Source: Pseudomonas paralcaligenes
Lineage (GTDB): Bacteria; Pseudomonadota; Gammaproteobacteria; Pseudomonadales; Pseudomonadaceae
Assembly: GCF_019655855.1 (NCBI RefSeq)
Contig: NZ_BPFX01000016.1
Coordinates: 1 to 64,000 of the forward strand
Reading direction: 5' to 3'
DNA length: 64,000 nt
Part shown: in pieces, positions 1 to 64,000 of the stretch
How the letters are laid out: every line of letters starts with the position of its first letter
Position numbering within the stretch: position 1 is the stretch's first letter
The notes under the pieces: generated by a model
Told to the model about the DNA's origin: nothing
Seen by the model: the letters and a program-made list of their open reading frames with translations, nothing else
Database searches by the model: none
Position numbers and translations under genes: made by a program

Positions 1-637
1 GCCGGCTGCCGAGCAGCAGCTCGCGGCCCAAGTGCAGACGACGCAGGCGCACATGATCCATCGGTGTCCGTCCCGTCTCGGCGAGGAAGCGGGCGTGGAA
101 GCGGGCGGCCGAGAGGTCGCACAGCCGTGCCAGGTCGGCCACCTGCAGGGGATGGGCGCAATGGCGGTCGATATAGGCGTCGATGCGCGCCAGCGGCAGG
201 CGGGCCTTATAAAGAGGAGGCGGAGCGGCGCTGGTCAGGCTCGCCAGCAGCAGGGCGGCGCCCTGCTGGCCGATCACGTCGTCGTCGATGGGGCTGGTCG
301 CCAGCCAGTCGACCAGTTGCCCCTGGGCCGGGTCGAGCCGGAGCCGGCCGGGGGTCTCCAGCAGTCGGCGCCCGGCGTCGGCATGGTGCCCGAGGCGCTG
401 CTGCAGCCAGCCATCCATCGGCACGTCGAGCACCAGGCAGTGGCTGCCCCGGGGGCTGGCGCAGGTGTGGTGTGCGCCGGGCGGTACCACTGCGAGGCTG
501 AGGCTGGAAACCTGGCAGCCGCGGCCGTCCACCTCGAAGTCCAGCTGCCCGCTGAGGCCGAACACCAGCTGGGCGTGGTCGTGGCTATGGGCGATCTGTT
601 CATGGTGGTAGTGGCGCAGCGAGAGCAACTGGGGCAT
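1..637 (-). CDS. AraC-family regulator with N-terminal cupin domain (partial)
   Basis: The minus-strand frame begins MPQLLSLRHYHHEQIAHSHD and runs off the left edge of the window. The first ~100 residues resemble a cupin/AraC_binding sensor domain (HSHDHAQLVFGLSG, then VVPPGAHH). The later part has the beginning of an AraC-type HTH (IDAYIDRHCAHPLQVADLA, then LCDLSAARFHARFLAETG). A good ribosome site, AGGAG, lies before the ATG at 637. It is divergent from the Pho-boxed plcP-like gene, but nothing shows that it regulates that gene. The C-terminal end is outside the window, so ligand and targets are unknown. Confidence 0.8.
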   Translation of the reverse strand, partial: MPQLLSLRHYHHEQIAHSHDHAQLVFGLSGQLDFEVDGRGCQVSSLSLAVVPPGAHHTCASPRGSHCLVLDVPMDGWLQQRLGHHADAGRRLLETPGRLRLDPAQGQLVDWLATSPIDDDVIGQQGAALLLASLTSAAPPPLYKARLPLARIDAYIDRHCAHPLQVADLARLCDLSAARFHARFLAETGRTPMDHVRLRRLHLGRELLLGSR

Positions 638-687
638 GGCGGGCTCCTGATCGAACGGTCAGTGTACACGCCGCGTCGGCCTGCGCG

Positions 688-716
688 CTGTCATGCAACG
701 GTCACCCGCCGGTCAT
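688..716 (+). promoter_or_regulatory. Pho box (PhoB binding site), three repeats
   Basis: Three 7-bp direct repeats sit exactly 11 bp apart: CTGTCAT (688-694), CGGTCAC (699-705), CGGTCAT (710-716), separated by the 4-bp spacers GCAA and CCGC. This is the architecture of PhoB-binding Pho boxes (CTGTCAT-N4-CTGTCAC consensus). The site ends 53 bp before the start codon of the plcP-like gene and reads toward it. Confidence 0.8.
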
Positions 717-769
717 GGTCGCTTCACCGGTTGCGCGCACTCTCGGCTAAACCCAGCCGGAGGCCGCCC

Positions 770-1579
770 ATGAGCATCGCCGAGCGCAGCAAGCCCAGCC
801 GCAAGCAGCATGTCCGCACCCTGTGGATCTCCGATGTCCACCTCGGCACCCGGGATTGCCAGGCCGAGCGGCTGGCCGGGTTCCTCAAGCGCTACCAGGC
901 GGACCGGGTGTACCTGGTCGGCGACATCATCGACGGCTGGAAGCTGCGCGGCGGCATCTACTGGCCGCAGGCGCATACCAACGTGATCCGCCGCCTGCTG
1001 ACCATGAGCAAGCGCGGCACCGAGGTGATCTACGTCACCGGCAACCACGACGAATTCCTGCGCCGCTACTCGACGCTTATCCTCGGCAACATCCAGCTGG
1101 TGGACGAGGCCGAGCACTACACTGCCGATGGCCGGCGCCTGCTGGTGATCCACGGCGACCAGTTCGACGTGATCACCCGCTACCACCGCTGGCTGGCCTT
1201 CCTCGGCGACTCGGCCTACGAGTTCACCCTGACCCTCAACCGCTGGCTCAACCACTGGCGCGAGCGCTGGGGCTACGGCTACTGGTCGCTGTCGGCCTAC
1301 CTCAAGCACAAGGTCAAGACGGCGGTGAACTTCATCAGCGACTTCGAGGAAGCCATCGCCCACGAGTGCGTGAAGCGCGGCTTCGACGGCGTGGTCTGCG
1401 GGCACATCCACCATGCGGAGATCCGCCGGGTCGGCGCCGTGGAGTACATGAACTGCGGCGACTGGGTGGAGTCCTGCTCGGCGCTGATCGAGCACCTCGA
1501 CGGCAGCATCCAGCTGTACCGGCTGGCCGAGGACCAGACGCAGGCGACCGAGGTGGCGACCGTCGGGCAGGCGGCATGA
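770..1579 (+). CDS. plcP: PlcP-like metallophosphoesterase (LpxH/UDP-diacylglucosamine diphosphatase family)
   Basis: A 269-aa calcineurin-like phosphoesterase. Metal-binding motifs appear in order: SDVH (21-24), GD (51-52), GNHD (91-94), HGD (128-130) and GHIHH (211-215). Proteins of this type were first annotated as UDP-2,3-diacylglucosamine diphosphatases. A subgroup, PlcP, acts as an intracellular phospholipase C that turns membrane phospholipids into diacylglycerol during phosphate starvation. Assignment to PlcP rather than LpxH rests on context: a Pho box upstream and a 4-bp overlap (ATGA) with a GT4 glycosyltransferase, the known plcP-agt arrangement. The start was chosen at MSIAERSKPS, after a GGAGG-like site at 759-763; longer in-frame starts would overlap the divergent regulator. 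Confidence 0.78.
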   Translation: MSIAERSKPSRKQHVRTLWISDVHLGTRDCQAERLAGFLKRYQADRVYLVGDIIDGWKLRGGIYWPQAHTNVIRRLLTMSKRGTEVIYVTGNHDEFLRRYSTLILGNIQLVDEAEHYTADGRRLLVIHGDQFDVITRYHRWLAFLGDSAYEFTLTLNRWLNHWRERWGYGYWSLSAYLKHKVKTAVNFISDFEEAIAHECVKRGFDGVVCGHIHHAEIRRVGAVEYMNCGDWVESCSALIEHLDGSIQLYRLAEDQTQATEVATVGQAA

Positions 1580-2613
1580 GGATTCTCGTCGTCAGCGATG
1601 CCTGGGCGCCGCAGGTCAACGGCGTGGTGACCAGCCTGCAGGCGCTGGTGCGGGAACTGCGTGGCCTGGGGCATCTGGTCAAGGTGCTGTCGCCGCAGGA
1701 TTTCAACCACGTGCCCTGTCCGAGCTACCCGGAGATTCCCCTGGCCTGGGACCTGTGGCGGGTCGGCCCGGCGATCCGCGACTTCCGCCCGGACTGCGTG
1801 CACCTGGCGACCGAGGGCCCGCTTGGCTGGGCCGCCCGGCGCTGGCTGAAGCGGCGCGGGCTGGCCTTCTCCAGTGCCATTCACACGCGCTTTCCCGAAT
1901 ACGTGCACACCCGCTGGCCGCGCATTCCGCTGGCCTGGGGCTATGCCTTCCTGCGCCGCTTCCACCGCCCGAGCGAGGCGGTGCTGGTGAGCACCGAGCG
2001 ATTGCGCGACGAGTTCGCCACGTGGGGACTCGGCCGGCTGCACCTGTGGCGCAAGGGTGTGGATACGAAGCTGTTCCGCCCGCAGGGCGAGGCGCCGGCC
2101 GAGCCGGTGTTCCTCTATGTCGGTCGCCTGGCGGCGGAAAAGAACCTGCGTGCCTTCCTCGATCTGGAACTGCCGGGTGAGAAGCGGGTGGTGGGAGATG
2201 GCCCCGAGCGGGCCGTGCTGGAGCGCGACTATCCCGATGCGCGCTTTCTCGGCTTCCAGCAGGGTGAGACGCTGGCGCGGTCCTTCGCCAGCGCCAGCGT
2301 GCTGGTGTTTCCCTCGCGCACCGATACCTACGGGCTGGTGATGCTGGAGGCCCTGGCCTGCGGCACGCCAGTGGCCGCCTTCCCGGTGACCGGTCCGCTG
2401 GACGTGCTGGAGGCTGGGGTAACGGGGATCATGGATGAAAGCCTGGAGCGTGCCTGCCTGGGCGCCTTGCGGCTGGACCGGGCGCAGTGCGCCGAGCGTG
2501 CGGCGCGACAGTCGTGGCGGGCCTCGGCGCTGGAGTTCCTGGCCTGCCAGCCGTTGGTGGATGGCACAGAGATTCGAGTGGAAGCGCCGCAGGCGCTGCC
2601 GATGTCCGTGTAG
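1576..2613 (+). CDS. agt: GT4-family glycosyltransferase (Agt-like, diacylglycerol glycosylation)
   Basis: A 345-aa GT-B fold glycosyltransferase. The N-terminus MRILVVSDAWAPQVNGV is typical of GT4 enzymes. The donor-binding half contains YVGRLAAEKNL and the E-x7-E region TDTYGLVMLEALACGTPV. Its ATG overlaps the stop codon of the plcP-like gene, so the two are almost certainly co-transcribed and translationally coupled. In bacteria with plcP-agt, Agt glycosylates the diacylglycerol released by PlcP, replacing phospholipids with glycolipids when phosphate is short. That function is inferred from gene order and the Pho box; the sugar donor cannot be read from sequence. Confidence 0.8.
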   Translation: MRILVVSDAWAPQVNGVVTSLQALVRELRGLGHLVKVLSPQDFNHVPCPSYPEIPLAWDLWRVGPAIRDFRPDCVHLATEGPLGWAARRWLKRRGLAFSSAIHTRFPEYVHTRWPRIPLAWGYAFLRRFHRPSEAVLVSTERLRDEFATWGLGRLHLWRKGVDTKLFRPQGEAPAEPVFLYVGRLAAEKNLRAFLDLELPGEKRVVGDGPERAVLERDYPDARFLGFQQGETLARSFASASVLVFPSRTDTYGLVMLEALACGTPVAAFPVTGPLDVLEAGVTGIMDESLERACLGALRLDRAQCAERAARQSWRASALEFLACQPLVDGTEIRVEAPQALPMSV

Positions 2614-2632
2614 GCCGAGCGCATCGCCGGCT

Positions 2633-2787
2633 CCAATAAAAAGGCTATGTCCACGTTAGTTGTAGGGGGCTTAATCCTGCTTTTGTGGGAGCGGCTGGGC
2701 GGAATTCCGATTGGCCGCGAAATTCGCGGATAAATCCGCTCCCATAAGGCGTGCAGCAACTGACGGGGACATAGCCAATAAAAAGGC
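2633..2787. repeat. REP-like palindromic element with outer inverted repeats and 13-bp direct flanks
   Basis: The inner arms TTGTGGGAGCGG (2683-2694) and CCGCTCCCATAA (2737-2748) form an imperfect palindrome like Pseudomonas REP sequences. Outer arms GGCTATGTCC (2643-2652) and GGACATAGCC (2767-2776) are a perfect 10-bp inverted repeat. The whole unit is flanked by an exact 13-bp direct repeat, CCAATAAAAAGGC (2633-2645 and 2775-2787). This fits a small non-autonomous mobile element (REPIN/MITE-like) that duplicated target sequence at the edge of the terminator. Confidence 0.6.
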
Positions 2788-2808
2788 CCGCATTCAGCGG
2801 GCCTTTTT
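2785..2808. terminator. Bidirectional rho-independent terminator between agt and fdxA
   Basis: Stem GGCCCGC (2785-2791), loop ATTCA, stem GCGGGCC (2797-2803), followed by TTTTT. The left side carries AAAAA, so it can serve the convergent fdxA transcript as well. Confidence 0.88.
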
Positions 2809-2821
2809 GCAGTCTTCGAAC

Positions 2822-3145
2822 TCAGCGTTCCAGGTGCTGCAGCTTGTCCTTCACGCCGTCCCATTCCTCGGCGTCCGACAGTGCATCCTTCTTCTCGGTG
2901 ATGTTCGGCCAGACTTCCGCCAGCTCGGCGTTCAACTCGATGAACTCCTGCATGCCGTCCGGCACCTCGTCCTCGGAGAAGATCGCCTGGGCGGGGCACT
3001 CCGGCTCGCACAGGGCGCAGTCGATGCACTCGTCCGGGTGGATCACCAGGAAGTTCGGGCCTTCGTAGAAACAGTCCACCGGGCAGACTTCCACGCAGTC
3101 GGTGTATTTGCATTTGATGCAGTTGTCGGTAACGACGAAGGTCAT
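2822..3145 (-). CDS. fdxA: Seven-iron ferredoxin FdxA
   Basis: A 107-aa [3Fe-4S][4Fe-4S] ferredoxin, a soluble low-potential electron carrier. Cysteines fall in the FdI pattern: C9, C12, C17, C21 in [14 protein letters not shown] and C40, C43, C46, C50 in [13 protein letters not shown]9, C17 and C50 are expected to bind the 3Fe cluster; C21, C40, C43 and C46 the 4Fe cluster. The rest is the acidic C-terminal extension typical of this family. It lies downstream of mutS on the same strand, as in other pseudomonads, with a 138-bp gap. Confidence 0.95.
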
Positions 3146-3283
3146 GCTGATTCTCTCCTCGTGCGGCGGCGCTGGGCCCCGTCTGCGCAGGGTTTGCAGG
3201 CGCTCGATATAGGCCGCGGCTCAGGCTGTAAACCGGGCAGTCATAAAAATGCGCGCGATTCTATCAGCTTGAGCCGCTTCGCG

Positions 3284-5857
3284 TTAGACCCGCGCCTTCC
3301 ATGCATAGACCAGCTCCAGCGCGCGGCGCGGGGTGAGATCGTCCGGGGCCAGCCGGCTCAGCTCCTCCAGCACAGGATGCGGCAGCGTGGCGAACAGGTC
3401 GCTCTGCAAGGGTGCGGCGATTTGTCCCGGCTCGTGGCGTGGCGCGTCGTGGGGCAGGCTGGTGGTTTCCAGCCGGGCGAGGTGCTGGCGCGCACGCTGG
3501 ATCACCGGCCCCGGCACGCCGGCCAGTTGTGCCACCGCCAGGCCGTAGCTCTGGCTGGCCGGGCCGGGCAGCACGTGGTGGAGGAACACGATACGTTCGT
3601 TGTGCTCGGTGGCGTTGAGGTGCACGTTGGCTGCCACCGGCTCGCTTTCCGGCAGCACGGTCAGCTCGAAGTAGTGGGTGGCGAACAGCGTCCAGGCGCG
3701 CAGCTGGGCCAGGTGCTCGGCCGCCGACCAGGCCAGCGACAGGCCATCGAAGGTGCTGGTGCCGCGGCCCACTTCGTCCATCAGCACCAGGCTGCGGTCG
3801 GTGGCGTTGTGCAGGATGTTGGCGGTCTCGCTCATCTCCACCATGAAGGTGGAACGGCCGCCGGCCAGGTCGTCGCTGGAGCCGATGCGGGTAAAGATGT
3901 GGTCGACCAGCGACAGCTCGCAACTGGCCGCCGGCACGTAGCTGCCGATGTGGGCGAGCAGCACGATCAGTGCGGTCTGGCGCATGTAGGTGGACTTACC
4001 GCCCATGTTCGGGCCGGTGATGATCAGCATGCGGGTGTTGTCGTCCAGCCCCAGGTCGTTGGCCACGAAGGGCGTTTCCAGCACCTGCTCGACCACCGGG
4101 TGGCGGCCCTGCTCGATACGCATGCAGGGCTCCTCGACGAAGCGCGGGCGGTTCAGGTCGAGGTTCAGCGCGCGCTCGGCCAGGTTGGCCAGCACGTCCA
4201 GTTCGGCCAGGGCGCTGGCGGTGTCCTGCAGTGGTGCCAACTGGGCGATGAGGATTTCCAGCAGCTCCTCGTACAACTGTTTCTCGCGGGCCAGGGCGCG
4301 GCTCTTGGCCGACAGCGCCTTGTCCTCGAAGGTCTTCAGCTCCGGCGTGATGAAGCGCTCGGCGCCTTTCAGGGTCTGCCGGCGAATGTAGTCGGCCGGT
4401 GCCGATTCGGCCTGCTTGCTGGGCAGCTCGATGAAGTAGCCGTGCACGCGGTTGTAGCCGACCTTGAGGTTGGCCAGGCCGGTACGCGCCTTCTCCCGCG
4501 CCTCCAGGTCCATCAGGTACTGGCCGGCGTTCTCGCTGATCGATTGCAGTTCGTCCAGCTCGGCGTCGTAGCCGGTCTTCAGCACGCCGCCGTCGCGGAT
4601 CACCGCCGGCGGGTTGTCGATGATGGCGCGCTGCAGCAGATCGGCCAGTTCCGGGTAGGTGCGGATGTTCACCGCCAGCTCGGCCAGGTGTGGGGTGTCC
4701 AGTTCGGACATCGCGCCCTGCAGCTGCGGCAGCGCGGCGAGGGCGTCGCGCAGGCGTGCCAGGTCGCGCGGACGGGCGTTGCGCAGGCCGATACGGGCGA
4801 GGATGCGCTCGACGTCGCCGATGTCCTTGAGCTGAGGCTGCAGCAGTTCGAAGCGGTAGCGGTCGAGCAGGCAGGCGATGGCTTCCTGGCGCCCCTCCAG
4901 CACGGTGCGGTCGCGCAGCGGACGGTTCAGCCAGCGGGTCAGCAGGCGCGAGCCCATGGCGGTCTGGCAGCGGTCGACCACCGATTGCAGGGTGTTGTCG
5001 CGTCCGCCGGAGAGGTTGGTGTCCAGCTCCAGATTGCGGCGGCTGGCGCCGTCGAGGATGACGGTGTCGTCCAGGCGCTCGTGGCGCAGGTTGCGCAGGT
5101 GGGGCAGGGCGGTGCGCTGGGTCTCCTTGGCGTAGACCAGCAGGCAGCCGGCGGCGCCGATCGCCAGGGTCAGGCCTTCGCAGCCGAAGCCCTTGAGGTC
5201 CTGGGTGCCGAACTGCTGGCACAGGCTCTTGCGTGCGCTGTCGCGCTCGAAATCCCAGGGAGCGCGACGGCGCACGCCGCGGCGCTTTTCTATGGGCAGG
5301 CCCTGGGGCCAGTCGTCGGGGATCAGCAGCTCGGCAGGGCTGAGACGCTCCAGCTCGGCCAGCAGGTTTTCCCAGCCTTTGAGTTCCTGCACGCTGAAAC
5401 GGCCGCTGGTGATGTCGAGCATGGCCAGGCCGAACAGCTTCTCGTCACCCAGGATGGCGCCGACCAGATTGTCGCGGCGCTCGTCGAGGAAGGCCTCGTC
5501 GCTGATGGTGCCGGGGGTGATGATGCGCACCACCTGGCGTTCCACCGGACCCTTGCTGGTGGCCGGGTCGCCGATCTGTTCGCAGATCGCCACCGCCTCG
5601 CCGAATTTCACCAGGCGCGCCAGGTAGCCTTCGGCCGAGTGGAAGGGGATGCCGGCCATGGGGATGGCCTGGCCGGCGGACTGGCCGCGGGCGGTGAGGG
5701 TGATGTCGAGCAGGGCGGCCGCCTTCTTGGCGTCCTCGTAGAACAGCTCATAGAAGTCGCCCATGCGGTAGAACATCAGCAGGTCTGGATGCTGGTTCTT
5801 CAGCCTCCAGTACTGCTGCATCATCGGGGTGTGCGATGAATAATCGTTTTTATCCAT
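3284..5857 (-). CDS. mutS: DNA mismatch repair protein MutS
   Basis: An 857-aa MutS, the mismatch-recognition ATPase of post-replicative repair. The mismatch-contacting GDFYE motif (residues 33-37) follows [12 protein letters not shown]; the C-terminal ATPase has Walker [10 protein letters not shown], then [12 protein letters not shown] and ATHYFEL. Length matches the family (about 855 aa in Pseudomonas). The start was set at ATG 5857 ([11 protein letters not shown]); an in-frame TTG three codons upstream is less likely. The ribosome site is weak (AAGTGA). Upstream of the gene, where cinA-recA often lies in pseudomonads, accessory DNA is found instead. Confidence 0.97.
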
Positions 5858-6015
5858 TAAAATCAATCACTTAAAAGTATTTAAATTGGATTTTGGGGTA
5901 AATTTGGGGCTGTTTTGACACATCTTCTCGTCCCATCTGACTCGTTCCAGCACTCTTGTGGACGCAAGTCTTCCAATGTGCATGTCCAGCCCAACATCGA
6001 TTAGCCCTTGGGTGT

Positions 6016-6243
6016 TCACTGCGTGATGTCGCTACTGCTGTTGAGTGGCCATTGTCCGGTCTTGAGCATAAATAGCTCGAAGAGCCCAGGAGGCATTGTG
6101 CGATCTCCTGCTTCCCACTGCTGCCAAGCACGCAATGATGCTTGGACTGTTTGCGCTGCCTTCGTTTGGGTTAGCCCGGCGATGGTTCGGGCTTCTCGGA
6201 TGGCGGATGGCATCGGACTCTGAATTTTATTTGGCGAGGTCAT
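6016..6243 (-). CDS. Small XRE-like helix-turn-helix protein
   Basis: About 75 aa. The core SAIREARTIAGLTQTKAAQT followed by ASLRAWQQWEAGDRTMPPG looks like a compact Cro/XRE-type HTH, including the WEAGDR turn seen in phage-type regulators. Start is uncertain: ATG 6243 (MTSPNK) and an internal Met (MPSAIREAR) are both possible, and neither has a strong ribosome site. It sits between mutS and the Gabija-like pair, on the same strand, 540 bp beyond gajB. It could be an orphan regulator of the accessory region. Confidence 0.55.
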   Translation of the reverse strand: MTSPNKIQSPMPSAIREARTIAGLTQTKAAQTVQASLRAWQQWEAGDRTMPPGLFELFMLKTGQWPLNSSSDITQ

Positions 6244-6282
6244 TGAGATGTTGGTAATAGAAGATGGCCAGACTTTGTGCAT

Positions 6283-6781
6283 TATATGCTCAACGCGCGT
6301 ACTGATTATAAATTGTCGTCCTGCCGAGTAATTTCAGCGGCTAAAGGCGAATTGTGCTGCTGCGGTGAATGGCCCTCTGGTGATGGTCTTGGTGACATCT
6401 GCAGCTTAAGACTGAGGTTTAGGCTGGCAATTGCTGCTGGTGCCACGCCTCTCGGCACCGACCATAGGCTGACCGCTGTAATCGGGTGGGGCATGGTTGT
6501 CTCTTCATCGTGGCGATCTAGCCTGACACCGTCTTCCAGTGCGTCCAGTACATTGTCCTGTGCGCCTATCTGACGATCTGCCAGTCACAAATCAGGCTCC
6601 GCCGCAGATGGGGAGAGGGGGATCTGAAGTTCTTGATGTGGGTTGTCCCTAGCTGGAGCTACTGGGGGCCTGGAAGGCTCGCATCACCAGTCGAGTGTTT
6701 TAGCCAAGCCACTACGGCGACCGATTGAACTCACAGCCGAATGCAGCCCCCTCATCACTGACCAGTAATGAGCAGCCACAG
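6283..6781. other. 500-bp stretch without a recognised gene
   Basis: Between the small HTH gene and gajB. Short open frames exist on both strands but show no recognisable domain, no good ribosome site and no clear repeat. Probably non-coding or the eroded remnant of an accessory gene. Confidence 0.4.
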
Positions 6782-7939
6782 TCAAGTGGGGGGCTTCGTC
6801 CAAGCGGGGAAGCGTAAGCCCTCCGCTTTCTTGTCCGGCACGATGAATCCCAAGCTATACCTAGCCCGTGTTATTGCAACGTACAGCTTGTTCTGCGTAG
6901 TTTCAGCGTCGGCAGGGAAAGGAGTAGCGCCGTCCAGAACGAAGTGCATCTGGCTGTCCGACGGTAGAATCAGCACACGATCAAAACTCAATCCTTTGCT
7001 GCCACCAAAGTTGTAGCAGCGAGCCTGAGTAGGAAGAATCGTTGTCCCAGAAGCTACGTTCCAGCGCAGTACCATTGGGTTATACGTCGCGATGTAGTCG
7101 GTGAGGTCCGATTGCTTGACGATGAAAACGCCAAGATGGTGGGTGAACTCAGGGGGGATATCGTCAACGGCTGACTTCGTTGCCTCGTAGACGCCCTTAT
7201 GCACCTCATCGGCGACCGCACAGATCGGTTGGATGCACCTCCAATTGAAGGTGAGCGCTTCTTCCTTGAAGCCCATAGATTTGAACTCTGCAATCTTCTC
7301 TGCAGTTGTTTGAGGCGCCTTGTGACCAAACGTTGTCTCGTACACAGTCTGTCGGAAGTCGCCCACACAGGTGATGGGTGGCTTCATTGCTTTGTTCAGA
7401 GCCTTGAGTACCTCGTAATCCCATCCAACTAGGTCTTGCACTTCGTCGAAGTAAACTTGGCTATAGATGTCGCCGAGGCGAATTGCAGCAGCATTCTTTG
7501 TAGCCTTCGAGAGTCGTGTCGCTAGCTTTGCCAAGAAGCCCGTGTGGACTTTCGTATAGCATTGAGTTAGAAAGTGGTTTGGATTATAGCTCTTGTCTTC
7601 CCGCTGCTCTTTGCGTCCGGGTAACATATAGGTTGATCCAGGCCTCAGATGAGGATTGCGGTCGTTGAAAAATACTCCGTCGATCCGCTGCGCAAACAGT
7701 GCTTGCTGATACGGCCTCACCATGTCTTCTAGGTAGAACGAGAACAGACCTTTCACCACGAACCGATCACTGTGCCTACCAAAAGCAGACAGAAATCGGC
7801 TTCTCAGTTCCTGCTGATTACTGGTGGTGTAGGTTACTACCAGCACCTTGCCCCCACGTTCAATCTCGGTAATCGACTCGGTGATGATCTTGTGGGTCTT
7901 CCCTGATCCGGCACCGGCTATGCATAATGTATTAGACAA
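6782..7939 (-). CDS. gajB: Gabija-like GajB: UvrD/PcrA-type helicase (short form)
   Basis: A 385-aa superfamily 1 helicase-like protein. Walker A is AGAGSGKT at residues 8-15, Walker B lies in VYFDEVQDL, followed by GDFRQTVY, FNWRC, GSKGLSFDRV and the C-terminal VAITRARYSLGF. The start must be TTG at 7939: it is 8 bp inside gajA, has GGTGAGG upstream, and the next ATG would lose the P-loop. In Gabija, GajB senses DNA ends or single strands and activates the GajA nuclease against phage. At 385 aa it is shorter than the ~490-aa type protein, so some helicase accessory domains are reduced. Another class 2 OLD partner helicase is the alternative. Confidence 0.75.
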   Translation of the reverse strand: MSNTLCIAGAGSGKTHKIITESITEIERGGKVLVVTYTTSNQQELRSRFLSAFGRHSDRFVVKGLFSFYLEDMVRPYQQALFAQRIDGVFFNDRNPHLRPGSTYMLPGRKEQREDKSYNPNHFLTQCYTKVHTGFLAKLATRLSKATKNAAAIRLGDIYSQVYFDEVQDLVGWDYEVLKALNKAMKPPITCVGDFRQTVYETTFGHKAPQTTAEKIAEFKSMGFKEEALTFNWRCIQPICAVADEVHKGVYEATKSAVDDIPPEFTHHLGVFIVKQSDLTDYIATYNPMVLRWNVASGTTILPTQARCYNFGGSKGLSFDRVLILPSDSQMHFVLDGATPFPADAETTQNKLYVAITRARYSLGFIVPDKKAEGLRFPAWTKPPT

Positions 7940-9593
7940 AGTTCAGTACCTCACCGAGGAAGGCGGGATACTTGAATGGTTCGGTGGTCTCAAACAACCT
8001 GATGGCTGAGTCGACCTTCTTCTTTCCCTTGCCATCGCCATCCGCGCTCTTGAACCAGTCTACGATAAAGGTACGCTTGCCATCGAATGTGGGCTCCGCA
8101 GCTAGCAAGTTATAGGTCTTGGTCGAGAGTACGATTTTTGCAAACGCTACCAGCTCTTTCTCCGATGTAGAGTTCGCCATGATCATGGCCGGCTCCAGCG
8201 AAAACTCATTGTTGTCTGTAGATGAGATAATTTTGATATTTGGATGCGCTGTGTATTCATTCTGGGCTTTGACGATGTTATTGGCGTAGTCACCATCATT
8301 GTCCCGCAGTATATTCACTGCAGTTCCAATCTCTTTGCCAATCTCGATGAATGTCTTGAAGCCTACGCCGCGTACTACGATGATGTCGATCCCATCCTGT
8401 TCAGGCAGGCGGCCCTTATTGTTATCCTGATAGAATCTTTTTAGAACTAGCTCATCAGACGGCCCTTCGACCAATACAACCTTTTTGGACAACGCGACGC
8501 GCAGAGTATCGTAGCCTGGTAGCCGTTTGAGCATTTTCACAACGTCTTTGTCTAAGAGGTGTAGTCGCTGATACGAATTATTGAGTAAGCAGATCTTGTC
8601 AATGCTCAACTTATTTAGCACATACGAACTGTGGGTGGTAAGGAACAGTTGCTTGCCGTTTCGCTGATCTTCGATGTCGTGTACAAGCTTGCTCAGTTCG
8701 ATATGGGATAGGTGATTTTCTGGCTCCTCCATCATCACAAGGTCAATGTCTTTTGACTTGTTGTGGAGGGCTAGTTTAATCTGCACCTTGCTTTGCTCAC
8801 CCTTTCCAATCATGTGGAAAGGTACGGCATTCACCTCTAGCTGCAAACCATTCTGAAGTGCACCGGCCGGCATCGTGCTAGCGGCAATGGTCAATTTCTT
8901 ATCGGTAATTTTGTTGTCGGAATCCAAGTCTCTATTGACTGTCTTTACCTCGTCTGTTTCGTTGAAAGACTGCAGTGTTTCACGGTAGTTGAGGCTCAAG
9001 CGGTACTCTTCGTCCTTCTTGAGGGCGGTATTCAGGACATTCGAAATGTACTGATTCTTTCCGAAGGTGGGGTGGATGCGGGTTGGGTCGATATAGAGCG
9101 CACGAAATTGCTTGGTCATTGGCTTTATGACGTTCCAAGCAAAATCCATCCACTCGACTTTGTAGAACTCCACTGGGATGCTGGTTATCGGGGCGCCAGC
9201 AGCCAGATAGTCTCGGTACGCATCTGTGAAGTCTGGATCGAAGCTCGCTTTGACCTGAACTCCTTGAGCATCTTTCAGCAGGCTGTTATTTGTGCCTCGG
9301 TAATCAGGCACGTTCCTCATATACGCCTCGATCACGAGAACTGGCAAGTCTGCTGGGGTCTTTGGGGAGGCTAGGAAGGCAGCGACCGCGTCGCTGTTGA
9401 ATAGATCGGGAGAAAATTCATTGCTGAACGGTCGGCCACGATACTGGAAGTTAAGTACGATTTCCAAAGCTTCCAATATCGTGCTTTTGCCCGCATTGTT
9501 GTCACCAACGAAGATATTTACATCCTCGTTGAATTCAAAATGTTGATCTTTGAATTTTTTGAAATTGAGCAACCGAAGCGATTCAACGAGCAA
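7932..9593 (-). CDS. gajA: Gabija-like GajA: OLD-family ATPase-TOPRIM endonuclease
   Basis: A 553-aa protein with an N-terminal ABC-type ATPase and a C-terminal TOPRIM nuclease. Walker A is GDNNAGKST (30-38), a signature-like GKGEQSK (264-269) precedes Walker B LVMMEEPENH (285-294), and the H-loop is TTHSS (319-323). TOPRIM acids are E376 in VEGPSDE and D431/D433 in RDNDGD. Length and domain order match GajA (about 578 aa). Start is TTG 9593, supported by AGAGGGAG 8 bp upstream. It overlaps the helicase gene, as class 2 OLD nucleases do with UvrD-like partners. GC is clearly below that of mutS, suggesting transfer. Predicted role: anti-phage DNA cleavage. Confidence 0.85.
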   Translation of the reverse strand: MLVESLRLLNFKKFKDQHFEFNEDVNIFVGDNNAGKSTILEALEIVLNFQYRGRPFSNEFSPDLFNSDAVAAFLASPKTPADLPVLVIEAYMRNVPDYRGTNNSLLKDAQGVQVKASFDPDFTDAYRDYLAAGAPITSIPVEFYKVEWMDFAWNVIKPMTKQFRALYIDPTRIHPTFGKNQYISNVLNTALKKDEEYRLSLNYRETLQSFNETDEVKTVNRDLDSDNKITDKKLTIAASTMPAGALQNGLQLEVNAVPFHMIGKGEQSKVQIKLALHNKSKDIDLVMMEEPENHLSHIELSKLVHDIEDQRNGKQLFLTTHSSYVLNKLSIDKICLLNNSYQRLHLLDKDVVKMLKRLPGYDTLRVALSKKVVLVEGPSDELVLKRFYQDNNKGRLPEQDGIDIIVVRGVGFKTFIEIGKEIGTAVNILRDNDGDYANNIVKAQNEYTAHPNIKIISSTDNNEFSLEPAMIMANSTSEKELVAFAKIVLSTKTYNLLAAEPTFDGKRTFIVDWFKSADGDGKGKKKVDSAIRLFETTEPFKYPAFLGEVLNFV

Positions 9594-9838
9594 TTTTCAA
9601 CTCCCTCTGAGATGGCAGTTTCCGGGGGTAAGATCGATCATGGCGAAACGCTACTGTGCGACATAAGCCTTGTCCAGTGCAGAAGCAGAACGGCTATGGC
9701 AGGCTTTGGGAGGCTTGAGTAAAGGCAGGTTGCATCATCAGAAATGAATCACACTTCGTTCCCAAGACTCTGTAGGGCTGCCATGGATTGATTTCAGCCG
9801 GTTTAGGGGACAGCTATTAGCTGATTTCTGTCGTCTGA

Positions 9839-12800
9839 TCATCGAAAATCCCGGCTGCGCACATCCAGTCCCGTCAGCAGGGAAGTGAGGTCACTCAACC
9901 GGCCGGCGATCACATGACGCACGCCATCCGCTGCCTCCAAATGTCCATCGATGCGCAACATCTGTGACTGCACCAGCACCCGCCGTTGACGTTCGGCCAA
10001 GTCGTGCCAGATCACCACGTTGACCAGTCCGAACTCGTCCTCGAGGGTGACGAAGATTACCCCGCTGGCGGTCTGCGGACGCTGACGTCCGATCACCAGC
10101 CCCGCAATGCTGACCGGTCTGCCTGGCTCGACAGCGGCAAGCTCGCGTGAGCTGCGGCAGCGCTGAGCCTTGAGCTGGCGACGCAGCAGCGCCAGAGGGT
10201 GAGGCCCGAGAGTCGTGCCCAGGGTGGCATAGTCGGTGAGCAGATCCTCGCCGACCGTGGGAAGCGGCAGGCTCACGGGTGTTTCGGCCGGTGAGGCATG
10301 CCCGGAGAACAGAGGCAACTGCGGTTCCACGCCAGCCACGGCCCAGCGCGCCCGATGGCGATGTCCCGCCAGACCTCGCAGGGCACCGGAATCCGCCAGC
10401 CGTTCGCGGGCGCGGGCATCTAGTCCGGTACGCCGGCTCAGGTCCTCGACGTCGACGAAGGCCCCGGCCTGGCGTGCTCTCTCGATGCGCCGTGCATCGT
10501 CCTCGCGCATGCCTTTGACCATCTGCAGCCCAAGGCGAATGGCCGGCTGTGCATGGCCGGTCGGTTCCAGGCTGCAGTCCCAGTCGCTGTAGCGCACGTC
10601 CACCGGGCGCACCTCGATGCCGTGGCGGCGAGCGTCCTGCAGCACTTGGTCAGGGCTGTAGAAACCCATCGGCCAGCTGTTGACCAATGCACAGGCGTAG
10701 GCTGCCGGCTCATGACACTTCAACCAGCAGCTGGCGTAGGTGAGCAGGGCGAAGCTGGCGGCGTGAGATTCGGGAAAGCCGTAGCTACCAAACCCTTCGA
10801 TCTGCCTGAAGATGCGCTCGGTGAACTCTGCCGTGTAGCCCTTTTCGAGCATGCGTGAGGTCAGCCGCAGGCGGTGCGGTTCCAGTCCGCCATGACGTTT
10901 CCAGGCCGCCATGCTGCGACGCAGCTCATCGGCTTCACCCGGGGTGTAGTCGGCGGCGACGATGGCCAGCTCCATCACTTGCTCCTGGAACAGCGGCACA
11001 CCGAGGGTTCGCTCGAACACCGGCCTCAATTCCTCGGAGGGGTATTCGACCAACTCTTCGCCGTTCCGCCGGCGCAGGTAGGGATGCACCATGTCGCCCT
11101 GGATCGGCCCGGGCCGAACGATGGCCACCTGGATCACCAGATCGTAGAACTCCTTGGGCCTGAGGCGCGGCAGCATGGCCATCTGCGCCCGCGACTCGAT
11201 CTGGAACACGCCGATGGTGTCGGCGCGGCTAATCATCTCGTAGGTGGCCTTGTCGTCCTGGGGCAGCTCAGCCAGTGTCCAGCGAGTACCGCAGTAGCGT
11301 TCGATCAACCCGAAGCATCGGCGCAGTGCGGTGAGCATGCCGAGAGCCAACACGTCGACCTTGAGCAGGCCGACCAGATCGAGGTCATCCTTGTCCCACT
11401 GAATCACGGTGCGATCGGCCATCGTGGCGTTCTCCACCGGCACCAGGGTCTCCAGCGGGTACTCCGAGATCACGAAGCCTCCCGGGTGTTGCGACAGATG
11501 ACGAGGAAAACCGATCAGCTCGCCAGTCAGCGCCAGTACCCGACGCAGCACTGGGTTGTCCGCGTCGAAGCCGGCTTCGGCCAGGCGCTCCGCGGACGGT
11601 GGGCGGTTGCTCCAGCGCCCGCAGCAATCGGCCAAGGCATTGATCTGATCGGGCGGCAGGCCAAGTGCCTTGGCGATGTCTCGCACCGCGCCAGCGCCGT
11701 GGTAGGTGCTCACGACTGCGGTCAGCGCGGCACGCCCCCGGCCATAGCGGCGAAACACGTACTGAATGACCTCCTCGCGGCGCTCATGCTCGAAATCCAC
11801 ATCGATGTCCGGCGGCTCGTTGCGCTCACGAGACAGAAAACGCTCGAACAGCAGCTTGCTGCTCGCGGGGTTCAGCTCGGTGATGCCCAGGGCAAAGCAC
11901 ACCGTGGAGTTGGCTGCAGAGCCTCGACCCTGGCAGAGGATGTGCTCGTTGCGGGCGAAGCGGACGATGTCATGCACCGTGAGGAAGTAACTCTCGTAGC
12001 GCAGCTCGGTAATCAGCGCCAATTCGTACTCGAGCTGCGTTTGACTATCTGCCGGTACGCCATCTGGCCAGCGCCACTGCGCGCCTTGCCTGACCAGCTC
12101 ACGCAGCCAGGAGGTGGCGTCGTGGCCTGCGGGTACCAGCTCGTGCGGGTACTGGTAGTGCAATTGCTCGAAGTCGAAGGTGCAGCGCGCGGCGATGCGC
12201 AGAGTTTCGGCGAGCAGTTCCGGGGGATAAAGCTCAGTTAGTTCCTCGTGGCGGCGCAGGTGGTGCTCACCATTGGGAAACAGATAGGCGCCTGCTTCGG
12301 CTACCGGCAGATGATGACGGATGGCCGTCATGCAGTCCTGCAATGCGCGACGACCGCGTGCATGCATGTGCACATCGCCACAGGCTACTGGCGGCAGGTC
12401 GCAGTCTTTGGCCAACTTGAGTAGCTGGCGCAGGCGCGTGGCATCGTCTGAGCCTCGGTGCAGCTCAACACCCAGCCACAACCGATCTGGAAAGTGCTCT
12501 CGCAGCCAAGGCACATGCCGGACATCTTCGGCTGGTAGCCAGATCGCCAGCAGGCCTTCCAGGGGTTGGTCGAAATCATCGAACAGCAGCCGGTAAGTGC
12601 CTTTCTCGGCACGGCGCCGGGCGAGGGTGATCAGACGGCAGAGTGCCTGATAGCCGCAGAGATCTTCGGCCAGCAGGACCAGCTTGGGGCCATGCTCGAT
12701 GTGAACCTCGCTGCCGACGATCAGCGGCAGGCCGGTGTCCTTCGAGGCCTGCCAGGCCCGGACGATGCCTGACAGGGTGCACTCATCGGTGATCGCCAAG

Positions 12801-12907
12801 GCTCGATAGCCAATACGTGCGGCACGCTCGAACAGCTCGTCGGCACTGGAAGCCCCGCGCTGGAAGCTGAAGTTGGACAGGCAGTGCAGCTCGACATAGT
12901 CGCTCAT
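9839..12907 (-). CDS. dnaE2: Error-prone DNA polymerase DnaE2 (ImuC)
   Basis: A 1022-aa C-family polymerase alpha subunit. An N-terminal PHP domain ([20 protein letters not shown], then [12 protein letters not shown]) precedes the catalytic Asp motif [15 protein letters not shown] in the palm. The C-terminal OB fold ([15 protein letters not shown] then [15 protein letters not shown]) is present. It is the catalytic partner of ImuA/ImuB in SOS-induced translesion synthesis. The start was placed at MSDYVEL because its ATG overlaps the imuB stop as ATGA; a start 7 codons earlier is possible. Last gene of the LexA-controlled cassette. Confidence 0.95.
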
Positions 12908-14313
12908 GCGAACCAGCCGTGTAGCCACAGCGGCCCCTCGGACGTACGGAAGGCCCAGCCACGTTGGCCAGCGCGTGTCTCTACCAGGTAGTAATCGCGG
13001 CGTACATCACCGCCGTCCCACCAACCGGACTCGATGCGTTCCGGGCCAGCGAGGATGCGTAGCGAGTCTTCACGCAGCGGTTGCGGCTCGGCCAGCAGCC
13101 AACTGGGGCGAGGGCCCGTGGCGGGGAGGGGAGAACCTGGTTTGCGCTGTCCTGTTTGCCAGGCGTGTTCGGGGCGATGGTCGGCGCGGGCATCCAGCCC
13201 CTGCACGGCATCGTCTCCCAAGCGGGCGCGCAAACGCTCGCGCAACTGCTCCCAGGGCAGCGATTGCTGTGGCCGGTCATCGAACAGCTGGCGATGCTCC
13301 GGGGTGAAGGCCGGCAGCTCATGCGCAATCAGCCGCACCGCCAGTACCGGTGCCGGCAGTTGCAGGGTTTCCAGGCGGCCCCGGGTCAGCTCGAAGAGCA
13401 TGGCCGCTTCACGCTCGGCGGCGAGCAGGCCGACCGGCACCTGGGTGTCGGCCTGATCGCGGTGCTCCAGGTGCAGGACGAAGCGCTGCACCCCGCTGTC
13501 GCGGCCCGCCAGAAAGACAGCGAGGTCGGCGGTCAGTCGGCGTAGTGGGAACAGCAGCGCTTGGTGCGACTCGACCTCGAAATTCAGTTCGATACGCGCG
13601 TCGAATACATCCGGAGGGCGATAGAAATCCAGGGCCAACGGGCGATGACCAAGCAGCGTATCGAGCTGGATCAGCACTTCGGCGGGGAAGCGTTTCGCCA
13701 GGCTGTCGCGCGGCAGGGCGAGCAGTTGTCGCAGATGGCGTAGTCCCATGCGGGCGAAGGATGTCGCCACTTCACGAGGTAGGCCGAGACGGTCCACCGG
13801 CAGCCGGTCGAGTGTCTGGCGCAGCGTCCTGGTATCGGTGATCGCTAGACCGTCGTGGGTGTTGGCCAGTACCCGCGCAGCCGCTGGGTTGGGCGCAAGG
13901 GTAATGCGGTGCTGGAAGCCCAGAGCGGTCAGTTCTTCGCGCAGACAAGCCTCGAAGCGCGGCCAGGGACCGAACAGCCCGAAGCTGGACTGCACTTCCA
14001 GCAGCAGGCAGCGCGGGTAGTGCAGGCTGACCTGTGCACTGAAGCCGTAGGCCCAGGCGGCGAGGAAACGCTGCCAATGCTCGATGGCCACCAGGTCGTA
14101 GTCGGCTGTGACGAAGTCGCGAATGAGCGCCTGGGCCGCGGTGAGGGTTTGGCCGGGCTTCAGGCCGAGCGCGCGGGCCGCCGGGTTGACCGCCTGCAGC
14201 ACGCGACGTTGTGGCGTACCGGCGAGCAGTACCAGCGGAGCGTCGGTATCGGTGCGGTGGCGCAGCACGCCATCCATGGCCAGTTGCGGCAGCAGAATGC
14301 AGGCCCAGAGCAT
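12904..14313 (-). CDS. imuB: ImuB, Y-family polymerase-like mutagenesis protein
   Basis: A 469-aa DinB/UmuC-like protein beginning [18 protein letters not shown], with no DxD-type catalytic acids at the position where active Y-family polymerases have them, as expected for ImuB. ImuB links ImuA and DnaE2 to the sliding clamp and is not itself a polymerase. The start at 14313 has GGTGAGG 5 bp upstream and matches the conserved N-terminus; the 18-codon extension does not. It ends by overlapping dnaE2 (ATGA) and begins 7 bp after imuA. Confidence 0.93.
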
Positions 14314-14320
14314 GTCAGCC

Positions 14321-14938
14321 TCACCGCCAGGCAACTGCGATCGGCCGTGCGGGAGCCAGACCGCCACGACACTTGAGTACCCGCAGTTGAGCCGGATGGG
14401 CGTCGACAGCCAGGCGAAGGGCTGCGGGCGATGGGTTTACAGCTTCCTCCAGCGGGCGGTAGGCGAACGCCAGGGTTTGGCCTGTTTCAGCAGCTACCTG
14501 CAGACGACGGAGAGCCCGGTCGTCAGCCTGTCGGGGCCAGCAGAGCACGGCGCCACAACTGCCCGAGCGCAGGCACTGTTCGGCAGCCCACAAGGCGTCC
14601 CGCCCTGTAGCCTGGACGATGGCCAGATGGCGCAAGTCCACATTGGCCGAGAGCCAGGCTTGGGGGTAGGGCAGATGGGGAGGTCCTACCAAGACCACTC
14701 GCTCGCCTACGGTGGTCAGACGCGCCAGGGTGGGCCATAACAGGCGAAGCTCGCCGATACCAGTCTTGGTGACCAGGATCTCGCTCAGCGCCGAGTCCGG
14801 CCAGCCTCCACCAGGAAGGACCACGTCCAGTTCCATGTGCCCGGTTGGATGAGGGCTGGGAGAGGGGGAAGCAATGGCCTGACCTCGCCAGACGCGACGC
14901 GCGTCGAGCAGACGGTCAAGGGCGACCACGGATGCCAT
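14321..14938 (-). CDS. imuA: ImuA, RecA-like SOS mutagenesis protein
   Basis: A 205-aa ImuA-type protein (SulA/RecA-like fold): the segment MELDVVLPGGGWPDSALSEI is the degenerate P-loop region, followed by GELRLLWPTLARL and VVLVGPPHLPYPQAWL. It forms the first gene of imuA-imuB-dnaE2 and acts with them in damage-induced mutagenesis. A LexA box lies 17 bp upstream of the start codon. In many pseudomonads lexA2 precedes imuA in the same operon; no lexA2 is present here. Confidence 0.92.
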   Translation of the reverse strand: MASVVALDRLLDARRVWRGQAIASPSPSPHPTGHMELDVVLPGGGWPDSALSEILVTKTGIGELRLLWPTLARLTTVGERVVLVGPPHLPYPQAWLSANVDLRHLAIVQATGRDALWAAEQCLRSGSCGAVLCWPRQADDRALRRLQVAAETGQTLAFAYRPLEEAVNPSPAALRLAVDAHPAQLRVLKCRGGLAPARPIAVAWR

Positions 14939-14954
14939 GATAGAAAACCAGTGA

Positions 14955-14970
14955 CTGTATGAATAAACAG
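14955..14970 (-). promoter_or_regulatory. LexA (SOS) box of imuA-imuB-dnaE2
   Basis: CTGTATGAATAAACAG is a perfect CTGT-N8-ACAG SOS operator, 17 bp before the imuA start codon. Confidence 0.9.
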
Positions 14971-14994
14971 TATTTGGTTTCTCTCAGGCTGAGG

Positions 14995-15144
14995 TCAAGT
15001 CGAGGCGATGAATGTCGCCTCGGCGTACCAGTTGACCTGCATGGCCGCTTCATCGCTCAGACCCAGCAATGCCTGGGCGAGCATGGCAATGACTCCCCTG
15101 AGGTCACGACCAGATGCGTTTCGTCTTTTCTGCTCGTTGCTCAC
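14995..15144 (-). CDS. Possible small protein (about 49 aa), unknown
   Basis: A minus-strand frame with a possible GTG start (MSNEQKRRNASGRD, then LRGVIAMLAQALLGLSDEAA). The sequence has plausible codon use and an amphipathic helix, reminiscent of short Pseudomonas DUF3077/DUF6124-type proteins, but that resemblance is weak. Upstream codons run into the oppositely oriented ATPase gene, so only the short form is credible. It may equally be a degraded remnant. Confidence 0.25.
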   Translation of the reverse strand: MSNEQKRRNASGRDLRGVIAMLAQALLGLSDEAAMQVNWYAEATFIAST

Positions 15145-15254
15145 CTGCGTCAGAGCACCTCGGCAGCGTTGCCTGGAGGTGGCTCCAGGGTGGGCTGATC
15201 TCAGGGCAGTAATGTGTAATTGAAATTTAGACTCAGATCGCTTGGGAGTAGCCA

Positions 15255-15809
15255 ATGACCCGACCAGCATCCACTAGCCAGTTCGTCATTCTTTCCGGCT
15301 GTTCAGGTGGAGGTAAATCGACACTTCTCGCGGAGCTTCAGCGACGTGGGTATGACGTGATCGAAGAGCCTGGGCGACGCATCGTTCAGGATGAGTTGCG
15401 AAATGGTGGTCAGGCCTTGCCTTGGGTCGACATGGTGGGTTTTTTGCGCCGTGTCATCCAACAGGCGCAGGATGACCATGCCAACGCTCAGCGAAACAGC
15501 TCTCAATGGGTGTTCTTTGATCGTGGTCTGGTCGACGCAGTGGCCGCACTGCAAGCGCAAATAGGCGAGCCCTTGCTGGCGACTCTAGGCCAGTCCTATC
15601 GCTATCACTCGATTGTGTTTCTGACTCCACCATGGCCGGAAATCTATGTTCAGGATGCAGAGCGTCGTCATGCCCTGGATGCTGCGCTAGCGGAATACGA
15701 GCGGTTGCTACAGAGCTATCCGGCCTTGGGGTATGCAGTATCGCTTTTGCCGAAAGTCAGTGTGGTGGAGCGTGCAGACTTTGTGCTGAGCACCTTGGCT
15801 GAACTCTGA
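15255..15809 (+). CDS. AAA_28-type ATP-binding protein (predicted NTPase/kinase)
   Basis: A 184-aa P-loop protein. Walker A is SGCSGGGKST near residue 14, followed by GYDVIEEPGRRIVQDE and FFDRGLVDAVAAL, which are hallmarks of the AAA_28 family of small standalone ATPases. GGGAG precedes the ATG. The substrate is unknown; related proteins resemble nucleoside or small-molecule kinases. It is monocistronic here, transcribed away from the imuA operon. Confidence 0.8.
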   Translation: MTRPASTSQFVILSGCSGGGKSTLLAELQRRGYDVIEEPGRRIVQDELRNGGQALPWVDMVGFLRRVIQQAQDDHANAQRNSSQWVFFDRGLVDAVAALQAQIGEPLLATLGQSYRYHSIVFLTPPWPEIYVQDAERRHALDAALAEYERLLQSYPALGYAVSLLPKVSVVERADFVLSTLAEL

Positions 15810-15924
15810 TCTGTGGCAACCTTCAAGCCTGTCAGGCCAGCGAGCGCTTCAACAGGTGGTGGAAAGGCAGATCGCGCAGCACATGCATTTCGAGTGCTCT
15901 TTGTTCGATTGAGGAGACGCCACG

Positions 15925-17301
15925 ATGAGTCCTTACACTGTCCTGAATTTCCTATGGTCACTCGGTGGCATGCCGCCGCAGGCGCTGGTTCAGATTGCCT
16001 TGACGGGCCACGACCCGGTACTCCCGTCATCCTTCGCGGTGGGGACTGCTGCGCAGGCAAGCATTGCGGCTGCCGCGCTGGCCGCCTGCGAGTTGGCCCA
16101 CGCGCGCGGCCAACCACGTCAGCTCATCAAGGTGGCCATGGCCCACGCCGCCGCCGAATGCACGGGTTATTTCACTGTGGACGGACAGGCACCTGAACAA
16201 TGGGACTCGTTGGCGGGTTTGTACCGATGCGTCGATGGGCATGTGCGCGTGCACACCAACTTTCCTCATCACCGAGATGGCGCACTGCGCCTACTGGGGC
16301 TGGACCCGGCATCGGCTACGCGCGCGGAGGTCGCGCATGCCCTGCTGGGCTGGAAGGCGTTGGATTTCGAGCAAGCGGCGGCTGATCGCGGGCTGGTAGC
16401 CACGGCGCTACGCAGTTTCGCCGAGTGGGATGCGACGCTCCAGGGCCAGGCAGTGGCTGCTCAGCCGCTGATGACGATTACCCGGATCGGTGATGCGCCT
16501 GTGCGCGCATTGCCCGTTTTGGCAGATGATGCCCGGCCACTTACTGGCCTGCGCGTGCTCGACCTCACACGTGTTCTTGCCGGTCCGGTAGGGGGCCGGG
16601 CTCTGGCCTCATTCGGCGCGGATGTCATGCTGGTCAATTCCCCGAACCTGCCGAACATTGCCGCCATTGCCGAGACCAGCCGGGGCAAGCGTTCGGCGCA
16701 TATCGACCTGCGTACAGATACCGGCCGCGAGATACTTTGGCGGCTTGCCAAGGAAGCCCATGTGTTCTCGCAAGGTTACCGTCCGGGCGGATTGGCGGCA
16801 CTCGGTTTTTCGCCGGAAGCACTGGCTGCGCGGAGCCCCGGCATCGTCGCTGTATCGCTAACTGCCTACGGCACCCAAGGCCCGTGGGCACAGCGGCGCG
16901 GCTTCGACTCGCTCGTGCAGACGGCCATGGGGTTCAACTATGCCGAAGGCCAGGCGGCAGGCGATGGCAAGCCACGCGCGTTGCCTATGCAGATCCTTGA
17001 CCAAGCAAGCGGCTTCCTGATGGCCTTCGGCGCGGCAGCAGCCTTGTGGCGCCAGCAACGCGAGGGCGGAAGCTGGCATGTCCAGATATCGCTCGCCCAG
17101 ACCGGTCATTGGCTGCGGGGGCTGGGGTGTATCGAGAGTGGCCAGCGAACCGGTCAGACCGACCTGTCGCGTTGGCTAACGGATGAGATGTCCGGCTTTG
17201 GATTGTTGCGAGCTATCAGTCCCAGTGCGCGATTGGCGCGAACGCCTGCGTGTTACACGCGCCCGTCAGTACCACCCGGCAGCGATGAGCCAAAGTGGTG
17301 A
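15925..17301 (+). CDS. CaiB/BaiF family CoA transferase
   Basis: A 458-aa class III CoA transferase. The C-terminal half carries PLTGLRVLDLTRVLAGPVGGRALASFGAD, ETSRGKRSAHIDLRT and GYRPGGLAALGFSPEAL, the family core around the CoA-binding site and the catalytic Asp region. AGGAG lies 8 bp before the ATG. The frame is intact to its end (SARLARTPACYTRPSVPPGSDEP). Substrate is not predictable; no adjacent dehydrogenase or thioesterase suggests a pathway. Confidence 0.85.
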   Translation: MSPYTVLNFLWSLGGMPPQALVQIALTGHDPVLPSSFAVGTAAQASIAAAALAACELAHARGQPRQLIKVAMAHAAAECTGYFTVDGQAPEQWDSLAGLYRCVDGHVRVHTNFPHHRDGALRLLGLDPASATRAEVAHALLGWKALDFEQAAADRGLVATALRSFAEWDATLQGQAVAAQPLMTITRIGDAPVRALPVLADDARPLTGLRVLDLTRVLAGPVGGRALASFGADVMLVNSPNLPNIAAIAETSRGKRSAHIDLRTDTGREILWRLAKEAHVFSQGYRPGGLAALGFSPEALAARSPGIVAVSLTAYGTQGPWAQRRGFDSLVQTAMGFNYAEGQAAGDGKPRALPMQILDQASGFLMAFGAAAALWRQQREGGSWHVQISLAQTGHWLRGLGCIESGQRTGQTDLSRWLTDEMSGFGLLRAISPSARLARTPACYTRPSVPPGSDEPKW

Positions 17302-17356
17302 CCGTGCGATGCGAGGATGTCGGCAAACGAGATATCCATCCGACCAATCCACTTCA

Positions 17357-18133
17357 TCAGGCCGGCTCGGCGACGGCGTCGCCCAGCGGCAGTAAGGCTA
17401 CAAGCCCGCAAGGAGTCTGACTCAGCAAGGTAAGAAGGTTACCAATCTGGAACAGACGAGTAGTCGGCTGCCTTGCGCTTTCCCCAGAACTCAGTGGCAG
17501 CGCCTGTGCGGATAGCGCAATCGCTTGGAGTCTGGAGGTCCGCAGTACGGCGACCAGTCCAGACGGATCACGCTGCGCTACTGCCAATTGGCACAGCGCG
17601 AGCAGATAGCAAGAGTTGTCTATTGGATCATCTCGGTCGTTATGGCGCAGGCGCTGCAGTACGCGACGCAGGTGTTGGCGCGAGGCCGCTTCGCTGCGAC
17701 CCGACAACTCGCCAAGTTCAGCGTGACCGAAATCGAACACCTCGTAGAGCAGCACCAGCGCAACGTCGTCGGCCGGCAAGGCGTGGGTCAGGCGGCACAG
17801 CGCCTGCTCGACGCGTTGCGCCTGTTCAGCCAGTTGTTCGGGCGTCTCGACAACGGACGTCGCATTGGTCTCCGAAAACTGGTCAAGAACGACTTGATAG
17901 CGACTCTGCCTACGCCAGGTATCTATGCACAGATGGCGCAGCACCGTGATCAGCCACGCCTCGCGGCTGCTAGTTGTGAGAGGCAGTTTGCCGTCTGCCG
18001 TGCGTAGCCATGTGTCCTGTACCAAGTCTTCGGCTTGCTCCTTCTGGTCTAGCCATTGGCGGGCCAATGCAATCAAACGGCGGCGCAGTACTTCGTCAAC
18101 GGCCAAAGGATGGGAATCAGCAGGGGATGTCAC
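17357..18133 (-). CDS. ECF-type RNA polymerase sigma factor
   Basis: A 258-aa sigma-70 family protein. Region 2 is AEDLVQDTWLRTADGKLP then WLITVLRHLCIDTWRRQSR; region 4 is ALPADDVALVLLYEVFDFGH then LSGRSEAASRQHLRRVLQRLR. About 90 extra residues follow region 4, longer than a minimal ECF factor, and may form a regulatory tail. Start is GTG at 18133 with GAGG upstream. It is divergent from a ClpP-like gene across a 54-bp intergenic region, so the two probably share control. No anti-sigma gene is adjacent. Confidence 0.82.
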   Translation of the reverse strand: MTSPADSHPLAVDEVLRRRLIALARQWLDQKEQAEDLVQDTWLRTADGKLPLTTSSREAWLITVLRHLCIDTWRRQSRYQVVLDQFSETNATSVVETPEQLAEQAQRVEQALCRLTHALPADDVALVLLYEVFDFGHAELGELSGRSEAASRQHLRRVLQRLRHNDRDDPIDNSCYLLALCQLAVAQRDPSGLVAVLRTSRLQAIALSAQALPLSSGESARQPTTRLFQIGNLLTLLSQTPCGLVALLPLGDAVAEPA

Positions 18134-18187
18134 GGAAAAACCTCATCGTTCGTTTATTGAATGAATTAATACCATGGAGTTATCCAG

Positions 18188-18787
18188 ATGCTTGCACAAG
18201 AAACTGACGCCTCGCCCAAGCCGACACCTGCTCAGGACAACACTTTTCTGGAAGAAAAAGCATTCCGATCCCGGATGGTTCTGGTGTTCGGCACCATCAC
18301 CGACACACTGGCATCCGAGACCGTGCGCAAGCTGCTTACACTGGATGCGGAGTCTAGCGCGCCCATTACCCTGATCATTTCGTCTCCCGGCGGTCATCTC
18401 GAATCGGGGGATGCGATCCATGACGTAGCGCGCTTCGTTTCGTCGCCGGTCAACATGGTTGGCACCGGCTGGGTGGGCAGCGCTGCTACGCACCTCTATC
18501 TTGGCGCTCCTCGTGAACGCCGCTTCTGCCTGCCACAGACACGCTTTCTGATCCATCAACCCAGTGGCGGCGCTGGCGGCCCTGCCAGCGACATAGCCAT
18601 CCAGGCCACCGAAATCATCAAAGCCCGCGAACGCATCACTCAGGTCATTGCACGCGAAAGTGGCCAGCCGCTTGAGCGGGTGCGCGAGGATATTGAGCGT
18701 GACCTCTGGATGCCGGCGGAGGATGCCGTCATCTATGGCTTGGTATCTCGCATTATCAGCCGTCGCGAAGAATTGCCTGCTACTTGA
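18188..18787 (+). CDS. ClpP-family serine protease subunit (ClpP2-like)
   Basis: A 199-aa ClpP homologue. The catalytic triad can be placed as S98 (GWVGSAATHL), H123 (FLIHQPSGG) and D172 (IERDLWMPAEDAVIYGL). The substrate-groove segment SSPGGHLESGDAIHDV is conserved. It lacks the usual GQAAS-MGA around the serine, so it is a divergent paralogue of housekeeping ClpP, with no Clp ATPase beside it. It could assemble with the chromosomal ClpX/ClpA or act as an accessory ring. The divergent sigma factor gene suggests conditional expression. Confidence 0.85.
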   Translation: MLAQETDASPKPTPAQDNTFLEEKAFRSRMVLVFGTITDTLASETVRKLLTLDAESSAPITLIISSPGGHLESGDAIHDVARFVSSPVNMVGTGWVGSAATHLYLGAPRERRFCLPQTRFLIHQPSGGAGGPASDIAIQATEIIKARERITQVIARESGQPLERVREDIERDLWMPAEDAVIYGLVSRIISRREELPAT

Positions 18788-19216
18788 TGGTGCGCGCTGC
18801 CAATGTGAGCTCACTTGGAAACCAGCTGAAGCTGGGCTTCTGTCGCTTCCATTTGTTTAGCTGTTGCTCGTCATACTGCTCACAGCTGCAATTGACAGAG
18901 CCCTCTACAGATCTGCCTCACGCGCTGGTACATGAGAGCTCCATGCCATGTCGAGGGGGCTGACTTCATTCGGCAGCCCCATCACTCATCTAGGTTATTT
19001 TCGTGATGAGTTTGTCAGCCGCCGACGGTGGCTGAGTGAGCGTAGCTACGCTGGTCTAGTCGCCTCTGTCAGTTTCTGCCAGGACCATGGGCATTATGAG
19101 GCTCTCCCTGCGCGCATGAAGACGTAAATACCCTGATCCGCTACCAGGTTCTCACGGTCATAGCGTAGGGGCGGTTACTGACCCATATGCCGGAATTGCG
19201 TAGAGGAGGTGGCAGT
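18788..19216. other. 430-bp non-coding stretch
   Basis: Between the ClpP-like gene and the SRAP-like gene. No open frame with recognisable content, no tRNA-like fold and no strong terminator were seen. It includes the promoter and ribosome site (AGAGGAGG, 19202-19209) of the next gene. Confidence 0.4.
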
Positions 19217-19678
19217 ATGTGTAGCGGTGTGGAGGTTCGAATTGGAGATCGAACTTCGAAAATCTATTATCAAACGGCGATGGCTGCGTTGCCTGTAAAG
19301 TTGCCAGGTGCTGGAGCCCTAGAATGGATCATCTGGGGGCGGCGTAAGGGGGAGGCTGGGAGTAGTCCGCAAGGAGGATGGGCGAGGCTTTCTACTATCG
19401 ACTTGGGCACGTGGGAGGTCCTCCAGCCAATCCGCGCTCAGGCTATTGTGGAGCGCTTCATGCAAAACCAAAGCAGCGCGGGCTTAAGAGGGCGGCGACT
19501 TTCACAATGGATTGAAGTGCCCCTAGGTATGGCCATTGAATGCTTGGTAGTTGGCGAGGGCCAAAATCGACGCGCCTATGTCATTACCACCACCCCACCT
19601 CCCAAGTACAAATGGGCCAGAGACCACTGGCCGCTATTGGGTGAAGTGGAAGAGTGGCTTGCCCAGGAAGCGCCTTAG
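19217..19678 (+). CDS. SRAP-like protein (short HMCES/YedK relative)
   Basis: A 153-aa protein starting MCSGVEVRIGDRTSKIYYQT. Cys2 directly after Met is the residue that crosslinks abasic sites in SRAP proteins; ALPVKLPGAGALEWIIWGRR and GGWARLSTI correspond to the WG and N/A-R segments. A very good ribosome site (AGAGGAGG, 8 bp upstream) fixes the start here rather than 10 codons earlier. It is shorter than canonical SRAP proteins (about 220 aa), and the Glu/His catalytic pair is not obvious. Likely role: abasic-site shielding or peptidase-type DNA repair. Confidence 0.6.
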   Translation: MCSGVEVRIGDRTSKIYYQTAMAALPVKLPGAGALEWIIWGRRKGEAGSSPQGGWARLSTIDLGTWEVLQPIRAQAIVERFMQNQSSAGLRGRRLSQWIEVPLGMAIECLVVGEGQNRRAYVITTTPPPKYKWARDHWPLLGEVEEWLAQEAP

Positions 19679-19720
19679 ACGTAGTTGCCCTAAGACAGTG
19701 CTCCGGTGCGGGATAGTTCG

Positions 19721-20164
19721 TCATTCTTCCGGGACAACGGAAATCGCCCCATTCTTTTCGATGATGGCGAACTTGATCTGATCAATCCGATCAATGCCCT
19801 GCTTCTCCCGCGCCGCTTCCAGAATGTCCTCCGTTTTTATCCGGGCAGCCTTGAGGCGGTTCTCTAATGGGCGCCCATGTTCGACGACGATTACAGGCGA
19901 GCCTTCGAGCCAGGTGTCGAATCTCTCTGATCGCCATTTGAGGTTGTTCAGGAAGATATCGATGGCCAGCAACGTGGCGATAACGAGTATGGCATTCGTG
20001 ATCGAGAAATCATCGCCAAGTAGAGCTTGTTGAGTCGCTTCGCCGATGATCAACAACAGAACAAAATCAAAAATGGTCAGCTCAGATAGCGAGCGCCTCC
20101 CAGCCAACTTGAACAGTATCAGCAGAGCGAAGTAGATGGCTGCGGCCCTTAGCACAGCGTCCAT
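19721..20164 (-). CDS. DUF421 membrane protein (YetF family)
   Basis: A 147-aa protein with two to three N-terminal membrane helices (AAAIYFALLILFKLAGRRSL, FDFVLLLIIGEATQQALL, AILVIATLLAIDIFL) and a cytoplasmic DUF421 domain (GSPVIVVEHGRPLENRLKAA). The GRRSLSELTIFDFVLLLIIG block is diagnostic for the family. AGGAG precedes the ATG. It follows the next gene on the same strand by 11 bp and is probably co-transcribed with it. Function in gammaproteobacteria is not established. Confidence 0.85.
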   Translation of the reverse strand: MDAVLRAAAIYFALLILFKLAGRRSLSELTIFDFVLLLIIGEATQQALLGDDFSITNAILVIATLLAIDIFLNNLKWRSERFDTWLEGSPVIVVEHGRPLENRLKAARIKTEDILEAAREKQGIDRIDQIKFAIIEKNGAISVVPEE

Positions 20165-20175
20165 GAGGCTTTCTC

Positions 20176-20697
20176 CTAGGGATAAATGAACTGAGCAAGA
20201 TCGACCTTGGATGAGCCGTTGCTCACCTGGGATCGGTAACGCCCAACCCCATCTGCCCGGAGCGAGAGATGAACACGTGCATATCCCTCTGCATCAGGCC
20301 GAATATCCAAGCTAAATCCGGTTCGCCTATGGGTGCTGACTTGATCAGGGGATGGCTGAATACTTTCGATGGTGGTGCCTTCAAGCATCTCCCCAGACAG
20401 ATCAATGCGCTGCATCTCCCCTGGGTTGCCTCGAACGCTGATCACCATGGTGAAGGTCGCTCCATTGCGAAGAAACCGTTCGTACTCAACCGTTAGGTTT
20501 CCATTCGGGCTTACTGCCGTGGCCGAGCTCAACGGCCCACGTGAAAACACGCCCAGCAGCGTCAGCACCATGATGCCGAGCAGAATCCAGCCACCGGCCC
20601 GCTCCAATTTCCACTGCACCCTCTGGACGCCTATGTGCTCCCGCACAGGGTGAGTTCTGTTTCGCATTTCGTCCGCGTCGAACCCAAGCAAGCTCAT
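20176..20697 (-). CDS. Hypothetical single-span membrane protein
   Basis: A 173-aa protein with one membrane helix (residues ~36-53, GWILLGIMVLTLLGVFSRG) after a charged cytoplasmic N-terminus, then a beta-rich outside domain (NLTVEYERFLRNGATFTMVI). GGGGAGAG lies 7 bp before the ATG. It is co-oriented with, and 11 bp from, the DUF421 gene, suggesting a two-gene membrane unit. I do not recognise the family. Confidence 0.7.
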   Translation of the reverse strand: MSLLGFDADEMRNRTHPVREHIGVQRVQWKLERAGGWILLGIMVLTLLGVFSRGPLSSATAVSPNGNLTVEYERFLRNGATFTMVISVRGNPGEMQRIDLSGEMLEGTTIESIQPSPDQVSTHRRTGFSLDIRPDAEGYARVHLSLRADGVGRYRSQVSNGSSKVDLAQFIYP

Positions 20698-20773
20698 TGG
20701 CTACTCTCCCCATGCTCCGGCAAGCCCTGCTGGAGCATGCTCAGTTACCGGAAGGTAAGATTTCCAGCGAACT

Positions 20774-21274
20774 TCACTTGTCGAGCGTCGCGGCTTGGTT
20801 ACCGCCTTGCTCGGCAATCTGGGTCAACTTCTCGTCGGCAGACTTTTCCTCTGCCAACGTTTCCTTCAGCAACTGCACTGCCGCATTTTTCAGACCCAGA
20901 TGCTTGGCCATCGCGATCAACGTGCCATACCCAGAAATCTCGTAGTGCTCTACCTTCTGAGCGGCCCCGATCAGACCTGCGTCTAGAACTGGGCCCTTGT
21001 CGATCTCATCAATGAGTTCCTTGCCTTCTTCGATCAGCCCTTCCATGGCGACGCATTTCATGCGCTTGAGCTTGAAACCGGTGATCTCAACAACTTTGTC
21101 GATCCGTTCAATCTGTCCTTGGGTTTCTTCAAGGTGAGCCTGAAATGCCTGACTGAGCAGCGGATTGGTTGAGGCCCTGGCCATTTTGGGAAGCGCGCGA
21201 GTGATCTGCTTTTCCGCGCTGTAGATATCGGAAAGCTCGTGGATGAAAAGGTCTTCAATGGTCTTGCGAGCCAT
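20774..21274 (-). CDS. YciE/YciF-type ferritin-like protein (DUF892)
   Basis: A 166-aa four-helix ferritin-like protein: MARKTIEDLFIHELSDIYSAEKQ, HLEETQGQIERIDKVVE, GLIGAAQKVEHYEISGYGTL and LLKETLAEEKSADEKLTQIA supply the Glu/His pairs (E..EK, E..H) of a possible di-iron site. DUF892 proteins are commonly RpoS-linked stress proteins. The start is at ATG 21274; an upstream extension of 38 residues is Cys/Pro-rich and not family-like. Confidence 0.88.
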   Translation of the reverse strand: MARKTIEDLFIHELSDIYSAEKQITRALPKMARASTNPLLSQAFQAHLEETQGQIERIDKVVEITGFKLKRMKCVAMEGLIEEGKELIDEIDKGPVLDAGLIGAAQKVEHYEISGYGTLIAMAKHLGLKNAAVQLLKETLAEEKSADEKLTQIAEQGGNQAATLDK

Positions 21275-21502
21275 GACTTGTCTCCGAAGGGATGCATGTT
21301 CAAGGACGGGTGTCCCTGACGGTCGACAGATCGCTTCGGCGGGGAGTTCAGGTCTTTGCTTGCAGGAGAACGCAAAGCAGAACGGCAAATCAGTAGCTGT
21401 CGAAGCAGGCCGACCGATAGCTCAGCGATTCATTGAACAGCCAGCTTGCACGCTTTCTCCAATCTCATGGGAGCCATCTCTCGGCTCCGATCGAGGTGAA
21501 TC

Positions 21503-21706
21503 ATGAATACGACACAGCAAGCGAACCCGCAGGGCCCCAATGATCCAAACGACCCGATTCCGCCAGTAGAGCCAGGGATTACCCCTGACGATAGTAGTGG
21601 CCAACAGGAAGAGGAGCGCCCAGAGGACTGGCGAGATCCGAATGATCCAGGCACCGAGCAGCCCAGCAATCCCGACGAAGGTGATCCGCTGAACGCTCCC
21701 GACTAG
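21503..21706 (+). CDS. Small acidic proline-rich protein, unknown
   Basis: A 67-aa protein, very rich in Pro, Asp, Glu, Asn and Gln (PNDPNDPIPPVEPGITPDD, then PEDWRDPNDPGTEQPSNPDE), with no hydrophobic segment; probably disordered. GAGGTGA lies 3 bp before the ATG and a hairpin terminator follows the stop, both favouring a real gene. It is divergent from the YciE/F-like gene, with which it may share stress regulation. Confidence 0.6.
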   Translation: MNTTQQANPQGPNDPNDPIPPVEPGITPDDSSGQQEEERPEDWRDPNDPGTEQPSNPDEGDPLNAPD

Positions 21707-21723
21707 GTAACCCCACTTGAAAG

Positions 21724-21743
21724 CCCGGCTAAGGCCGGGTTTC
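21724..21743 (+). terminator. Hairpin terminator after the 67-aa gene
   Basis: CCCGGC (21724-21729), loop TAAG, GCCGGG (21734-21739), then TTTCT. Confidence 0.6.
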
Positions 21744-22236
21744 TGTCACTTCTATTGCTTGGCCTTGACGCATGAAGGAGAGGCGCAACGGACTGCTGCA
21801 GGTCGAGTCACGCCTGGTGCTTCTCCAAGGTATCTGACGCAAATCAGTGCTCCGGCAGATATCGGAAGCTGCCACAGCGGCCGCAGCATTGGCACAGGAC
21901 AGTTTCTTTGCCCATGAGGGCGATCTCGCCCGCGGACCAGTTACAACCAGTGATCAAGCATCGAATGGTCATATTTGCCTCCATTGGCCCGGTGGCCGCA
22001 GCATCTGTTCAATCAGCCGACCTTGGTCGGGAGAAGAAGGTTCTAATCAAATTCTGACCGGTAGGAGCGTGAGCTACAGACGCTACGACTTCAGCGCTTC
22101 GTCGCCGATGCGCTGAAGCGAAACCGCCCGGTAAAGCTCAGGCGAAATGGCTTGTGCGCCGCCCGTCCAGCTCTGTGAACTCCCGCGTCGCCCCCTTCCT
22201 CGATAAAGGACTTGCCCACCGACGAGGACCACCCCC
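21744..22236. other. 490-bp non-coding stretch
   Basis: Upstream of the alcohol dehydrogenase. No convincing gene or RNA seen; short frames lack ribosome sites. Presumably holds the dehydrogenase promoter. Confidence 0.4.
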
Positions 22237-23403
22237 ATGCGAGCACTCACCTACCACGGCAGTCACGACGTGCGCGTCGAGACCGTCGCCGACCCGGTCA
22301 TGCTGGCCGACGACGATATCATCCTGCGGGTGACCGCCACCGCCATCTGCGGCTCCGACCTGCACCTGTACCGGGGCAAGATCCCGCAGGTGAAGGACGG
22401 CGACATCTTCGGCCACGAGTTCATGGGCGAAGTGGTCGACGCCGGCCCGGCGGTGACCCGGGTGAGCAAGGGCGACCGGGTGGTGGTGCCCTTCGTCATC
22501 GCCTGCGGTACCTGCTTCTTCTGCGCCATGGACCTGCACGCCGCCTGTGAGACCACCAACCCCGGCCGCGGCGCCATCCTCAACAAGAAACAGATTCCCT
22601 CCGGCGCCGCGCTGTTCGGCTACAGCCACCTGTACGGCGGCCTGCCCGGCGGCCAGGCGGAATACGTGCGCGTGCCCAAGGCCAACGTCGGGCCGATGAA
22701 GGTGCCGGGCACCCTGCAGGACGAGCAGGTGCTGTTCCTCAGCGACATCCTGCCCACCGGCTACCAGGCGGCGGTCAACGCCGGCATCCGCCCGGGCAGC
22801 AGCGTGGCCATCTATGGCGCCGGCCCGGTCGGGCTGATGGCCGCCGCCTGCGCGCGGCTGCTCGGCGCCGAGCAGATCTTCATGGTCGACGAATCGCCCT
22901 ACCGCCTGGAATTCGCCCGCCAGACCTACGGCGTCATCCCGATCGACTTCGACCTAGTGGACGACCCGGCGGAGGCCATCATCGAGCGGACCGCCGGCCA
23001 CCGCGGCGTGGACGCGGCCATCGACGCGGTGGGCTTCGAGGCCAAGGGCAGCACCACCGAGACCATCCTCACCACTCTCAAGCTGGAGGCCAGCAGCGGC
23101 AAGGCCCTGCGCCAATGCATCGCCGCCGTGCGCCGCGGCGGCACGGTGAGCGTGCCGGGGGTCTATGCCGGCTTCATCCACGGCTTCCTGTTTGGTGACG
23201 CGTTCGACAAGGGTCTCACCTTCAAGATGGGCCAGACCCACGTGCAGCCGCTGCTGCCGACGCTGCTGGAGCATGTCGAGCGCGGCGAGCTGAAGCCGGA
23301 CGTGATCATCAGCCACCGCCTGCCGCTGGAGCAGGCGGCGGAAGGCTACAAGATGTTCGACAAGCAGCAGGACGACTGCCGCAAGGTGGTGCTGCGGCCA
23401 TGA
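22237..23403 (+). CDS. Zinc-dependent alcohol/aldehyde dehydrogenase (MDR family)
   Basis: A 388-aa medium-chain dehydrogenase. Catalytic zinc ligands appear in [10 protein letters not shown] (Cys38) and GHEFMGE (His), the structural zinc loop is [15 protein letters not shown], and the nucleotide fold is [22 protein letters not shown]. The long loop before the Rossmann domain and the C-terminal [17 protein letters not shown] resemble the glutathione-independent formaldehyde dehydrogenase-like branch. GAGGA lies upstream of the ATG. The substrate is not determined. Confidence 0.88.
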
Positions 23404-23413
23404 CGACGGCCGC

Positions 23414-23638
23414 TCACTTGCTGTGCTCCGGCGAGGACGGCGGATGGGCCATGCCACGCGGGCCGAAGATGCCCCACAGGACCAGGCCGAGCAGCGGGAA
23501 CAGCGCGATGCCCAGCGACCACAGGGCCTTGCTCTCCACGCCCTTGTCGCTGCGGTACACGCTGACGATGGCCCACACGTCGAGCAGGATGATGATGACG
23601 CCGAGGGCGATGAACAGAAGAGTGAATTCGCCGAGCAT
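23414..23638 (-). CDS. PLDc_N domain membrane protein
   Basis: A 74-aa protein with two membrane helices: LLFIALGVIIILLDVWAIVS and LWSLGIALFPLLGLVLWGIF. The WSLGIALFPLLGLVLWGIFGPRG block is the phospholipase D/nuclease N-terminal motif, also found in sigma-Y-antisigma proteins such as YxlE. There is no catalytic domain, so it is a small membrane protein of unknown role. Convergent with the dehydrogenase, 10 bp apart. Confidence 0.8.
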   Translation of the reverse strand: MLGEFTLLFIALGVIIILLDVWAIVSVYRSDKGVESKALWSLGIALFPLLGLVLWGIFGPRGMAHPPSSPEHSK

Positions 23639-23770
23639 GTCGAGGTTCCTCCACGGGGTGTTTCTGTTGTGGCCGCACCCCCGGCCCGTGGTTCAGGCGA
23701 AATCGATCCGAACGGCGGCGCGCTACATGCCTCGAATGCTGCAGCCCACGGCCTATGCGCCGCTTGGCTT

Positions 23771-24010
23771 TCAGCTGAAGCTGCTCCTGCTCTTCTGCCT
23801 AAGTAGCACGAGGTCAACAAGTTCTATCGCACACGCTTCCAGCCACTGTTCCGCTGAGAGATTCCCTAACGGGCGAGGCGGTTCTTGGTGATATGCGTTC
23901 ATGATCACGTGCCAAGCCACGGCTCTGAGGTTTGGAACAGTGGCTGCTCGCAATTCAACTCTGCCTTCGACGCCTTCGGCTGTTTTATAGATGACCATCC
24001 AGTCCATCAT
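23771..24010 (-). CDS. Hypothetical protein (79 aa)
   Basis: Starts MMDWMVIYKTAEGVEGRVEL with GGGAGGA 6 bp upstream of ATG 24010, so a 14-codon longer form is less likely. It contains an ATVPNLRAVAWHVIMNAYHQ helix and a C-terminal basic tail. No recognised domain. Confidence 0.5.
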   Translation of the reverse strand: MMDWMVIYKTAEGVEGRVELRAATVPNLRAVAWHVIMNAYHQEPPRPLGNLSAEQWLEACAIELVDLVLLRQKSRSSFS

Positions 24011-24231
24011 CGCGCGTCCTCCCTCGCCATTGGCTAAGGGAATAGTGTCCACTTCTGTGGTGGCCAGGGGCCAGAATTTAGATTTTTGAAGAGAACTGCC
24101 GCTTACTTAATAGTTACGCTGAAATTGATGTTTACATTAACTTTTTGCTCGAAGTATCTAACGAAGCGGTGAAGGATAGAGCTGAAGGTAATGCTGCGCT
24201 CATAACTTAGGCTTGTTAGCGCTGACATCAT

Positions 24232-24757
24232 GGGAGTTCGATATCACCTACGATATCGTGGCCGACCGCTTCGACGCGGGGGGCGCCTGGGGGATACGAT
24301 CGACAAGGACATGATCGCGGTGCCGATCGGGCCACCACTGCGCATGGCGGTGGCGGCCGCACCCGCGTACTTCGCCACGCATCCGAAGCCCAGGAATCCT
24401 CGCGACCTGATCGACCATAACTGCATCAACATGCGCATGCAGTCCGGCGGAGGGCTCTATGTCTGGGACTTCCAGCGCAGAGGCCGGCAGCTGAATGTGC
24501 GAGTGGATGGCCAGCTCATTTTCAACACATCGCCCAACATCGTGGATGCTGCTCTGGCAGGGCTGGGCATTGCCTGGCTCCCCGAAGAAGAGTTTTCACC
24601 CCACCTCGCGGAGGGCCGGCTGGTGCGCGTGCTCGAAGACTGGTGTCCTCCGTTCCCGGGTTACTACCTGTACTACCCGAGTCGTAGGCAACCATCGCCG
24701 GCTTTCTCGCTGGTCGTGGATGCCCTGCGCTATACCAGGTCAGGCGGAGCAAAATAG
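24232..24757 (+). pseudogene. LysR-family regulator remnant (C-terminal part, frameshifted)
   Basis: From about 24250 one frame reads DITYDIVADRFDAG and then, after a run of G near 24277-24284, another frame reads LGDTIDKDMIAVPIGPP, both being LysR substrate-binding domain. The continuation (AYFATHPKPRNPRDLIDHNC through AGLGIAWLPEEEF) is typical. The N-terminal HTH is missing altogether. It is a truncated, frameshifted gene beside the integrase end of the mobile element. Confidence 0.75.
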
Positions 24758-24792
24758 AGGTCGCCTGTTTTGTCTGGCAGCGAGCAGAGAGG

Positions 24793-26043
24793 TCAGGCTG
24801 CCAACATCTCGGGTGTGTGCTGAACATGCTTGGCCATGTTCTGCATGCCTTCCCAGATTCGCTCCAGCTCTCTGGGCGATTCCGAATCTATCCATCGGGC
24901 GTACACCTTCACCAGCATGGAATAGTCGCTGTGGCCCATTTGGTTGGCGATGAACGCCAGGTTGCCACGTGCCGTCAGGTTCCAGCAGGCGTAGGTATGT
25001 CGGGTCTGGTAGGGCGGGCGCGGCCGGATACCCGAGCGGCGGATCAGGTTGGCCCATTTGCTGTTCCAGGCGCTTGGCACGAAGTAGTCGTTGACGACTT
25101 GCTTGCGCGCCTGGGTCTTCGGCGACAGCAGCACCCGTACCCGGTCGGTGCGGGACTCATGACGGTTGAGCCAGACCTGCAGGTCCGCCGCCTTGCGCTG
25201 TTCGGCATCGGCGACCAGCACCTGCAGGGCCTCGCGTGCCGGCGGGTACAGCAGCACAGTGCGCTCCTTCTTGGTCTTGGGCACCTTGAAGGTGGCCGAT
25301 TGCGTGATCGAGCGCCGGACTCGGACTTTGCTGAAGTCCGGTGCCACGTCTTCAACAGCCAAGGCCAGTAGTTCGCCAGGGCGCAGGCCGGCGTAGACCG
25401 CCAGGGTGACGGCCGCCTTGTCGATGGGATGCAGGCACCCTTTCCCGATGAGTGCCTCGTACTCTTCGAAAGTGAGCGGATCGGGTTCCTTGCTGCTCTT
25501 GGTGAAGCGGATGCAGTGTTTGCCGAGCTGCCCGCAATAGCCGTTGTTCTCGCACCAGTAGAGGAAGCCCGCGAATGTAGCGAGGTAGTGGTTGACCGTC
25601 GAAACCGCACGCGTGGCAATCAGATCCACCCGTAGCTGCTGAATATCCTCGGGTAGCAAGGTATTGATCAGGCGGTTACGGCCGATGAGTTCCAGGCAGG
25701 CGTTCAACGCAATTTCGTAGCGAGACTCCGTCTCCGGAGTGATATCCACTGCCTTCAGCGGCTTGTAGCGATCACACAGCTCGTCCAGGCGTTTGCCGGT
25801 AACGGCCAGGGTTTCCGCCGGACGGGAGTGAGGGAAGTAGTCGGCTTCGTTGTAGGTGCCGGATTTCAGGGCGAACAGGGCGGCGCTGCGTAGACCGGCC
25901 GCGTGCTTGATGTTGGCCTTGGTGGGCTCGATGCCCAGGGTATGCCGATGGCGAACACCCTTGTACATGAAGTACACGCGGATCGAGTGCCCATGGATTT
26001 CCACGCCTGTGTAGCCTGTCTTCCTGCTTTCTCTGCCCACCAT
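24793..26043 (-). CDS. int: Tyrosine-family integrase of the ICE-like element
   Basis: A 416-aa site-specific recombinase. An N-terminal arm-binding region (GVEIHGHSIRVYFMYKGVRH) precedes a SAM-like core-binding domain and the catalytic domain: R221 (GLRPGE), K256 (VPKTKKERT), R348-H349 (YQTRHTYA), H371 (GHSDYS) and nucleophile Y381 (VYARW). It marks the left end of the element; the excisionase-like gene lies behind it on the same strand. Integration target is not evident: no tRNA gene or att repeat was identified at either side. Confidence 0.9.
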   Translation of the reverse strand: MVGRESRKTGYTGVEIHGHSIRVYFMYKGVRHRHTLGIEPTKANIKHAAGLRSAALFALKSGTYNEADYFPHSRPAETLAVTGKRLDELCDRYKPLKAVDITPETESRYEIALNACLELIGRNRLINTLLPEDIQQLRVDLIATRAVSTVNHYLATFAGFLYWCENNGYCGQLGKHCIRFTKSSKEPDPLTFEEYEALIGKGCLHPIDKAAVTLAVYAGLRPGELLALAVEDVAPDFSKVRVRRSITQSATFKVPKTKKERTVLLYPPAREALQVLVADAEQRKAADLQVWLNRHESRTDRVRVLLSPKTQARKQVVNDYFVPSAWNSKWANLIRRSGIRPRPPYQTRHTYACWNLTARGNLAFIANQMGHSDYSMLVKVYARWIDSESPRELERIWEGMQNMAKHVQHTPEMLAA

Positions 26044-26219
26044 AAGTCAGCCCTCGGTAGTTCCCCCACGGATGCCGGCACTGCCTGATACGACCCCATC
26101 GAGGGGCGGGGAGAGGGGTGTCTGCGTGTGCCGGAATCGTTGAAATGTTATGCGCTCAATGAGCGTAAATCAATGCCGGCATTGTGCCTGCCAAAGAGCG
26201 AGATCGTGGCTGTTGTGCA

Positions 26220-26423
26220 TCAATGTGAAGTCGGCTGACGCTCGCTTTCCACCCACCGCTCGAACTCGAGAAGATTCAAGAAAATGCGGCCGTCCGGGGC
26301 CTTGCGCCAGAGGCGACCCTGTACCCATACGCCGCCCTTGACCTTGTGGCGAACGGCATTCTCGGTGTAGCCGGTGACCTCGGCGAATCGCTTGATCAGT
26401 ACCCATTGGCAAGGGGCGCTCAT
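26220..26423 (-). CDS. Excisionase-like DNA-binding protein
   Basis: A 67-aa protein, MSAPCQWVLIKRFAEVTGYT then ENAVRHKVKGGVWVQGRLWRK, a winged-HTH of the Xis/AlpA type. GGAGG lies 5 bp before ATG 26423. Same strand as the integrase and 176 bp upstream of it, the usual place for a recombination directionality factor. Confidence 0.75.
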   Translation of the reverse strand: MSAPCQWVLIKRFAEVTGYTENAVRHKVKGGVWVQGRLWRKAPDGRIFLNLLEFERWVESERQPTSH

Positions 26424-26601
26424 GGTGTCCTCCAGGTTCGGCCAGTACACGGGGTGGAGGGCCGACCGACAGGGAGAAAGTGTCTAGGAGGTTTCGCGAC
26501 TGCAAAACCTGCATGAGCGTAGAGGGGCGTAGGCAGGCGTGATGCGGGAACGGGAAGTGGCCGTATCGCCAGCATCACAAGGGAGAGCGTCCCGGTGTTC
26601 C

Positions 26602-26895
26602 ACCGTCGGGCTCGTGGGCTGCGCCCCGCGTCTCGTGCCGAGTCACGACCATCCGGCTTTGATCCCTGACGCCTCCGGCCCATGAGGGCCTGCGCGCTCC
26701 GCTTGCTGATCCGTGGCATGGGTGGAGTGGGGCGGTCTTGCTGTTCCCTTCACCGTATCACGGCGTTCTCGCCGTCAAGGGCTGCGCGTGTGTGCACGCT
26801 GGCGTCCTGGCGGCCGTCGTCGACCCCTGACAGCTGCGCTGCGCCGTGCTGGCGCCGGTTCTGGGCAATTCCGCCCGAGCAAACGGAGCACGATC
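26602..26895 (+). repeat. Copy A of ~300-bp leader repeat (upstream of radC)
   Basis: Closely matches 33703-33999, with 81 bp fully identical (26708-26788 versus 33808-33888). Both copies end at the start codon of a rightward gene and contain no convincing ORF. A shorter third match lies at 31178-31256. Confidence 0.85.
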
Positions 26896-27402
26896 ATGTC
26901 GCAACTTTCTCTCACCTCCGATGCCTCGCTGTTGGTGCGTGACGACCAGGGGCGCTACCTGCCGGCGACTGCCGACCAGATTCTTGAAGCCGCACGTCTG
27001 GTCATCGACCAGAAGAACCCACGCGGGGCGCTGTTCACCTCGCCGGCGCTGGTCAGGGACTACCTGTGCACTAAGCTGGCCGGCTTCGAGCACGAAGTCT
27101 TCGCGGCGCTGTTCCTCGACACACAGCATCGGCTGATCGAATACGTAGAACTGTTCCGCGGCACCATCGACGGTGCTTCGGTGTATCCGCGTGAGGTGGT
27201 GAAGGAGGCGCTGCGGGTCAATGCGGCGGCGGTGATCTTCTCGCACAACCATCCGAGCGGAAATCCAGAGCCAAGCCAGGCTGACAAGGTGCTGACCCTG
27301 CGGCTCGAGGAGGCCCTGGCGCTGGTGGAGGTGCGTACGCTGGATCACATCATCGTCGGCGGCGAGGGCACAGTGTCCTTTGCCGAGCGCGGCTTGCTGT
27401 GA
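26896..27402 (+). CDS. radC: RadC-family JAB/MPN domain protein of the ICE
   Basis: A 168-aa protein consisting mainly of the JAB1-like domain with the JAMM metal site: H117, H119 and D130 in HNHPSGNPEPSQAD. It lacks the N-terminal HhH region of chromosomal RadC, as is usual for RadC copies on integrative elements. Despite the name, a DNA repair role is not established; a metalloprotease-like activity is the structural prediction. The start is ATG 26896 after the ~300-bp leader. A UUCG-loop terminator follows. Confidence 0.88.
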   Translation: MSQLSLTSDASLLVRDDQGRYLPATADQILEAARLVIDQKNPRGALFTSPALVRDYLCTKLAGFEHEVFAALFLDTQHRLIEYVELFRGTIDGASVYPREVVKEALRVNAAAVIFSHNHPSGNPEPSQADKVLTLRLEEALALVEVRTLDHIIVGGEGTVSFAERGLL

Positions 27403-27408
27403 TCACGG

Positions 27409-27426
27409 GGGCTTCGGCCCTTTTTT
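27409..27426 (+). terminator. Terminator after radC
   Basis: GGGC, UUCG loop, GCCC (27409-27420), then six T. Confidence 0.65.
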
Positions 27427-27488
27427 GCTGCGCCCTGTGACGAGCCCTCCGGCCCTCTGCGGGCCTGAGCGCTACGCTTGCCTGTCCA

Positions 27489-28319
27489 TCACAGCACGAT
27501 GCTTCGCCTCAGCAGCACGGCGGTAGAAGGACACAGGCTTGCGGCCTGCCGTGTGGCAAGGATCGCTGCCGGTGCGACGTTGAGCTCAATCGGCTTGAAG
27601 CCCGCACGCTCGAAGAACAGCGCGGCTGTCGTGGTCAGCAACCAGGCGTCACGCCCGCCTTCGTCGAAAGCGCGCCGCAGCAGCAGTGCCAGGACGCCGC
27701 CGCCGATGCCGCGCTGGCGCGCGTGCGGCAGCACCACCAGGGAACGCACCAGCACATCCCGGCCCATGCACTCGAAACCACCGTAGCCCACGCGCTCGCC
27801 CGACACCGTGGCATACGCGAAGAAGCTGCGCCCCGGTTCGGTCAGGTCGTCCGTCGGAAGCCCGGCCTCCTGCAAAGCCACCGCGAGGCCCGTGTCGCTG
27901 CCTTCGATTGGTGCCTCCACCAGCAGCGGCGTACCGTCTTCCTTGCGCAACTCGACTGCCGGCCGCTGCGGCAGTAGTTCGATCACCACGTCTGAGGGGC
28001 GGCACAGGCGCACGCCCAAGGGCGTTGCCACGATGGGCCGATTGATGAGGATCGGGTAAGCCAGCATCTGGTCGATCAGTTCGTCGTCGCTCCAATGCGC
28101 GGCATCCAGCCCGAGTTCCTTGTAGGGCGTGCCCTTGACGCGCAACACGTCCCGCACGCCCATACCCATGCGCGCGATCAACGCCTTCAGCGTCTCGCGG
28201 TCGGGCGGCGTCTTCAGGTACTCGATGACCGTGGGTTCGATGCCGCTGGCACGTACCAACGCCAAGGTGTTGCGCGACGTGCCGCAGTCGGGGTTGTGAT
28301 AGATCGTGATGGGACTCAT
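27489..28319 (-). CDS. arsC: ArsC-ArsN2 fusion: arsenate reductase joined to GNAT acetyltransferase
   Basis: A 276-aa two-domain protein. Residues 1-~125 are glutaredoxin-coupled arsenate reductase: MSPITIYHNPDCGTSRNTLA with catalytic Cys12, and YPILINRPIVATPLGVRLCR. Residues ~140-276 are a GNAT of the ArsN2 type: LPHARQRGIGGGVLALLL (acetyl-CoA loop), WLLTTTAALFFERAGF and ASLCPSTAVLLRR. ArsC reduces arsenate to arsenite; ArsN acetylates an arsenic compound (ArsN1 acts on arsinothricin, while the ArsN2 substrate is unsettled). ATGA overlap with the upstream ATP-grasp-like gene shows coupling in the ars operon. It is a natural fusion, not a readthrough: the frame is continuous with no internal start. 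Confidence 0.88.
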   Translation of the reverse strand: MSPITIYHNPDCGTSRNTLALVRASGIEPTVIEYLKTPPDRETLKALIARMGMGVRDVLRVKGTPYKELGLDAAHWSDDELIDQMLAYPILINRPIVATPLGVRLCRPSDVVIELLPQRPAVELRKEDGTPLLVEAPIEGSDTGLAVALQEAGLPTDDLTEPGRSFFAYATVSGERVGYGGFECMGRDVLVRSLVVLPHARQRGIGGGVLALLLRRAFDEGGRDAWLLTTTAALFFERAGFKPIELNVAPAAILATRQAASLCPSTAVLLRRSIVL

Positions 28320-29623
28320 GCAAGCGTCCTCTGTGTGGTGATGGACGAATCGTTCGTACCCGCCATGTCGCCGAACGGCAGAACCAGCACGGGCGCGAAT
28401 CCCCCGCCGGGCGTGCGCAGGTTGGTGGTCTGGCCGGTATAGGTGCGTGCCGCCAGCAGCAGGACACGCCCGCGATAGGCGTAAGCGCGCACGTCCACCT
28501 TGAGCCGGGTCGGTACGCCATCGACCGCGACCATGCGTTCGCTGGGCGGCACCAGCGCCTGGGCCACGAAGCCGCCGGCGGCAATGTGATCCCACGTCTT
28601 GCGCGTCAGCTTGTCGCCCCGGTAGGCGGCCTTGCCGCCATAGCCCGCCATCGGCTTGAAGAACCATTGGCGCCGTTCGCGCCAAAGAGCCTCCGCATTG
28701 GCGGGCAAGACGGCCTGGGCGGCGGGAACGACGGCACGCAGCACGGCGCGGTCGGCCTCGCTGCCGCCCCAGCGGGCCATCTGCGCGTCATCGCCCAGCC
28801 AGATCAGGTTGCGCTTGTCTGCCTGCATGGCGTGCGCGCGAGGATGCGGCGTCAGCACTACCGCGCCTGCCTGGTACGCGCTGTGCAGCGCCGCGTGCGA
28901 GGACTCCGACAAGTCGAAATCGGTGAGCCGGTTGTAAATCATGTCGATCGGCAGATCGGCGGGAAACGCCGAGTGCCACAAGGCACCATCGCGCCATTCG
29001 AGCTCGCGCGGGTCGGCCACGGCAGCCCGGATGCCATGACGCTCGAACAAACGTCGGACAAGCTCAAATTCGGGGGCCAGGTACTGCTGCTGCGGATCGT
29101 CATCGACCACCACCGCCGTGCGCCAAGGCTGCGTACCTCGCTGCGCCTGCCATTCGGCGCGGAACATCTCGATGAAGGTTTGCGCCAGGTCGGCGTGACC
29201 CACCCACTCGTCCATCGCGGAGCAGCAGGTGCTTTGCGCCCCGGCGAGCGCGGCATTGAGCAGAGCGCCACCCGCGTTGGTGTTGATTTCGATCAGGCGC
29301 GGGCCGTCCGCTCTCAGGTGAAAGTCATACCCCATGAACACGCCGGAGGGGCCGAAGTTCGGCACCAGCGCGTCAGTGCCCTGCGCGCGGTCTACCACCG
29401 CCTGCTGGTAGCCCGGCAGGTGGGTGACGCGCTCCAGTGTCGTCACGGCCTGGGCGATGGCATCCCGTGTGGACGTGCTGATGAACACCGCCGTTTCCGA
29501 GAACAAGTGGGGATGGCTATCGGCCAGCGACGTGGGCAGGCTTTGATGCAGCCGTGCTACGTCGAGCGTGCGGCATGCACAAGAGAGGTTGATCTGTTCG
29601 GCGAGGTTCATGGTTGCTTTCAT
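28316..29623 (-). CDS. ATP-grasp-like protein of the arsenic operon
   Basis: A 435-aa protein. IEINTNAGGALLNAAL (111-126) and WFFKPMAGYGGKAAYRG (320-336), followed by FVAQALVPPSERM and LKVDVRAYAYRGRVLLLAAR, are the nucleotide- and metal-binding blocks of circularly permuted ATP-grasp ligases (glutathionylspermidine synthase-like). It also has a CxC (C15, C17) and a CC pair (C133, C134). It lies between acr3 and the arsC-arsN2 fusion, separated by 11 bp and overlapping by 4 bp. A ligase joining a peptide or amine to an arsenic compound or thiol is a guess. Start could instead be Met5. Confidence 0.7.
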   Translation of the reverse strand: MKATMNLAEQINLSCACRTLDVARLHQSLPTSLADSHPHLFSETAVFISTSTRDAIAQAVTTLERVTHLPGYQQAVVDRAQGTDALVPNFGPSGVFMGYDFHLRADGPRLIEINTNAGGALLNAALAGAQSTCCSAMDEWVGHADLAQTFIEMFRAEWQAQRGTQPWRTAVVVDDDPQQQYLAPEFELVRRLFERHGIRAAVADPRELEWRDGALWHSAFPADLPIDMIYNRLTDFDLSESSHAALHSAYQAGAVVLTPHPRAHAMQADKRNLIWLGDDAQMARWGGSEADRAVLRAVVPAAQAVLPANAEALWRERRQWFFKPMAGYGGKAAYRGDKLTRKTWDHIAAGGFVAQALVPPSERMVAVDGVPTRLKVDVRAYAYRGRVLLLAARTYTGQTTNLRTPGGGFAPVLVLPFGDMAGTNDSSITTQRTLA

Positions 29624-29634
29624 CTCGTCGCGGG

Positions 29635-30699
29635 CTACGCGCGCTCGTACCAGCCGCGCGAGCGGTTGACCACGCGCACCACCAACAGCATCACCGGCAC
29701 CTCGATCAGCACGCCGACCACGGTGGCCAGCGCGGCGCCGGAATGGAAACCGAACAGGCTGATGGCGGCCGCCACGGCCAGCTCGAAGAAGTTGCTCGCC
29801 CCGATCAGCGCCGACGGACAGGCGATGTTGTGCTTCTCGCCCACCTTGCGGTTGAGCCAGTAGGCCAGCCCGGAATTGAAGAACACTTGGATCAGAATGG
29901 GCACCGCCAGCATGGCGATGACCAGCGGCTGTTGCAGGATGGCTTGGCCCTGGAAGGCGAACAGCAGCACCAGCGTCAGCAGCAAGGCTGCGATCGACAG
30001 CGGGCCGATGCGCTCTAAGGCCCGATCGAACGCGGCCTGGCCCCGACGCAAGAGCGCGCGGCGCCAGAGCTGCGCGAGGATGACCGGGATGACGATGTAG
30101 AGCACCACCGACACCAGCAGCGTGTCCCACGGCACGGTGATCGCCGACAGGCCCAACAGCAGGCCGACAATCGGCGCGAAGGCGAACACCATGATGGTGT
30201 CGTTCAGCGCCACCTGTGAAAGCGTGAATACTGGATCGCCGCCGGTCATCCGGCTCCACACGAACACCATCGCCGTGCAGGGCGCGGCGGCCAGCAGGAT
30301 CAGGCCGGCGACGTAGCTGTCGAGCTGGTCGGCCGGCAGCCAGTCGGCGAAGACGTGACGGATGAACAGCCAGGCCAGCAGCGCCATCGAGAATGGCTTG
30401 ACCGCCCAGTTGATGAACAGCGTGACGCCGATGCCGCGCCAATGCTGCTTGACTTGGCACAGTGCGCCGAAGTCCACCTTGAGCAGCATCGGAATCACCA
30501 TGACCCAGATCAGCAGGCCCACCGGCAGGTTGACCTGCGCCACCTCCATACGCCCGATGGCCTGGAACACGCCGGGCGCGAACTGGCCCAGGGCGATGCC
30601 GGCGATGATGCACAGCAGCACCCACACGGTCAGGTAACGCTCGAAGCCGCTCATGGCGGAAGCGACCGGCACGCGGCCTGCGGTATCGGTGGCGGTCAT
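29635..30699 (-). CDS. acr3: ACR3-family arsenite efflux permease
   Basis: A 354-aa integral membrane protein with about ten helices. Family hallmarks are LLIWVMVIPMLLKVDFGAL, AAAPCTAMVFVWSRMTGGDP (with the conserved Cys) and PSALIGASNFFELAVAAAIS. It extrudes arsenite made by ArsC. The start at 30699 (MTATDTAGR) follows GGTGAGGGC; the 19-residue Cys-rich extension upstream is unlikely. It lies 93 bp after arsR and 11 bp before the ATP-grasp-like gene. Confidence 0.95.
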   Translation of the reverse strand: MTATDTAGRVPVASAMSGFERYLTVWVLLCIIAGIALGQFAPGVFQAIGRMEVAQVNLPVGLLIWVMVIPMLLKVDFGALCQVKQHWRGIGVTLFINWAVKPFSMALLAWLFIRHVFADWLPADQLDSYVAGLILLAAAPCTAMVFVWSRMTGGDPVFTLSQVALNDTIMVFAFAPIVGLLLGLSAITVPWDTLLVSVVLYIVIPVILAQLWRRALLRRGQAAFDRALERIGPLSIAALLLTLVLLFAFQGQAILQQPLVIAMLAVPILIQVFFNSGLAYWLNRKVGEKHNIACPSALIGASNFFELAVAAAISLFGFHSGAALATVVGVLIEVPVMLLVVRVVNRSRGWYERA

Positions 30700-30792
30700 C
30701 GGGCAGCCCTCACCGGGGACCAATGTTGCGCAGCTCGCGCTGCAAGGACATGGCATCGAGGCGCTGGATAGGTGGTGTCTGTGGTCATGGCG

Positions 30793-31116
30793 TCAGCAGT
30801 CGCAGCGGGTGGATTCGGTGACTTCGCACGTGCCGCCTTGGCAACAGTGTTCGGTCAGGTAGCCGATCAGGCCCTTCATGTGGGTGTATTCGGCGCGGTA
30901 GATCAGGTTGCGGCCCTGCTGTTCGACCGTGACGAGGCCAGCATGGGCCAGTTCCTTCAGATGGAAGGACAAGGTATTGCGTGCCACGTCGAGCTGGTCG
31001 GCTAGGACGCTCGGTGTCAGTCCTTCTAGGCCGGCGATGATCAGAGCGCGGAACACACGCAGCCGCTGGGTGTGGGCCAGGGCGCCTAGGGCGGAAATGA
31101 CTTGATCTTCGTTCAT
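30793..31116 (-). CDS. arsR: ArsR arsenic-responsive repressor (C-terminal Cys type)
   Basis: A 107-aa winged-helix repressor. The recognition helix region is PSVLADQLDVARNTLSFHLK. Metal-binding cysteines are C-terminal, C91, C92 and C97 in EHCCQGGTC, like the Acidithiobacillus-type ArsR rather than the alpha-3 CxC type of R773. The start was set at MNEDQVIS (31116); a palindromic operator lies just upstream. It is the first gene of the leftward ars operon. Confidence 0.92.
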   Translation of the reverse strand: MNEDQVISALGALAHTQRLRVFRALIIAGLEGLTPSVLADQLDVARNTLSFHLKELAHAGLVTVEQQGRNLIYRAEYTHMKGLIGYLTEHCCQGGTCEVTESTRCDC

Positions 31117-31118
31117 AT

Positions 31119-31142
31119 TTCGATAATACAACAATTATTGAA
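31119..31142 (-). promoter_or_regulatory. Likely ArsR operator
   Basis: TTCGATAAT (31119-31127), spacer ACAACA, ATTATTGAA (31134-31142): arms match at 8 of 9 positions. AT-rich, 3 bp upstream of the arsR start codon. Confidence 0.65.
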
Positions 31143-31177
31143 TTAATGAAGAAAGAATGGGCGACCTTGTTTCATGG

Positions 31178-31256
31178 CATCCCGCCGTCGGGTTCGCGGA
31201 CGTCTTGTCGAGTCGCGGCTATCCGGCTACCCCTGACGCCTTCGGCTTTGAGCATC
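31178..31256 (+). repeat. Partial third copy of the leader repeat
   Basis: CCGTCGGGTTCG, GAGTCGCGGCTATCCGGCT and CCCTGACGCCTTCGGCTTTG resemble the first ~90 bp of the repeats at 26602 and 33703 but are more diverged. It lies between the divergent ars and chr operons. Confidence 0.5.
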
Positions 31257-31271
31257 TGTACTAGTATTTTT

Positions 31272-31307
31272 TGACGCTAACTCTACAAATTTGTAGAGTT
31301 AGCGTCA
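31272..31307 (+). promoter_or_regulatory. 36-bp perfect palindrome ending on the chrB start codon
   Basis: TGACGCTAACTCTACAAA (31272-31289) is followed immediately by its exact reverse complement (31290-31307). The final A is the first base of the chrB ATG. It may be a ChrB operator, an mRNA hairpin over the start codon, or both. No space exists for a normal ribosome site outside the palindrome. Confidence 0.8.
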
Positions 31308-32257
31308 TGAGTACTTGGCTTGCTCTCATCCTCAGCCTTCCTACGGGGAACGCGACCGTCAGACAACGGGCCTGGCGGGCACTCAAGGCATCCGGCGCGG
31401 CGGTGCTGCGCGATGGCGTTTATCTGATGCCAGACCGCGCCTCCTGCCGTGCCCTGCTGGAAGAACTGGCGGCCGATGTTCAAAGTGGCGACGGAACCGC
31501 ACTGGTACTGAGAAGCGAGGAACCCGAAGGGGCTGACTTCACTGGCCTGTTCGATCGAGGCGACGACTATGCAGCGCTGTTGAAGGATGTGTCAGTCGCC
31601 CGGATGGCACTGACCCCGGACACGGTTCAAGACACGATCAAAGTCGCTCGCAAGCTGCGTAAGAGCTTCTCTGCGATCAGAGAGATCGACTTTTTCCCTG
31701 GCGAAGCGCAGCGGCAGGCCGACACGGCATTGCGGGATCTCGAACTGGCGACGACGCGCGTGCTCTCGCCCGACGAGCCGCAGGAAGTGGCAGGAGAGAT
31801 TCCCTCCCGCCTGATCGCCGATTACCAGCAGCGCGTATGGGCAACCCGGCAACGTCCCTGGGTGGATCGCCTCGCTAGCGCCTGGCTGATTCGCCGTTTT
31901 ATTGACCACCAAGCGCACATCCTGTGGCTGGCCAGTCCAGGCGACTGTCCGCCAGACGCCTTGGGTTTCGACTTCGACGGTGCGGCCTTCAGTCATGTTG
32001 GAGGCCGCGTCACTTTCGAGATACTCGCCACCAGTTTCAACCTAAATCATCCGGCCCTGATACGCCTCGGACAACTCGTGCATTACCTCGATGCCGGTGG
32101 GGTTCAACCTGCCGAGGCGGTGGGCGTGGAAAGCGTGCTGGTGGGCCTGCGCGACGCCATCACTGACGATGACCAACTCTTGGCTAGCGCCTGTGGCGTA
32201 TTCGACGGCCTGCTCGCGGCTTTTGAGAAACAAGAGGAACAGAGAAATGAAAAATGA
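31307..32257 (+). CDS. chrB: ChrB, chromate resistance protein/regulator
   Basis: A 316-aa ChrB. The N-terminal part (TWLALILSLPTGNATVRQRAW, then WRALKASGAAVLRDGVYLMP) is the ChrB_N domain with PaaX-like regulator character; the C-terminal part (TRQRPWVDRLASAWLIRRFID, then GDCPPDALGFDFDGAAFSHV and TFEILATSF) is ChrB_C. ChrB senses chromate and controls chrA. The ATG at 31307 ends the palindrome; a 12-codon longer form would begin inside it and is rejected. It overlaps chrA by ATGA. Confidence 0.92.
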   Translation: MSTWLALILSLPTGNATVRQRAWRALKASGAAVLRDGVYLMPDRASCRALLEELAADVQSGDGTALVLRSEEPEGADFTGLFDRGDDYAALLKDVSVARMALTPDTVQDTIKVARKLRKSFSAIREIDFFPGEAQRQADTALRDLELATTRVLSPDEPQEVAGEIPSRLIADYQQRVWATRQRPWVDRLASAWLIRRFIDHQAHILWLASPGDCPPDALGFDFDGAAFSHVGGRVTFEILATSFNLNHPALIRLGQLVHYLDAGGVQPAEAVGVESVLVGLRDAITDDDQLLASACGVFDGLLAAFEKQEEQRNEK

Positions 32258-33630
32258 ATCAGACATCCTCCCTTGCCAATGACGAAGACTGCGAAAGCAC
32301 CCATACACCACCTCAACCCGTGAGGTTCCGCGAGGCTTTCCTGTTCTGGCTCAAACTCGGATTCATCAGCTTCGGCGGTCCGGCCGGACAGATCGCCATC
32401 ATGCACACGGAGCTGGTGGAACAACGACGCTGGATCAGCGAGAGGCGCTTTCTGCATGCGCTGAACTACTGCATGCTGCTGCCAGGCCCGGAGGCGCAGC
32501 AGCTTGCCACCTACATCGGTTGGCTGATGCACCGCACCTGGGGAGGCATCGTGGCCGGCGTGCTGTTCGTGCTGCCTTCGCTCCTCATTCTGATCGGGTT
32601 ATCGTGGGTTTACATTGCCTTCGGTGATGTGCCGGCGGTGGAGGGACTGTTCTACGGCATCAAGCCAGCAGTGACTGCCATCGTCGTCCAGGCTGCGCAT
32701 CGAATCGGCTCGCGCGCACTCAAGAACAACTGGCTTTGGGGCATTGCGGCGGCATCCTTCGTGGCGATCTTCGCATTCAATGTGCCGTTCCCGGCCATTG
32801 TTGCCGCCGCGGCATTGATCGGCTTCATGGGGGGCCGCATCGCTCCCGAAGTATTCAAGGCGGGCGGCGGCCACAGTCAGGCCGTAAAGTCCTTCGGCCC
32901 CGCACTGATCGACGACGACACGCCCAGGGCACCGCACACCAAATTCCGCTGGAGCAGTCTGGCACGACTGATGGTGATCGGTGCTTTACTGTGGCTCATT
33001 CCCATGGGCCTGTTGACCGCCAGCTTGGGGTGGGAACATACGCTGACGCAGATGAGTTGGTTCTTCACCAAGGCAGCTCTGCTGACCTTCGGTGGTGCCT
33101 ACGCGGTACTGCCCTACGTACACCAGAGTGCTGTCGGCTATTACGGCTGGCTCACCCCGACACAGATGATCGACGCGCTGGCGCTGGGTGAAACCACTCC
33201 CGGCCCGCTGATCATCCTCGTGGCGTTCGTCGGCTTTGTCGGTGCCTATGTCCAGACCGTATTCGGCCCCGATGCGTTGTTCCTGGCCGGAGCCGTGGCT
33301 GCGATACTGGTGACTTGGTTCACCTTCCTGCCATCGTTCCTATTCATTCTGGCGGGCGGTCCCTTGGTGGAATCGACCCACGACGATCTCAAGTTCACTG
33401 CGCCTCTGACGGCCATCACCGCCGCCGTGGTGGGCGTCATCCTGAAACTGGCGCTGTTCTTCGGCTATCACGTTCTCTGGCCGGAAGGCTTTGAGAGTGG
33501 CTTCGATTGGATCTCCGCCCTGATCGCCATCGGTGCCGCTATCGCGCTGTTTCGCTTCAAACGCAACGTCATTCACGTCATCGCGGCCTGCGCTGTCACC
33601 GGGCTGCTCGTGAAAATGTTCATCCCATGA
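32254..33630 (+). CDS. chrA: ChrA, chromate efflux transporter
   Basis: A 458-aa CHR-family membrane transporter made of two homologous halves. The first half begins FREAFLFWLKLGFISFGGPAG and contains FLHALNYCMLLPGPEAQQLA; the second begins MSWFFTKAALLTFGGAYAVLP and contains LALGETTPGPLIILVAFVGF. These duplicated FGGP/PGP motifs are diagnostic for long-chain ChrA. It exports chromate. Translationally coupled to chrB by a 4-bp overlap. Confidence 0.95.
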   Translation: MNQTSSLANDEDCESTHTPPQPVRFREAFLFWLKLGFISFGGPAGQIAIMHTELVEQRRWISERRFLHALNYCMLLPGPEAQQLATYIGWLMHRTWGGIVAGVLFVLPSLLILIGLSWVYIAFGDVPAVEGLFYGIKPAVTAIVVQAAHRIGSRALKNNWLWGIAAASFVAIFAFNVPFPAIVAAAALIGFMGGRIAPEVFKAGGGHSQAVKSFGPALIDDDTPRAPHTKFRWSSLARLMVIGALLWLIPMGLLTASLGWEHTLTQMSWFFTKAALLTFGGAYAVLPYVHQSAVGYYGWLTPTQMIDALALGETTPGPLIILVAFVGFVGAYVQTVFGPDALFLAGAVAAILVTWFTFLPSFLFILAGGPLVESTHDDLKFTAPLTAITAAVVGVILKLALFFGYHVLWPEGFESGFDWISALIAIGAAIALFRFKRNVIHVIAACAVTGLLVKMFIP

Positions 33631-33702
33631 CGCAATAGCATCGCCTTTGACATTCGTGCGAAGGCAGGTGCTATGGCCAGCAGACGAAATCCATGGCGCT
33701 CT

Positions 33703-33999
33703 ACCGTCGGGCTCGTGGGCTGCGCCCCGTGCCTCGTGCCGAGTCACGGCCTTTCGGCTTTGATCCCTGATACCTCCGGCCTTTGAGGCCTGCGCGCTCC
33801 GCTTGCCGATCCGTGGCATGGGTGGAGTGGGGCGGTCTTGCTGTTCCCTTCACCGTATCACGGCGTTCTCGCCGTCAAGGGCTGCGCGCGCCTTGCGCGC
33901 TGGCGTCCTGGCGGCCGTCTGCGACCCCTGACTGCTTGCGCTGCGCCGTGCTGGCGACGGTTCCGGGCAATTCCGCCCGAGTAACCGGAGATCGTCATC
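33703..33999 (+). repeat. Copy B of ~300-bp leader repeat
   Basis: Matches 26602-26895, with 81 identical bases at 33808-33888. It ends at the start codon of the 131-aa gene, just as copy A ends at radC. Confidence 0.85.
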
Positions 34000-34395
34000 A
34001 TGAACGACAAATCGCATGTTTCGCTGGAACGCCGTGTCTGCCTGGTTTGCGGCGTGGCTTACGATACGGGCAGCCTCCTTCTCGACAAGCGCCTGCGCCA
34101 GAGTCTGGAGCGCTACACGACGACGGGCTGGGGCCTGTGCGCCGAACACCAGAAGCTGTTCGACGACGGTTTCGTCGCGCTGGTCGAATGCGACCCTGAG
34201 CGCAGCGGCAAGCCGTCGGGCGCTGATCGCTTGAAGCCCGAACAGGCGTATCGCACGGGGCATCTGGCCCACCTGAAGCGCCATGTGCTCACCGAGATAT
34301 TCAACGTCCAGATCGCGGCCGATCAGGTTTGCGTCTTCGTCGAGCCCGGCATTATCGAGCGCATCCAGAAGATGGTGGCGCCGGCGACGAGCTGA
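34000..34395 (+). CDS. ICE-associated protein with zinc-ribbon-like cysteines
   Basis: A 131-aa protein. C14 and C17 (RRVCLVCGVAYDTGS) plus Cys and His in GLCAEHQKLFDDGFV could form a zinc site. It is a frequent hypothetical in Tn4371/clc-type elements near parB; some are annotated as ATPases, but no P-loop is visible. AACCGGAG lies upstream and a strong terminator follows. Confidence 0.75.
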   Translation: MNDKSHVSLERRVCLVCGVAYDTGSLLLDKRLRQSLERYTTTGWGLCAEHQKLFDDGFVALVECDPERSGKPSGADRLKPEQAYRTGHLAHLKRHVLTEIFNVQIAADQVCVFVEPGIIERIQKMVAPATS

Positions 34396-34413
34396 GCGCA
34401 CGGCAAACAACAG

Positions 34414-34445
34414 GCGCGTCGCCCTACGGGGCGGCGCGCTTTTTT
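34414..34445 (+). terminator. Strong rho-independent terminator
   Basis: GCGCGTCGCCC (34414-34424) pairs with GGGCGGCGCGC (34429-34439) over 11 bp including one G-T pair, loop TACG, then six T. Confidence 0.88.
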
Positions 34446-34945
34446 CTGCTGCGCCTGGTGTCGAGCCCTTCGGCCCTGCGCGCTGCGCTTGCACTCCAGG
34501 GGAACGGCTTGCAGCCGATCCCCGCCGCGCGTGGCTTGGCGCCCCTGACAGCCGCCGAACAGGTTGCACCTGATCGGCCTTCGCGCCTGCGGCACTGCGC
34601 GCTTCGCTTGCGTGGGGACGGCGCCATCTGCGGCCGTTGCCACAACCGCCGTCTTCCCTCGCTCATCACCTCATCCGCGACCGTAGCCCGCGCCCGTGTG
34701 CCGTCAAGGCGCGCTGGGCCGTGTCCTCGCTGCGCTGCGGGCCGCACCACCCCGGCGCTTGTTTCCTTGACCGCCCCCGTTCGCGGACTCCCTTCCGTCG
34801 CGGGCGATGAACTCAGGAAAGACGGTGGCAACGAGGCCGGCCCAGGTCTCCGCGCCGACCCCACCGGAAAGCCGAAAGGCGGGCTCCGAATCTAGGAATC
34901 CGGTGTGCGGTTTCAACAGCAAACCCTTATGTCAGGAATAACACC
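34446..34945. other. 500-bp GC-rich leader upstream of parB
   Basis: No gene is supported. The sequence repeats phrases seen in the other element leaders (GCGCTGCGCTTGC, TTCGGCCCTGCGCGC, CCCCTGACAG). Leaders of this type appear before radC, the 34000 gene, parB and DUF736. Confidence 0.5.
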
Positions 34946-36969
34946 ATGAACGCGATTACCCACACCGAAACCCGCGCCATCCACACCGCTGCTGCGCTGG
35001 AAGTGGCCGACCCAACCAAGAACCTGCTGCTGTTGTCGCTCGGGCAGCTGCTGCCTCGCCGTTCCAAACGCAACGCGCGCACCACACCGCGCCTGTCCAT
35101 CGACGAGCTGGCCGCGAGTATTTTCCGCATCGGCCTGCTGCAAAACCTCGTCGTCATCCTCGCCGCCGATGGCAAGCATTACGAGGTGGTGGCCGGCGAC
35201 CGCCGTCTGACCGCCTTGAAGCTGCTGGCGAAGAAGAAGCGCATCGCCGCCGACTTCGAGGTGCCGTGCCTGCTGGTGCCCGACGCCTCGGCCCGCACCG
35301 TCAGCCTCGCCGAGAACCTGCTGCGCGAGCAGATGCACCCGGCCGACCAGTTCGAGGCATTCGCCGCGTTGGTCAAGGAAGGTCGCCCTGTCGAGGATAT
35401 CGCCGCCGACTTCGGCGTGACCCCGCTGGTGGTGCAGCGCCGCTTGAGGCTGGCGAACGTCTCGCCGCGCCTGATGGCGGATTACCGGGCCGGCAGCGTC
35501 ACCCTGGAGCAACTGATGGCCCTGACCATCACCGATGACTATGCCGCCCAGGAGGCCGCGTTCTACGAGGCTCCGGAGTGGCAGCGTGGCGCGTCGGCGC
35601 TCCGGGCTCGCCTGACGGAGCGTGAAATTGATGTGCGTCATCCGCTGGTGGGCTTCGTTGGGTTGGAGGCTTACACGGCGGCGGGTGGCGGCATGCGCCG
35701 CGACCTGTTCGCCGACGACGACAGCGGCACCTACCTCACCGATGCCGCGCTGCTGGAGACGCTGGTGCGCGGCAAGCTGGAGGCACTGGCCGAGGATGTG
35801 CGTGCCGAGGGCTGGGCCTGGGTGGAAGCTGTGCCGCAGTTCAGCTACGCGGATCGGCAGGCCTTCCAGAGCGCGTCGCGCATCCGCCGCGAACCGACCA
35901 CCCGTGAGGCGCGGCGTATCGCCTCGCTGCAAGCCCGGCTGGAAAAGGTCGATGCCGAGCTGGAGGACGCCTACGACACCGAGGACGAAGACAAGGTGCC
36001 GGTGTTGGAGCAGCGGCGCGGGCAGGTGACCGCCGAGCTGCACGCCGTGGCTGAGTCCTTGCGCGGCTATACCCCGGAAGTGCTCAGCGTGGCCGGCGCT
36101 GTGGTCACCATCGACCGCAGCGGCGAAGCGGTGATCCATCGCGGGCTGTTGCGCGAGGCCGAGGCTAATGCGCTGCGTACCCTGGAGCGTCTGCGCCAGG
36201 GCATCGGCGACAACGAAGGCTCGAGCGACGAGGTGGGCGAGGGCAACGAGCAACCCAGGGCAGCAAGTCTGTCCGACCGGCTGGCCCAGCGCTTGAGCGC
36301 CCATCGTACGTGGCCCAGCAGTCGCAGGCCGCGTTGGCGGCGCTGGTGCATGGCATGGTGCGCACCGCCCTGCAGGTCGAGCACTATGGCGACAGCATGC
36401 CGCTCGGTGTGCGCCTGACCGTACGGGATCGACTCGATAGTTTGGCCCCGGACTGGCCGGAGTCGCCCGCCGCCGTGGCGCTGCATGAGCTGCGTCAGGC
36501 CTGGGGCGAGAAACTGCCGCAGGACGGCGCCGAGCTGTTCGCCGTGTTACTGGCGATGCCCCAGGACGAGCTGGTGCGGCTGCTCGCGGCATGCGTGGCG
36601 GTGACCGTCGACGTGGTCACGCCGCGTGCGATCCAGCATCAGCCCGGAGCCGAGCTGGCGCAGGCCGTGGGACTGGACATGGCCGCATGGTGGAAGCCGA
36701 CCACCGTGGGCTACTTCAAGCATGTCGCCAAGGCGGTGATTCTGGAGGCGGTTGGTGAGTTCGCGCCGAAGCACGTCAATCGACTGGCCAAGCTCAAGAA
36801 AACCGACATTGCCAGCGAAGCCGAACGGCTGGTCGAAGGCACTGGTTGGATGCCGGCTGTGTTCATGACAGGACAGGGGGCGGAGGCGGAGGAAGTTCGG
36901 GAGGTGGCAGAGGAATCGCAGTCGACAGAGGCTGACGACGAGGCACACGGTCACACGTTGGCCGCATGA
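34946..36969 (+). pseudogene. parB: ParB/RepB/Spo0J-family partition protein, frameshifted
   Basis: The N-terminal ParB nuclease-like domain (LSIDELAASIFRIGLLQNLV, GKHYEVVAGDRRLTALKLL, SLAENLLREQMHPADQFEAF) and HTH (VEDIAADFGVTPLVVQRRLR) run in one frame to about 36315. The frame then shifts: DRLAQRLSAHRT continues as VAQQSQAALAALVHGMVRTA in the next frame to the stop at 36969. Restoring one base (ACGTG to ACGGTG) near 36310 gives a single ~675-aa protein, the expected size for ICE ParB. The interrupted reading frame may be a real mutation or a sequencing error. ATG 34946 follows a long leader. Confidence 0.8.
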
Positions 36970-36980
36970 TGCGCTAGGCG

Positions 36981-37120
36981 CCCCGGCAAGGAAGCCGGGG
37001 CTCTGCTGCGCAAGTGGAGTTTCCCAACAAGCAACAAGACTGCCCGAGGCCGACTGCTGCCCTGTCCGGCGGGGTGGAGTAGGCCCGCCGGCGGCCCCGA
37101 CGCGCTGCGCCGGGGCCGCC
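36981..37120. repeat. Two GC-rich hairpins after parB
   Basis: CCCCGGC/GCCGGGG (36981-36987, 36994-37000) and GGCGGCCCCG/CGGGGCCGCC (37090-37099, 37111-37120). Neither has a T-run. They may stabilise 3' ends or mark a structured region. Confidence 0.6.
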
Positions 37121-37211
37121 TTAAGCCGGACGCGGCAGTTCTGCCGTGCCCGGTTCCATCCAAGCGCCAGCAACAACGCCGAAACCACCAGTCGTCTGGT
37201 GATCTGTGGCG

Positions 37212-37445
37212 CTAGTCCAGATCCAGGTGCTGAGCGATGTGCTCGACCAGCTTCAGGGGCTCGCGACTGTTTACGACAGTAAACATGAGGTCGCGTTTGC
37301 TGCGGGAGAGACGTTGGGAGCAACGCTTGGCGGTGGCTTGCACCGCTGCATCCGTGCCGTGAATCTTGGCTGCAAGCAGTAGTGCTATCGTCGCGTCAGT
37401 GAGGTTCACAGGCGTCTCATTGAGCTGGGGGAAGGGCGCCCGCAT
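37212..37445 (-). CDS. Hypothetical protein (up to 77 aa)
   Basis: VNLTDATIALLLAAKIHGTD, then AAVQATAKRCSQRLSRSKRD and EPLKLVEHIAQHLDLD: a basic helical protein without recognised domain. It may start at ATG 37445 or at a GTG 12 codons later. Located at the junction between ICE core and the secreted-protein cargo block. Confidence 0.45.
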   Translation of the reverse strand: MRAPFPQLNETPVNLTDATIALLLAAKIHGTDAAVQATAKRCSQRLSRSKRDLMFTVVNSREPLKLVEHIAQHLDLD

Positions 37446-37705
37446 TCTACGGCAGCCATGTTTGACGCGAAGGATTCATCGTCCAGAATTTTTACCGCAT
37501 GACGTCGATGCTCAGGAGGTCGCGGAGTCTGGATGGGGGTGTGCAAGGTGCTTTACCCGGGGCGGCAAGGCACATGATATCGCCGCTTTTGACCTGAGGT
37601 CGCTGTTGAGACAGGCAGCAACCGGCCAAAATCGGTCCGTAAATGGCGGCTATTGGCTGGCAGCTACCGTTACGCTTCGGAATGTGCGTACGTTTCAGAA
37701 ACGGC

Positions 37706-37727
37706 AAGGGCCGCTTTCGCGGCCCTT
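37706..37727 (-). terminator. Hairpin downstream of the MvaT-like gene
   Basis: AAGGGCCGC (37706-37714), loop TTTC, GCGGCCCTT (37719-37727); 9-bp perfect stem, 20 bp past the stop. The T-run is imperfect on the minus strand. Confidence 0.6.
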
Positions 37728-37746
37728 CGGTACAGGCTGGAAAAAC

Positions 37747-38103
37747 TTATTGAAGCCAGCTTTCCACTTTCTCGGCACCGTACTGCTCTTTCCAGGCTTT
37801 CAGCACCTTGTGGTTGCCACCTTTGGTTTCCACTATTTCACCGTTGTTCGGGTTTTTGTAGCGCTTGAGAGTTCGTTCCCTGCGTGCACCTTTCACGGAG
37901 GCTACAGCGCTCTTCTCGGCCTTAGGATCAAGCAGGGAAATGACGTTACGCAGTGAGTAGTTGTAGTCAGCCAGCAGGGCGCGGAGTTTGGTTTCAAACT
38001 CGATTTCACGCTTCAGTTTTTCGTCGCCCTTCAGGGCTTCCAGGCGCTTCTGCTGCTCAGCGATCTGAGCTTCGAGAGCTTTGTATTCTGCAATTATCGA
38101 CAT
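37747..38103 (-). CDS. MvaT/MvaU-family H-NS-like silencer (element-borne)
   Basis: A 118-aa protein with the MvaT layout: an N-terminal coiled-coil oligomerisation region (MSIIAEYKALEAQIAEQQKR, then LKREIEFETKLRALLADYNY), a basic linker, and the C-terminal AT-hook-like DNA-binding domain KRYKNPNNGEIVETKGGNHK then VLKAWKEQYGAEKVESWL. Chromosomal MvaT silences AT-rich foreign genes. This copy is on the integrative element beside a lower-GC block, so it may silence its own cargo or hetero-oligomerise with host MvaT. Confidence 0.9.
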   Translation of the reverse strand: MSIIAEYKALEAQIAEQQKRLEALKGDEKLKREIEFETKLRALLADYNYSLRNVISLLDPKAEKSAVASVKGARRERTLKRYKNPNNGEIVETKGGNHKVLKAWKEQYGAEKVESWLQ

Positions 38104-38198
38104 GGTAATTCCTAGTCCGATGCTAAGTGACTCTAGGATACATAGTAGAGGTCATGAAATTCAACCAGAAGCGAAGTGTAACGACAAGTAATGGGGGG

Positions 38199-39425
38199 TT
38201 ACTGAGTGCCTAAATAGCAATCCACATCACCTTCTGAGGGGAGGTTTCCAGGGTTGGATAGCGGCAAAACTTCTTTGTCTAGGAACTCCTCTACGCCGCC
38301 TTTGCCTGCCCAGGGTATCTTGTTAAACGAGAATTGGATGAGTTTGGCGGATGCCCAGACGGGGTTGTACTTCTGGAGCTCGCCATTTTCTAGCCATTTC
38401 GGGTGTATATCCGCGTGGGCGTGATCCTCAGCGATCTGGTTGACGTAGTTCCTAAAGGATACGATGTCTTTTCTCTCCCTGCTTAAAGGGTTGCAACCCA
38501 AGACCCTCTCTGTATGTGCGTCAGAGTAGGAGTCTTGCACCATGTGAAGTAGCGAGCCGAGGGCAATGTGCTTGATGCTCGCGGCATCTCTGGGGTCGCT
38601 GTAGGTGACCTGTGCTCTGGGCTTTCCTGAGGGCTTGTAGCTGCCAACCTTCCCAGAGAGGAACGAGGATTTCCATTCACCACCTGGTACTGGGTCAAAC
38701 AGGGCGCCAACAGTCCAGCCCTGTCTCTTGAGAGTGCTGGCAATGTCAGAGAAGGCCGACACTGCTGGGCCATCAATGGTCTCTTTGCCGAGCCTGTTTG
38801 AGGAAATGGATAAGGTGTAGGTGAACTCGGCCCACTTCATCATTTTGGCTTTAGTGTCGGCAGCAGTCTCGGACTGATCTGATGCCATGGCATGGATGAA
38901 CTGGAAGTCCCCAAAGTGGCTCCGATATAGCATCATCGGGGTGTCAGTGATCTTTACGCCTTTGCACTGAGGTTGTGCGCCGTCAACTTTGCACTTAGCT
39001 TGCAGCTGGGCGTCCTTGAACAGAGCATTCCACTGCAATGACCGTACGACATTTTGCCGCAGTAATGAGTCAGGATCGTCGTTCCATTCGCTTCCGAGTA
39101 CCAAGTCTCTGAGTATGCCGCTTTGCTTTAATTTTTCAGCGGTGGTTTGCGCAACTCCACCTCTGGCCCCCTCGGGGTTCACGTAGTAGTCGTACGCTAA
39201 AAGCGTAATGGTTTCGTGAACCGGGCGCTTCACTCCGGCGCTGAGGTTGGTGATGCGACACAGTGTGTCCTTTCCCCAGCAATCCACGTTGATAGGGTTC
39301 ATGTCGTACGCGCACACGCTGCCTGATGCTATGGCAGTGAGAGCAGCCAGCGTCATGGGGAGAATTCGAGTTTGGACAGGGTGGGCATTGCGGTGCGGCG
39401 AGGAGGCGTATGCGGCACGCTTCAT
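38199..39425 (-). CDS. Predicted secreted zinc-dependent phospholipase C/P1 nuclease-like enzyme
   Basis: A 408-aa protein with an N-terminal export signal (MTLAALTAIASGSVCA, cleavage expected near residue 39 after a long charged n-region). Likely metal ligands: H70 (VHETITLLAYDYY), D116-D119 (WNDDPD), H170/H178 (HFGDFQFIHAM) and H294-x3-D298-x5-H304 (HMVQDSYSDAH), then HAHAD. The H-x3-D-x5-H spacing equals His118/Asp122/His128 of Bacillus cereus phospholipase C. GAGGG precedes the ATG. Function as a phospholipase or nuclease is inferred. Low-GC relative to flanks; last gene of a four-gene set with exported products. Confidence 0.65.
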   Translation of the reverse strand: MKRAAYASSPHRNAHPVQTRILPMTLAALTAIASGSVCAYDMNPINVDCWGKDTLCRITNLSAGVKRPVHETITLLAYDYYVNPEGARGGVAQTTAEKLKQSGILRDLVLGSEWNDDPDSLLRQNVVRSLQWNALFKDAQLQAKCKVDGAQPQCKGVKITDTPMMLYRSHFGDFQFIHAMASDQSETAADTKAKMMKWAEFTYTLSISSNRLGKETIDGPAVSAFSDIASTLKRQGWTVGALFDPVPGGEWKSSFLSGKVGSYKPSGKPRAQVTYSDPRDAASIKHIALGSLLHMVQDSYSDAHTERVLGCNPLSRERKDIVSFRNYVNQIAEDHAHADIHPKWLENGELQKYNPVWASAKLIQFSFNKIPWAGKGGVEEFLDKEVLPLSNPGNLPSEGDVDCYLGTQ

Positions 39426-39567
39426 GAGCAGATCCCTCTAGGGTGATTTCCGTTTGGGATGTTTATAGCTCACGAGATGGCAATGTGCCTGCTTTAGCCC
39501 AAATTAAGGCTCTGCGCTGGACCTTTGGCTTCGGAGAAGTGGCTACTGCCTCGCCATGAGTCAACAG

Positions 39568-39915
39568 CTAAAGATTTCTTGGGGTAACGGCATTGTTATG
39601 CTCAATCACCTCAAGTAGAGATAGGACTGCATCTCGAAGATTTCGATCTGGATATTTAGTGCAAAATGAAATCAAGAAGAGTTCCTTTTGACTTCTGCTG
39701 AACATTTTTTGCACCCGATCATTCCACTCCGGTATCTCAGGATGAGAAGCGCTCAGAAATCCTTCAGCCCACACTGTTGAGTCATGCACGAGGGATGGTG
39801 TAGGGCTTTCGCTAAGAGTGGAGCAAGATGTGTCGCCTAGATTGATAGCCGGCTCCTGAGGGCCGGCTATCAACAGCGTTGGCGCTATCAAAAGCGCCAG
39901 TACGAGGTACCTCAC
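39568..39915 (-). CDS. Small exported protein, HdeA/Rap1a-like
   Basis: A 115-aa protein with a signal peptide (MRYLVLALLIAPTLLIAGPQ). The mature part has two cysteines (DTSCSTL and ISFCTKYPDRNLRDAV) around a VWAEGFLSASHPE helix, resembling small periplasmic HdeA/Rap1a-type proteins. Start is GTG 39915, overlapping the stop of the 59-aa gene (GTGA), which implies translational coupling. Function unknown. Confidence 0.55.
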   Translation of the reverse strand: MRYLVLALLIAPTLLIAGPQEPAINLGDTSCSTLSESPTPSLVHDSTVWAEGFLSASHPEIPEWNDRVQKMFSRSQKELFLISFCTKYPDRNLRDAVLSLLEVIEHNNAVTPRNL

Positions 39916-40091
39916 AGCCAGATTTTTACAGGCGGTGGGTTGATGTTTACCATCATGTTTTGCGTGATGCAGGGGAAATACTCAGAAGGGCCTGGGCACA
40001 TGCGAATCATCGCAGAGGAGTAACCTGCAAATGACGTCGATGGCAAAAGGGCGTATCCCAAAATGGTTGCAAGCAGAACTGCCTTCTTCAT
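39912..40091 (-). CDS. 59-aa exported microprotein
   Basis: MKKAVLLATILGYALLPSTS begins a clear signal peptide ending SFA-GYS. The mature peptide of ~37 aa has two cysteines (MIRMCPGPSEYFPCITQN) and ends PPPVKIWL. AAGGA lies 7 bp before the ATG. It begins 14 bp after the TPR gene and its stop overlaps the GTG of the next gene, so it belongs to the same operon. Not similar to anything I recognise. Confidence 0.7.
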   Translation of the reverse strand: MKKAVLLATILGYALLPSTSFAGYSSAMIRMCPGPSEYFPCITQNMMVNINPPPVKIWL

Positions 40092-40105
40092 AACTTGATC
40101 CTTCC

Positions 40106-41011
40106 TTAGATTTCTTCGTCAAGCGGAATGTAGACCTGATTCAGCACGCTGGTTTCGTCGGTGCTCGCTTCCTGGCTCTTCTGTCTCAATGCACTATCAG
40201 GCCTCGCTGCCTTGTGAATTTGCTGCATGGCAATCTTCAGGCTTTCTGTCGGCGACTTTTGAATAGCCTCTTCTGCGAGAGAATCCGCTCCAGCTTCATC
40301 GCCTTGATAGCGTCTAACGTGACTCTTCGCCATCAGAATCTCGACTTCCATAATGGGCCTCAACTCTGGCTTTTCCCATTGGAAGCTCTCATTCGCAGTT
40401 AGCGCTTTATTAAGACTTCTTTCGGCAGCTATGAAGTCGCCCTTGAATGTCTGGATTTGCCCCAGTTGAGCATAAAACTGAGGAGCGCCAGTTTTTCCGA
40501 GCTTGATGGCGTTGCGCGCAGCGGCCTCAGCTTTGCTCAAAGCCATAGTTTGCTCGGTGGCGTTGAGCTGCGTAGCTTGTTGAGTGTAGGTCAGTGCCAG
40601 TTTGCTATAGATTTCTGCAAGCCTGCTCTTGTCGGCACCAGCCAAAGACGCCTCAAGAGTTTCCGTCGCCTTATCGTAGCTGCCTAATCGAATATAGCTC
40701 GTACCGAGATACTCGTTGATATCACTATCTCTTTTGGCCGCAGGGACTTTCTTGTTGATATACGCGATTGCCTCTGCATCACGGCGGAGCTCCGAGAGGC
40801 AGCCTGCCTTCAACGTGATGTAGGTTTTCCACTCAGGGGACTTTTGTGAGGGCTCAGCGATAGCAGCCAGTTTGGGCAGGACTTGGTTACAGGACTTGAA
40901 CCAGCCTTGGGTTTGTACCTCTTTAGCAATGTCCTGAACTGGGCTGGCATAAGAGAGGTTTTGAGCAGCCATAGCTGCAAGTGCAATCGCACTTAGAAGT
41001 GGGACTTTCAT
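40106..41011 (-). CDS. Exported TPR-repeat protein
   Basis: A 301-aa protein with signal peptide (MKVPLLSAIALAAMAAQNLS, cleavage near YAS) followed by tetratricopeptide-like helices: INEYLGTSYIRLGSYDKATE, RLAEIYSKLALTYTQQATQL, APQFYAQLGQIQTFKGDFIA. TPR proteins mediate protein contacts; here it would do so in the periplasm. First gene of the leftward set 41011-39568; AAGGTGA precedes the ATG. Partner unknown. Confidence 0.75.
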   Translation of the reverse strand: MKVPLLSAIALAAMAAQNLSYASPVQDIAKEVQTQGWFKSCNQVLPKLAAIAEPSQKSPEWKTYITLKAGCLSELRRDAEAIAYINKKVPAAKRDSDINEYLGTSYIRLGSYDKATETLEASLAGADKSRLAEIYSKLALTYTQQATQLNATEQTMALSKAEAAARNAIKLGKTGAPQFYAQLGQIQTFKGDFIAAERSLNKALTANESFQWEKPELRPIMEVEILMAKSHVRRYQGDEAGADSLAEEAIQKSPTESLKIAMQQIHKAARPDSALRQKSQEASTDETSVLNQVYIPLDEEI

Positions 41012-42018
41012 TACTTCACCTTCCATAGCTGTGCATGATGTCCGTTGGCGCTAACAGAGGGCCAACGGAGCCGACTATAGCAGGCTCATTGATAACCGCA
41101 AATAATGCTGATTCGCATTTATGATTGTGGCCATCAGGAGCCGAGGAGGGGGGGCGATCAGCGTGGGTAGCCGCTCGAGTCACCAGAGTAATCCCAGGCT
41201 TCCCGCGCGGGCAGGTCTACTGAAAGCGATGTGGAGCGATCAAGAGCCCTGGGCATCCAGTTGCCTTGGACAAGGACTGCCCTCGATCGATTACGCCTGA
41301 AAAATAATGATTCGAGCGACGCAACTGGTCGTCATTGCGATGTAGATTTTTCAGTGAGGTGAATGCGTTTTGTAGCCCCGTTACCGGATTCTGCCAAGCG
41401 GTAAAGGGTGGCGCACCAGTAACGGTGCGCCATGGCAATCGGTGGTTGCTGGTGCAGATGCTGCCCAGCCACAACGGATGGAGCGCGGTAAGGGTACGCC
41501 CCGGCTTGCTGCGGCAGGTTGTGCAGGCGCGTATCGTCCTCGACGCTGACGGTTCGTTGTTCCAAGCCCCGAAGGATGGGCCACGGACATGCCGCACGGC
41601 CGCGCTAAAGCGCTTCCAGTCCACGCCTCAAGCCTGTTGCCGAGGACGCTGCAAGGGCGTTCTCGCCCGTCGTCGGGGGTTGGCCTTGCCTGCGTCAGGG
41701 TGCAGGCCGTTGAAGCCTTCGCGCGGGGATACCGAGTCGGCCCTGTCTCCTTCCGGGGAGAATCGGCCCGGTGCGTCCTTGGCTTGTTGTGAATCCTGGC
41801 GGTGGCACGGCTGTGCCTCGGGCTTCAAGGCCGCAACCGTCCGGCGCAAACAATTTCCCTTCCGCTGCGCGAATTCCTCGCCCACAAATTCTGTGCGCCT
41901 CCCGGTCCTCCACGCTGTTGCGGCCGCTGCGCGATGCAGCCAGCCCGTCCATCGCCTGCCGGATCACAACAAGGACGCGATGGGCGCGACCTTGGTTACC
42001 CCGGAAGGAGAAATCATC
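41012..42018. other. 1-kb non-coding region between cargo block and DUF736 gene
   Basis: The left ~300 bp hold the promoter of the TPR operon and AT-richer sequence. From about 41330 the sequence is the GC-rich element leader ending at GGAAGGAG before DUF736. Long open frames here cross into DUF736 in frame but have no homology-like content, so they were not called. Confidence 0.5.
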
Positions 42019-42330
42019 ATGGCCAACATCGGCACCTTCACCGCTCAGAACGACGGCTTCACCGGCACAGTTCGCACCCTGACGCTCAACGTCAAGGTCA
42101 AGTTCGTCCCCAACGACAGGAACAGCGAGAACGCCCCGGACTACCGCATCCAGGCGGCCGGCGGCTACGACATCGGTGCGGCCTGGAAGAAAGTCAGCCA
42201 GGCCGAGCGGCCCTACCTGTCCGTGACCCTCGACGATCCTTCGTTCCCGGCGACGATCTACGCCCGGTTGATCGAGGAGGAGGACGGTACGCACAACCTG
42301 ATCTGGTCGCGCAGCAAGTCGGCGGCCTGA
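42019..42330 (+). CDS. DUF736 family protein
   Basis: A 103-aa protein, MANIGTFTAQNDGFTGTVRT through DDPSFPATIYARLIEEEDGT, the standard DUF736 sequence found on Tn4371-type and clc-type elements. GGAAGGAG lies 8 bp before the ATG. Role unknown, but it is a reliable marker of the integrative element core. Confidence 0.92.
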   Translation: MANIGTFTAQNDGFTGTVRTLTLNVKVKFVPNDRNSENAPDYRIQAAGGYDIGAAWKKVSQAERPYLSVTLDDPSFPATIYARLIEEEDGTHNLIWSRSKSAA

Positions 42331-42341
42331 CGGCCACCTCG

Positions 42342-42367
42342 GCGCCCCGCCCATTGCGGCGGGGCGC
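42342..42367. terminator. 10-bp GC hairpin between convergent genes
   Basis: GCGCCCCGCC (42342-42351), 6-nt loop, GGCGGGGCGC (42358-42367). Lies between the convergent DUF736 and XRE genes; no T-run. Confidence 0.5.
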
Positions 42368-42398
42368 AGTGCTGCCTATGGCAGCGTCATGCGCACGC

Positions 42399-42692
42399 CT
42401 ATGGCGTGTCGTGTTTGTTCAAGATGCTTTCCAGCTCCTGTTGCACCTGCACCAAGAGCTGGTCGGTCTTGCTCGTGCTATCGCCGGCATAGGCCAGCGC
42501 CAGCAGTGTGAGCGGGTGGATCTGCATGACCTCGCATAGCTCGGCCAGCTTATTCAATGTCGGGCTTTTCAGCTCGCGCTCCAACGAACTCATGTAGGTG
42601 CGGCTGGACACGTCTGAGAAAGCTTCCTGGCTCAGGCCACGCGCTTTCCTGACCGTCCGCAGTGCCGTTGCCAACGAGGGTTTCGCTGTCAT
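42399..42692 (-). CDS. XRE-family transcriptional regulator
   Basis: A 97-aa protein with an HTH_3 domain (TALRTVRKARGLSQEAFSDV then SSRTYMSSLERELKSPTLNK) and a short C-terminal helix (DQLLVQVQQELESILNKH) suited to dimerisation. Convergent with DUF736 and divergent from the DUF2958 gene; a candidate regulator of element transfer genes. Confidence 0.85.
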   Translation of the reverse strand: MTAKPSLATALRTVRKARGLSQEAFSDVSSRTYMSSLERELKSPTLNKLAELCEVMQIHPLTLLALAYAGDSTSKTDQLLVQVQQELESILNKHDTP

Positions 42693-42734
42693 CCACTGGC
42701 TCCCATAAAAGCCAAGATGACAGCCGATTGCGCC

Positions 42735-42755
42735 CTATAGGACTACAATCTATAG
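42735..42755 (-). promoter_or_regulatory. Possible operator/promoter of the XRE gene
   Basis: Two CTATAG hexamers (42735-42740 and 42750-42755), 15 bp centre to centre, in an AT-rich patch 43 bp upstream of the XRE start. Could include a -10 element and an autoregulatory site. Confidence 0.35.
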
Positions 42756-43027
42756 TATTCACTACGGCGCATGCGGCGCCGCTTTCGTGCTTTTACGGAA
42801 ACCCGTACCGGCGGATTTCATCAGAACCGCAGAGGCGCCTCCGTGTCTTTCCTGACTTGCCTAATGCCGATTTCACGTCTTGGCGCCTTTACGGCTTCAC
42901 TGGCATGTACATCCGTGACTTTGGAGAAATGCACGAATCTGCATCGGTGGATTGGCGAATCCGTGCAAAAGCACCTTTGTACATCCACGCCTGTAAGCAG
43001 GGCGTGGGTGCATTCCGGCGTGCGGCC

Positions 43028-43378
43028 ATGACCCTGTCGCTCATCACTGAGACGGAGCGCGCGCAGATGCTGGAGAATGGACGCGCCCGGGAGGCGGGGC
43101 AGGCCGTCGACCCGCTGCCGGTAGTGCGCCTGTTCACCCCTGACGCGCATGCGACCTGGCTTCTGTCCTCGCTCGATCCGGCCGACGAGGACACGGCCTA
43201 TGGTCTGTACGACCTGGGCATCGGTATGCCCGCGCTGGGCACTGTGAAACTCTCCGAACTAGCCTCTATCTTCGGCCCGCTCAAGAGTCCGGTCATGCGC
43301 GACCTGTACTTCCGGGCGACACGCACATTGTCGGAATACACACGGCTGGCGCAGCTCAACGGCTCGATCATGGACTGA
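43028..43378 (+). CDS. DUF2958 family protein
   Basis: A 116-aa protein: PVVRLFTPDAHATWLLSSLD, DEDTAYGLYDLGIGMPALGT and VKLSELASIFGPLKSP are the DUF2958 signature seen in mobile elements. The start was set at ATG 43028 (MTLSLITETERAQM); the 122-codon open extension upstream is low-complexity leader-type sequence. Function unknown. Confidence 0.85.
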   Translation: MTLSLITETERAQMLENGRAREAGQAVDPLPVVRLFTPDAHATWLLSSLDPADEDTAYGLYDLGIGMPALGTVKLSELASIFGPLKSPVMRDLYFRATRTLSEYTRLAQLNGSIMD

Positions 43379-43720
43379 CCGATCCGGTCTATCCCGCCGA
43401 GGTTGTCCAGGCGCGCACTGTGATCGACTCGGTCTGATTCCAGACTGAGAGCGTCTCAATCGACATTGTTGCAATCAGGCGCTACAAGCCTGACCCAATC
43501 GGTCATGATGGCCGCCGCTCAAGACTGCAGGCTGTACCTGGCGCCGTACCAATGATGGGCGGTGGCTCTGTCGCATTCGGACGATCCGCGTAACGCTTCG
43601 GAGTCAATCGGTCTTGATGCTGTCGATTGACGTATTTCCACCTACTGCTGTGTCGAGGAGGCGCTCACCTCGCGTTGCGAGCCCCGTGGCGACGGACCCT
43701 GTGCAAAGGGAGGTTGCCCC
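43379..43720. other. 340-bp intergenic region
   Basis: No gene seen. Contains the promoter and ribosome site (GGGAGG) for the DUF2285 gene. No clear repeat. Confidence 0.4.
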
Positions 43721-44512
43721 ATGGCCGATCACAACGCCGAACAGTGGTATCCCACCGCCGCTTATCTCTTCGTCCTGCACCTGGATGACCTTGCCCTGGC
43801 CTGGGAGTACCTGCGCCGGAACCCTGAATACCGCCGCGACTGGTGGGATCGCCAGCGCCGGCCCGAGGCGGCGCAACGCTGGGGGCTGCGCCTGCTGGAA
43901 GATCCGCGCCTGGACGCGCGTGACGCGCATCCGGCCTGGTTTCCCGACCACCCGGAACTGATCCACCTGTATCCCGATGTCGATCCGATGCCCGATTCCG
44001 TGGCATTCGACTTCTGGCGCCTGCCTGGCAGCAAAGGCCTGGTCCATGATGGCCGGCGCCTGCTGCTGACGACACGCTGGCCGGGCTGCTGCCTGCGGCT
44101 GACCCTTGCGCCCGGCCTGGAGCAGGGTATGGCCTATGTCCACACCGTCCGGGCCTGCGCCAGCCCCTGCGCACGTTTCCGTGCCATCGCGGCCGAGCTG
44201 GGCAGGCTGGCCATCACCGCAGATGCCGCGCCGCTCGTAGCGGCTCGCCCTAGCTCGGCCGCACTGCTGGAGCTGCAGACCCTGCAAGCGCTTGATGCCA
44301 CCCTGGCGGGGGCGTCCTTACGCGAGGTGGCCGCGGGGCTGTTCGGCCCGGCGGCAGTGACCGACGGCTGGCACGCCGATAGCGGCCTGCGCTCGAAAGT
44401 GCGTCGCCTGGTGCGGCGCGGCCGGACATTGATGCTCGGCGGCTATCGCCACCTGGCACAGCTCGACGGGCGTGGGAAGGGCCGTTCGATGCCGCCCGCA
44501 AAACGACCCTGA
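43721..44512 (+). CDS. DUF6499/DUF2285 transcriptional regulator-type protein
   Basis: A 263-aa two-part protein. The N-terminal AYLFVLHLDDLALAWEYLRRN then PEYRRDW is the DUF6499/transcriptional regulator-like domain; the C-terminal LQTLQALDATLAGASLREVA, then WHADSGLRSKVRRLVRRG and LMLGGYRHL, is DUF2285. Such proteins are conserved upstream of repA in ICEs and are proposed DNA-binding regulators of excision and transfer. GGGAGG lies 8 bp upstream. Confidence 0.88.
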   Translation: MADHNAEQWYPTAAYLFVLHLDDLALAWEYLRRNPEYRRDWWDRQRRPEAAQRWGLRLLEDPRLDARDAHPAWFPDHPELIHLYPDVDPMPDSVAFDFWRLPGSKGLVHDGRRLLLTTRWPGCCLRLTLAPGLEQGMAYVHTVRACASPCARFRAIAAELGRLAITADAAPLVAARPSSAALLELQTLQALDATLAGASLREVAAGLFGPAAVTDGWHADSGLRSKVRRLVRRGRTLMLGGYRHLAQLDGRGKGRSMPPAKRP

Positions 44513-44596
44513 ACAGGCCGCCCAGCCTTTCTGAGACTGCCTCCATCCGGCTGCGTTGGTGTGGCCGGGCTGTCCTGAACGATGGAGGCTCACCCC

Positions 44597-44893
44597 ATGC
44601 GACCCGCTCCCGTGCGACCTGCTGCCGCCCACGCCAAGCCCCTGCAACCAGCCGCCACTGCCCAGCCGCAGCGCTACCTGACCAACGACGAGGCGGCCAC
44701 CTACCTGCGCCTGTCGCCGCGCACGCTGGAGAAGCAGCGTGTGATCGGCGGCGGCCCGCGCTTTCGCAAGTTCGGCCGGCGCGTCATGTACGCCGTCGCC
44801 GATCTCGATGCCTGGGCCGACCAGCACAGCTTCGAGGCCACCTCCGATCCCGAATATGCCGAGCAGCACTCGGCCGACAGCCGTGCGCACTGA
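44597..44893 (+). CDS. AlpA/MerR-like helix-turn-helix protein
   Basis: A 98-aa protein with HTH_17: RYLTNDEAATYLRLSPRTLE, then RFRKFGRRVMYAVADLDAW. Start at ATG 44597, because the GGAGG ribosome site lies between it and an upstream in-frame ATG (44582). A disordered Pro/Ala-rich N-terminus precedes the domain. Likely element regulator, next to repA. Confidence 0.85.
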   Translation: MRPAPVRPAAAHAKPLQPAATAQPQRYLTNDEAATYLRLSPRTLEKQRVIGGGPRFRKFGRRVMYAVADLDAWADQHSFEATSDPEYAEQHSADSRAH

Positions 44894-44907
44894 TCGGTGG
44901 CTCGTCC

Positions 44908-45753
44908 GTGGCCACCGCCATGTCCAGTTCTGCACCGGAGCGGGAACAGCTCGACCTGTTCCGCGCCTTGCCGGGCGACATGGCGCCGCGCGACAGCCAG
45001 GACCTGATGGCCTACCCGTTCTTCTCGCTGGCCAAGTCGCGGCGCACCACGCCGATCGATTTCCAGTCCGGCGGCGTCACCGTGCGCGTGGAGGGCTCGC
45101 GGGAACGCGGCATCGCCACGATCTGGGATGCCGACGTGCTGATCTGGGCGGCCAGCCAGATCGTCGCGGCGCGCGACGCGGGCCTGCACCCGTCGCGCCT
45201 GATGCGCGCCACGCCCTACGAGATCCTGCGCTTCATCGGGCGCGGAGTGTCGCTGCGCGACTACCAGCGCCTCAAGGCCGCCTTGGATCGCCTGCAGTCG
45301 ACCACGGTGGCCACCTCCATCCGCGAGACCAGCGGCCGGCGCCTGCATCGTTTCTCCTGGATCAACGAGTGGAAGGAGCTGGCCGACGCTGGCGGCACTC
45401 CGCTGGGCATCGAACTGATCCTGCCGGACTGGTTCTACGCGGGCGTGCTGGACGCCGCCCTGGTGCTGACCATCGACCCAGCGTACTTCCGGCTCACCGG
45501 TGGCATCGAACGCTGGCTGTACCGCCTGGTGCGCAAGCATGGCGGCAAGCAGCCGGACGGCTGGCAGTTCGACTTCCGTCACCTGCACCGCAAGTCGGGC
45601 AGCACGGCCAGACTTTGCGACTTCGCTTGCGACCTGCGCGCCCTGGTGGCGCGGCAGTCGTTGCCCGGCTACAAGCTCGGCATCGAGCGCATACCGGAGG
45701 CCAACGTGGAGTTGCTGACGTTCCGGCCCGTGTCGCCCACGGCACGGGGATAA
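44908..45753 (+). CDS. repA: Replication initiator protein RepA of the element
   Basis: A 281-aa RepA/RPA-type initiator (plasmid replication initiator family): MAYPFFSLAKSRRTTPIDFQ, ATIWDADVLIWAASQIVAAR, ATPYEILRFIGRGVSLRDYQ and GIERWLYRLVRKHGGKQ. It would initiate theta replication of the excised circle. Start is GTG 44908, with ATG 44920 as an alternative. Three iteron-like repeats follow 24 bp after the stop, supporting an initiator role. Confidence 0.88.
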   Translation: MATAMSSSAPEREQLDLFRALPGDMAPRDSQDLMAYPFFSLAKSRRTTPIDFQSGGVTVRVEGSRERGIATIWDADVLIWAASQIVAARDAGLHPSRLMRATPYEILRFIGRGVSLRDYQRLKAALDRLQSTTVATSIRETSGRRLHRFSWINEWKELADAGGTPLGIELILPDWFYAGVLDAALVLTIDPAYFRLTGGIERWLYRLVRKHGGKQPDGWQFDFRHLHRKSGSTARLCDFACDLRALVARQSLPGYKLGIERIPEANVELLTFRPVSPTARG

Positions 45754-45777
45754 GCGCGGTAAAACCTGTGAATGGGC

Positions 45778-45841
45778 TCGTGCTATCAGGCGTACGGGAT
45801 ATCGTGCTATCAGGCGTATCACTATCGTGCTATCGGGCGTA
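45778..45841 (+). repeat. Three iteron-like direct repeats (candidate oriV)
   Basis: TCGTGCTATCAGGCGTA at 45778 and 45802, and TCGTGCTATCGGGCGTA at 45825; spacing 24 and 23 bp, about two helical turns. An AT-rich stretch (TTAACTTCTCTAACTTAAAA) follows at 45896. Repeats plus AT-rich DNA beside repA are the layout of an iteron origin. Confidence 0.75.
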
Positions 45842-45928
45842 CGAAATCCTCTGCAGGCCAGAACCTGCACGGGATCCAGCCTCCCTTAACTTCTCTAACT
45901 TAAAAGCTCTAACTTTTTGTAGGGGCGC

Positions 45929-45957
45929 GCCGTTTCGTTGGACAACCGCGAAACGGC
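45929..45957 (+). promoter_or_regulatory. Inverted repeat upstream of parA
   Basis: GCCGTTTCG (45929-45937) and CGAAACGGC (45949-45957), perfect 9-bp arms with an 11-bp centre, 37 bp before parA. Could be a parS-type centromere or an operator. Confidence 0.55.
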
Positions 45958-45994
45958 ACGGTCAGGCCGGCTTTCCAGCAGGGAGGGCCGCGCC

Positions 45995-46633
45995 ATGATC
46001 ATCGCCTTGCTCAACCAGAAAGGCGGCGTGGACAAGACCACGCTCGCGACCCATATCGCGGGCGAGCTCGCGCAACTCGGTGCGCACGTCATCCTGCTGG
46101 ATGCAGATCCGCAGGGCTCATCGCTGGACTGGACGCAGCGGCGCGCCCAGCAGGGCTTGCCCAGGTTGTTCAGCACCGTAGGCCTTGCCCGCGAAACCCT
46201 GCACCAGGAAGCGCCCGAACTGGCGCGTCGCGCCGATCATGTGATCATCGACGGCCCACCGCGCATCGCCGCCCTGGCGCGCTCCGCGCTGCTGGCGGTC
46301 GAGCGCGTGCTTATCCCGGTGCAGCCCAGCCCTTACGACCTGTGGGCCAGCGCCGAGATGGTCGCGCTGATCCGCGAGGCGCAGGTGTTCCGGCCGCAAC
46401 TGGCGGCGGCCTTCGTCATCAACCGGCGAGTCAGCACCACCATCATTGGTCGAGAGGCGCGCCAGGCATTGGCCGATCAACCACTGCCGGCGCTGTGCGC
46501 GGAGGTGCGCCAGCGCATCGTCTTTGCCGACAGCGTGGCCGCCGGGCGACTCGCTCGCGAGACGGCACCGGACAGCGCCGCCGCGCGCGAGATCACCGCG
46601 CTGGTCGACGAACTGCTGCGGTGGACGGCATGA
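45995..46633 (+). CDS. parA: ParA-family partition ATPase with altered Walker A
   Basis: A 212-aa MinD/ParA-type ATPase: MIIALLNQKGGVDKTTLATH, VILLDADPQGSSLDW and DHVIIDGPPRIAALARSAL. The deviant Walker A should read KGGVGKTT; here residue 13 is Asp (codon GAC) rather than Gly (GGC), a one-base change. The lysines are kept, but this glycine normally lines the phosphate loop. GGGAGG is upstream of the ATG and the stop overlaps the next gene (ATGA). Confidence 0.92.
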   Translation: MIIALLNQKGGVDKTTLATHIAGELAQLGAHVILLDADPQGSSLDWTQRRAQQGLPRLFSTVGLARETLHQEAPELARRADHVIIDGPPRIAALARSALLAVERVLIPVQPSPYDLWASAEMVALIREAQVFRPQLAAAFVINRRVSTTIIGREARQALADQPLPALCAEVRQRIVFADSVAAGRLARETAPDSAAAREITALVDELLRWTA

Positions 46634-46881
46634 CCAGCGAGCGCGGCAAACGCACGGCCATCGGCGCGCGCCCGCCGGCGAATCCGCACGCCGAGGCGTG
46701 GGTTCGCCAGGGTGATGCCGGTGGCCTGCAGAAAGGTGACCTCTACACCGCGCGCCTGACCCTCGACATCACGCCCGCCATGCGTGCCCGCATCAAGGTC
46801 TCGGCGTTCACCCTGGGAGTCACTGTCGCCGATCTGCTGCGCGCGCTGCTGGAGCGCGAGTTCCCGGAGAAGTCCCCATGA
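46630..46881 (+). CDS. Small partition-linked protein, RHH-like C-terminus
   Basis: An 83-aa protein. YTARLTLDITPAMRARIKVS followed by AFTLGVTVADLLRALLEREF resembles a beta-strand plus two helices, as in ribbon-helix-helix DNA binders. It overlaps both parA (ATGA) and the DUF2840 gene (ATGA), so it is translated within the parA-traF operon. It could be the ParB-like or regulatory partner of ParA. Confidence 0.75.
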   Translation: MTSERGKRTAIGARPPANPHAEAWVRQGDAGGLQKGDLYTARLTLDITPAMRARIKVSAFTLGVTVADLLRALLEREFPEKSP

Positions 46882-47411
46882 ATGCCCAGCTTTCGGAGGC
46901 CACGGCTGCGTTGCCGCCATCGCTCGCAGTACTCGCCGGCCAGACTGACGCCGCGCAGTTGACCCGCGTTTCGCTCGCCTATGTGGAGCAGCGCATCAAG
47001 CTCTACCTGCGTTTCGGCGAGCCCGCACGCATTACCCGACTGGACCACTGGCGACGTGTTGCGGTGTTCCAGCCGGGCGCCGTCTTCTGCCGCATCCGCT
47101 GGCAGGCCAGCGACTACGGCACGATTCGCTGGCAACTCATGGTGATGCAGGCCTGCACGCCACTGGACGCTGTGCAACGCATCCCCGGCGTGTTGCCTGG
47201 CGCGCGCCTGCTGCTGCATGCCGAAGGCGATAACACGGTGCGCGCCGTGCTCGAGCGCATCGACGCCATCGAGGCACTGGCCATCGAGCCCGCCGCCGCA
47301 TCGCCCGCGTACTGGCGCACGCTGAGTAACCGGCTCGCGGCACGTTCGCTACTGCCCGACTACACCGCCGAGCGGCACGCCGCCTGGCTCACCGGGAGGT
47401 CATGGTCATGA
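46878..47411 (+). CDS. DUF2840 family protein
   Basis: A 177-aa protein: TRVSLAYVEQRIKLYLRFGE, PGAVFCRIRWQASDYGTIRW and GVLPGARLLLHAEGDNTVRA are the DUF2840 signature, always found between parA and traF on Tn4371-type elements. Overlaps neighbours on both sides by 4 bp. Function unknown. Confidence 0.9.
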   Translation: MNAQLSEATAALPPSLAVLAGQTDAAQLTRVSLAYVEQRIKLYLRFGEPARITRLDHWRRVAVFQPGAVFCRIRWQASDYGTIRWQLMVMQACTPLDAVQRIPGVLPGARLLLHAEGDNTVRAVLERIDAIEALAIEPAAASPAYWRTLSNRLAARSLLPDYTAERHAAWLTGRSWS

Positions 47412-47995
47412 CCATCGTTTCCACGACAAGCCCCGCACCGCGTCCTCGCTCGCGCCTGCGCGTTCGTATCGCCCTTGCGGGGCTGTCCTCCGTTGGCCTC
47501 GCTGCGCTGGCCTGGGCGTCCTTCGTGCAGCCGTTGCCGCGTTTGATCTACAACCCGTCCGACAGCGTTCCGGTCGGCTGGTATCGCGTCGAACCGCTTC
47601 AGCCCCGGGCCGGCTCGCTGCCACGTCCGATGTCCGTGGGTAACATCGTCCTGGTCCGATTGCCTGCCGACGCCATCGCACTCGCTGCGCAGCGTGGCTA
47701 CCTGCCGGCGCACATCCCTCTGCTCAAGCGCGTGGGCGCGGTTGCGCCGCAATACGTCTGTATCGCCGCCGGCCAGGTACGCATCGACGGCGTGCCGGTA
47801 GTCACCGTTCTGCCTGCCGATCGTCTGGGCCGGTCGCTGCCATCCTGGCGGCATTGCCGACCGCTGATCGAGGGCGAGTTGTTCCTGCTGAGCGTGACCA
47901 ACCCGGCGTCGTTCGATAGCCGCTACTTCGGACCGGTCAGCACATCCGCCGTGATCGGCGTCGCGCGCCCGATCTGGTCGGAGACAGATCCATGA
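47408..47995 (+). CDS. traF: TraF conjugative transfer signal peptidase (S26)
   Basis: A 195-aa membrane protease with one N-terminal helix (RIALAGLSSVGLAALAWASF). The catalytic Ser lies in YNPSDSVPVGWYRV and the Lys in PLLKRVGAVAPQYV. TraF matures the conjugative pilin TrbC by cyclisation. The preferred start is ATG 47408, overlapping the DUF2840 stop (ATGA); GTG/ATG codons just upstream would add two residues. The trbC target is missing from the window. Confidence 0.9.
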   Translation: MTIVSTTSPAPRPRSRLRVRIALAGLSSVGLAALAWASFVQPLPRLIYNPSDSVPVGWYRVEPLQPRAGSLPRPMSVGNIVLVRLPADAIALAAQRGYLPAHIPLLKRVGAVAPQYVCIAAGQVRIDGVPVVTVLPADRLGRSLPSWRHCRPLIEGELFLLSVTNPASFDSRYFGPVSTSAVIGVARPIWSETDP

Positions 47996-48386
47996 TGGTC
48001 TCCGATTCGCTGCTGCTGCCGTGTCGTCGCACGTGAATCGCGGGCGCATCCGCACCACACTTCGCGCAACATCCGGCGCAGCGGTCCTGCGTGCAGATGA
48101 CTTGCCTCGAACGTGCGGCCATTGGCGCATTCGCAGACAGGCTGGCTGCTGGTGTAGCAGAGCCGCCTGGTCGCCGAGGCCAGGGGAGCAGGGCAGAGCA
48201 AAATCGGAAGGCAAGACAAAAGGGGGCGGCACCTGCTCGCCCGCAACACCAGTCTGCACGTGGGGGGAGGAGCGGCACGGCGCGGCGTCACCGCCGTGCT
48301 GTGTGCGACGCGCAACACGCGCCGATGCCGGCATACCCGTGTGCTTCACACGCCAGGACACGCCCTGGCTTGCCGAGGGAACAGCC
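47996..48386 (+). other. 390-bp gap before the relaxase with a candidate oriT hairpin
   Basis: No gene is supported. GCACGGCG (48275-48282) and CGCCGTGC (48292-48299) form a perfect 8-bp inverted repeat with a 9-bp centre, 88 bp upstream of the relaxase ATG. Relaxase genes often lie beside their oriT, but no nick-site motif could be matched. Confidence 0.35.
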
Positions 48387-50366
48387 ATGACCGACCGGCG
48401 TGACGACGATTTCCGCATTCGGCCCAACGCCCCGAAGAACCGGGGCAAGGGCTTTGTCTCCAAGGTGCTCAAGCAGGTCGGCAAGGCCGGTGGCAAGTCG
48501 GCTGTACGGCGTCCGGCGCTGGCCGGTGGCAAGGGGCAACACGCCGGTCAGCGACCCGGCTCGCGCCTGGGGCGTGGGCACACGGCGGCGCGCTTCGCGG
48601 GCACCTCACTTACATCACTCTCGCGCCGGTTGACCATCAAGACCCTGCTGGTCAACCAGCGCCAGGCCAGCCCACGGTCGCTGGCCAAGCACCTACGCTA
48701 TATCGAGCGCGACGGCGCCGGCCGTGATGGCGAACCGGGGCGAGCCTACGGGGCGCAAGCTGACAAGGCTGATCTTGGTGCATTCAGGGAGCGCTGCCAG
48801 GACGACCGGCACCATTTCCGCTTCATCGTCGCGCCAGAAGACGGTGCAGAGTTGGACGACCTGCGCACCTACACCCGGCATCTGATGGGGCGCATGGAGG
48901 CTGATCTGGGCACGCGGCTGGACTGGGTGGCGGTGGATCACTGGAACACCGATAACCCACACACCCACATCGTCCTGCGCGGGCGCGACGACACCGGCAA
49001 GGATCTCATCATCGCCGGCGATTACATCGCCCACGGCTTCCGCCACCGGGCCGCAGAATTGGCCACCGAATGGCTGGGGCCACGCACCGAACTGGAGATC
49101 CAGCAGACCTTGCAGCGCGAGGTGGAGCAGGAGCGGTGGACTAGCCTGGATCGCACACTGAAACGTGAGGCTGGCGACGATGGCCTTATACATGTCGAAC
49201 GCCTTAGCGAGCCTCGTCTGCAACGCCAGCGTCTGCTGCTGATCGGCCGCCTGCAACGCTTGCAGCGCCTGGGGCTGGCCGACGAGACACCGCCCGGCAC
49301 CTGGGCCGTCCAAGCGGACGCGGAAAAGACCATGCGCGCCCTGGGCGAGCGTGGCGACATCATCCGCACCCTGCAGCGCGCCATGGGCGGTCAGCCGCGC
49401 GAGTTGGCGGTGTTCGAGCCGGGAGAGGAGGGGCGTACCATGATCGGCCGGGTGACCGCCAAAGGGCTGGCCGACGAGCTGCGCGACCGGGGTTACCTGG
49501 TCATCGACGGTATCGACGGCAAGGCTCATTACGTCGCGCTCAACGCCCGCGACGAACTGGCGAGCTACCCCACAGGATCGGTGGTGGAGGTACGTGGCTC
49601 GGCCGAGATACGCGCGGCCGACCGTACCATTGTCGCACTGGCGAACGATGGCTTGTATCGCACCGACCATCACCTGGCGGTTGCCCGGGGCCAGGCAAAG
49701 GCTGGCCGCGATCCGCAGGAGGTCGTGGCGACTCACGTCCGCCGACTGGAAACACTGCGTCGTGCCGGTATCGTGGAGCGTGTGGCTGAAGGGCTGTGGA
49801 AGGTGCCGGACGATTTGCCCGAGCGTGGCCGCCAGTACGACGCGCAGCGCCTAGGGGGAGTTGCTGTGGAACTGAAATCGCACCTGCCGATTGAACAGCA
49901 GGCCCGTGTGATCGGCGCCACCTGGCTGGACCAGCAACTGATCGGCGGTGGGAGAGGGCTGGGTGACTTCGGATTTGCTGGTGAGGTGAAGCAGGCCATG
50001 CAGCAGCGCGCCGATTTCCTGATCGAGCAGGGGCTGGCCGAGAGGCAAGGTCGGCGTGTGATCTTGGCGCGTAACCTGCTGGCGACGTTGCGCAATCGAG
50101 AGCTGGCCCAGGTCGCTCAGGAGATCGCCGCCGAAACGGGATTGGAGCATTGGCCTGCACAAGAGGGGCAGAGGATGACCGGTATCTACCGGCGCAGCCT
50201 CATGCTTGCCAGTGGGCGTTACGCTGTTTTGGATGACGGTAAAGGGTTTAGCCTAATGCCTTGGAGATCCATCATCGAGCAACGACTCGGGCAAAAGATT
50301 GCTGCGACCCCGCGTGGTGGCGATGTGTCTTGGGAGATCGGGCGGATGCGAGATATAGGAGTCTAA
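48387..50366 (+). CDS. Relaxase (VirD2/TraI-like, DUF3363)
   Basis: A 659-aa relaxase. The N-terminal catalytic domain has KHLRYIERDGAGRDGEPGRA (motif with Tyr105, a possible nucleophile), HHFRFIVAPEDGAEL and the three-His metal motif DHWNTDNPHTHIVLRG (H185, H192, H194). The C-terminal DUF3363 part runs to GDVSWEIGRMRDIGV, so it looks complete. It nicks oriT and pilots DNA in conjugation. GAGGGA lies 6 bp before ATG 48387. The expected coupling protein and trb genes do not follow. Confidence 0.92.
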   Translation: MTDRRDDDFRIRPNAPKNRGKGFVSKVLKQVGKAGGKSAVRRPALAGGKGQHAGQRPGSRLGRGHTAARFAGTSLTSLSRRLTIKTLLVNQRQASPRSLAKHLRYIERDGAGRDGEPGRAYGAQADKADLGAFRERCQDDRHHFRFIVAPEDGAELDDLRTYTRHLMGRMEADLGTRLDWVAVDHWNTDNPHTHIVLRGRDDTGKDLIIAGDYIAHGFRHRAAELATEWLGPRTELEIQQTLQREVEQERWTSLDRTLKREAGDDGLIHVERLSEPRLQRQRLLLIGRLQRLQRLGLADETPPGTWAVQADAEKTMRALGERGDIIRTLQRAMGGQPRELAVFEPGEEGRTMIGRVTAKGLADELRDRGYLVIDGIDGKAHYVALNARDELASYPTGSVVEVRGSAEIRAADRTIVALANDGLYRTDHHLAVARGQAKAGRDPQEVVATHVRRLETLRRAGIVERVAEGLWKVPDDLPERGRQYDAQRLGGVAVELKSHLPIEQQARVIGATWLDQQLIGGGRGLGDFGFAGEVKQAMQQRADFLIEQGLAERQGRRVILARNLLATLRNRELAQVAQEIAAETGLEHWPAQEGQRMTGIYRRSLMLASGRYAVLDDGKGFSLMPWRSIIEQRLGQKIAATPRGGDVSWEIGRMRDIGV

Positions 50367-50376
50367 AGCGCTATTA

Positions 50377-50945
50377 TTAAGGCTCATCGACCTTGCCGGG
50401 AAATGCCGCTTTGATCTTGAGGAAGAAGTAGGTGTTATCCCGGTAACCGTACGCCATTCGCTTGATGACCTTGGTGCGGTTGTTCATCCCCTCGAACACG
50501 GTGGTGTTGAGTCGGAACCGCGCTGGACACGATGCCTTCGACGTAGGCCTTCAACCGTCTGGCAAAGGCCTGAAGAGATTGCAGGCCACTTTCCTGGGCG
50601 AGCCTGAACCACTCGCTCCACCGGCGCCGCGCTTCACGCTCGCTCGGTGCATACCAGAGCTCCTTCAGTTGGTTCTTGAGCAGGTAAGCCGTCATCAGCG
50701 GCGTGTTGGCTGCTAGCAGCTCGTCGAGTTTGAGTGTCTGGGGCTTATCGAGATTCTGCCTGTTACGCAGCAATAACCAGCGCGAGCGCTTGACCGCCCG
50801 CCGACCGGCAGGATCAACCTTCAGCCGATTTGCCTGATCGACTCGAACCCGATCAATGATCTCTCGGCCAAACTTGGCAACTATGTGAAACAGGTCGTAG
50901 ACCATTCGAGCGTTGGGACAGTCCGGCGCGGACTCTCTCACTTTG
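50377..50945 (-). pseudogene. ISL3-family transposase remnant (5'-truncated, frameshifted)
   Basis: CPNARMVYDLFHIVAKFGRE, SRWLLLRNRQNLDKPQTLKL and RRRWSEWFRLAQESGLQSLQ are ISL3 transposase C-terminal sequence. After EGIVSSA the frame shifts near 50516; in the next frame it continues FRLNTTVFEGMNNRTKVIKR and YRDNTYFFLKIKAAFPGKVD to a stop at 50377. The N-terminal half is absent. It abuts the relaxase gene and marks the point where transfer genes were lost. Confidence 0.85.
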
Positions 50946-51056
50946 CCACTGGTCTACACCCAGCTCACTGAACGGAACCAATATTTCCCGCGAGCAAGCT
51001 GCATGAGCAAGGTGACTAGCCAGCAGCAGAAACAGGATCCAGAAGACTCGGTACAT
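50946..51056 (-). pseudogene. 5' fragment of a truncated exported-protein gene
   Basis: MYRVFWILFLLLASHLAHAA is a clear signal peptide, followed by CSREILVPFSELGVD; such starts are typical of periplasmic solute-binding-like proteins. Coding similarity ends at the transposase remnant. Exact breakpoint is uncertain by a few bases. It shows that the right border of the element disrupts a chromosomal gene. Confidence 0.55.
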
Positions 51057-51140
51057 AGGCCCTCTACATCGGGGCGGGATCCACTACAGGTGCAGGAGTA
51101 GTCCACAGTGCTTGGAGAAAAGAGATGAATCGGAGATCGC

Positions 51141-52514
51141 TCAAATGTCCTTCAAGCTACGCTCCTCCCACCAGTCCCAGGCTTTGAGCGCCTGGCGGGC
51201 GACGCGGCCACCGAAGAAGGAAAGGGTATCGTTTGGCATGGAGATGGATTTTCTGTTCACGATCCAGAAGTCCGTCAGTTCGGTCTTCTGGCCGTTGAGC
51301 AGGTCCGCAATGGTGCGACCATTGAGGTGGGTCAGTGCAACACCGTGACCGAAGCAGCCACCTGCGTAGATGATGCGCTCGTCATCGACAAAGCTGATTT
51401 CAGGAACCATGTCGACGTTGACCGATACAGGGCCGCCCCAGCGGTAGTCGATGCGGACATCTTTCAGCTGGGGATAGATCCACTTCAGGTGAGCTTCGCA
51501 GTGCTGCCAGCTCATCGCAGACGGCGTCTCAACCAGCGCGCCGGTTTTGTACACGATCGCATCACCACCACCCATGGCGATCCGCCCGTCGACGGTTGGG
51601 CGGTAGTAATGCAGCATCTGCCGGTTGTCTCCGAAGGACTGTCTGTCCTTCCAGCCGATACTTTCCCACTGCGCGGCGGTGAGCGGCTCCGTGACAATCT
51701 GGTAGGTCCACAGCGGGTACTGCCGGGCTTTGAGCGTGCGGCTATCCGGCACTTCGCGCGAGTAAGCATTAGTCGCGATCACGACTTTGTCGGCCACCAC
51801 CCGGCCTTTGTCAGTCGAGACTGTAATTGCCGTGGCAGCCCTTTCGATGCGGGTAACAGGGCTGGCTTCATAGACTTCCACCCCTGCCGACTCCGCCAGG
51901 CGCTTGAGTTCACGAACCTGTTTGCAGGGGTTGAGATTAGCCGTGTCGGTTTCGTAGATGCCGCCGATGAAGCGCTCGGAGTGAAAGTCCTGGCTAATCC
52001 GGTTTCTGTCCTGCCAAGTCAGATCCCCATCAATGCCCAGGTCCTGGAGCAGCTGATAGGTTTTCTTCATTCGGTCTAACTGCTGCTGCGAGTAGCTGAT
52101 CCTGACCATCCCGGTATGACAGTAGTCAGATTGAAAACCGTGGGTCTCAATCAGGTTTTGGGTATGCGCCACAGCTTTCTTGAGATAGTGGTGGGCATCG
52201 ATCATCTTCTGCTTGCCCCAGCGCAGCAGCACCATCTCAGGCTCCAGGCCAAAGAGCTTGGTGCTGAATCCGGCATTCCGACCGCTGGCGCCGAAACCGA
52301 TGATGGCGCCTTCCAGCACCACCACGCGAGCATTGGGGTTGTCTTTCTTGAACTGCCAGGCGGTGTTTAGGCCGGTGAATCCGCCCCCAATGATGACGAC
52401 ATCCGCATTCAGGTTCTGCGCGAGTGCAGCGTTAGGCGAGTAGTGGCCATAGTCATGTTGCCAGAAGGACTGGTTTTCCAGATGCGAGTCTTTGATAGCG
52501 GTCATGCCTTTCAT
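51141..52514 (-). CDS. FAD-dependent amine oxidoreductase (PuuB/DadA-like, DAO family)
   Basis: A 457-aa flavoenzyme. The dinucleotide-binding motif VVIIGGGFTGLNTAWQFKKD follows SFWQHDYGHYSPNAAL, and the flavin-closing C-terminal YAGGCFGHGVALTHLNGRTI is intact. The closest recognised group is gamma-glutamylputrescine oxidase-like (PuuB/OrdL), oxidising a secondary amine to aldehyde. The aldehyde dehydrogenase 100 bp upstream on the same strand could remove the product. Two nearby Met codons are possible starts; the first is used. Confidence 0.88.
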   Translation of the reverse strand: MKGMTAIKDSHLENQSFWQHDYGHYSPNAALAQNLNADVVIIGGGFTGLNTAWQFKKDNPNARVVVLEGAIIGFGASGRNAGFSTKLFGLEPEMVLLRWGKQKMIDAHHYLKKAVAHTQNLIETHGFQSDYCHTGMVRISYSQQQLDRMKKTYQLLQDLGIDGDLTWQDRNRISQDFHSERFIGGIYETDTANLNPCKQVRELKRLAESAGVEVYEASPVTRIERAATAITVSTDKGRVVADKVVIATNAYSREVPDSRTLKARQYPLWTYQIVTEPLTAAQWESIGWKDRQSFGDNRQMLHYYRPTVDGRIAMGGGDAIVYKTGALVETPSAMSWQHCEAHLKWIYPQLKDVRIDYRWGGPVSVNVDMVPEISFVDDERIIYAGGCFGHGVALTHLNGRTIADLLNGQKTELTDFWIVNRKSISMPNDTLSFFGGRVARQALKAWDWWEERSLKDI

Positions 52515-52617
52515 TCTCTTTGTTGGTGGCTATGCCAAGTTGCGGAGCAACAGCGCTGGAGGGTTGCTGGTAATCAGGGCTTGCTGCAGGGGCCTGCAAC
52601 AAGCCTTAGGTCGCGGG

Positions 52618-54048
52618 TTAGCGCCCGAGCATCAGCTTTATCATCCGGTCGAAGAGCGCTCCGTAGGGGGGATACAGGAGCGGAAATGCCGGGCGCGAAA
52701 ACTGCTTGAAGATCGGGCGCAGCTTGGAGAACTCAAGGAAGCCTTCGTAGCCGTGGTAGTGGCCCATGCCACTGGCACCGACACCGCCAAACGGCAGGTC
52801 ATGCTGGGCGGCATGCAGCCCGCAGTCGTTGATCCCGACACCGCCTGACTGCGTCAGGGCTACTACCCGTTTCTGTAGCTGGCGTTGATTGGTGAACAGG
52901 TACAGGGCCAACGGCTGATCCCGGTTCTTGATGTAGTCCAGCGCCTCATCCAGGTTGCGATAGGTCTTGATCGGCAGAATCGGGCCGAAGATCTCTTCAT
53001 GCATGACGCGCATGTCATCGGTAGCTGCTAGCACCAGGACCGGGGCGATCTTGCGGACGGCCTCGTTACCGATGCTGCCGGGCAACAGATTGATGATCTG
53101 AGCGCCCTTGCTTTCGGCGTCGTCGAGATACTCCATCAGCCGCCCATAAGCGCTCTGATCGATGATCGAGGTGTAGTCCTGGGTCAGCAGCGACGGGTAG
53201 CGCTGGGGGGTGATGGCGCGGCAGTGCTCTACGAATGCCTCCAGCTGACTCTCATGGACGAACAGATAGTCCGGTGCCACGCAGGTCTGTCCCGCGTTGA
53301 CCGTCTTCATCTGCAGAATCCGCGCGGCTGCCGTCTTTAGGTCAAAGTCCTCGGCGACAATTACCGGGGATTTTCCGCCCAGTTCAAGCGTTACTGGTGT
53401 CAGGTTGTCGGCCGCGGCCCGCATGACCCAGCGCCCGGTTTCGGCCGACCCGGTAAAAATCAGGTGATCGAAGGGAATGCTTGAGAAGACCGAGCCACTG
53501 ATACCCGGCACGATGGCCAGGGTGTGCTCGTCGAAATTCTGAGCCACAAGGCGCTGTAGCAGTGCACAGAGATGACGAGAGTTCGCGGCCATTTTCACCA
53601 TGCAGCGATTGCCCGCTGCCAGTGCGCTGGTTACGGGCCCCATCACCAGAAACAGTGGGTAATTCCAAGGGGCTACGACACCCACGACGCCCTTGGGCTG
53701 GGGAATCACCGAGTTACGGGCACCGAAGAACCAAATAGAGCCGTTGCGGCGTTGCGGCTTCATCCACTTGGACAAGCGCTTGTGGCAGTCGCGGATGCCA
53801 TCGACCGTCAGGAACAGTTCGAGCAACTTGGTTTCTTGGTGGGCGCGGTTGCCGAAGTCCTGGCTGATGGCTGCACAGATGGCGTCCTGGTTTTCCAGCA
53901 GCATCATTTCCAGACGCTTGAGGTTCTTGTGGCGAATCTCCAGGCTGGGGATGGGATGCTCGCGATGCGCGGCCCGTTGCAAGGTGAAGATACGTACAGC
54001 CTCTGTCTCGCTAGTTAAGGCATGGCCGATCTGGGCTACGGTGTTCAT
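52618..54048 (-). CDS. Coniferyl-aldehyde-dehydrogenase-like NAD(P) aldehyde dehydrogenase
   Basis: A 476-aa ALDH. The catalytic Glu is in TLELGGKSPVIV and the Cys in NAGQTCVAPDYLFV; the cofactor loop is FTGSAETGRWVM and APWNYPLFLVMGPV precedes it. The PDY after the Cys and the C-terminal LRPIFKQFSRPAFPLLYPPYG are features of the CalB-like class 3 group that ends with a membrane-associated tail. AGGAG lies upstream of the ATG. Predicted partner of the adjacent amine oxidases. Confidence 0.88.
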   Translation of the reverse strand: MNTVAQIGHALTSETEAVRIFTLQRAAHREHPIPSLEIRHKNLKRLEMMLLENQDAICAAISQDFGNRAHQETKLLELFLTVDGIRDCHKRLSKWMKPQRRNGSIWFFGARNSVIPQPKGVVGVVAPWNYPLFLVMGPVTSALAAGNRCMVKMAANSRHLCALLQRLVAQNFDEHTLAIVPGISGSVFSSIPFDHLIFTGSAETGRWVMRAAADNLTPVTLELGGKSPVIVAEDFDLKTAAARILQMKTVNAGQTCVAPDYLFVHESQLEAFVEHCRAITPQRYPSLLTQDYTSIIDQSAYGRLMEYLDDAESKGAQIINLLPGSIGNEAVRKIAPVLVLAATDDMRVMHEEIFGPILPIKTYRNLDEALDYIKNRDQPLALYLFTNQRQLQKRVVALTQSGGVGINDCGLHAAQHDLPFGGVGASGMGHYHGYEGFLEFSKLRPIFKQFSRPAFPLLYPPYGALFDRMIKLMLGR

Positions 54049-54286
54049 TGCGATGTGTCTCCTGACGCTGGGCAGATGCAGCTGCCCCTGAAGCGCCGCC
54101 TCGCGTGCGCTTAGGGATGCAGTGATGATGTCGGGAGGGTATCGGTGCAGCTGCCATTGGAATTGTCAGGCAGTGCCAGTCTTTTCAGCAGATCGTGCCA
54201 ATTCCTTCGCGTTTGGTCGGCACGGGGAGAGGATAGGGTAGGGGCGGCCGTTCCGACACGCCCCAGAAGGGTTAGGAGGAGAGGGC

Positions 54287-55657
54287 TTAGGCGGCTGTTT
54301 GGCGCCCGGCTTCGAGCACTTCGCTGGCGGCGCGAATGCCGGATTGCATAGCTCCCTCGAAGTAGCCCATCCACTCGGTTGCGGTCTCAGTTCCTGCCCA
54401 ATGAATGCGCCCATGCGGTTCGCGAATGGTCTCGCCGTAGGTCGTCATGACACCCGGCGGCATGTGGGCCCCGTAGCCGCCTTCTGTCCAGGTCTCATGA
54501 ATCCAGTCGTGGTCCACGTACTCCAGTGGCTGGTCCGCGTCGGCGCCAAAGTAGTGCACAAGATCAGCCATGACGCGCGCTCGGCGGGCATCGGCCCCAA
54601 TCTCGCTGAGCTCAACGGCATGTTCGCCTTCGATCAGGCCAACGAGTATCCCGACCTCGCCATTGGGCGGCGTTTGATCGAAGACCATGCTAAGTGCGCG
54701 ATCAGGGCTAATCACTGCACCACTCAGGCCACGAGAGCGCCAGAAGGGTGTGGCATACGCCACATGAATCTTGATCACGCAGCCCATCGGCATACGCCTG
54801 ATCAGGCTGGCCCGTTTGGCCGGTAGCGCAGGCTCATAGCTAATGCGGGAGGCAAGCACCGGGGGCACTGTCACGATTACCCGTCGAGCATGAAGCGTGC
54901 CCTGGGCGCAGAGCACGCGCACGCCTTGGGTGTCTTGCTCGATAGCGTGCACCGGGCAATTGAGTCGTATTTGTTCGGTGAGCAGGTCTGCCATACGTTT
55001 GGGTACTTGCCAGGCGCCGCCGACGAACTTGTCCTGCTGAGCACCACCTTGCACTCCGATCATTGTCTCCAGCCCATGACCTTGGCGCAGTACCTCCAGG
55101 AAGAAGAGATAGGACACTTCAGAGGGCTCCGCGCAGAGAATGGCCTTGGCGATCAGTTTTATCAGGCCTCTGGCGGCTTTGGTGTGAACCTTTCTATCGA
55201 TCCAGGCTTCGAGCGATTCTCTGTCTAGTTCGGCGGCGTTGTCCGCCTCCCACGGCGCGCGGTGCCCGAGCTGTCGCAGGTCGTGCTGTAAGATCTGATC
55301 GGCGATGCCCAGGCTCAGCAGCGAGGACCAGGGCAACTTGGGCACCTGCGAACCATAGGGCTGGACGCTGTCATCCAGGCTGACAAGGTTGTTGCCCTCG
55401 GTATGCTGAGGGTAGATTCCAACACCAAGGTTTTGAGCCTGCTCACGGAACAAGTGGTGCTCAGCACCAAGCCATTGGCCGCCAAAGTCGACTGTGTGGC
55501 CGGCCACCGTACCGGGCATCGAGCGCCCGCCCACTCGGCTCCTGGCCTCAAGCACCAAGACGTGCTGGCCTGCTTTTTTCAGGTCGAGTGCGGCTCTGAG
55601 GCCAGACACGCCTGCTCCGACGATGATGACGTCCCACGATTGTTCGATGCTACTCAC
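54287..55657 (-). CDS. Flavin monoamine oxidase family protein
   Basis: A 456-aa FAD amine oxidase. DVIIVGAGVSGLRAALDLKK is the N-terminal FAD motif, followed by VLEARSRVGGRSMPGTVAGH and VDFGGQWLGAEHHLF; the C-terminal IHWAGTETATEWMGYFEGAM closes the fold. It oxidises a primary amine; the substrate is not evident. Start is GTG 55657, after GAGGGG. Same strand as the aldehyde dehydrogenase and DAO-type gene, suggesting an amine catabolic group. Confidence 0.9.
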   Translation of the reverse strand: MSSIEQSWDVIIVGAGVSGLRAALDLKKAGQHVLVLEARSRVGGRSMPGTVAGHTVDFGGQWLGAEHHLFREQAQNLGVGIYPQHTEGNNLVSLDDSVQPYGSQVPKLPWSSLLSLGIADQILQHDLRQLGHRAPWEADNAAELDRESLEAWIDRKVHTKAARGLIKLIAKAILCAEPSEVSYLFFLEVLRQGHGLETMIGVQGGAQQDKFVGGAWQVPKRMADLLTEQIRLNCPVHAIEQDTQGVRVLCAQGTLHARRVIVTVPPVLASRISYEPALPAKRASLIRRMPMGCVIKIHVAYATPFWRSRGLSGAVISPDRALSMVFDQTPPNGEVGILVGLIEGEHAVELSEIGADARRARVMADLVHYFGADADQPLEYVDHDWIHETWTEGGYGAHMPPGVMTTYGETIREPHGRIHWAGTETATEWMGYFEGAMQSGIRAASEVLEAGRQTAA

Positions 55658-55855
55658 GCAGATCCCCTCACAGTGATCGTTTGGCTGGGCTGGGGCTTCT
55701 GAGAGAAGGTCGCTCGTCAGCCATGGCGCGCAGGTCGGCGATGGGGCTGATGACCTTGGCGCGCCGTCACAGGATCAGCATAGAGCTTCGCGAGCGCGGG
55801 AGATTGTCTGGCAGTGCCAGTTCTTCCGACAGAGGGTGCCAAACGAATGTGAGCG

Positions 55856-56848
55856 TCAGGATGCCAGGTGGGCTGAGCGGTACTGCTGGGGCGATTGCCC
55901 GGTCCAGCGTCGGAAGGCTCGGGTGAAGGAGGCCGATTCTGAATAGCCCACCAGCAGAGAGATCTCCGTCATGGAGTAGTCCGACTCCTTCATGTAGGAG
56001 AGTGCCAGCTCCCTGCGCACATCCTCGACCAGTGTCGAGAATTCGATGCCGTGATCCTTGAGGCGGCGTTGCAGTGTGCGCCGACTGAGGTTCAGTTGAT
56101 CGCAGATCTCGTCGATGGAGGGGGCGCCGCTGCTCATCTCGGCAGCGACCATACGGGTGATTTGCGGCAGTAGTTCATCCGTTACGGTGCGCACCTGGCG
56201 CTCTTTTTCCAGATAGGGCTCAAGGGCTTTGTACAGTCGCTCGTTACCGTGAGCCACTGGCAGTTGCAAAGTCTCTATGGGCAGGCAGATCCGATTGGCC
56301 GGTTGATTGAAATGGATCGGGCATTGGAACAGCAGCTTATGCGCCGATATGTCCGCAGGCTTGCTGTGTGCGAAGTCAACGCGAGTGGGCTGGATAGTGC
56401 TAGCGGTGATCAAGTTAAGCTGCCGCAAGATAGCGGCAATGGCGAACTCCGAGTCTTGGCGTTTGGGGATGGCGGTGGGATAGGTAACACCGTATTCAAT
56501 ACAGATCGTTCGACTATCGAACTCCAGCTTTATATTCGATTCTTGGGCGAAGACGATGATGAATTGCTGAAGTGTCAGCAGCGCTTTTTCAACCGTTGTC
56601 GCGCAGTGTATGGCATGGCCGAGTGCGCCGATGTCGTCTGGTTCGGACTGCATGCCGAGCTCAAGTCCAACATTCGGGTTGACCTCTCCCGCAGCTTCCC
56701 ATAGCGCTAGATATTGCTCGCCGGGTATCTCTATGTCTGCGCGCTCTAAGACGCGAGAGTCGACGTCAAGCATGGAAAGATAGGGGGCAAACACTTCCTT
56801 GAATCTGCGGAAGAAATTTTCGGAAACCACTGTGCGGCCGGATTTCAT
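55856..56848 (-). CDS. AraC-family regulator (AraC_binding_2/OruR-like)
   Basis: A 330-aa regulator. The N-terminal ~200 residues (GLELGMQSEPDDIGALGHAI) are the sensor domain of the OruR/ArgR-like AraC group. The C-terminal double HTH is SIDEICDQLNLSRRTLQRRL and SMTEISLLVGYSESASFTRA, then FRRWTGQSPQQYR. It sits between the amine-oxidation genes and the DUF1329 operon and is divergent from the latter across a 746-bp gap. Either or both may be targets. Confidence 0.9.
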   Translation of the reverse strand: MKSGRTVVSENFFRRFKEVFAPYLSMLDVDSRVLERADIEIPGEQYLALWEAAGEVNPNVGLELGMQSEPDDIGALGHAIHCATTVEKALLTLQQFIIVFAQESNIKLEFDSRTICIEYGVTYPTAIPKRQDSEFAIAAILRQLNLITASTIQPTRVDFAHSKPADISAHKLLFQCPIHFNQPANRICLPIETLQLPVAHGNERLYKALEPYLEKERQVRTVTDELLPQITRMVAAEMSSGAPSIDEICDQLNLSRRTLQRRLKDHGIEFSTLVEDVRRELALSYMKESDYSMTEISLLVGYSESASFTRAFRRWTGQSPQQYRSAHLAS

Positions 56849-57594
56849 TGTGCTGCAGCCTTTACTTCTATCCCTTTCCTTGCCTAGTGCCCGCTGTCAG
56901 GGGCGGCTCGGTCGGTGATTGTTCTTATGCTGAAGACTTACCTCTGAGGGTAATCGTCTTCCACATCTTACTCTCGATTGGATGACTCGGCATGCATCGC
57001 AAAGCTGAGCGCTGCTTATGCCGAAGGGCGTGGCAAGCAAGAGGTGGGCCATTGCTGGTAATGAGTCCATAAAGCATCGGGGCCATCGGCTGCGCTACTG
57101 CTGACCTGCTGTGCTGGCCGTCGACTACTGACCGGTCAAGATGCTGGCCGCGTACGAATTCTCTTTCTTCATCGTTCCGCTCCTACCTACGAGCCTGCGC
57201 TCAGGCCTGATTGGCATCAGATATCAACGAGTCTGGCATGTGCGGGCAATCCGCCTTGAGCGGCATTGGATAGTTTTCAAGCCAGGTGAGTTGGAGAGTT
57301 TCGGGTTGGATTTTTGATCAGCCCGCTTTTTCCCATTCGATCCAGATCACCTACTCGAACAACAAGAAAACCAACGAGAGGGTAGGCAAATGGCCGTTAG
57401 CAAGGTTTACGCCTGGAGCGTCACTCAATTATCTGCGCCTAGCAGCGCAGCTGCGCGAGTAGCAACACCGTCGTCGCTTCGACGCCATGAGTCCTTGGCA
57501 CCCACTCAAGACAGATCTGCTATTTCCCGGCTTTTCTAGGCCACCTCGAACTGCTTCCCAATAACCACAAAAAAGCTCCCTCCAGGAGAAGTTC
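56849..57594. other. 746-bp intergenic region between the AraC gene and the DUF1329 operon
   Basis: No convincing ORF or RNA seen. Presumably holds the divergent promoters and binding sites of the AraC-type regulator. AGGAG at 57583-57587 is the ribosome site of the DUF1329 gene. Confidence 0.5.
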
Positions 57595-58956
57595 ATGAAA
57601 AACCTCCAGTTTTCACTTTTGGGTGGTGCGCTGTTGGCGCTCCTTAGTACCAGTCACCTGCAGGCGGCAACCTCGCCTGACCTGAGTAAGCTCGGGAGTG
57701 AGCTCACCCCGATTGGGGCAGAGAAGGCCGGTAATGCCGATGGAAGCATCCCCGCCTGGAGCGGCGGCTTGATTCAAGCCCCTGCTGGTTGGTCGCGAGG
57801 GAAGGGAGATCCGTATTCCAGTGAAAAGCCGCTGTACTCCATCGACGCGAGTAATGTGGCCCAGTATCAAAAGTCTTTGCCGGAAGGGCAGGTCGCGCTT
57901 ATCAAGGCCTATCCGGGTTATCGCCTGGATGTCTATCCCACGCACCGCAGCTGTGCAATTCCTGCCGAAGTGGCTGAGCGCTCAAAAGCGTTTGCCGGCC
58001 AGGCGCGTATTGGCAGCGATGGCTGGCGCCTGGAGCAGGCAGTAGGTGCCGCTGTGCCATTCCCAATGCCGCAGAGTGGCATCGAGGTGATGTGGAACTA
58101 CAAGTTGCGCTACATGGCCAAGGGGCGACGTGCGCAGATCTCTTTCCTGCTTCGTGAGAAGGGGGGCGCGCTGACCGAGGTTCGGCAATGGGCGCATGAG
58201 TACTACCCCTATAACGATGCTGCTGTGAGGGACCCGAGCGATACCGGCGGAATCGAGGCCAAGCTGCTCTATGACCTACTGTCACCTTCTTCCCGTGCGG
58301 GCGAGATGTATCTGGTGCACTCCTTCCTGGATAAGGCGCAGAGCTCGTGGATCTACTTCCCCGGCCAGCGTCGCGTGCGTCTTGCACCTTCGTTCGCCTA
58401 CGACAATCCAATTGCCGGCTCGGACAACCTGTACTTCGTCGACCAGATCAACATGTTCACCGGCGCTCTGGATCGCTACGACTTCAAGTTGGTCGGCAAG
58501 AAGGAAATGCTGATGCCGTACAACTCGTACAAGCTGGTCGACAAGTCCAACAAGTATGAGCAACTGATCGGCCAGGACTACCTGAATCGCGACGTGCAGC
58601 GCTACGAGAAGCACCGCGTGTGGGTGGTCGAGGCAACCGTCAAGGCCGACAAGCGCCACTCCTTCGCCAAGCGGGTGTTCTTCTTCGACGAAGACAGCTG
58701 GAGCCTGCTGCACGTCGATATGTACGACGCCAAGGGCAATCTCTGGCGTGTGCAGGAAGGCAGCCTGTGGGCCGATCCGGAGATCCAGGCCTGCACCAGC
58801 TTCGAGTATGTCAGCTATGACCTGATCGCCCGCCGTTACATCGCCGACGGCTTCACCCAAGAAGGCCTGTCGCTCGATCTCGGCGCAGGGCTGCAAGGGC
58901 GTGTGAGCGACAAGATGTTCAACTCCAACGAACTGCGCCGTCGCGGCGAGCGTTGA
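57595..58956 (+). CDS. DUF1329 outer-membrane-type protein
   Basis: A 453-aa exported protein. The signal peptide is MKNLQFSLLGGALLALLSTS ending HLQAA. DUF1329 features are LGSELTPIGAEKAGNADGSI, IPAWSGGL, YFPGQRRVRLAPSFAYDNP and FDEDSWSLLHVDMYDAKGNL. The fold is LolB-like beta half-barrel by family knowledge. It is the first gene of a set that continues with DUF1302, an RND transporter and a YCF48 protein, linked to envelope trafficking of hydrophobic compounds. Confidence 0.92.
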   Translation: MKNLQFSLLGGALLALLSTSHLQAATSPDLSKLGSELTPIGAEKAGNADGSIPAWSGGLIQAPAGWSRGKGDPYSSEKPLYSIDASNVAQYQKSLPEGQVALIKAYPGYRLDVYPTHRSCAIPAEVAERSKAFAGQARIGSDGWRLEQAVGAAVPFPMPQSGIEVMWNYKLRYMAKGRRAQISFLLREKGGALTEVRQWAHEYYPYNDAAVRDPSDTGGIEAKLLYDLLSPSSRAGEMYLVHSFLDKAQSSWIYFPGQRRVRLAPSFAYDNPIAGSDNLYFVDQINMFTGALDRYDFKLVGKKEMLMPYNSYKLVDKSNKYEQLIGQDYLNRDVQRYEKHRVWVVEATVKADKRHSFAKRVFFFDEDSWSLLHVDMYDAKGNLWRVQEGSLWADPEIQACTSFEYVSYDLIARRYIADGFTQEGLSLDLGAGLQGRVSDKMFNSNELRRRGER

Positions 58957-58976
58957 CCGGTCCGGAGCACAACAAC

Positions 58977-60839
58977 ATGAAAAAGCAAAACACATGCGGC
59001 GCGGCTGCGCTGCAGGCAAAGCCGTGCCTGCGTAACACTCTGGCGCTATCGATCGCGCTTGCATCTGGCCTGCTCTGGACTCAGCCGAGCTACGCCATTC
59101 TATTCGGCAGTGAGGACGGGATATCCGGTAGTTTTGACTCCACGCTGTCATATGGTTTCGCCACCCGTTTGCAGTCTCCCGACTGCCATCTGCTAGGTGG
59201 TGATAGTGGTGGGTGCAATCCCGGTACCAACAACGAGCTGGGTCGCTACTACAACCTGTCCCGTGGCAACGGTTATGCGAACGCCGATATCAACTACAGC
59301 AATGCCGATGACGGCAATTTGAATTACGACAAACACGATGTGTTTTCTCACGTGCTCAAGGGGACCCATGAGCTGAGTCTGCGCTTCGGTGATGGTTGGA
59401 GTGCTCTGGGTCGGGTGGCCTGGGCCAAAGACTTCAAGATGGACAACGTACGCACCACGGAGCTCGACGACCAGGCCAAGCGCGACGCTACCGAGCGCTT
59501 CGATCTGCTCGATCTGTGGGTGGCGAAAAGCTTCGACATCGGCGAGATGCCGGCCAAGGTCAAAGTGGGCAACCAGGTCATCAGCTGGGGCGCTGAGATC
59601 TTCGTGCCCGGCGGTATCAACCAGATCAACGCCCTCAGCCTGCCCAAGTACCACACGCCAGGAACCCAGCTGAAAGAGGTGTTCATCCCGGCACCGATGG
59701 CCTCCTTCAATATCGGGCTGACCGAGACGCTGAGCCTGGAGGGGTACTATCAGTTCAAGTGGAACGGCTATGGCCTCGATCCGGTGGGTACCTACTTCTC
59801 CTCGGCTGATGTCGCGGGCGAGGGGCGCCGGCCGATCTACTACCCGACGAACTATGTGAACAACATCTATGGTCCGCTGCTGGGACTCACCTGCGCCGAT
59901 CTGACGCCCACCGGCCAGTGTGGTGCGCCCGGCATCAGCGGCCTGAGTGATGCCGATCTGGTGGCTTTCGGTCTGGCGATTCCCTACGCCGGCGAGCGTG
60001 AGGCGAAGAACAGTGGCCAGTACGGCGTGGCGCTGCGCTGGACGGCAGAGAGCATCGGCACCGACTTTGGCCTGTTCTACCAGCGCTATCACGACAAGTT
60101 GCCCTTCGTTGGCTACACCGCACGGAGCAACCCGGACAACCTGGTGGTGGACAACTACTTCATCAACTACGGCGAGGACAAGGATCTGTTCGGCTTGTCC
60201 ATGAGCACCATGGTGGGACCGGTGGCCGTGGCGGGCGAGCTGTCTTATCGCCCTGATGACAGTGTTGGTATTGATCCGACCGTTCCTTTCGGACGCGGCC
60301 TGACCGGCAGCTACAACCAGTACAGCGTGTTCGACACCGGGGTGAGTAAGGGCTTTGTCGAAGAGGAGAAGTGGCAGGCGGACATCAATGCCATCTACTC
60401 CTTCTCAGCCAGCGATCCGCTGGGCTTCATCCCCAGCGCACTAGGTGCTTCCGATGGCTTCATCCTTGCGGAGGCAGTGATTGCTCATTACCCCGGCCTG
60501 GATACCAGCGGTAAGGTGCCTTACTTCCTGCCGGACTACTCGCTACCTGACAAAACCTCCTGGGGCTATGTGGCTGAGATCGGGATGAACTATCCCAACC
60601 TGTTCGACAGTGGCGTTACCGTCACGCCGCAGTTGGATTTCAGTCATGACGTGAACGGCACCACGCCGAATGCGCTTCCTTTCGTCGAGGGTCGCAAGTC
60701 GCTGACCACCTCGCTGTTGTTCAACTACCGCGACCGCTGGAAAGGTGGCCTGCAGTGGGTGCAGTACTGGGGCGGTGGCGACAACAACCTGATGGCTGAT
60801 CGTGACTTCCTCAGCGGCAACATCTCTTACTCGTTCTAA
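58977..60839 (+). CDS. DUF1302 outer-membrane protein
   Basis: A 620-aa exported protein. The signal peptide (LALSIALASGLLWTQPSYA) comes after a positively charged n-region. DUF1302 markers are GSFDSTLSYGFATRLQSPDC, SNADDGNLNYDKHDVFSHV, KVGNQVISWGAEIFVPGGIN and the C-terminal DRDFLSGNISYSF ending in Phe, typical of beta-barrel outer membrane proteins. Start ATG 58977 follows GGAG; an upstream TTG is less likely. It forms an operon with the flanking genes. Confidence 0.92.
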   Translation: MKKQNTCGAAALQAKPCLRNTLALSIALASGLLWTQPSYAILFGSEDGISGSFDSTLSYGFATRLQSPDCHLLGGDSGGCNPGTNNELGRYYNLSRGNGYANADINYSNADDGNLNYDKHDVFSHVLKGTHELSLRFGDGWSALGRVAWAKDFKMDNVRTTELDDQAKRDATERFDLLDLWVAKSFDIGEMPAKVKVGNQVISWGAEIFVPGGINQINALSLPKYHTPGTQLKEVFIPAPMASFNIGLTETLSLEGYYQFKWNGYGLDPVGTYFSSADVAGEGRRPIYYPTNYVNNIYGPLLGLTCADLTPTGQCGAPGISGLSDADLVAFGLAIPYAGEREAKNSGQYGVALRWTAESIGTDFGLFYQRYHDKLPFVGYTARSNPDNLVVDNYFINYGEDKDLFGLSMSTMVGPVAVAGELSYRPDDSVGIDPTVPFGRGLTGSYNQYSVFDTGVSKGFVEEEKWQADINAIYSFSASDPLGFIPSALGASDGFILAEAVIAHYPGLDTSGKVPYFLPDYSLPDKTSWGYVAEIGMNYPNLFDSGVTVTPQLDFSHDVNGTTPNALPFVEGRKSLTTSLLFNYRDRWKGGLQWVQYWGGGDNNLMADRDFLSGNISYSF

Positions 60840-60922
60840 TCCAGCCCAAGTTCGTCTGCGGCGGGCCGCGCGTGCTCCTGCGCGGTTCGCCGTTGGCGAC
60901 ACTCGTAGTATCGAGGCATCCC

Positions 60923-63283
60923 ATGTTGGTTTTCCTGGTGTCGGCGCTTGAGCGCTTTTTCTTCCGCCATCGTCTGGCGACTCTTGGCATGCTGGCCGTC
61001 ATTACCCTGATCATGGGCGTGTTTGCATCACGTCTGGAAATGTCGGCCGGTTTCGACAAACAGCTGCCGCAGCAGCATGCGTTCATCAAGACCTTCAACC
61101 AGTACCGCGATGTGCTGTTCGGTGCCAACCGGGTCATCGTGGTGCTGCACGCCAAACAGGGCGATATTTGGAACAAGCAGGCGATGACCCGCCTGTATGA
61201 CCTGACCCAGACGCTGTTCTTCATGCCCGGGATCGACAGGCGCAGCGTCACCTCGCTATGGACGCCAAACACCCGTGCGGTGCAGATCACCGAAGAGGGC
61301 ATGAAGGCCGAGGACGTGGTCGGTGGCGATGTCACGGTCGGCACCCTGAATGACCAGGCCATAGCCGGCATTCGTGAGCGCACCATCATCGGCGGCTTCG
61401 TCGGCAGCCTGGTGGCCAACGACCATTCCGGTGCCATGGTGGTGGCCGAACTGGCCGATCCGGACCCGCAAACCGGTCAGCGTCTGAACTACCTGGAGTT
61501 CAGCCAGCGCCTGGAAGACGAGGTGCGGGCCAAGTACGCCGATTCTGACTACGACGTGCAGGTCATCGGCTTCGCTAAGCAGATGGGTGACATCGGCGCC
61601 GGGGCCAAGAGCGTGGTGGAGTTCTTCGGCTTGGCCTTCGTGCTCACCGCGCTGGCCGTCTACTGGTATACCCGCTCCTGGCGACTGACCTTCCTGCCGC
61701 TGTTCTGCTCGCTGGTCTCGGTGGTCTGGCAGTTCGGCACCATCACCTTGCTGGGCTTCGGTCTAGATCCCCTGGCGATTCTGGTGCCCTTCTTGGTGTT
61801 CGCCATCGGTGTGTCCCATGGCGTGCAGCAGGTCAATTTCATTTCCAAGGAAGTTTGTGCCGGCGTTGATGGCATGACGGCCGCACGGCGCAGTTTCACG
61901 GGCTTGTTCATCCCCGGCACGCTGGCGCTGATCACCGCTTTCGTCGGCTTCGCCACCCTGGTGCTGGTGCCCATCCCGATGATCCGCGAGCTAGCCATTA
62001 CCGCCTCGGTGGGGGTGGCCTACAAGATCATTACCAACCTGATCATGCTGCCGGTGCTGGCCAGTTACTTCAGCTTCGATAGAGCCTATGTCGCACGTGT
62101 CGAGAAGCTGCGAGAAAAGCGCGATGGCGTGATGGTTTGGCTAGGTCGTATCGCCGAGCCGCGTAACGCCACGATTGGCGCGGTGCTGGGCTTGGTGCTT
62201 ATGGTTGTAGCCGTTTGGCAAAGCCAGGGACGCCATGTTGGCCACGTTCTTCCTGGGGCGCCAGAGCTGCATGCGGACTCCCAGTACAACCGGGATGTGC
62301 AGAGTGTGGTCAGCCATTTCGCCCTGGGTCTGGATCTGTTCACCGTGGCAGTGGAAACCCCCGCAGGCGGCTGTTACCGCAACGATGTGATGGCCTATGT
62401 CGACCGCCTGACTTGGTATCTTGGCAATGTGCCCGGTGTGCTCTCGGCGCAGTCCCTGCCGGCGCTGAGCAAGCTGTCGGCCTCCGGCGTCAACGAGGGC
62501 AATCCCAAGTGGGCCGCGCTGCCGCTGGATGAGCTGTCGCTGGGTGAAGCGGTGCGCCAGGTGCCTGAAGCCCTGCGCCTATACAACGCCGACTGCACGC
62601 TGCTGCCGATCAACCTCTATCTCACTGACCACAAGGCCAGCACCCTGAAACAGGTAGTGCAGGCGGTAGAGGATTATCGGGCCGAACATAAGTTGGAGGG
62701 GGTGACGGTACGTCTGGCCAGCGGCAATGCCGGCGTACAAGCAGCCACGAATGAGATTGTGGAGACCTCAGAGCTGCCGATGATGCTCTACGTCTACCTG
62801 ACCATCGTGCTGCTGGTGTTTCTGGTGTACCGCGACTGGCGCGCCATGATCGCCTGCTGCTTGCCACTGACTCTGGCGACTTTCCTCGGCTACTGGTTCA
62901 TGAAGGAGCTGGATATCGGCCTGACCGTCGCCACTCTGCCGGTGATGGTGCTCGCGGTAGGCATCGGCGTGGATTACGCCTTCTACATCTACAACCGCCT
63001 GCAGATGCATCTCGCTGCAGGGCTGCACATCGTCAGCGCATTCCAGCAAGCCTTGCGCGAGGTTGGGGTGGCCACGGTATTTACCGCCCTGACGCTGTCC
63101 GTCGGGGTCGCCACCTGGTCGTTCTCGGCACTGAAGTTCCAGGCCGACATGGGTCTGCTGCTCACCTTCATGTTCATGGCCAACATGATTATGGCCATCA
63201 CCCTGCTGCCGGCCCTGGCCGTGGTACTGGAAATCCTGATTCCGCGGCGGGGGCCGGTACGTGCGCCCCTGATCGTGCATTGA
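60923..63283 (+). CDS. RND/MMPL-family transporter
   Basis: A 786-aa inner-membrane transporter with two repeats of six helices. The first TM (RLATLGMLAVITLIMGVFAS) precedes a large periplasmic loop; sterol-sensing-like helices follow (PLAILVPFLVFAIGVSHGVQ). The second half repeats this with LPVMVLAVGIGVDYAFYIYN and VATVFTALTLSVGVATWSFS. Asp in GVDYAF and the GVSHG equivalent are proton-path positions. The start is ATG 60923 after GAGG. It would energise transport of a hydrophobic compound with DUF1302/DUF1329. Confidence 0.92.
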   Translation: MLVFLVSALERFFFRHRLATLGMLAVITLIMGVFASRLEMSAGFDKQLPQQHAFIKTFNQYRDVLFGANRVIVVLHAKQGDIWNKQAMTRLYDLTQTLFFMPGIDRRSVTSLWTPNTRAVQITEEGMKAEDVVGGDVTVGTLNDQAIAGIRERTIIGGFVGSLVANDHSGAMVVAELADPDPQTGQRLNYLEFSQRLEDEVRAKYADSDYDVQVIGFAKQMGDIGAGAKSVVEFFGLAFVLTALAVYWYTRSWRLTFLPLFCSLVSVVWQFGTITLLGFGLDPLAILVPFLVFAIGVSHGVQQVNFISKEVCAGVDGMTAARRSFTGLFIPGTLALITAFVGFATLVLVPIPMIRELAITASVGVAYKIITNLIMLPVLASYFSFDRAYVARVEKLREKRDGVMVWLGRIAEPRNATIGAVLGLVLMVVAVWQSQGRHVGHVLPGAPELHADSQYNRDVQSVVSHFALGLDLFTVAVETPAGGCYRNDVMAYVDRLTWYLGNVPGVLSAQSLPALSKLSASGVNEGNPKWAALPLDELSLGEAVRQVPEALRLYNADCTLLPINLYLTDHKASTLKQVVQAVEDYRAEHKLEGVTVRLASGNAGVQAATNEIVETSELPMMLYVYLTIVLLVFLVYRDWRAMIACCLPLTLATFLGYWFMKELDIGLTVATLPVMVLAVGIGVDYAFYIYNRLQMHLAAGLHIVSAFQQALREVGVATVFTALTLSVGVATWSFSALKFQADMGLLLTFMFMANMIMAITLLPALAVVLEILIPRRGPVRAPLIVH

Positions 63284-63296
63284 GAGAGGAGCACGC

Positions 63297-64000
63297 ATGA
63301 TGTTCGCGATTCGTTTCCTGCAACTGCCGTTGGCGGCTCTGGCGCTGGCTATGACCGGCAGCCTGTGGGCTGCCGAAGTGGAGGCCCCGGCAATAGCCGT
63401 GGAGAACGCCCAGCACGCGCCGCTGGTGGCCGTGAGCCAGGTCGGCCGGCGTCTGGTCGCCGTGGGCGACCATGGCATCGTCGTGTTGTCCGATGATGGC
63501 AAAACCTGGCGTCAGGCCAGCAGTGTGCCGGTGGATGGCCTGCTCACGGCGCTGAGCTTCATCGATGAGCGCCAAGGCTGGGCGGTAGGCCATGGTGGGG
63601 TGCTACTGCATACCGAAGACGGTGGTGAAACCTGGGCTCTGCAACAGCGCCTGGAAGAGCAGCCGGTACTGCTCTCGGTGTGGTTCGAGAATGCCCGGCA
63701 CGGCATCGTCGTCGGTGCCTACGGTTATGCCGCGCAAACCCAGGATGGCGGGCAGAGCTGGCAACGCCTGAGCGTGGGTGCGGAGGGTGACGACTATCAC
63801 CTCAACCATATCTTCGCCGCCCGTGATGGCAGCCTGTTGATCGCCGCCGAAGCAGGCAACGCCTATCGCTCTGCTGATCGCGGTGCCAGCTGGCAATCAC
63901 TCGACACCGGCGTCAGCGGCTCTCTGTGGAGTGGTGTCGGGCTGCGTGATGGTCGAGCGCTGCTGGTTGGCATGAGCGGAAGGGTGCTGCTCGGCGACAG
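63297..64000 (+). CDS. YCF48/BNR-repeat exported protein (partial)
   Basis: At least 234 residues, running off the right edge. The signal peptide is FLQLPLAALALAMTGSLWAA. It is followed by repeated beta-propeller blades with the W-x-VG-H-G-x-L-L-H-T-x-D-G-G-x-T-W pattern (GWAVGHGGVLLHTEDGGETW, GIVVGAYGYAAQTQDGGQSW), as in photosystem II assembly factor YCF48. GAGAGGAG lies before the ATG. It normally ends the DUF1329-DUF1302-RND set. Confidence 0.9.
   Translation, partial: MMFAIRFLQLPLAALALAMTGSLWAAEVEAPAIAVENAQHAPLVAVSQVGRRLVAVGDHGIVVLSDDGKTWRQASSVPVDGLLTALSFIDERQGWAVGHGGVLLHTEDGGETWALQQRLEEQPVLLSVWFENARHGIVVGAYGYAAQTQDGGQSWQRLSVGAEGDDYHLNHIFAARDGSLLIAAEAGNAYRSADRGASWQSLDTGVSGSLWSGVGLRDGRALLVGMSGRVLLGD

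Follow-up and report, generated by a model that had tools for sequence, protein, structure and literature searches.

A conserved TPR–micropeptide gene pair and a separate putative metalloenzyme gene in the cargo insert of a Tn4371-like ICE

Four neighbouring genes of Pseudomonas paralcaligenes, all read leftward, encode proteins with export-like N-termini, raising the question of whether they work as one system. The first-pass annotation of the window (the whole stretch of DNA analysed, 64,000 nt) took them as one set, possibly an effector-immunity, phage-exclusion or envelope-attack module. The order is a TPR protein of 301 aa (40106..41011, minus strand), a 59-aa micropeptide (39912..40091, minus), a 115-aa HdeA-like protein termed p115 (39568..39915, minus) and a 408-aa putative metalloenzyme (38199..39425, minus), and all four open reading frames lie where they had been placed. 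The TPR and peptide genes are 14 nt apart and the peptide gene overlaps the p115 gene by 4 nt; 142 nt precede the enzyme gene, so that only the first three genes are coupled, as the annotation had it. The N-terminus of each of the four proteins includes a hydrophobic segment (best mean over nine residues on the Kyte-Doolittle scale 2.1–2.9; 0.8 for the MvaT protein of the same insert), and each protein has a plausible signal-peptidase site, which by this simple heuristic bears out the signal peptides noted before. Three promoter-like sites were found, none of them on the gene strand, and the same scan detected no terminator-like site. With a probability of roughly 55%, we read the insert carrying these genes as two independent exported cargo units plus a silencer, with the TPR protein and the peptide forming a periplasmic complex and the enzyme standing apart.

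Comparison with related ICEs by blastn, together with GC content, places the genes in a cargo insert of ~3.9 kb (37477..41406, edges approximate, no strand assigned) on a Tn4371-like ICE backbone. Its GC content is 52%, against 61.5% for the window, in keeping with the lower GC remarked on earlier. In one related ICE (L064), homology to the window stops at 37476 and restarts at 41492, with 102 nt in between; in another (L065), homology restarts at 41407 and a different cargo occupies the site. A single insertion of low GC in a Tn4371-like ICE holds the genes, and L064 displays the empty site. The final backbone gene to the left encodes a DUF7740 protein (37212..37445, minus; PF24886), which is 93% identical in both of these ICEs. 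The ParB-like gene, also left of the insert (34946..36418, plus; PF02195), is syntenic in 8 of the 12 comparator ICEs, which were taken from 21 other RepA-positive genomes. The element also encodes a tyrosine integrase (24793..26043, minus; PF00589, PF12167), a RepA-like replication initiator (44908..45753, plus; PF10134), matched in 22 of 199 genomes of the genus, its own included, and a DUF3363 relaxase (48021..50366, plus; PF11843, with a weak match to Relaxase PF03432 below the cut-off). A TrbE-family match lies on the same contig (C16:81549, E 2.9e-8). The gene set of the Tn4371 family, comprising integrase, ParB, RepA, ParA, relaxase and a mating-pair match, thus occurs together on one element, and the earlier description of an uncharacterised exported cargo on an ICE holds. 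A further criterion of the family is the attachment site TTTTTCAT at both ends.

The insert has a fifth gene (37747..38103, minus), which lies outside the region 38199..41011 treated by the first-pass annotation but within the insert. Its product is an MvaT/MvaU-family xenogeneic silencer, scoring 176 bits against NF041859 with a cut-off of 75. In another genome (G311), an 87% identical MvaT copy adjoins a remnant of the enzyme gene. The MvaT protein probably silences the AT-rich insert until it is needed.

Is the 59-aa reading frame a gene? Homologues of the peptide are present downstream of TPR genes in G317, on an Azotobacter chroococcum plasmid and in G490. They show in-frame indels, and their differences fall mostly at third codon positions, a pattern of coding sequence. 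The spacing between the TPR and peptide genes is 14, 10, 11 and 12 nt across the four loci, which span at least two genera and probably three. With the most distant peptide left out of its making, a profile recovers that peptide at E 8e-9 among 6566 ORFs, and this peptide begins 12 nt after a TPR gene whose product is only 26% identical to that of the window. In all four loci the TPR and micropeptide genes stay together as a conserved, closely spaced pair. The 59-aa protein is, judging from these comparisons, a true and conserved microprotein, predicted to be exported, and it is better conserved than the TPR protein (57, 48 and 56% identity against 49, 34 and 35% in the same three locus pairs). 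The mature peptide is predicted to start at G23 and to have ~37 residues (GYSSAM...C...C...VNINPPP), and the shared motif reads AG-x-SSA-M/I…C…C…N-x2-V…N. For the Azotobacter plasmid, a possibly incomplete gene table has no entry at the peptide. Small exported proteins of this kind are difficult to detect and readily overlooked.

The peptide profile also matched five other genomes of genus g33 (L080–L084, E 0.019–0.091), and we regard these matches as noise. In searches of smaller size the match in L080 improves to E 9.8e-4 and 4.1e-4, but both L080 and L081 lack the shared peptide motif and have no TPR gene upstream; L082–L084 were judged by score alone.

Small size, an export-like N-terminus, two Cys and a sporadic distribution on mobile elements would suit a secreted antibacterial peptide or signal, with the TPR protein as its periplasmic immunity protein or receptor. 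Toxin-immunity pairs usually diversify, however, and the micropeptide is strongly conserved. Its only export signal looks Sec-like, and inspection by eye showed no exporter gene common to the loci read; we consider this reading unlikely. Bufferin-like RiPPs are a class of modified metal-binding peptides, and the micropeptide could be the precursor of one, handled by the TPR protein. The signal-like N-terminus, the two conserved Cys and the conserved C-terminal motif agree with this, but neither annotation nor inspection by eye found a modifying enzyme common to the loci, where the TPR gene is the sole constant neighbour, and such a precursor seems quite improbable. A periplasmic TPR–peptide complex is the likeliest nature of this unit as far as sequence can tell.

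The TPR assignment is confirmed, with TPR_8 and TPR_2 of Pfam both over the cut-off. The family consists of 11 clusters including that of the window, and a 13-row alignment reveals a conserved Cys pair (Cys41 and Cys71) and a conserved C-terminal tail of the YIPLDEE type. Near eight other TPR relatives no peptide can be detected, so the TPR protein is not always paired with the peptide. Seven of them are matches in four genomes of genus g38, where a genome-wide search with the peptide profile gave no match. The other is a broken copy on a second Azotobacter plasmid, NZ_CP010421.1, split over several frames, near which the peptide was not detected.

Upstream of the TPR gene, a Fur-like operator was considered on the basis of matches to a consensus (13 of 19 matches in G317, 11 of 19 in the window) and rejected as unconvincing, with 38 of 2000 random 300-mers of the window also reaching 13. 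The best 24-mer shared by the upstream regions of the window and G317 is no better than shuffles, 48 of 60 of which reach it.

The third gene is a looser, optional member of the TPR–peptide unit, joining it in two of the four loci. The p115 protein (GTG start; C31 and C85) has homologues in G317, G013 and G186. Against the PF06411 cut-off of 22 bits, the homologue in G317 scores 23.0 (E 1.1e-4) and that in G186 only 13.2, and the one in G013 gives no match. The window protein itself has no Pfam match even at E<=10, and above the cut-off the HdeA-like label given before has only the G317 relative behind it. Among plasmids, p115 has one weak match, in Methylorubrum (E 8e-3).

Does the enzyme belong to this unit? 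In the stretches examined, the enzyme has four further full-length loci (L004, L005, L006 and L031), none of which holds the TPR, peptide or p115 gene, and the enzyme is present in none of the three other TPR–peptide loci; four enzyme loci were counted since L005 and L008, whose contigs are of identical length, very likely represent one genome. The enzyme gene stands on its own and is found elsewhere with no TPR–peptide unit beside it, and we reject a four-gene system on co-occurrence. The first-pass annotation had named a lack of co-occurrence elsewhere as grounds for refutation, and this is what the search showed for the enzyme versus the remaining genes; the single set, with small Cys proteins as partners of the enzyme, is largely refuted. 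Adjacency on one strand, export-like N-termini and a single insert had made it reasonable to see the enzyme as a toxin and the small proteins as its immunity or delivery partners in one four-part effector-immunity or envelope-attack system. Against these stand the separate occurrence, the 142-nt gap before the enzyme gene and the lack of any PADLOC or PHROGs match for the four proteins. The micropeptide is also unlike an immunity protein, because it is conserved rather than diversified. We give the four-part system very little credence, and keeping the two units separate averts a false toxin-immunity story.

The enzyme family comprises 50 clusters including its own, 44 of which were kept after six partial or short ones were dropped. 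In a set of 52 rows, made up of the window protein, seven distant relatives and those of proteins P0002–P0049 that exceed 330 aa, D116, H178, H294, D298, H304, H335 and D339 are each conserved in 52 of 52 and H70 in 51, with one gap. H170 (50 of 52) and D117 (51 of 52) are alternative ligand candidates for H178 and D116, respectively. Both the H294-x3-D298-x5-H304 motif and the WNDDPD site that had been pointed out are present and conserved, and the phospholipase C-like label agrees with metal-ligand residues of the PLC/S1-P1 type in 50–52 of the 52 rows. Profile comparisons stay below significance: PF00882 reached 2 of 44 family members (best E 0.059) and 2 of four distant relatives (E 0.073 and 0.074), all below the cut-off, and hhalign against three of five S1-P1 proteins gave non-significant P values of 0.33 and 0.31, its best segment being the metal motif in register. 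A phospholipase comparison set yielded three loci, in which no long open frame carries H-x3-D-x5-H, and the set was dropped. The search of solved structures gave no significant match, and staphylococcal toxin chains (E 0.46–0.58) were regarded as chance. Het-C provides a precedent for proposing a remote member from such residues (PMC3482391). Most likely, the enzyme is secreted and hydrolyses phosphodiesters at a multinuclear metal site, as a phospholipase or a nuclease, and its family could be a distant branch of the zinc phosphodiesterases that is not yet listed. On plasmids, only distant matches of 25–28% identity were found, on three of them (Acidovorax, Diaphorobacter and Pseudoalteromonas).

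The TPR–peptide unit is found in an ICE, on the Azotobacter chroococcum plasmid and, in G317, next to genes for an Rz-like spanin and a phage integrase. By eye, the neighbours in G490 look ordinary and chromosomal, so a mobile setting is not evident for every copy.

Together with the predicted periplasmic location, ICE, plasmid and prophage-like contexts might suggest entry- or phage-exclusion cargo, in which the TPR protein, the peptide and the HdeA-like protein block the uptake of competing phage or conjugative DNA. We regard this as improbable: the cargo is carried by 0 of the 12 related ICEs, the TPR protein and the enzyme (the only two searched there) have no match in phage records, and none of the four proteins has a PADLOC match at E 0.1, on which ground a defence system was rejected. 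Viral contigs gave no confirmed match for the peptide, the TPR protein or the enzyme. Searches of Pfam, NCBIfam, PADLOC and PHROGs with the four proteins returned no named system and only generic TPR matches, as the annotation had anticipated. Among the open papers of PubMed Central, nothing was found on the micropeptide/TPR/HdeA combination or on the peptide motif.

Under our preferred reading of two cargo units, the TPR protein and the micropeptide would both be exported and would associate with one another in the periplasm. The conserved Cys pair of each probably forms a disulfide, and the micropeptide may sit in the TPR groove as a ligand or subunit, with the HdeA-like protein as a helper chaperone. 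Such a complex would alter the cell envelope in a way that favours the mobile element; the enzyme would act separately. More tentatively, and at somewhat less than even odds, the 59-aa protein may found an unrecognised family of exported two-Cys micropeptides that work with a dedicated periplasmic TPR receptor, ICEs, plasmids and prophages spreading the two or three genes as a cassette of an undescribed kind that modifies the envelope. A mature peptide of ~37 residues, conserved across genera beside one kind of TPR protein, offers a concrete and testable pair.

Compared with known systems, the element resembles Tn4371-family ICEs in its integrase, RadC-like protein, ParB, RepA, ParA, DUF3363 relaxase and TrbE-family match, and differs in a cargo absent from the compared ICEs; the family is described as mosaic, with cargo hotspots (PMC2789088). 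Like MvaT/MvaU silencers on other mobile elements, the window silencer is an NF041859 member, ordinary as far as tested. The 115-aa protein shares small size, an export-like N-terminus and two conserved Cys with the acid chaperones HdeA/HdeB (PF06411), whose cut-off its G317 homologue passes, but it falls below detection itself and is linked to the TPR–peptide pair in half of the loci. The eight candidate ligand residues of the enzyme follow the same order as the side-chain zinc ligands of SmNuc1 (His32, Asp71, His88, His141, Asp145, His151, His175 and Asp179; PMC11705217), a likeness to the S1/P1 nucleases and zinc-dependent PLC (PF02265, PF00882). As a residue pattern, the spacings of H-x3-D-x5-H and the later H-x3-D are identical to those of SmNuc1, whereas other intervals differ (71 to 88 vs 116 to 178 in the window enzyme, and 151 to 175 vs 304 to 335). 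A further ligand in S1/P1 nucleases is the N-terminal Trp of the mature chain; none is evident in the enzyme, for which the heuristic cleavage site VCA|YDM would give Tyr. The TPR protein shares its repeats with generic TPR proteins, MamA being the best solved-structure match, and differs from them in belonging to a family of its own, marked by the Cys pair and the YIPLDEE-type tail.

The window carries genes for a tyrosine integrase, a RadC-like protein, chromate resistance, a ParB-like protein, a RepA-like initiator, ParA, DUF2840 and a DUF3363 relaxase. On the basis of the integrase, RadC-like, ParB-like, RepA-like, ParA and relaxase genes, together with a TrbE-family match farther along the contig, the element is classed as a Tn4371-like ICE. 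ICEs of this family are described as built on a shared scaffold that carries variable inserts (PMC2789088, PMC11448139). The chromate genes of the ICE encode the regulator ChrB and a chromate transporter (31271–33630). Left of the integrase gene (7932–9593) is a candidate nuclease of defence type, an AAA ATPase with an OLD-like TOPRIM domain.

Counting the window's own genome, 22 of the 199 genus genomes searched have a match to the RepA-like protein. Regions were fetched from 12 of the other 21, and the order from ParB through RepA is kept in eight; in the remaining four, ParB was not found within the stretch fetched. None of the five genes described below occurs in any of these 12 ICE regions. 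Alignment of locus L064 with the window runs to 37476 and resumes at 41492, with 102 nt between: L064 has the empty site. Locus L065 has a different gene at the same place of the ICE. From the empty site and this other gene, about 37477–41406 looks like one insertion; its GC content is 52%, against 61.5% for the whole window. The occupant of this hotspot in L065 (9690–10994) is an unrelated 434-aa protein.

All five genes of the insert lie on the minus strand. In transcription order, they encode a 301-aa TPR protein (40106–41011), a 59-aa micropeptide, p59 (39912–40091), a 115-aa HdeA-like protein with a GTG start, p115 (39568–39915), a 408-aa putative metalloenzyme (38199–39425), and an MvaT/MvaU-family protein (37747–38103). 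A gap of 14 nt separates the TPR gene from p59, which overlaps p115 by 4 nt; 142 nt then precede the enzyme gene and another 95 nt the MvaT gene. A simple hydrophobicity and cleavage-site check supported an export signal in the first four products, and by the same hydrophobicity check the N-terminus of the MvaT protein is not hydrophobic. The insert supplies its own MvaT/MvaU silencer, which probably silences this low-GC DNA. The first-pass annotation had described four leftward genes with export-like N-termini, the first three tightly coupled, and this description holds; its reading of them as a single set does not, as the enzyme and the TPR unit are found apart.

Among 398 genus genomes, 12 have enzyme matches of some kind: three full-length and close (the window's own, G318 and G390), one fragment (G311) and eight distant relatives. 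Two genomes (the window's own and G317) have the TPR protein, and only that of the window has both. With named contigs included, the full-length enzyme is present at four other places, in P. viridiflava (L004), Pseudomonas sp. RGM2987 (L005), P. mediterranea (L006) and G390 (L031). No TPR protein, p59 or p115 was found in 14–17 kb around each of them, or in shorter stretches around the distant relatives. Conversely, the TPR–peptide pair is present at three other places, in G317, an Azotobacter chroococcum plasmid and G490, and the enzyme was not found in 13–20 kb around any of these. In G311 (L030), an enzyme remnant of the last 34 residues adjoins an MvaT gene 87% identical to that of the window, so the enzyme–MvaT junction exists also apart from the TPR unit. 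By this distribution, the insert is two units, not one system. An effector–immunity module, as proposed earlier for the four genes, is unsupported, since no partners were found around the other full-length enzyme loci and no enzyme around the other TPR–peptide loci.

The interest that remains lies in a conserved, predicted exported micropeptide with a TPR partner. On comparative grounds, p59 is a real gene. In G317, the plasmid and G490, its homologue begins 10, 11 and 12 nt, respectively, beyond the stop codon of the TPR gene. G490 is the strongest test of the pairing: its TPR protein shows only 26% identity, and when its peptide is left out of the profile, that profile still recovers the peptide with an E-value of 8.3e-9 among 6566 ORFs (drawn from 692,561 bases, several of the loci overlapping). 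Five aligned peptides share M1, K3, A22, G23, S25, S26, A27, C32, C41, N45, V48 and N51. Codon differences at positions 1/2/3 are 21/20/37, 26/19/31 and 20/16/36 in three comparisons, in all of which the TPR protein is the less conserved of the two products. The four loci represent the window's genus and Azotobacter at least, with g33 as a third genus if it is not Azotobacter.

The pair is rare: counting the window's, the protein database has 11 clusters for the TPR protein and four for the peptide. The longest contigs of two metagenomic TPR clusters have the same sizes, 2825 and 2910, as those of two peptide clusters, which suggests linkage without proving it. In four genomes of genus g38, the stretches around seven TPR matches have no peptide, and the peptide profile has no match over those genomes. 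A TPR relative on a second Azotobacter plasmid, NZ_CP010421.1, is broken over several frames at the record end (L086:2344–3129), and neither that end nor the start of the record has a detectable peptide. The peptide therefore accompanies 4 of the 12 TPR matches examined. We notice that g38 relatives (L040, L041, L043, L044) retain a C-terminal PLDK/SLDE-like tail, with no micropeptide detected after them. Sequences that resemble a Fur box precede the TPR gene at two loci (L028:8860–8878; window about 41099–41121); they are not above chance.

In G317, too, p115 comes after the peptide and overlaps it by 4 nt. It was not found at the loci of the A. chroococcum plasmid and G490, whereas G013 and G186 have p115 but not the pair. 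Its link to HdeA comes from a single homologue that narrowly passes the Pfam cut-off. A 49% identical homologue (L029:8900–9857), with no TPR protein or peptide detected nearby, adjoins a small gene with a seemingly membrane-anchored product.

The TPR protein and the micropeptide are probably secreted to the periplasm and bind each other there. The short mature peptide is strongly conserved at both ends, a pattern more in keeping with a bound ligand than with a free toxin. The pair lies on an ICE, on a plasmid and, in G317, next to a spanin gene and an integrase gene, contexts that fit accessory cargo of mobile elements; in G490, the surrounding genes look ordinary by eye.

The enzyme, independent of the TPR unit, would probably hydrolyse phosphodiesters outside the cytoplasm. 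It has 50 related clusters, its own included, and no family in Pfam, NCBIfam or PHROGs. In a 52-sequence set that takes in distant relatives, D116, H178, H294, D298, H304, H335 and D339 are fully conserved, which bears out the H-x3-D-x5-H site noted at first pass (H294, D298, H304); H70 is present in 51 (one gap), D117 in 51 and H170 in 50. In the S1-P1 nuclease SmNuc1, three zincs are described as bound by His32, Asp71, His88, His141, Asp145, His151, His175, Asp179 and the N-terminal Trp27 (PMC11705217). Compared with these ligands, the enzyme keeps the residue order and three exact spacings (H-x3-D, D-x5-H and the later H-x3-D), whereas the remaining spacings differ and no N-terminal Trp is evident. 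Profile comparisons with the S1-P1/PLC superfamily were not significant. We therefore consider that the enzyme probably works like this superfamily, but set it apart as an unproven branch of its own. The Het-C domain is described as assigned to the same fold from borderline profile evidence and similar residues (PMC3482391).
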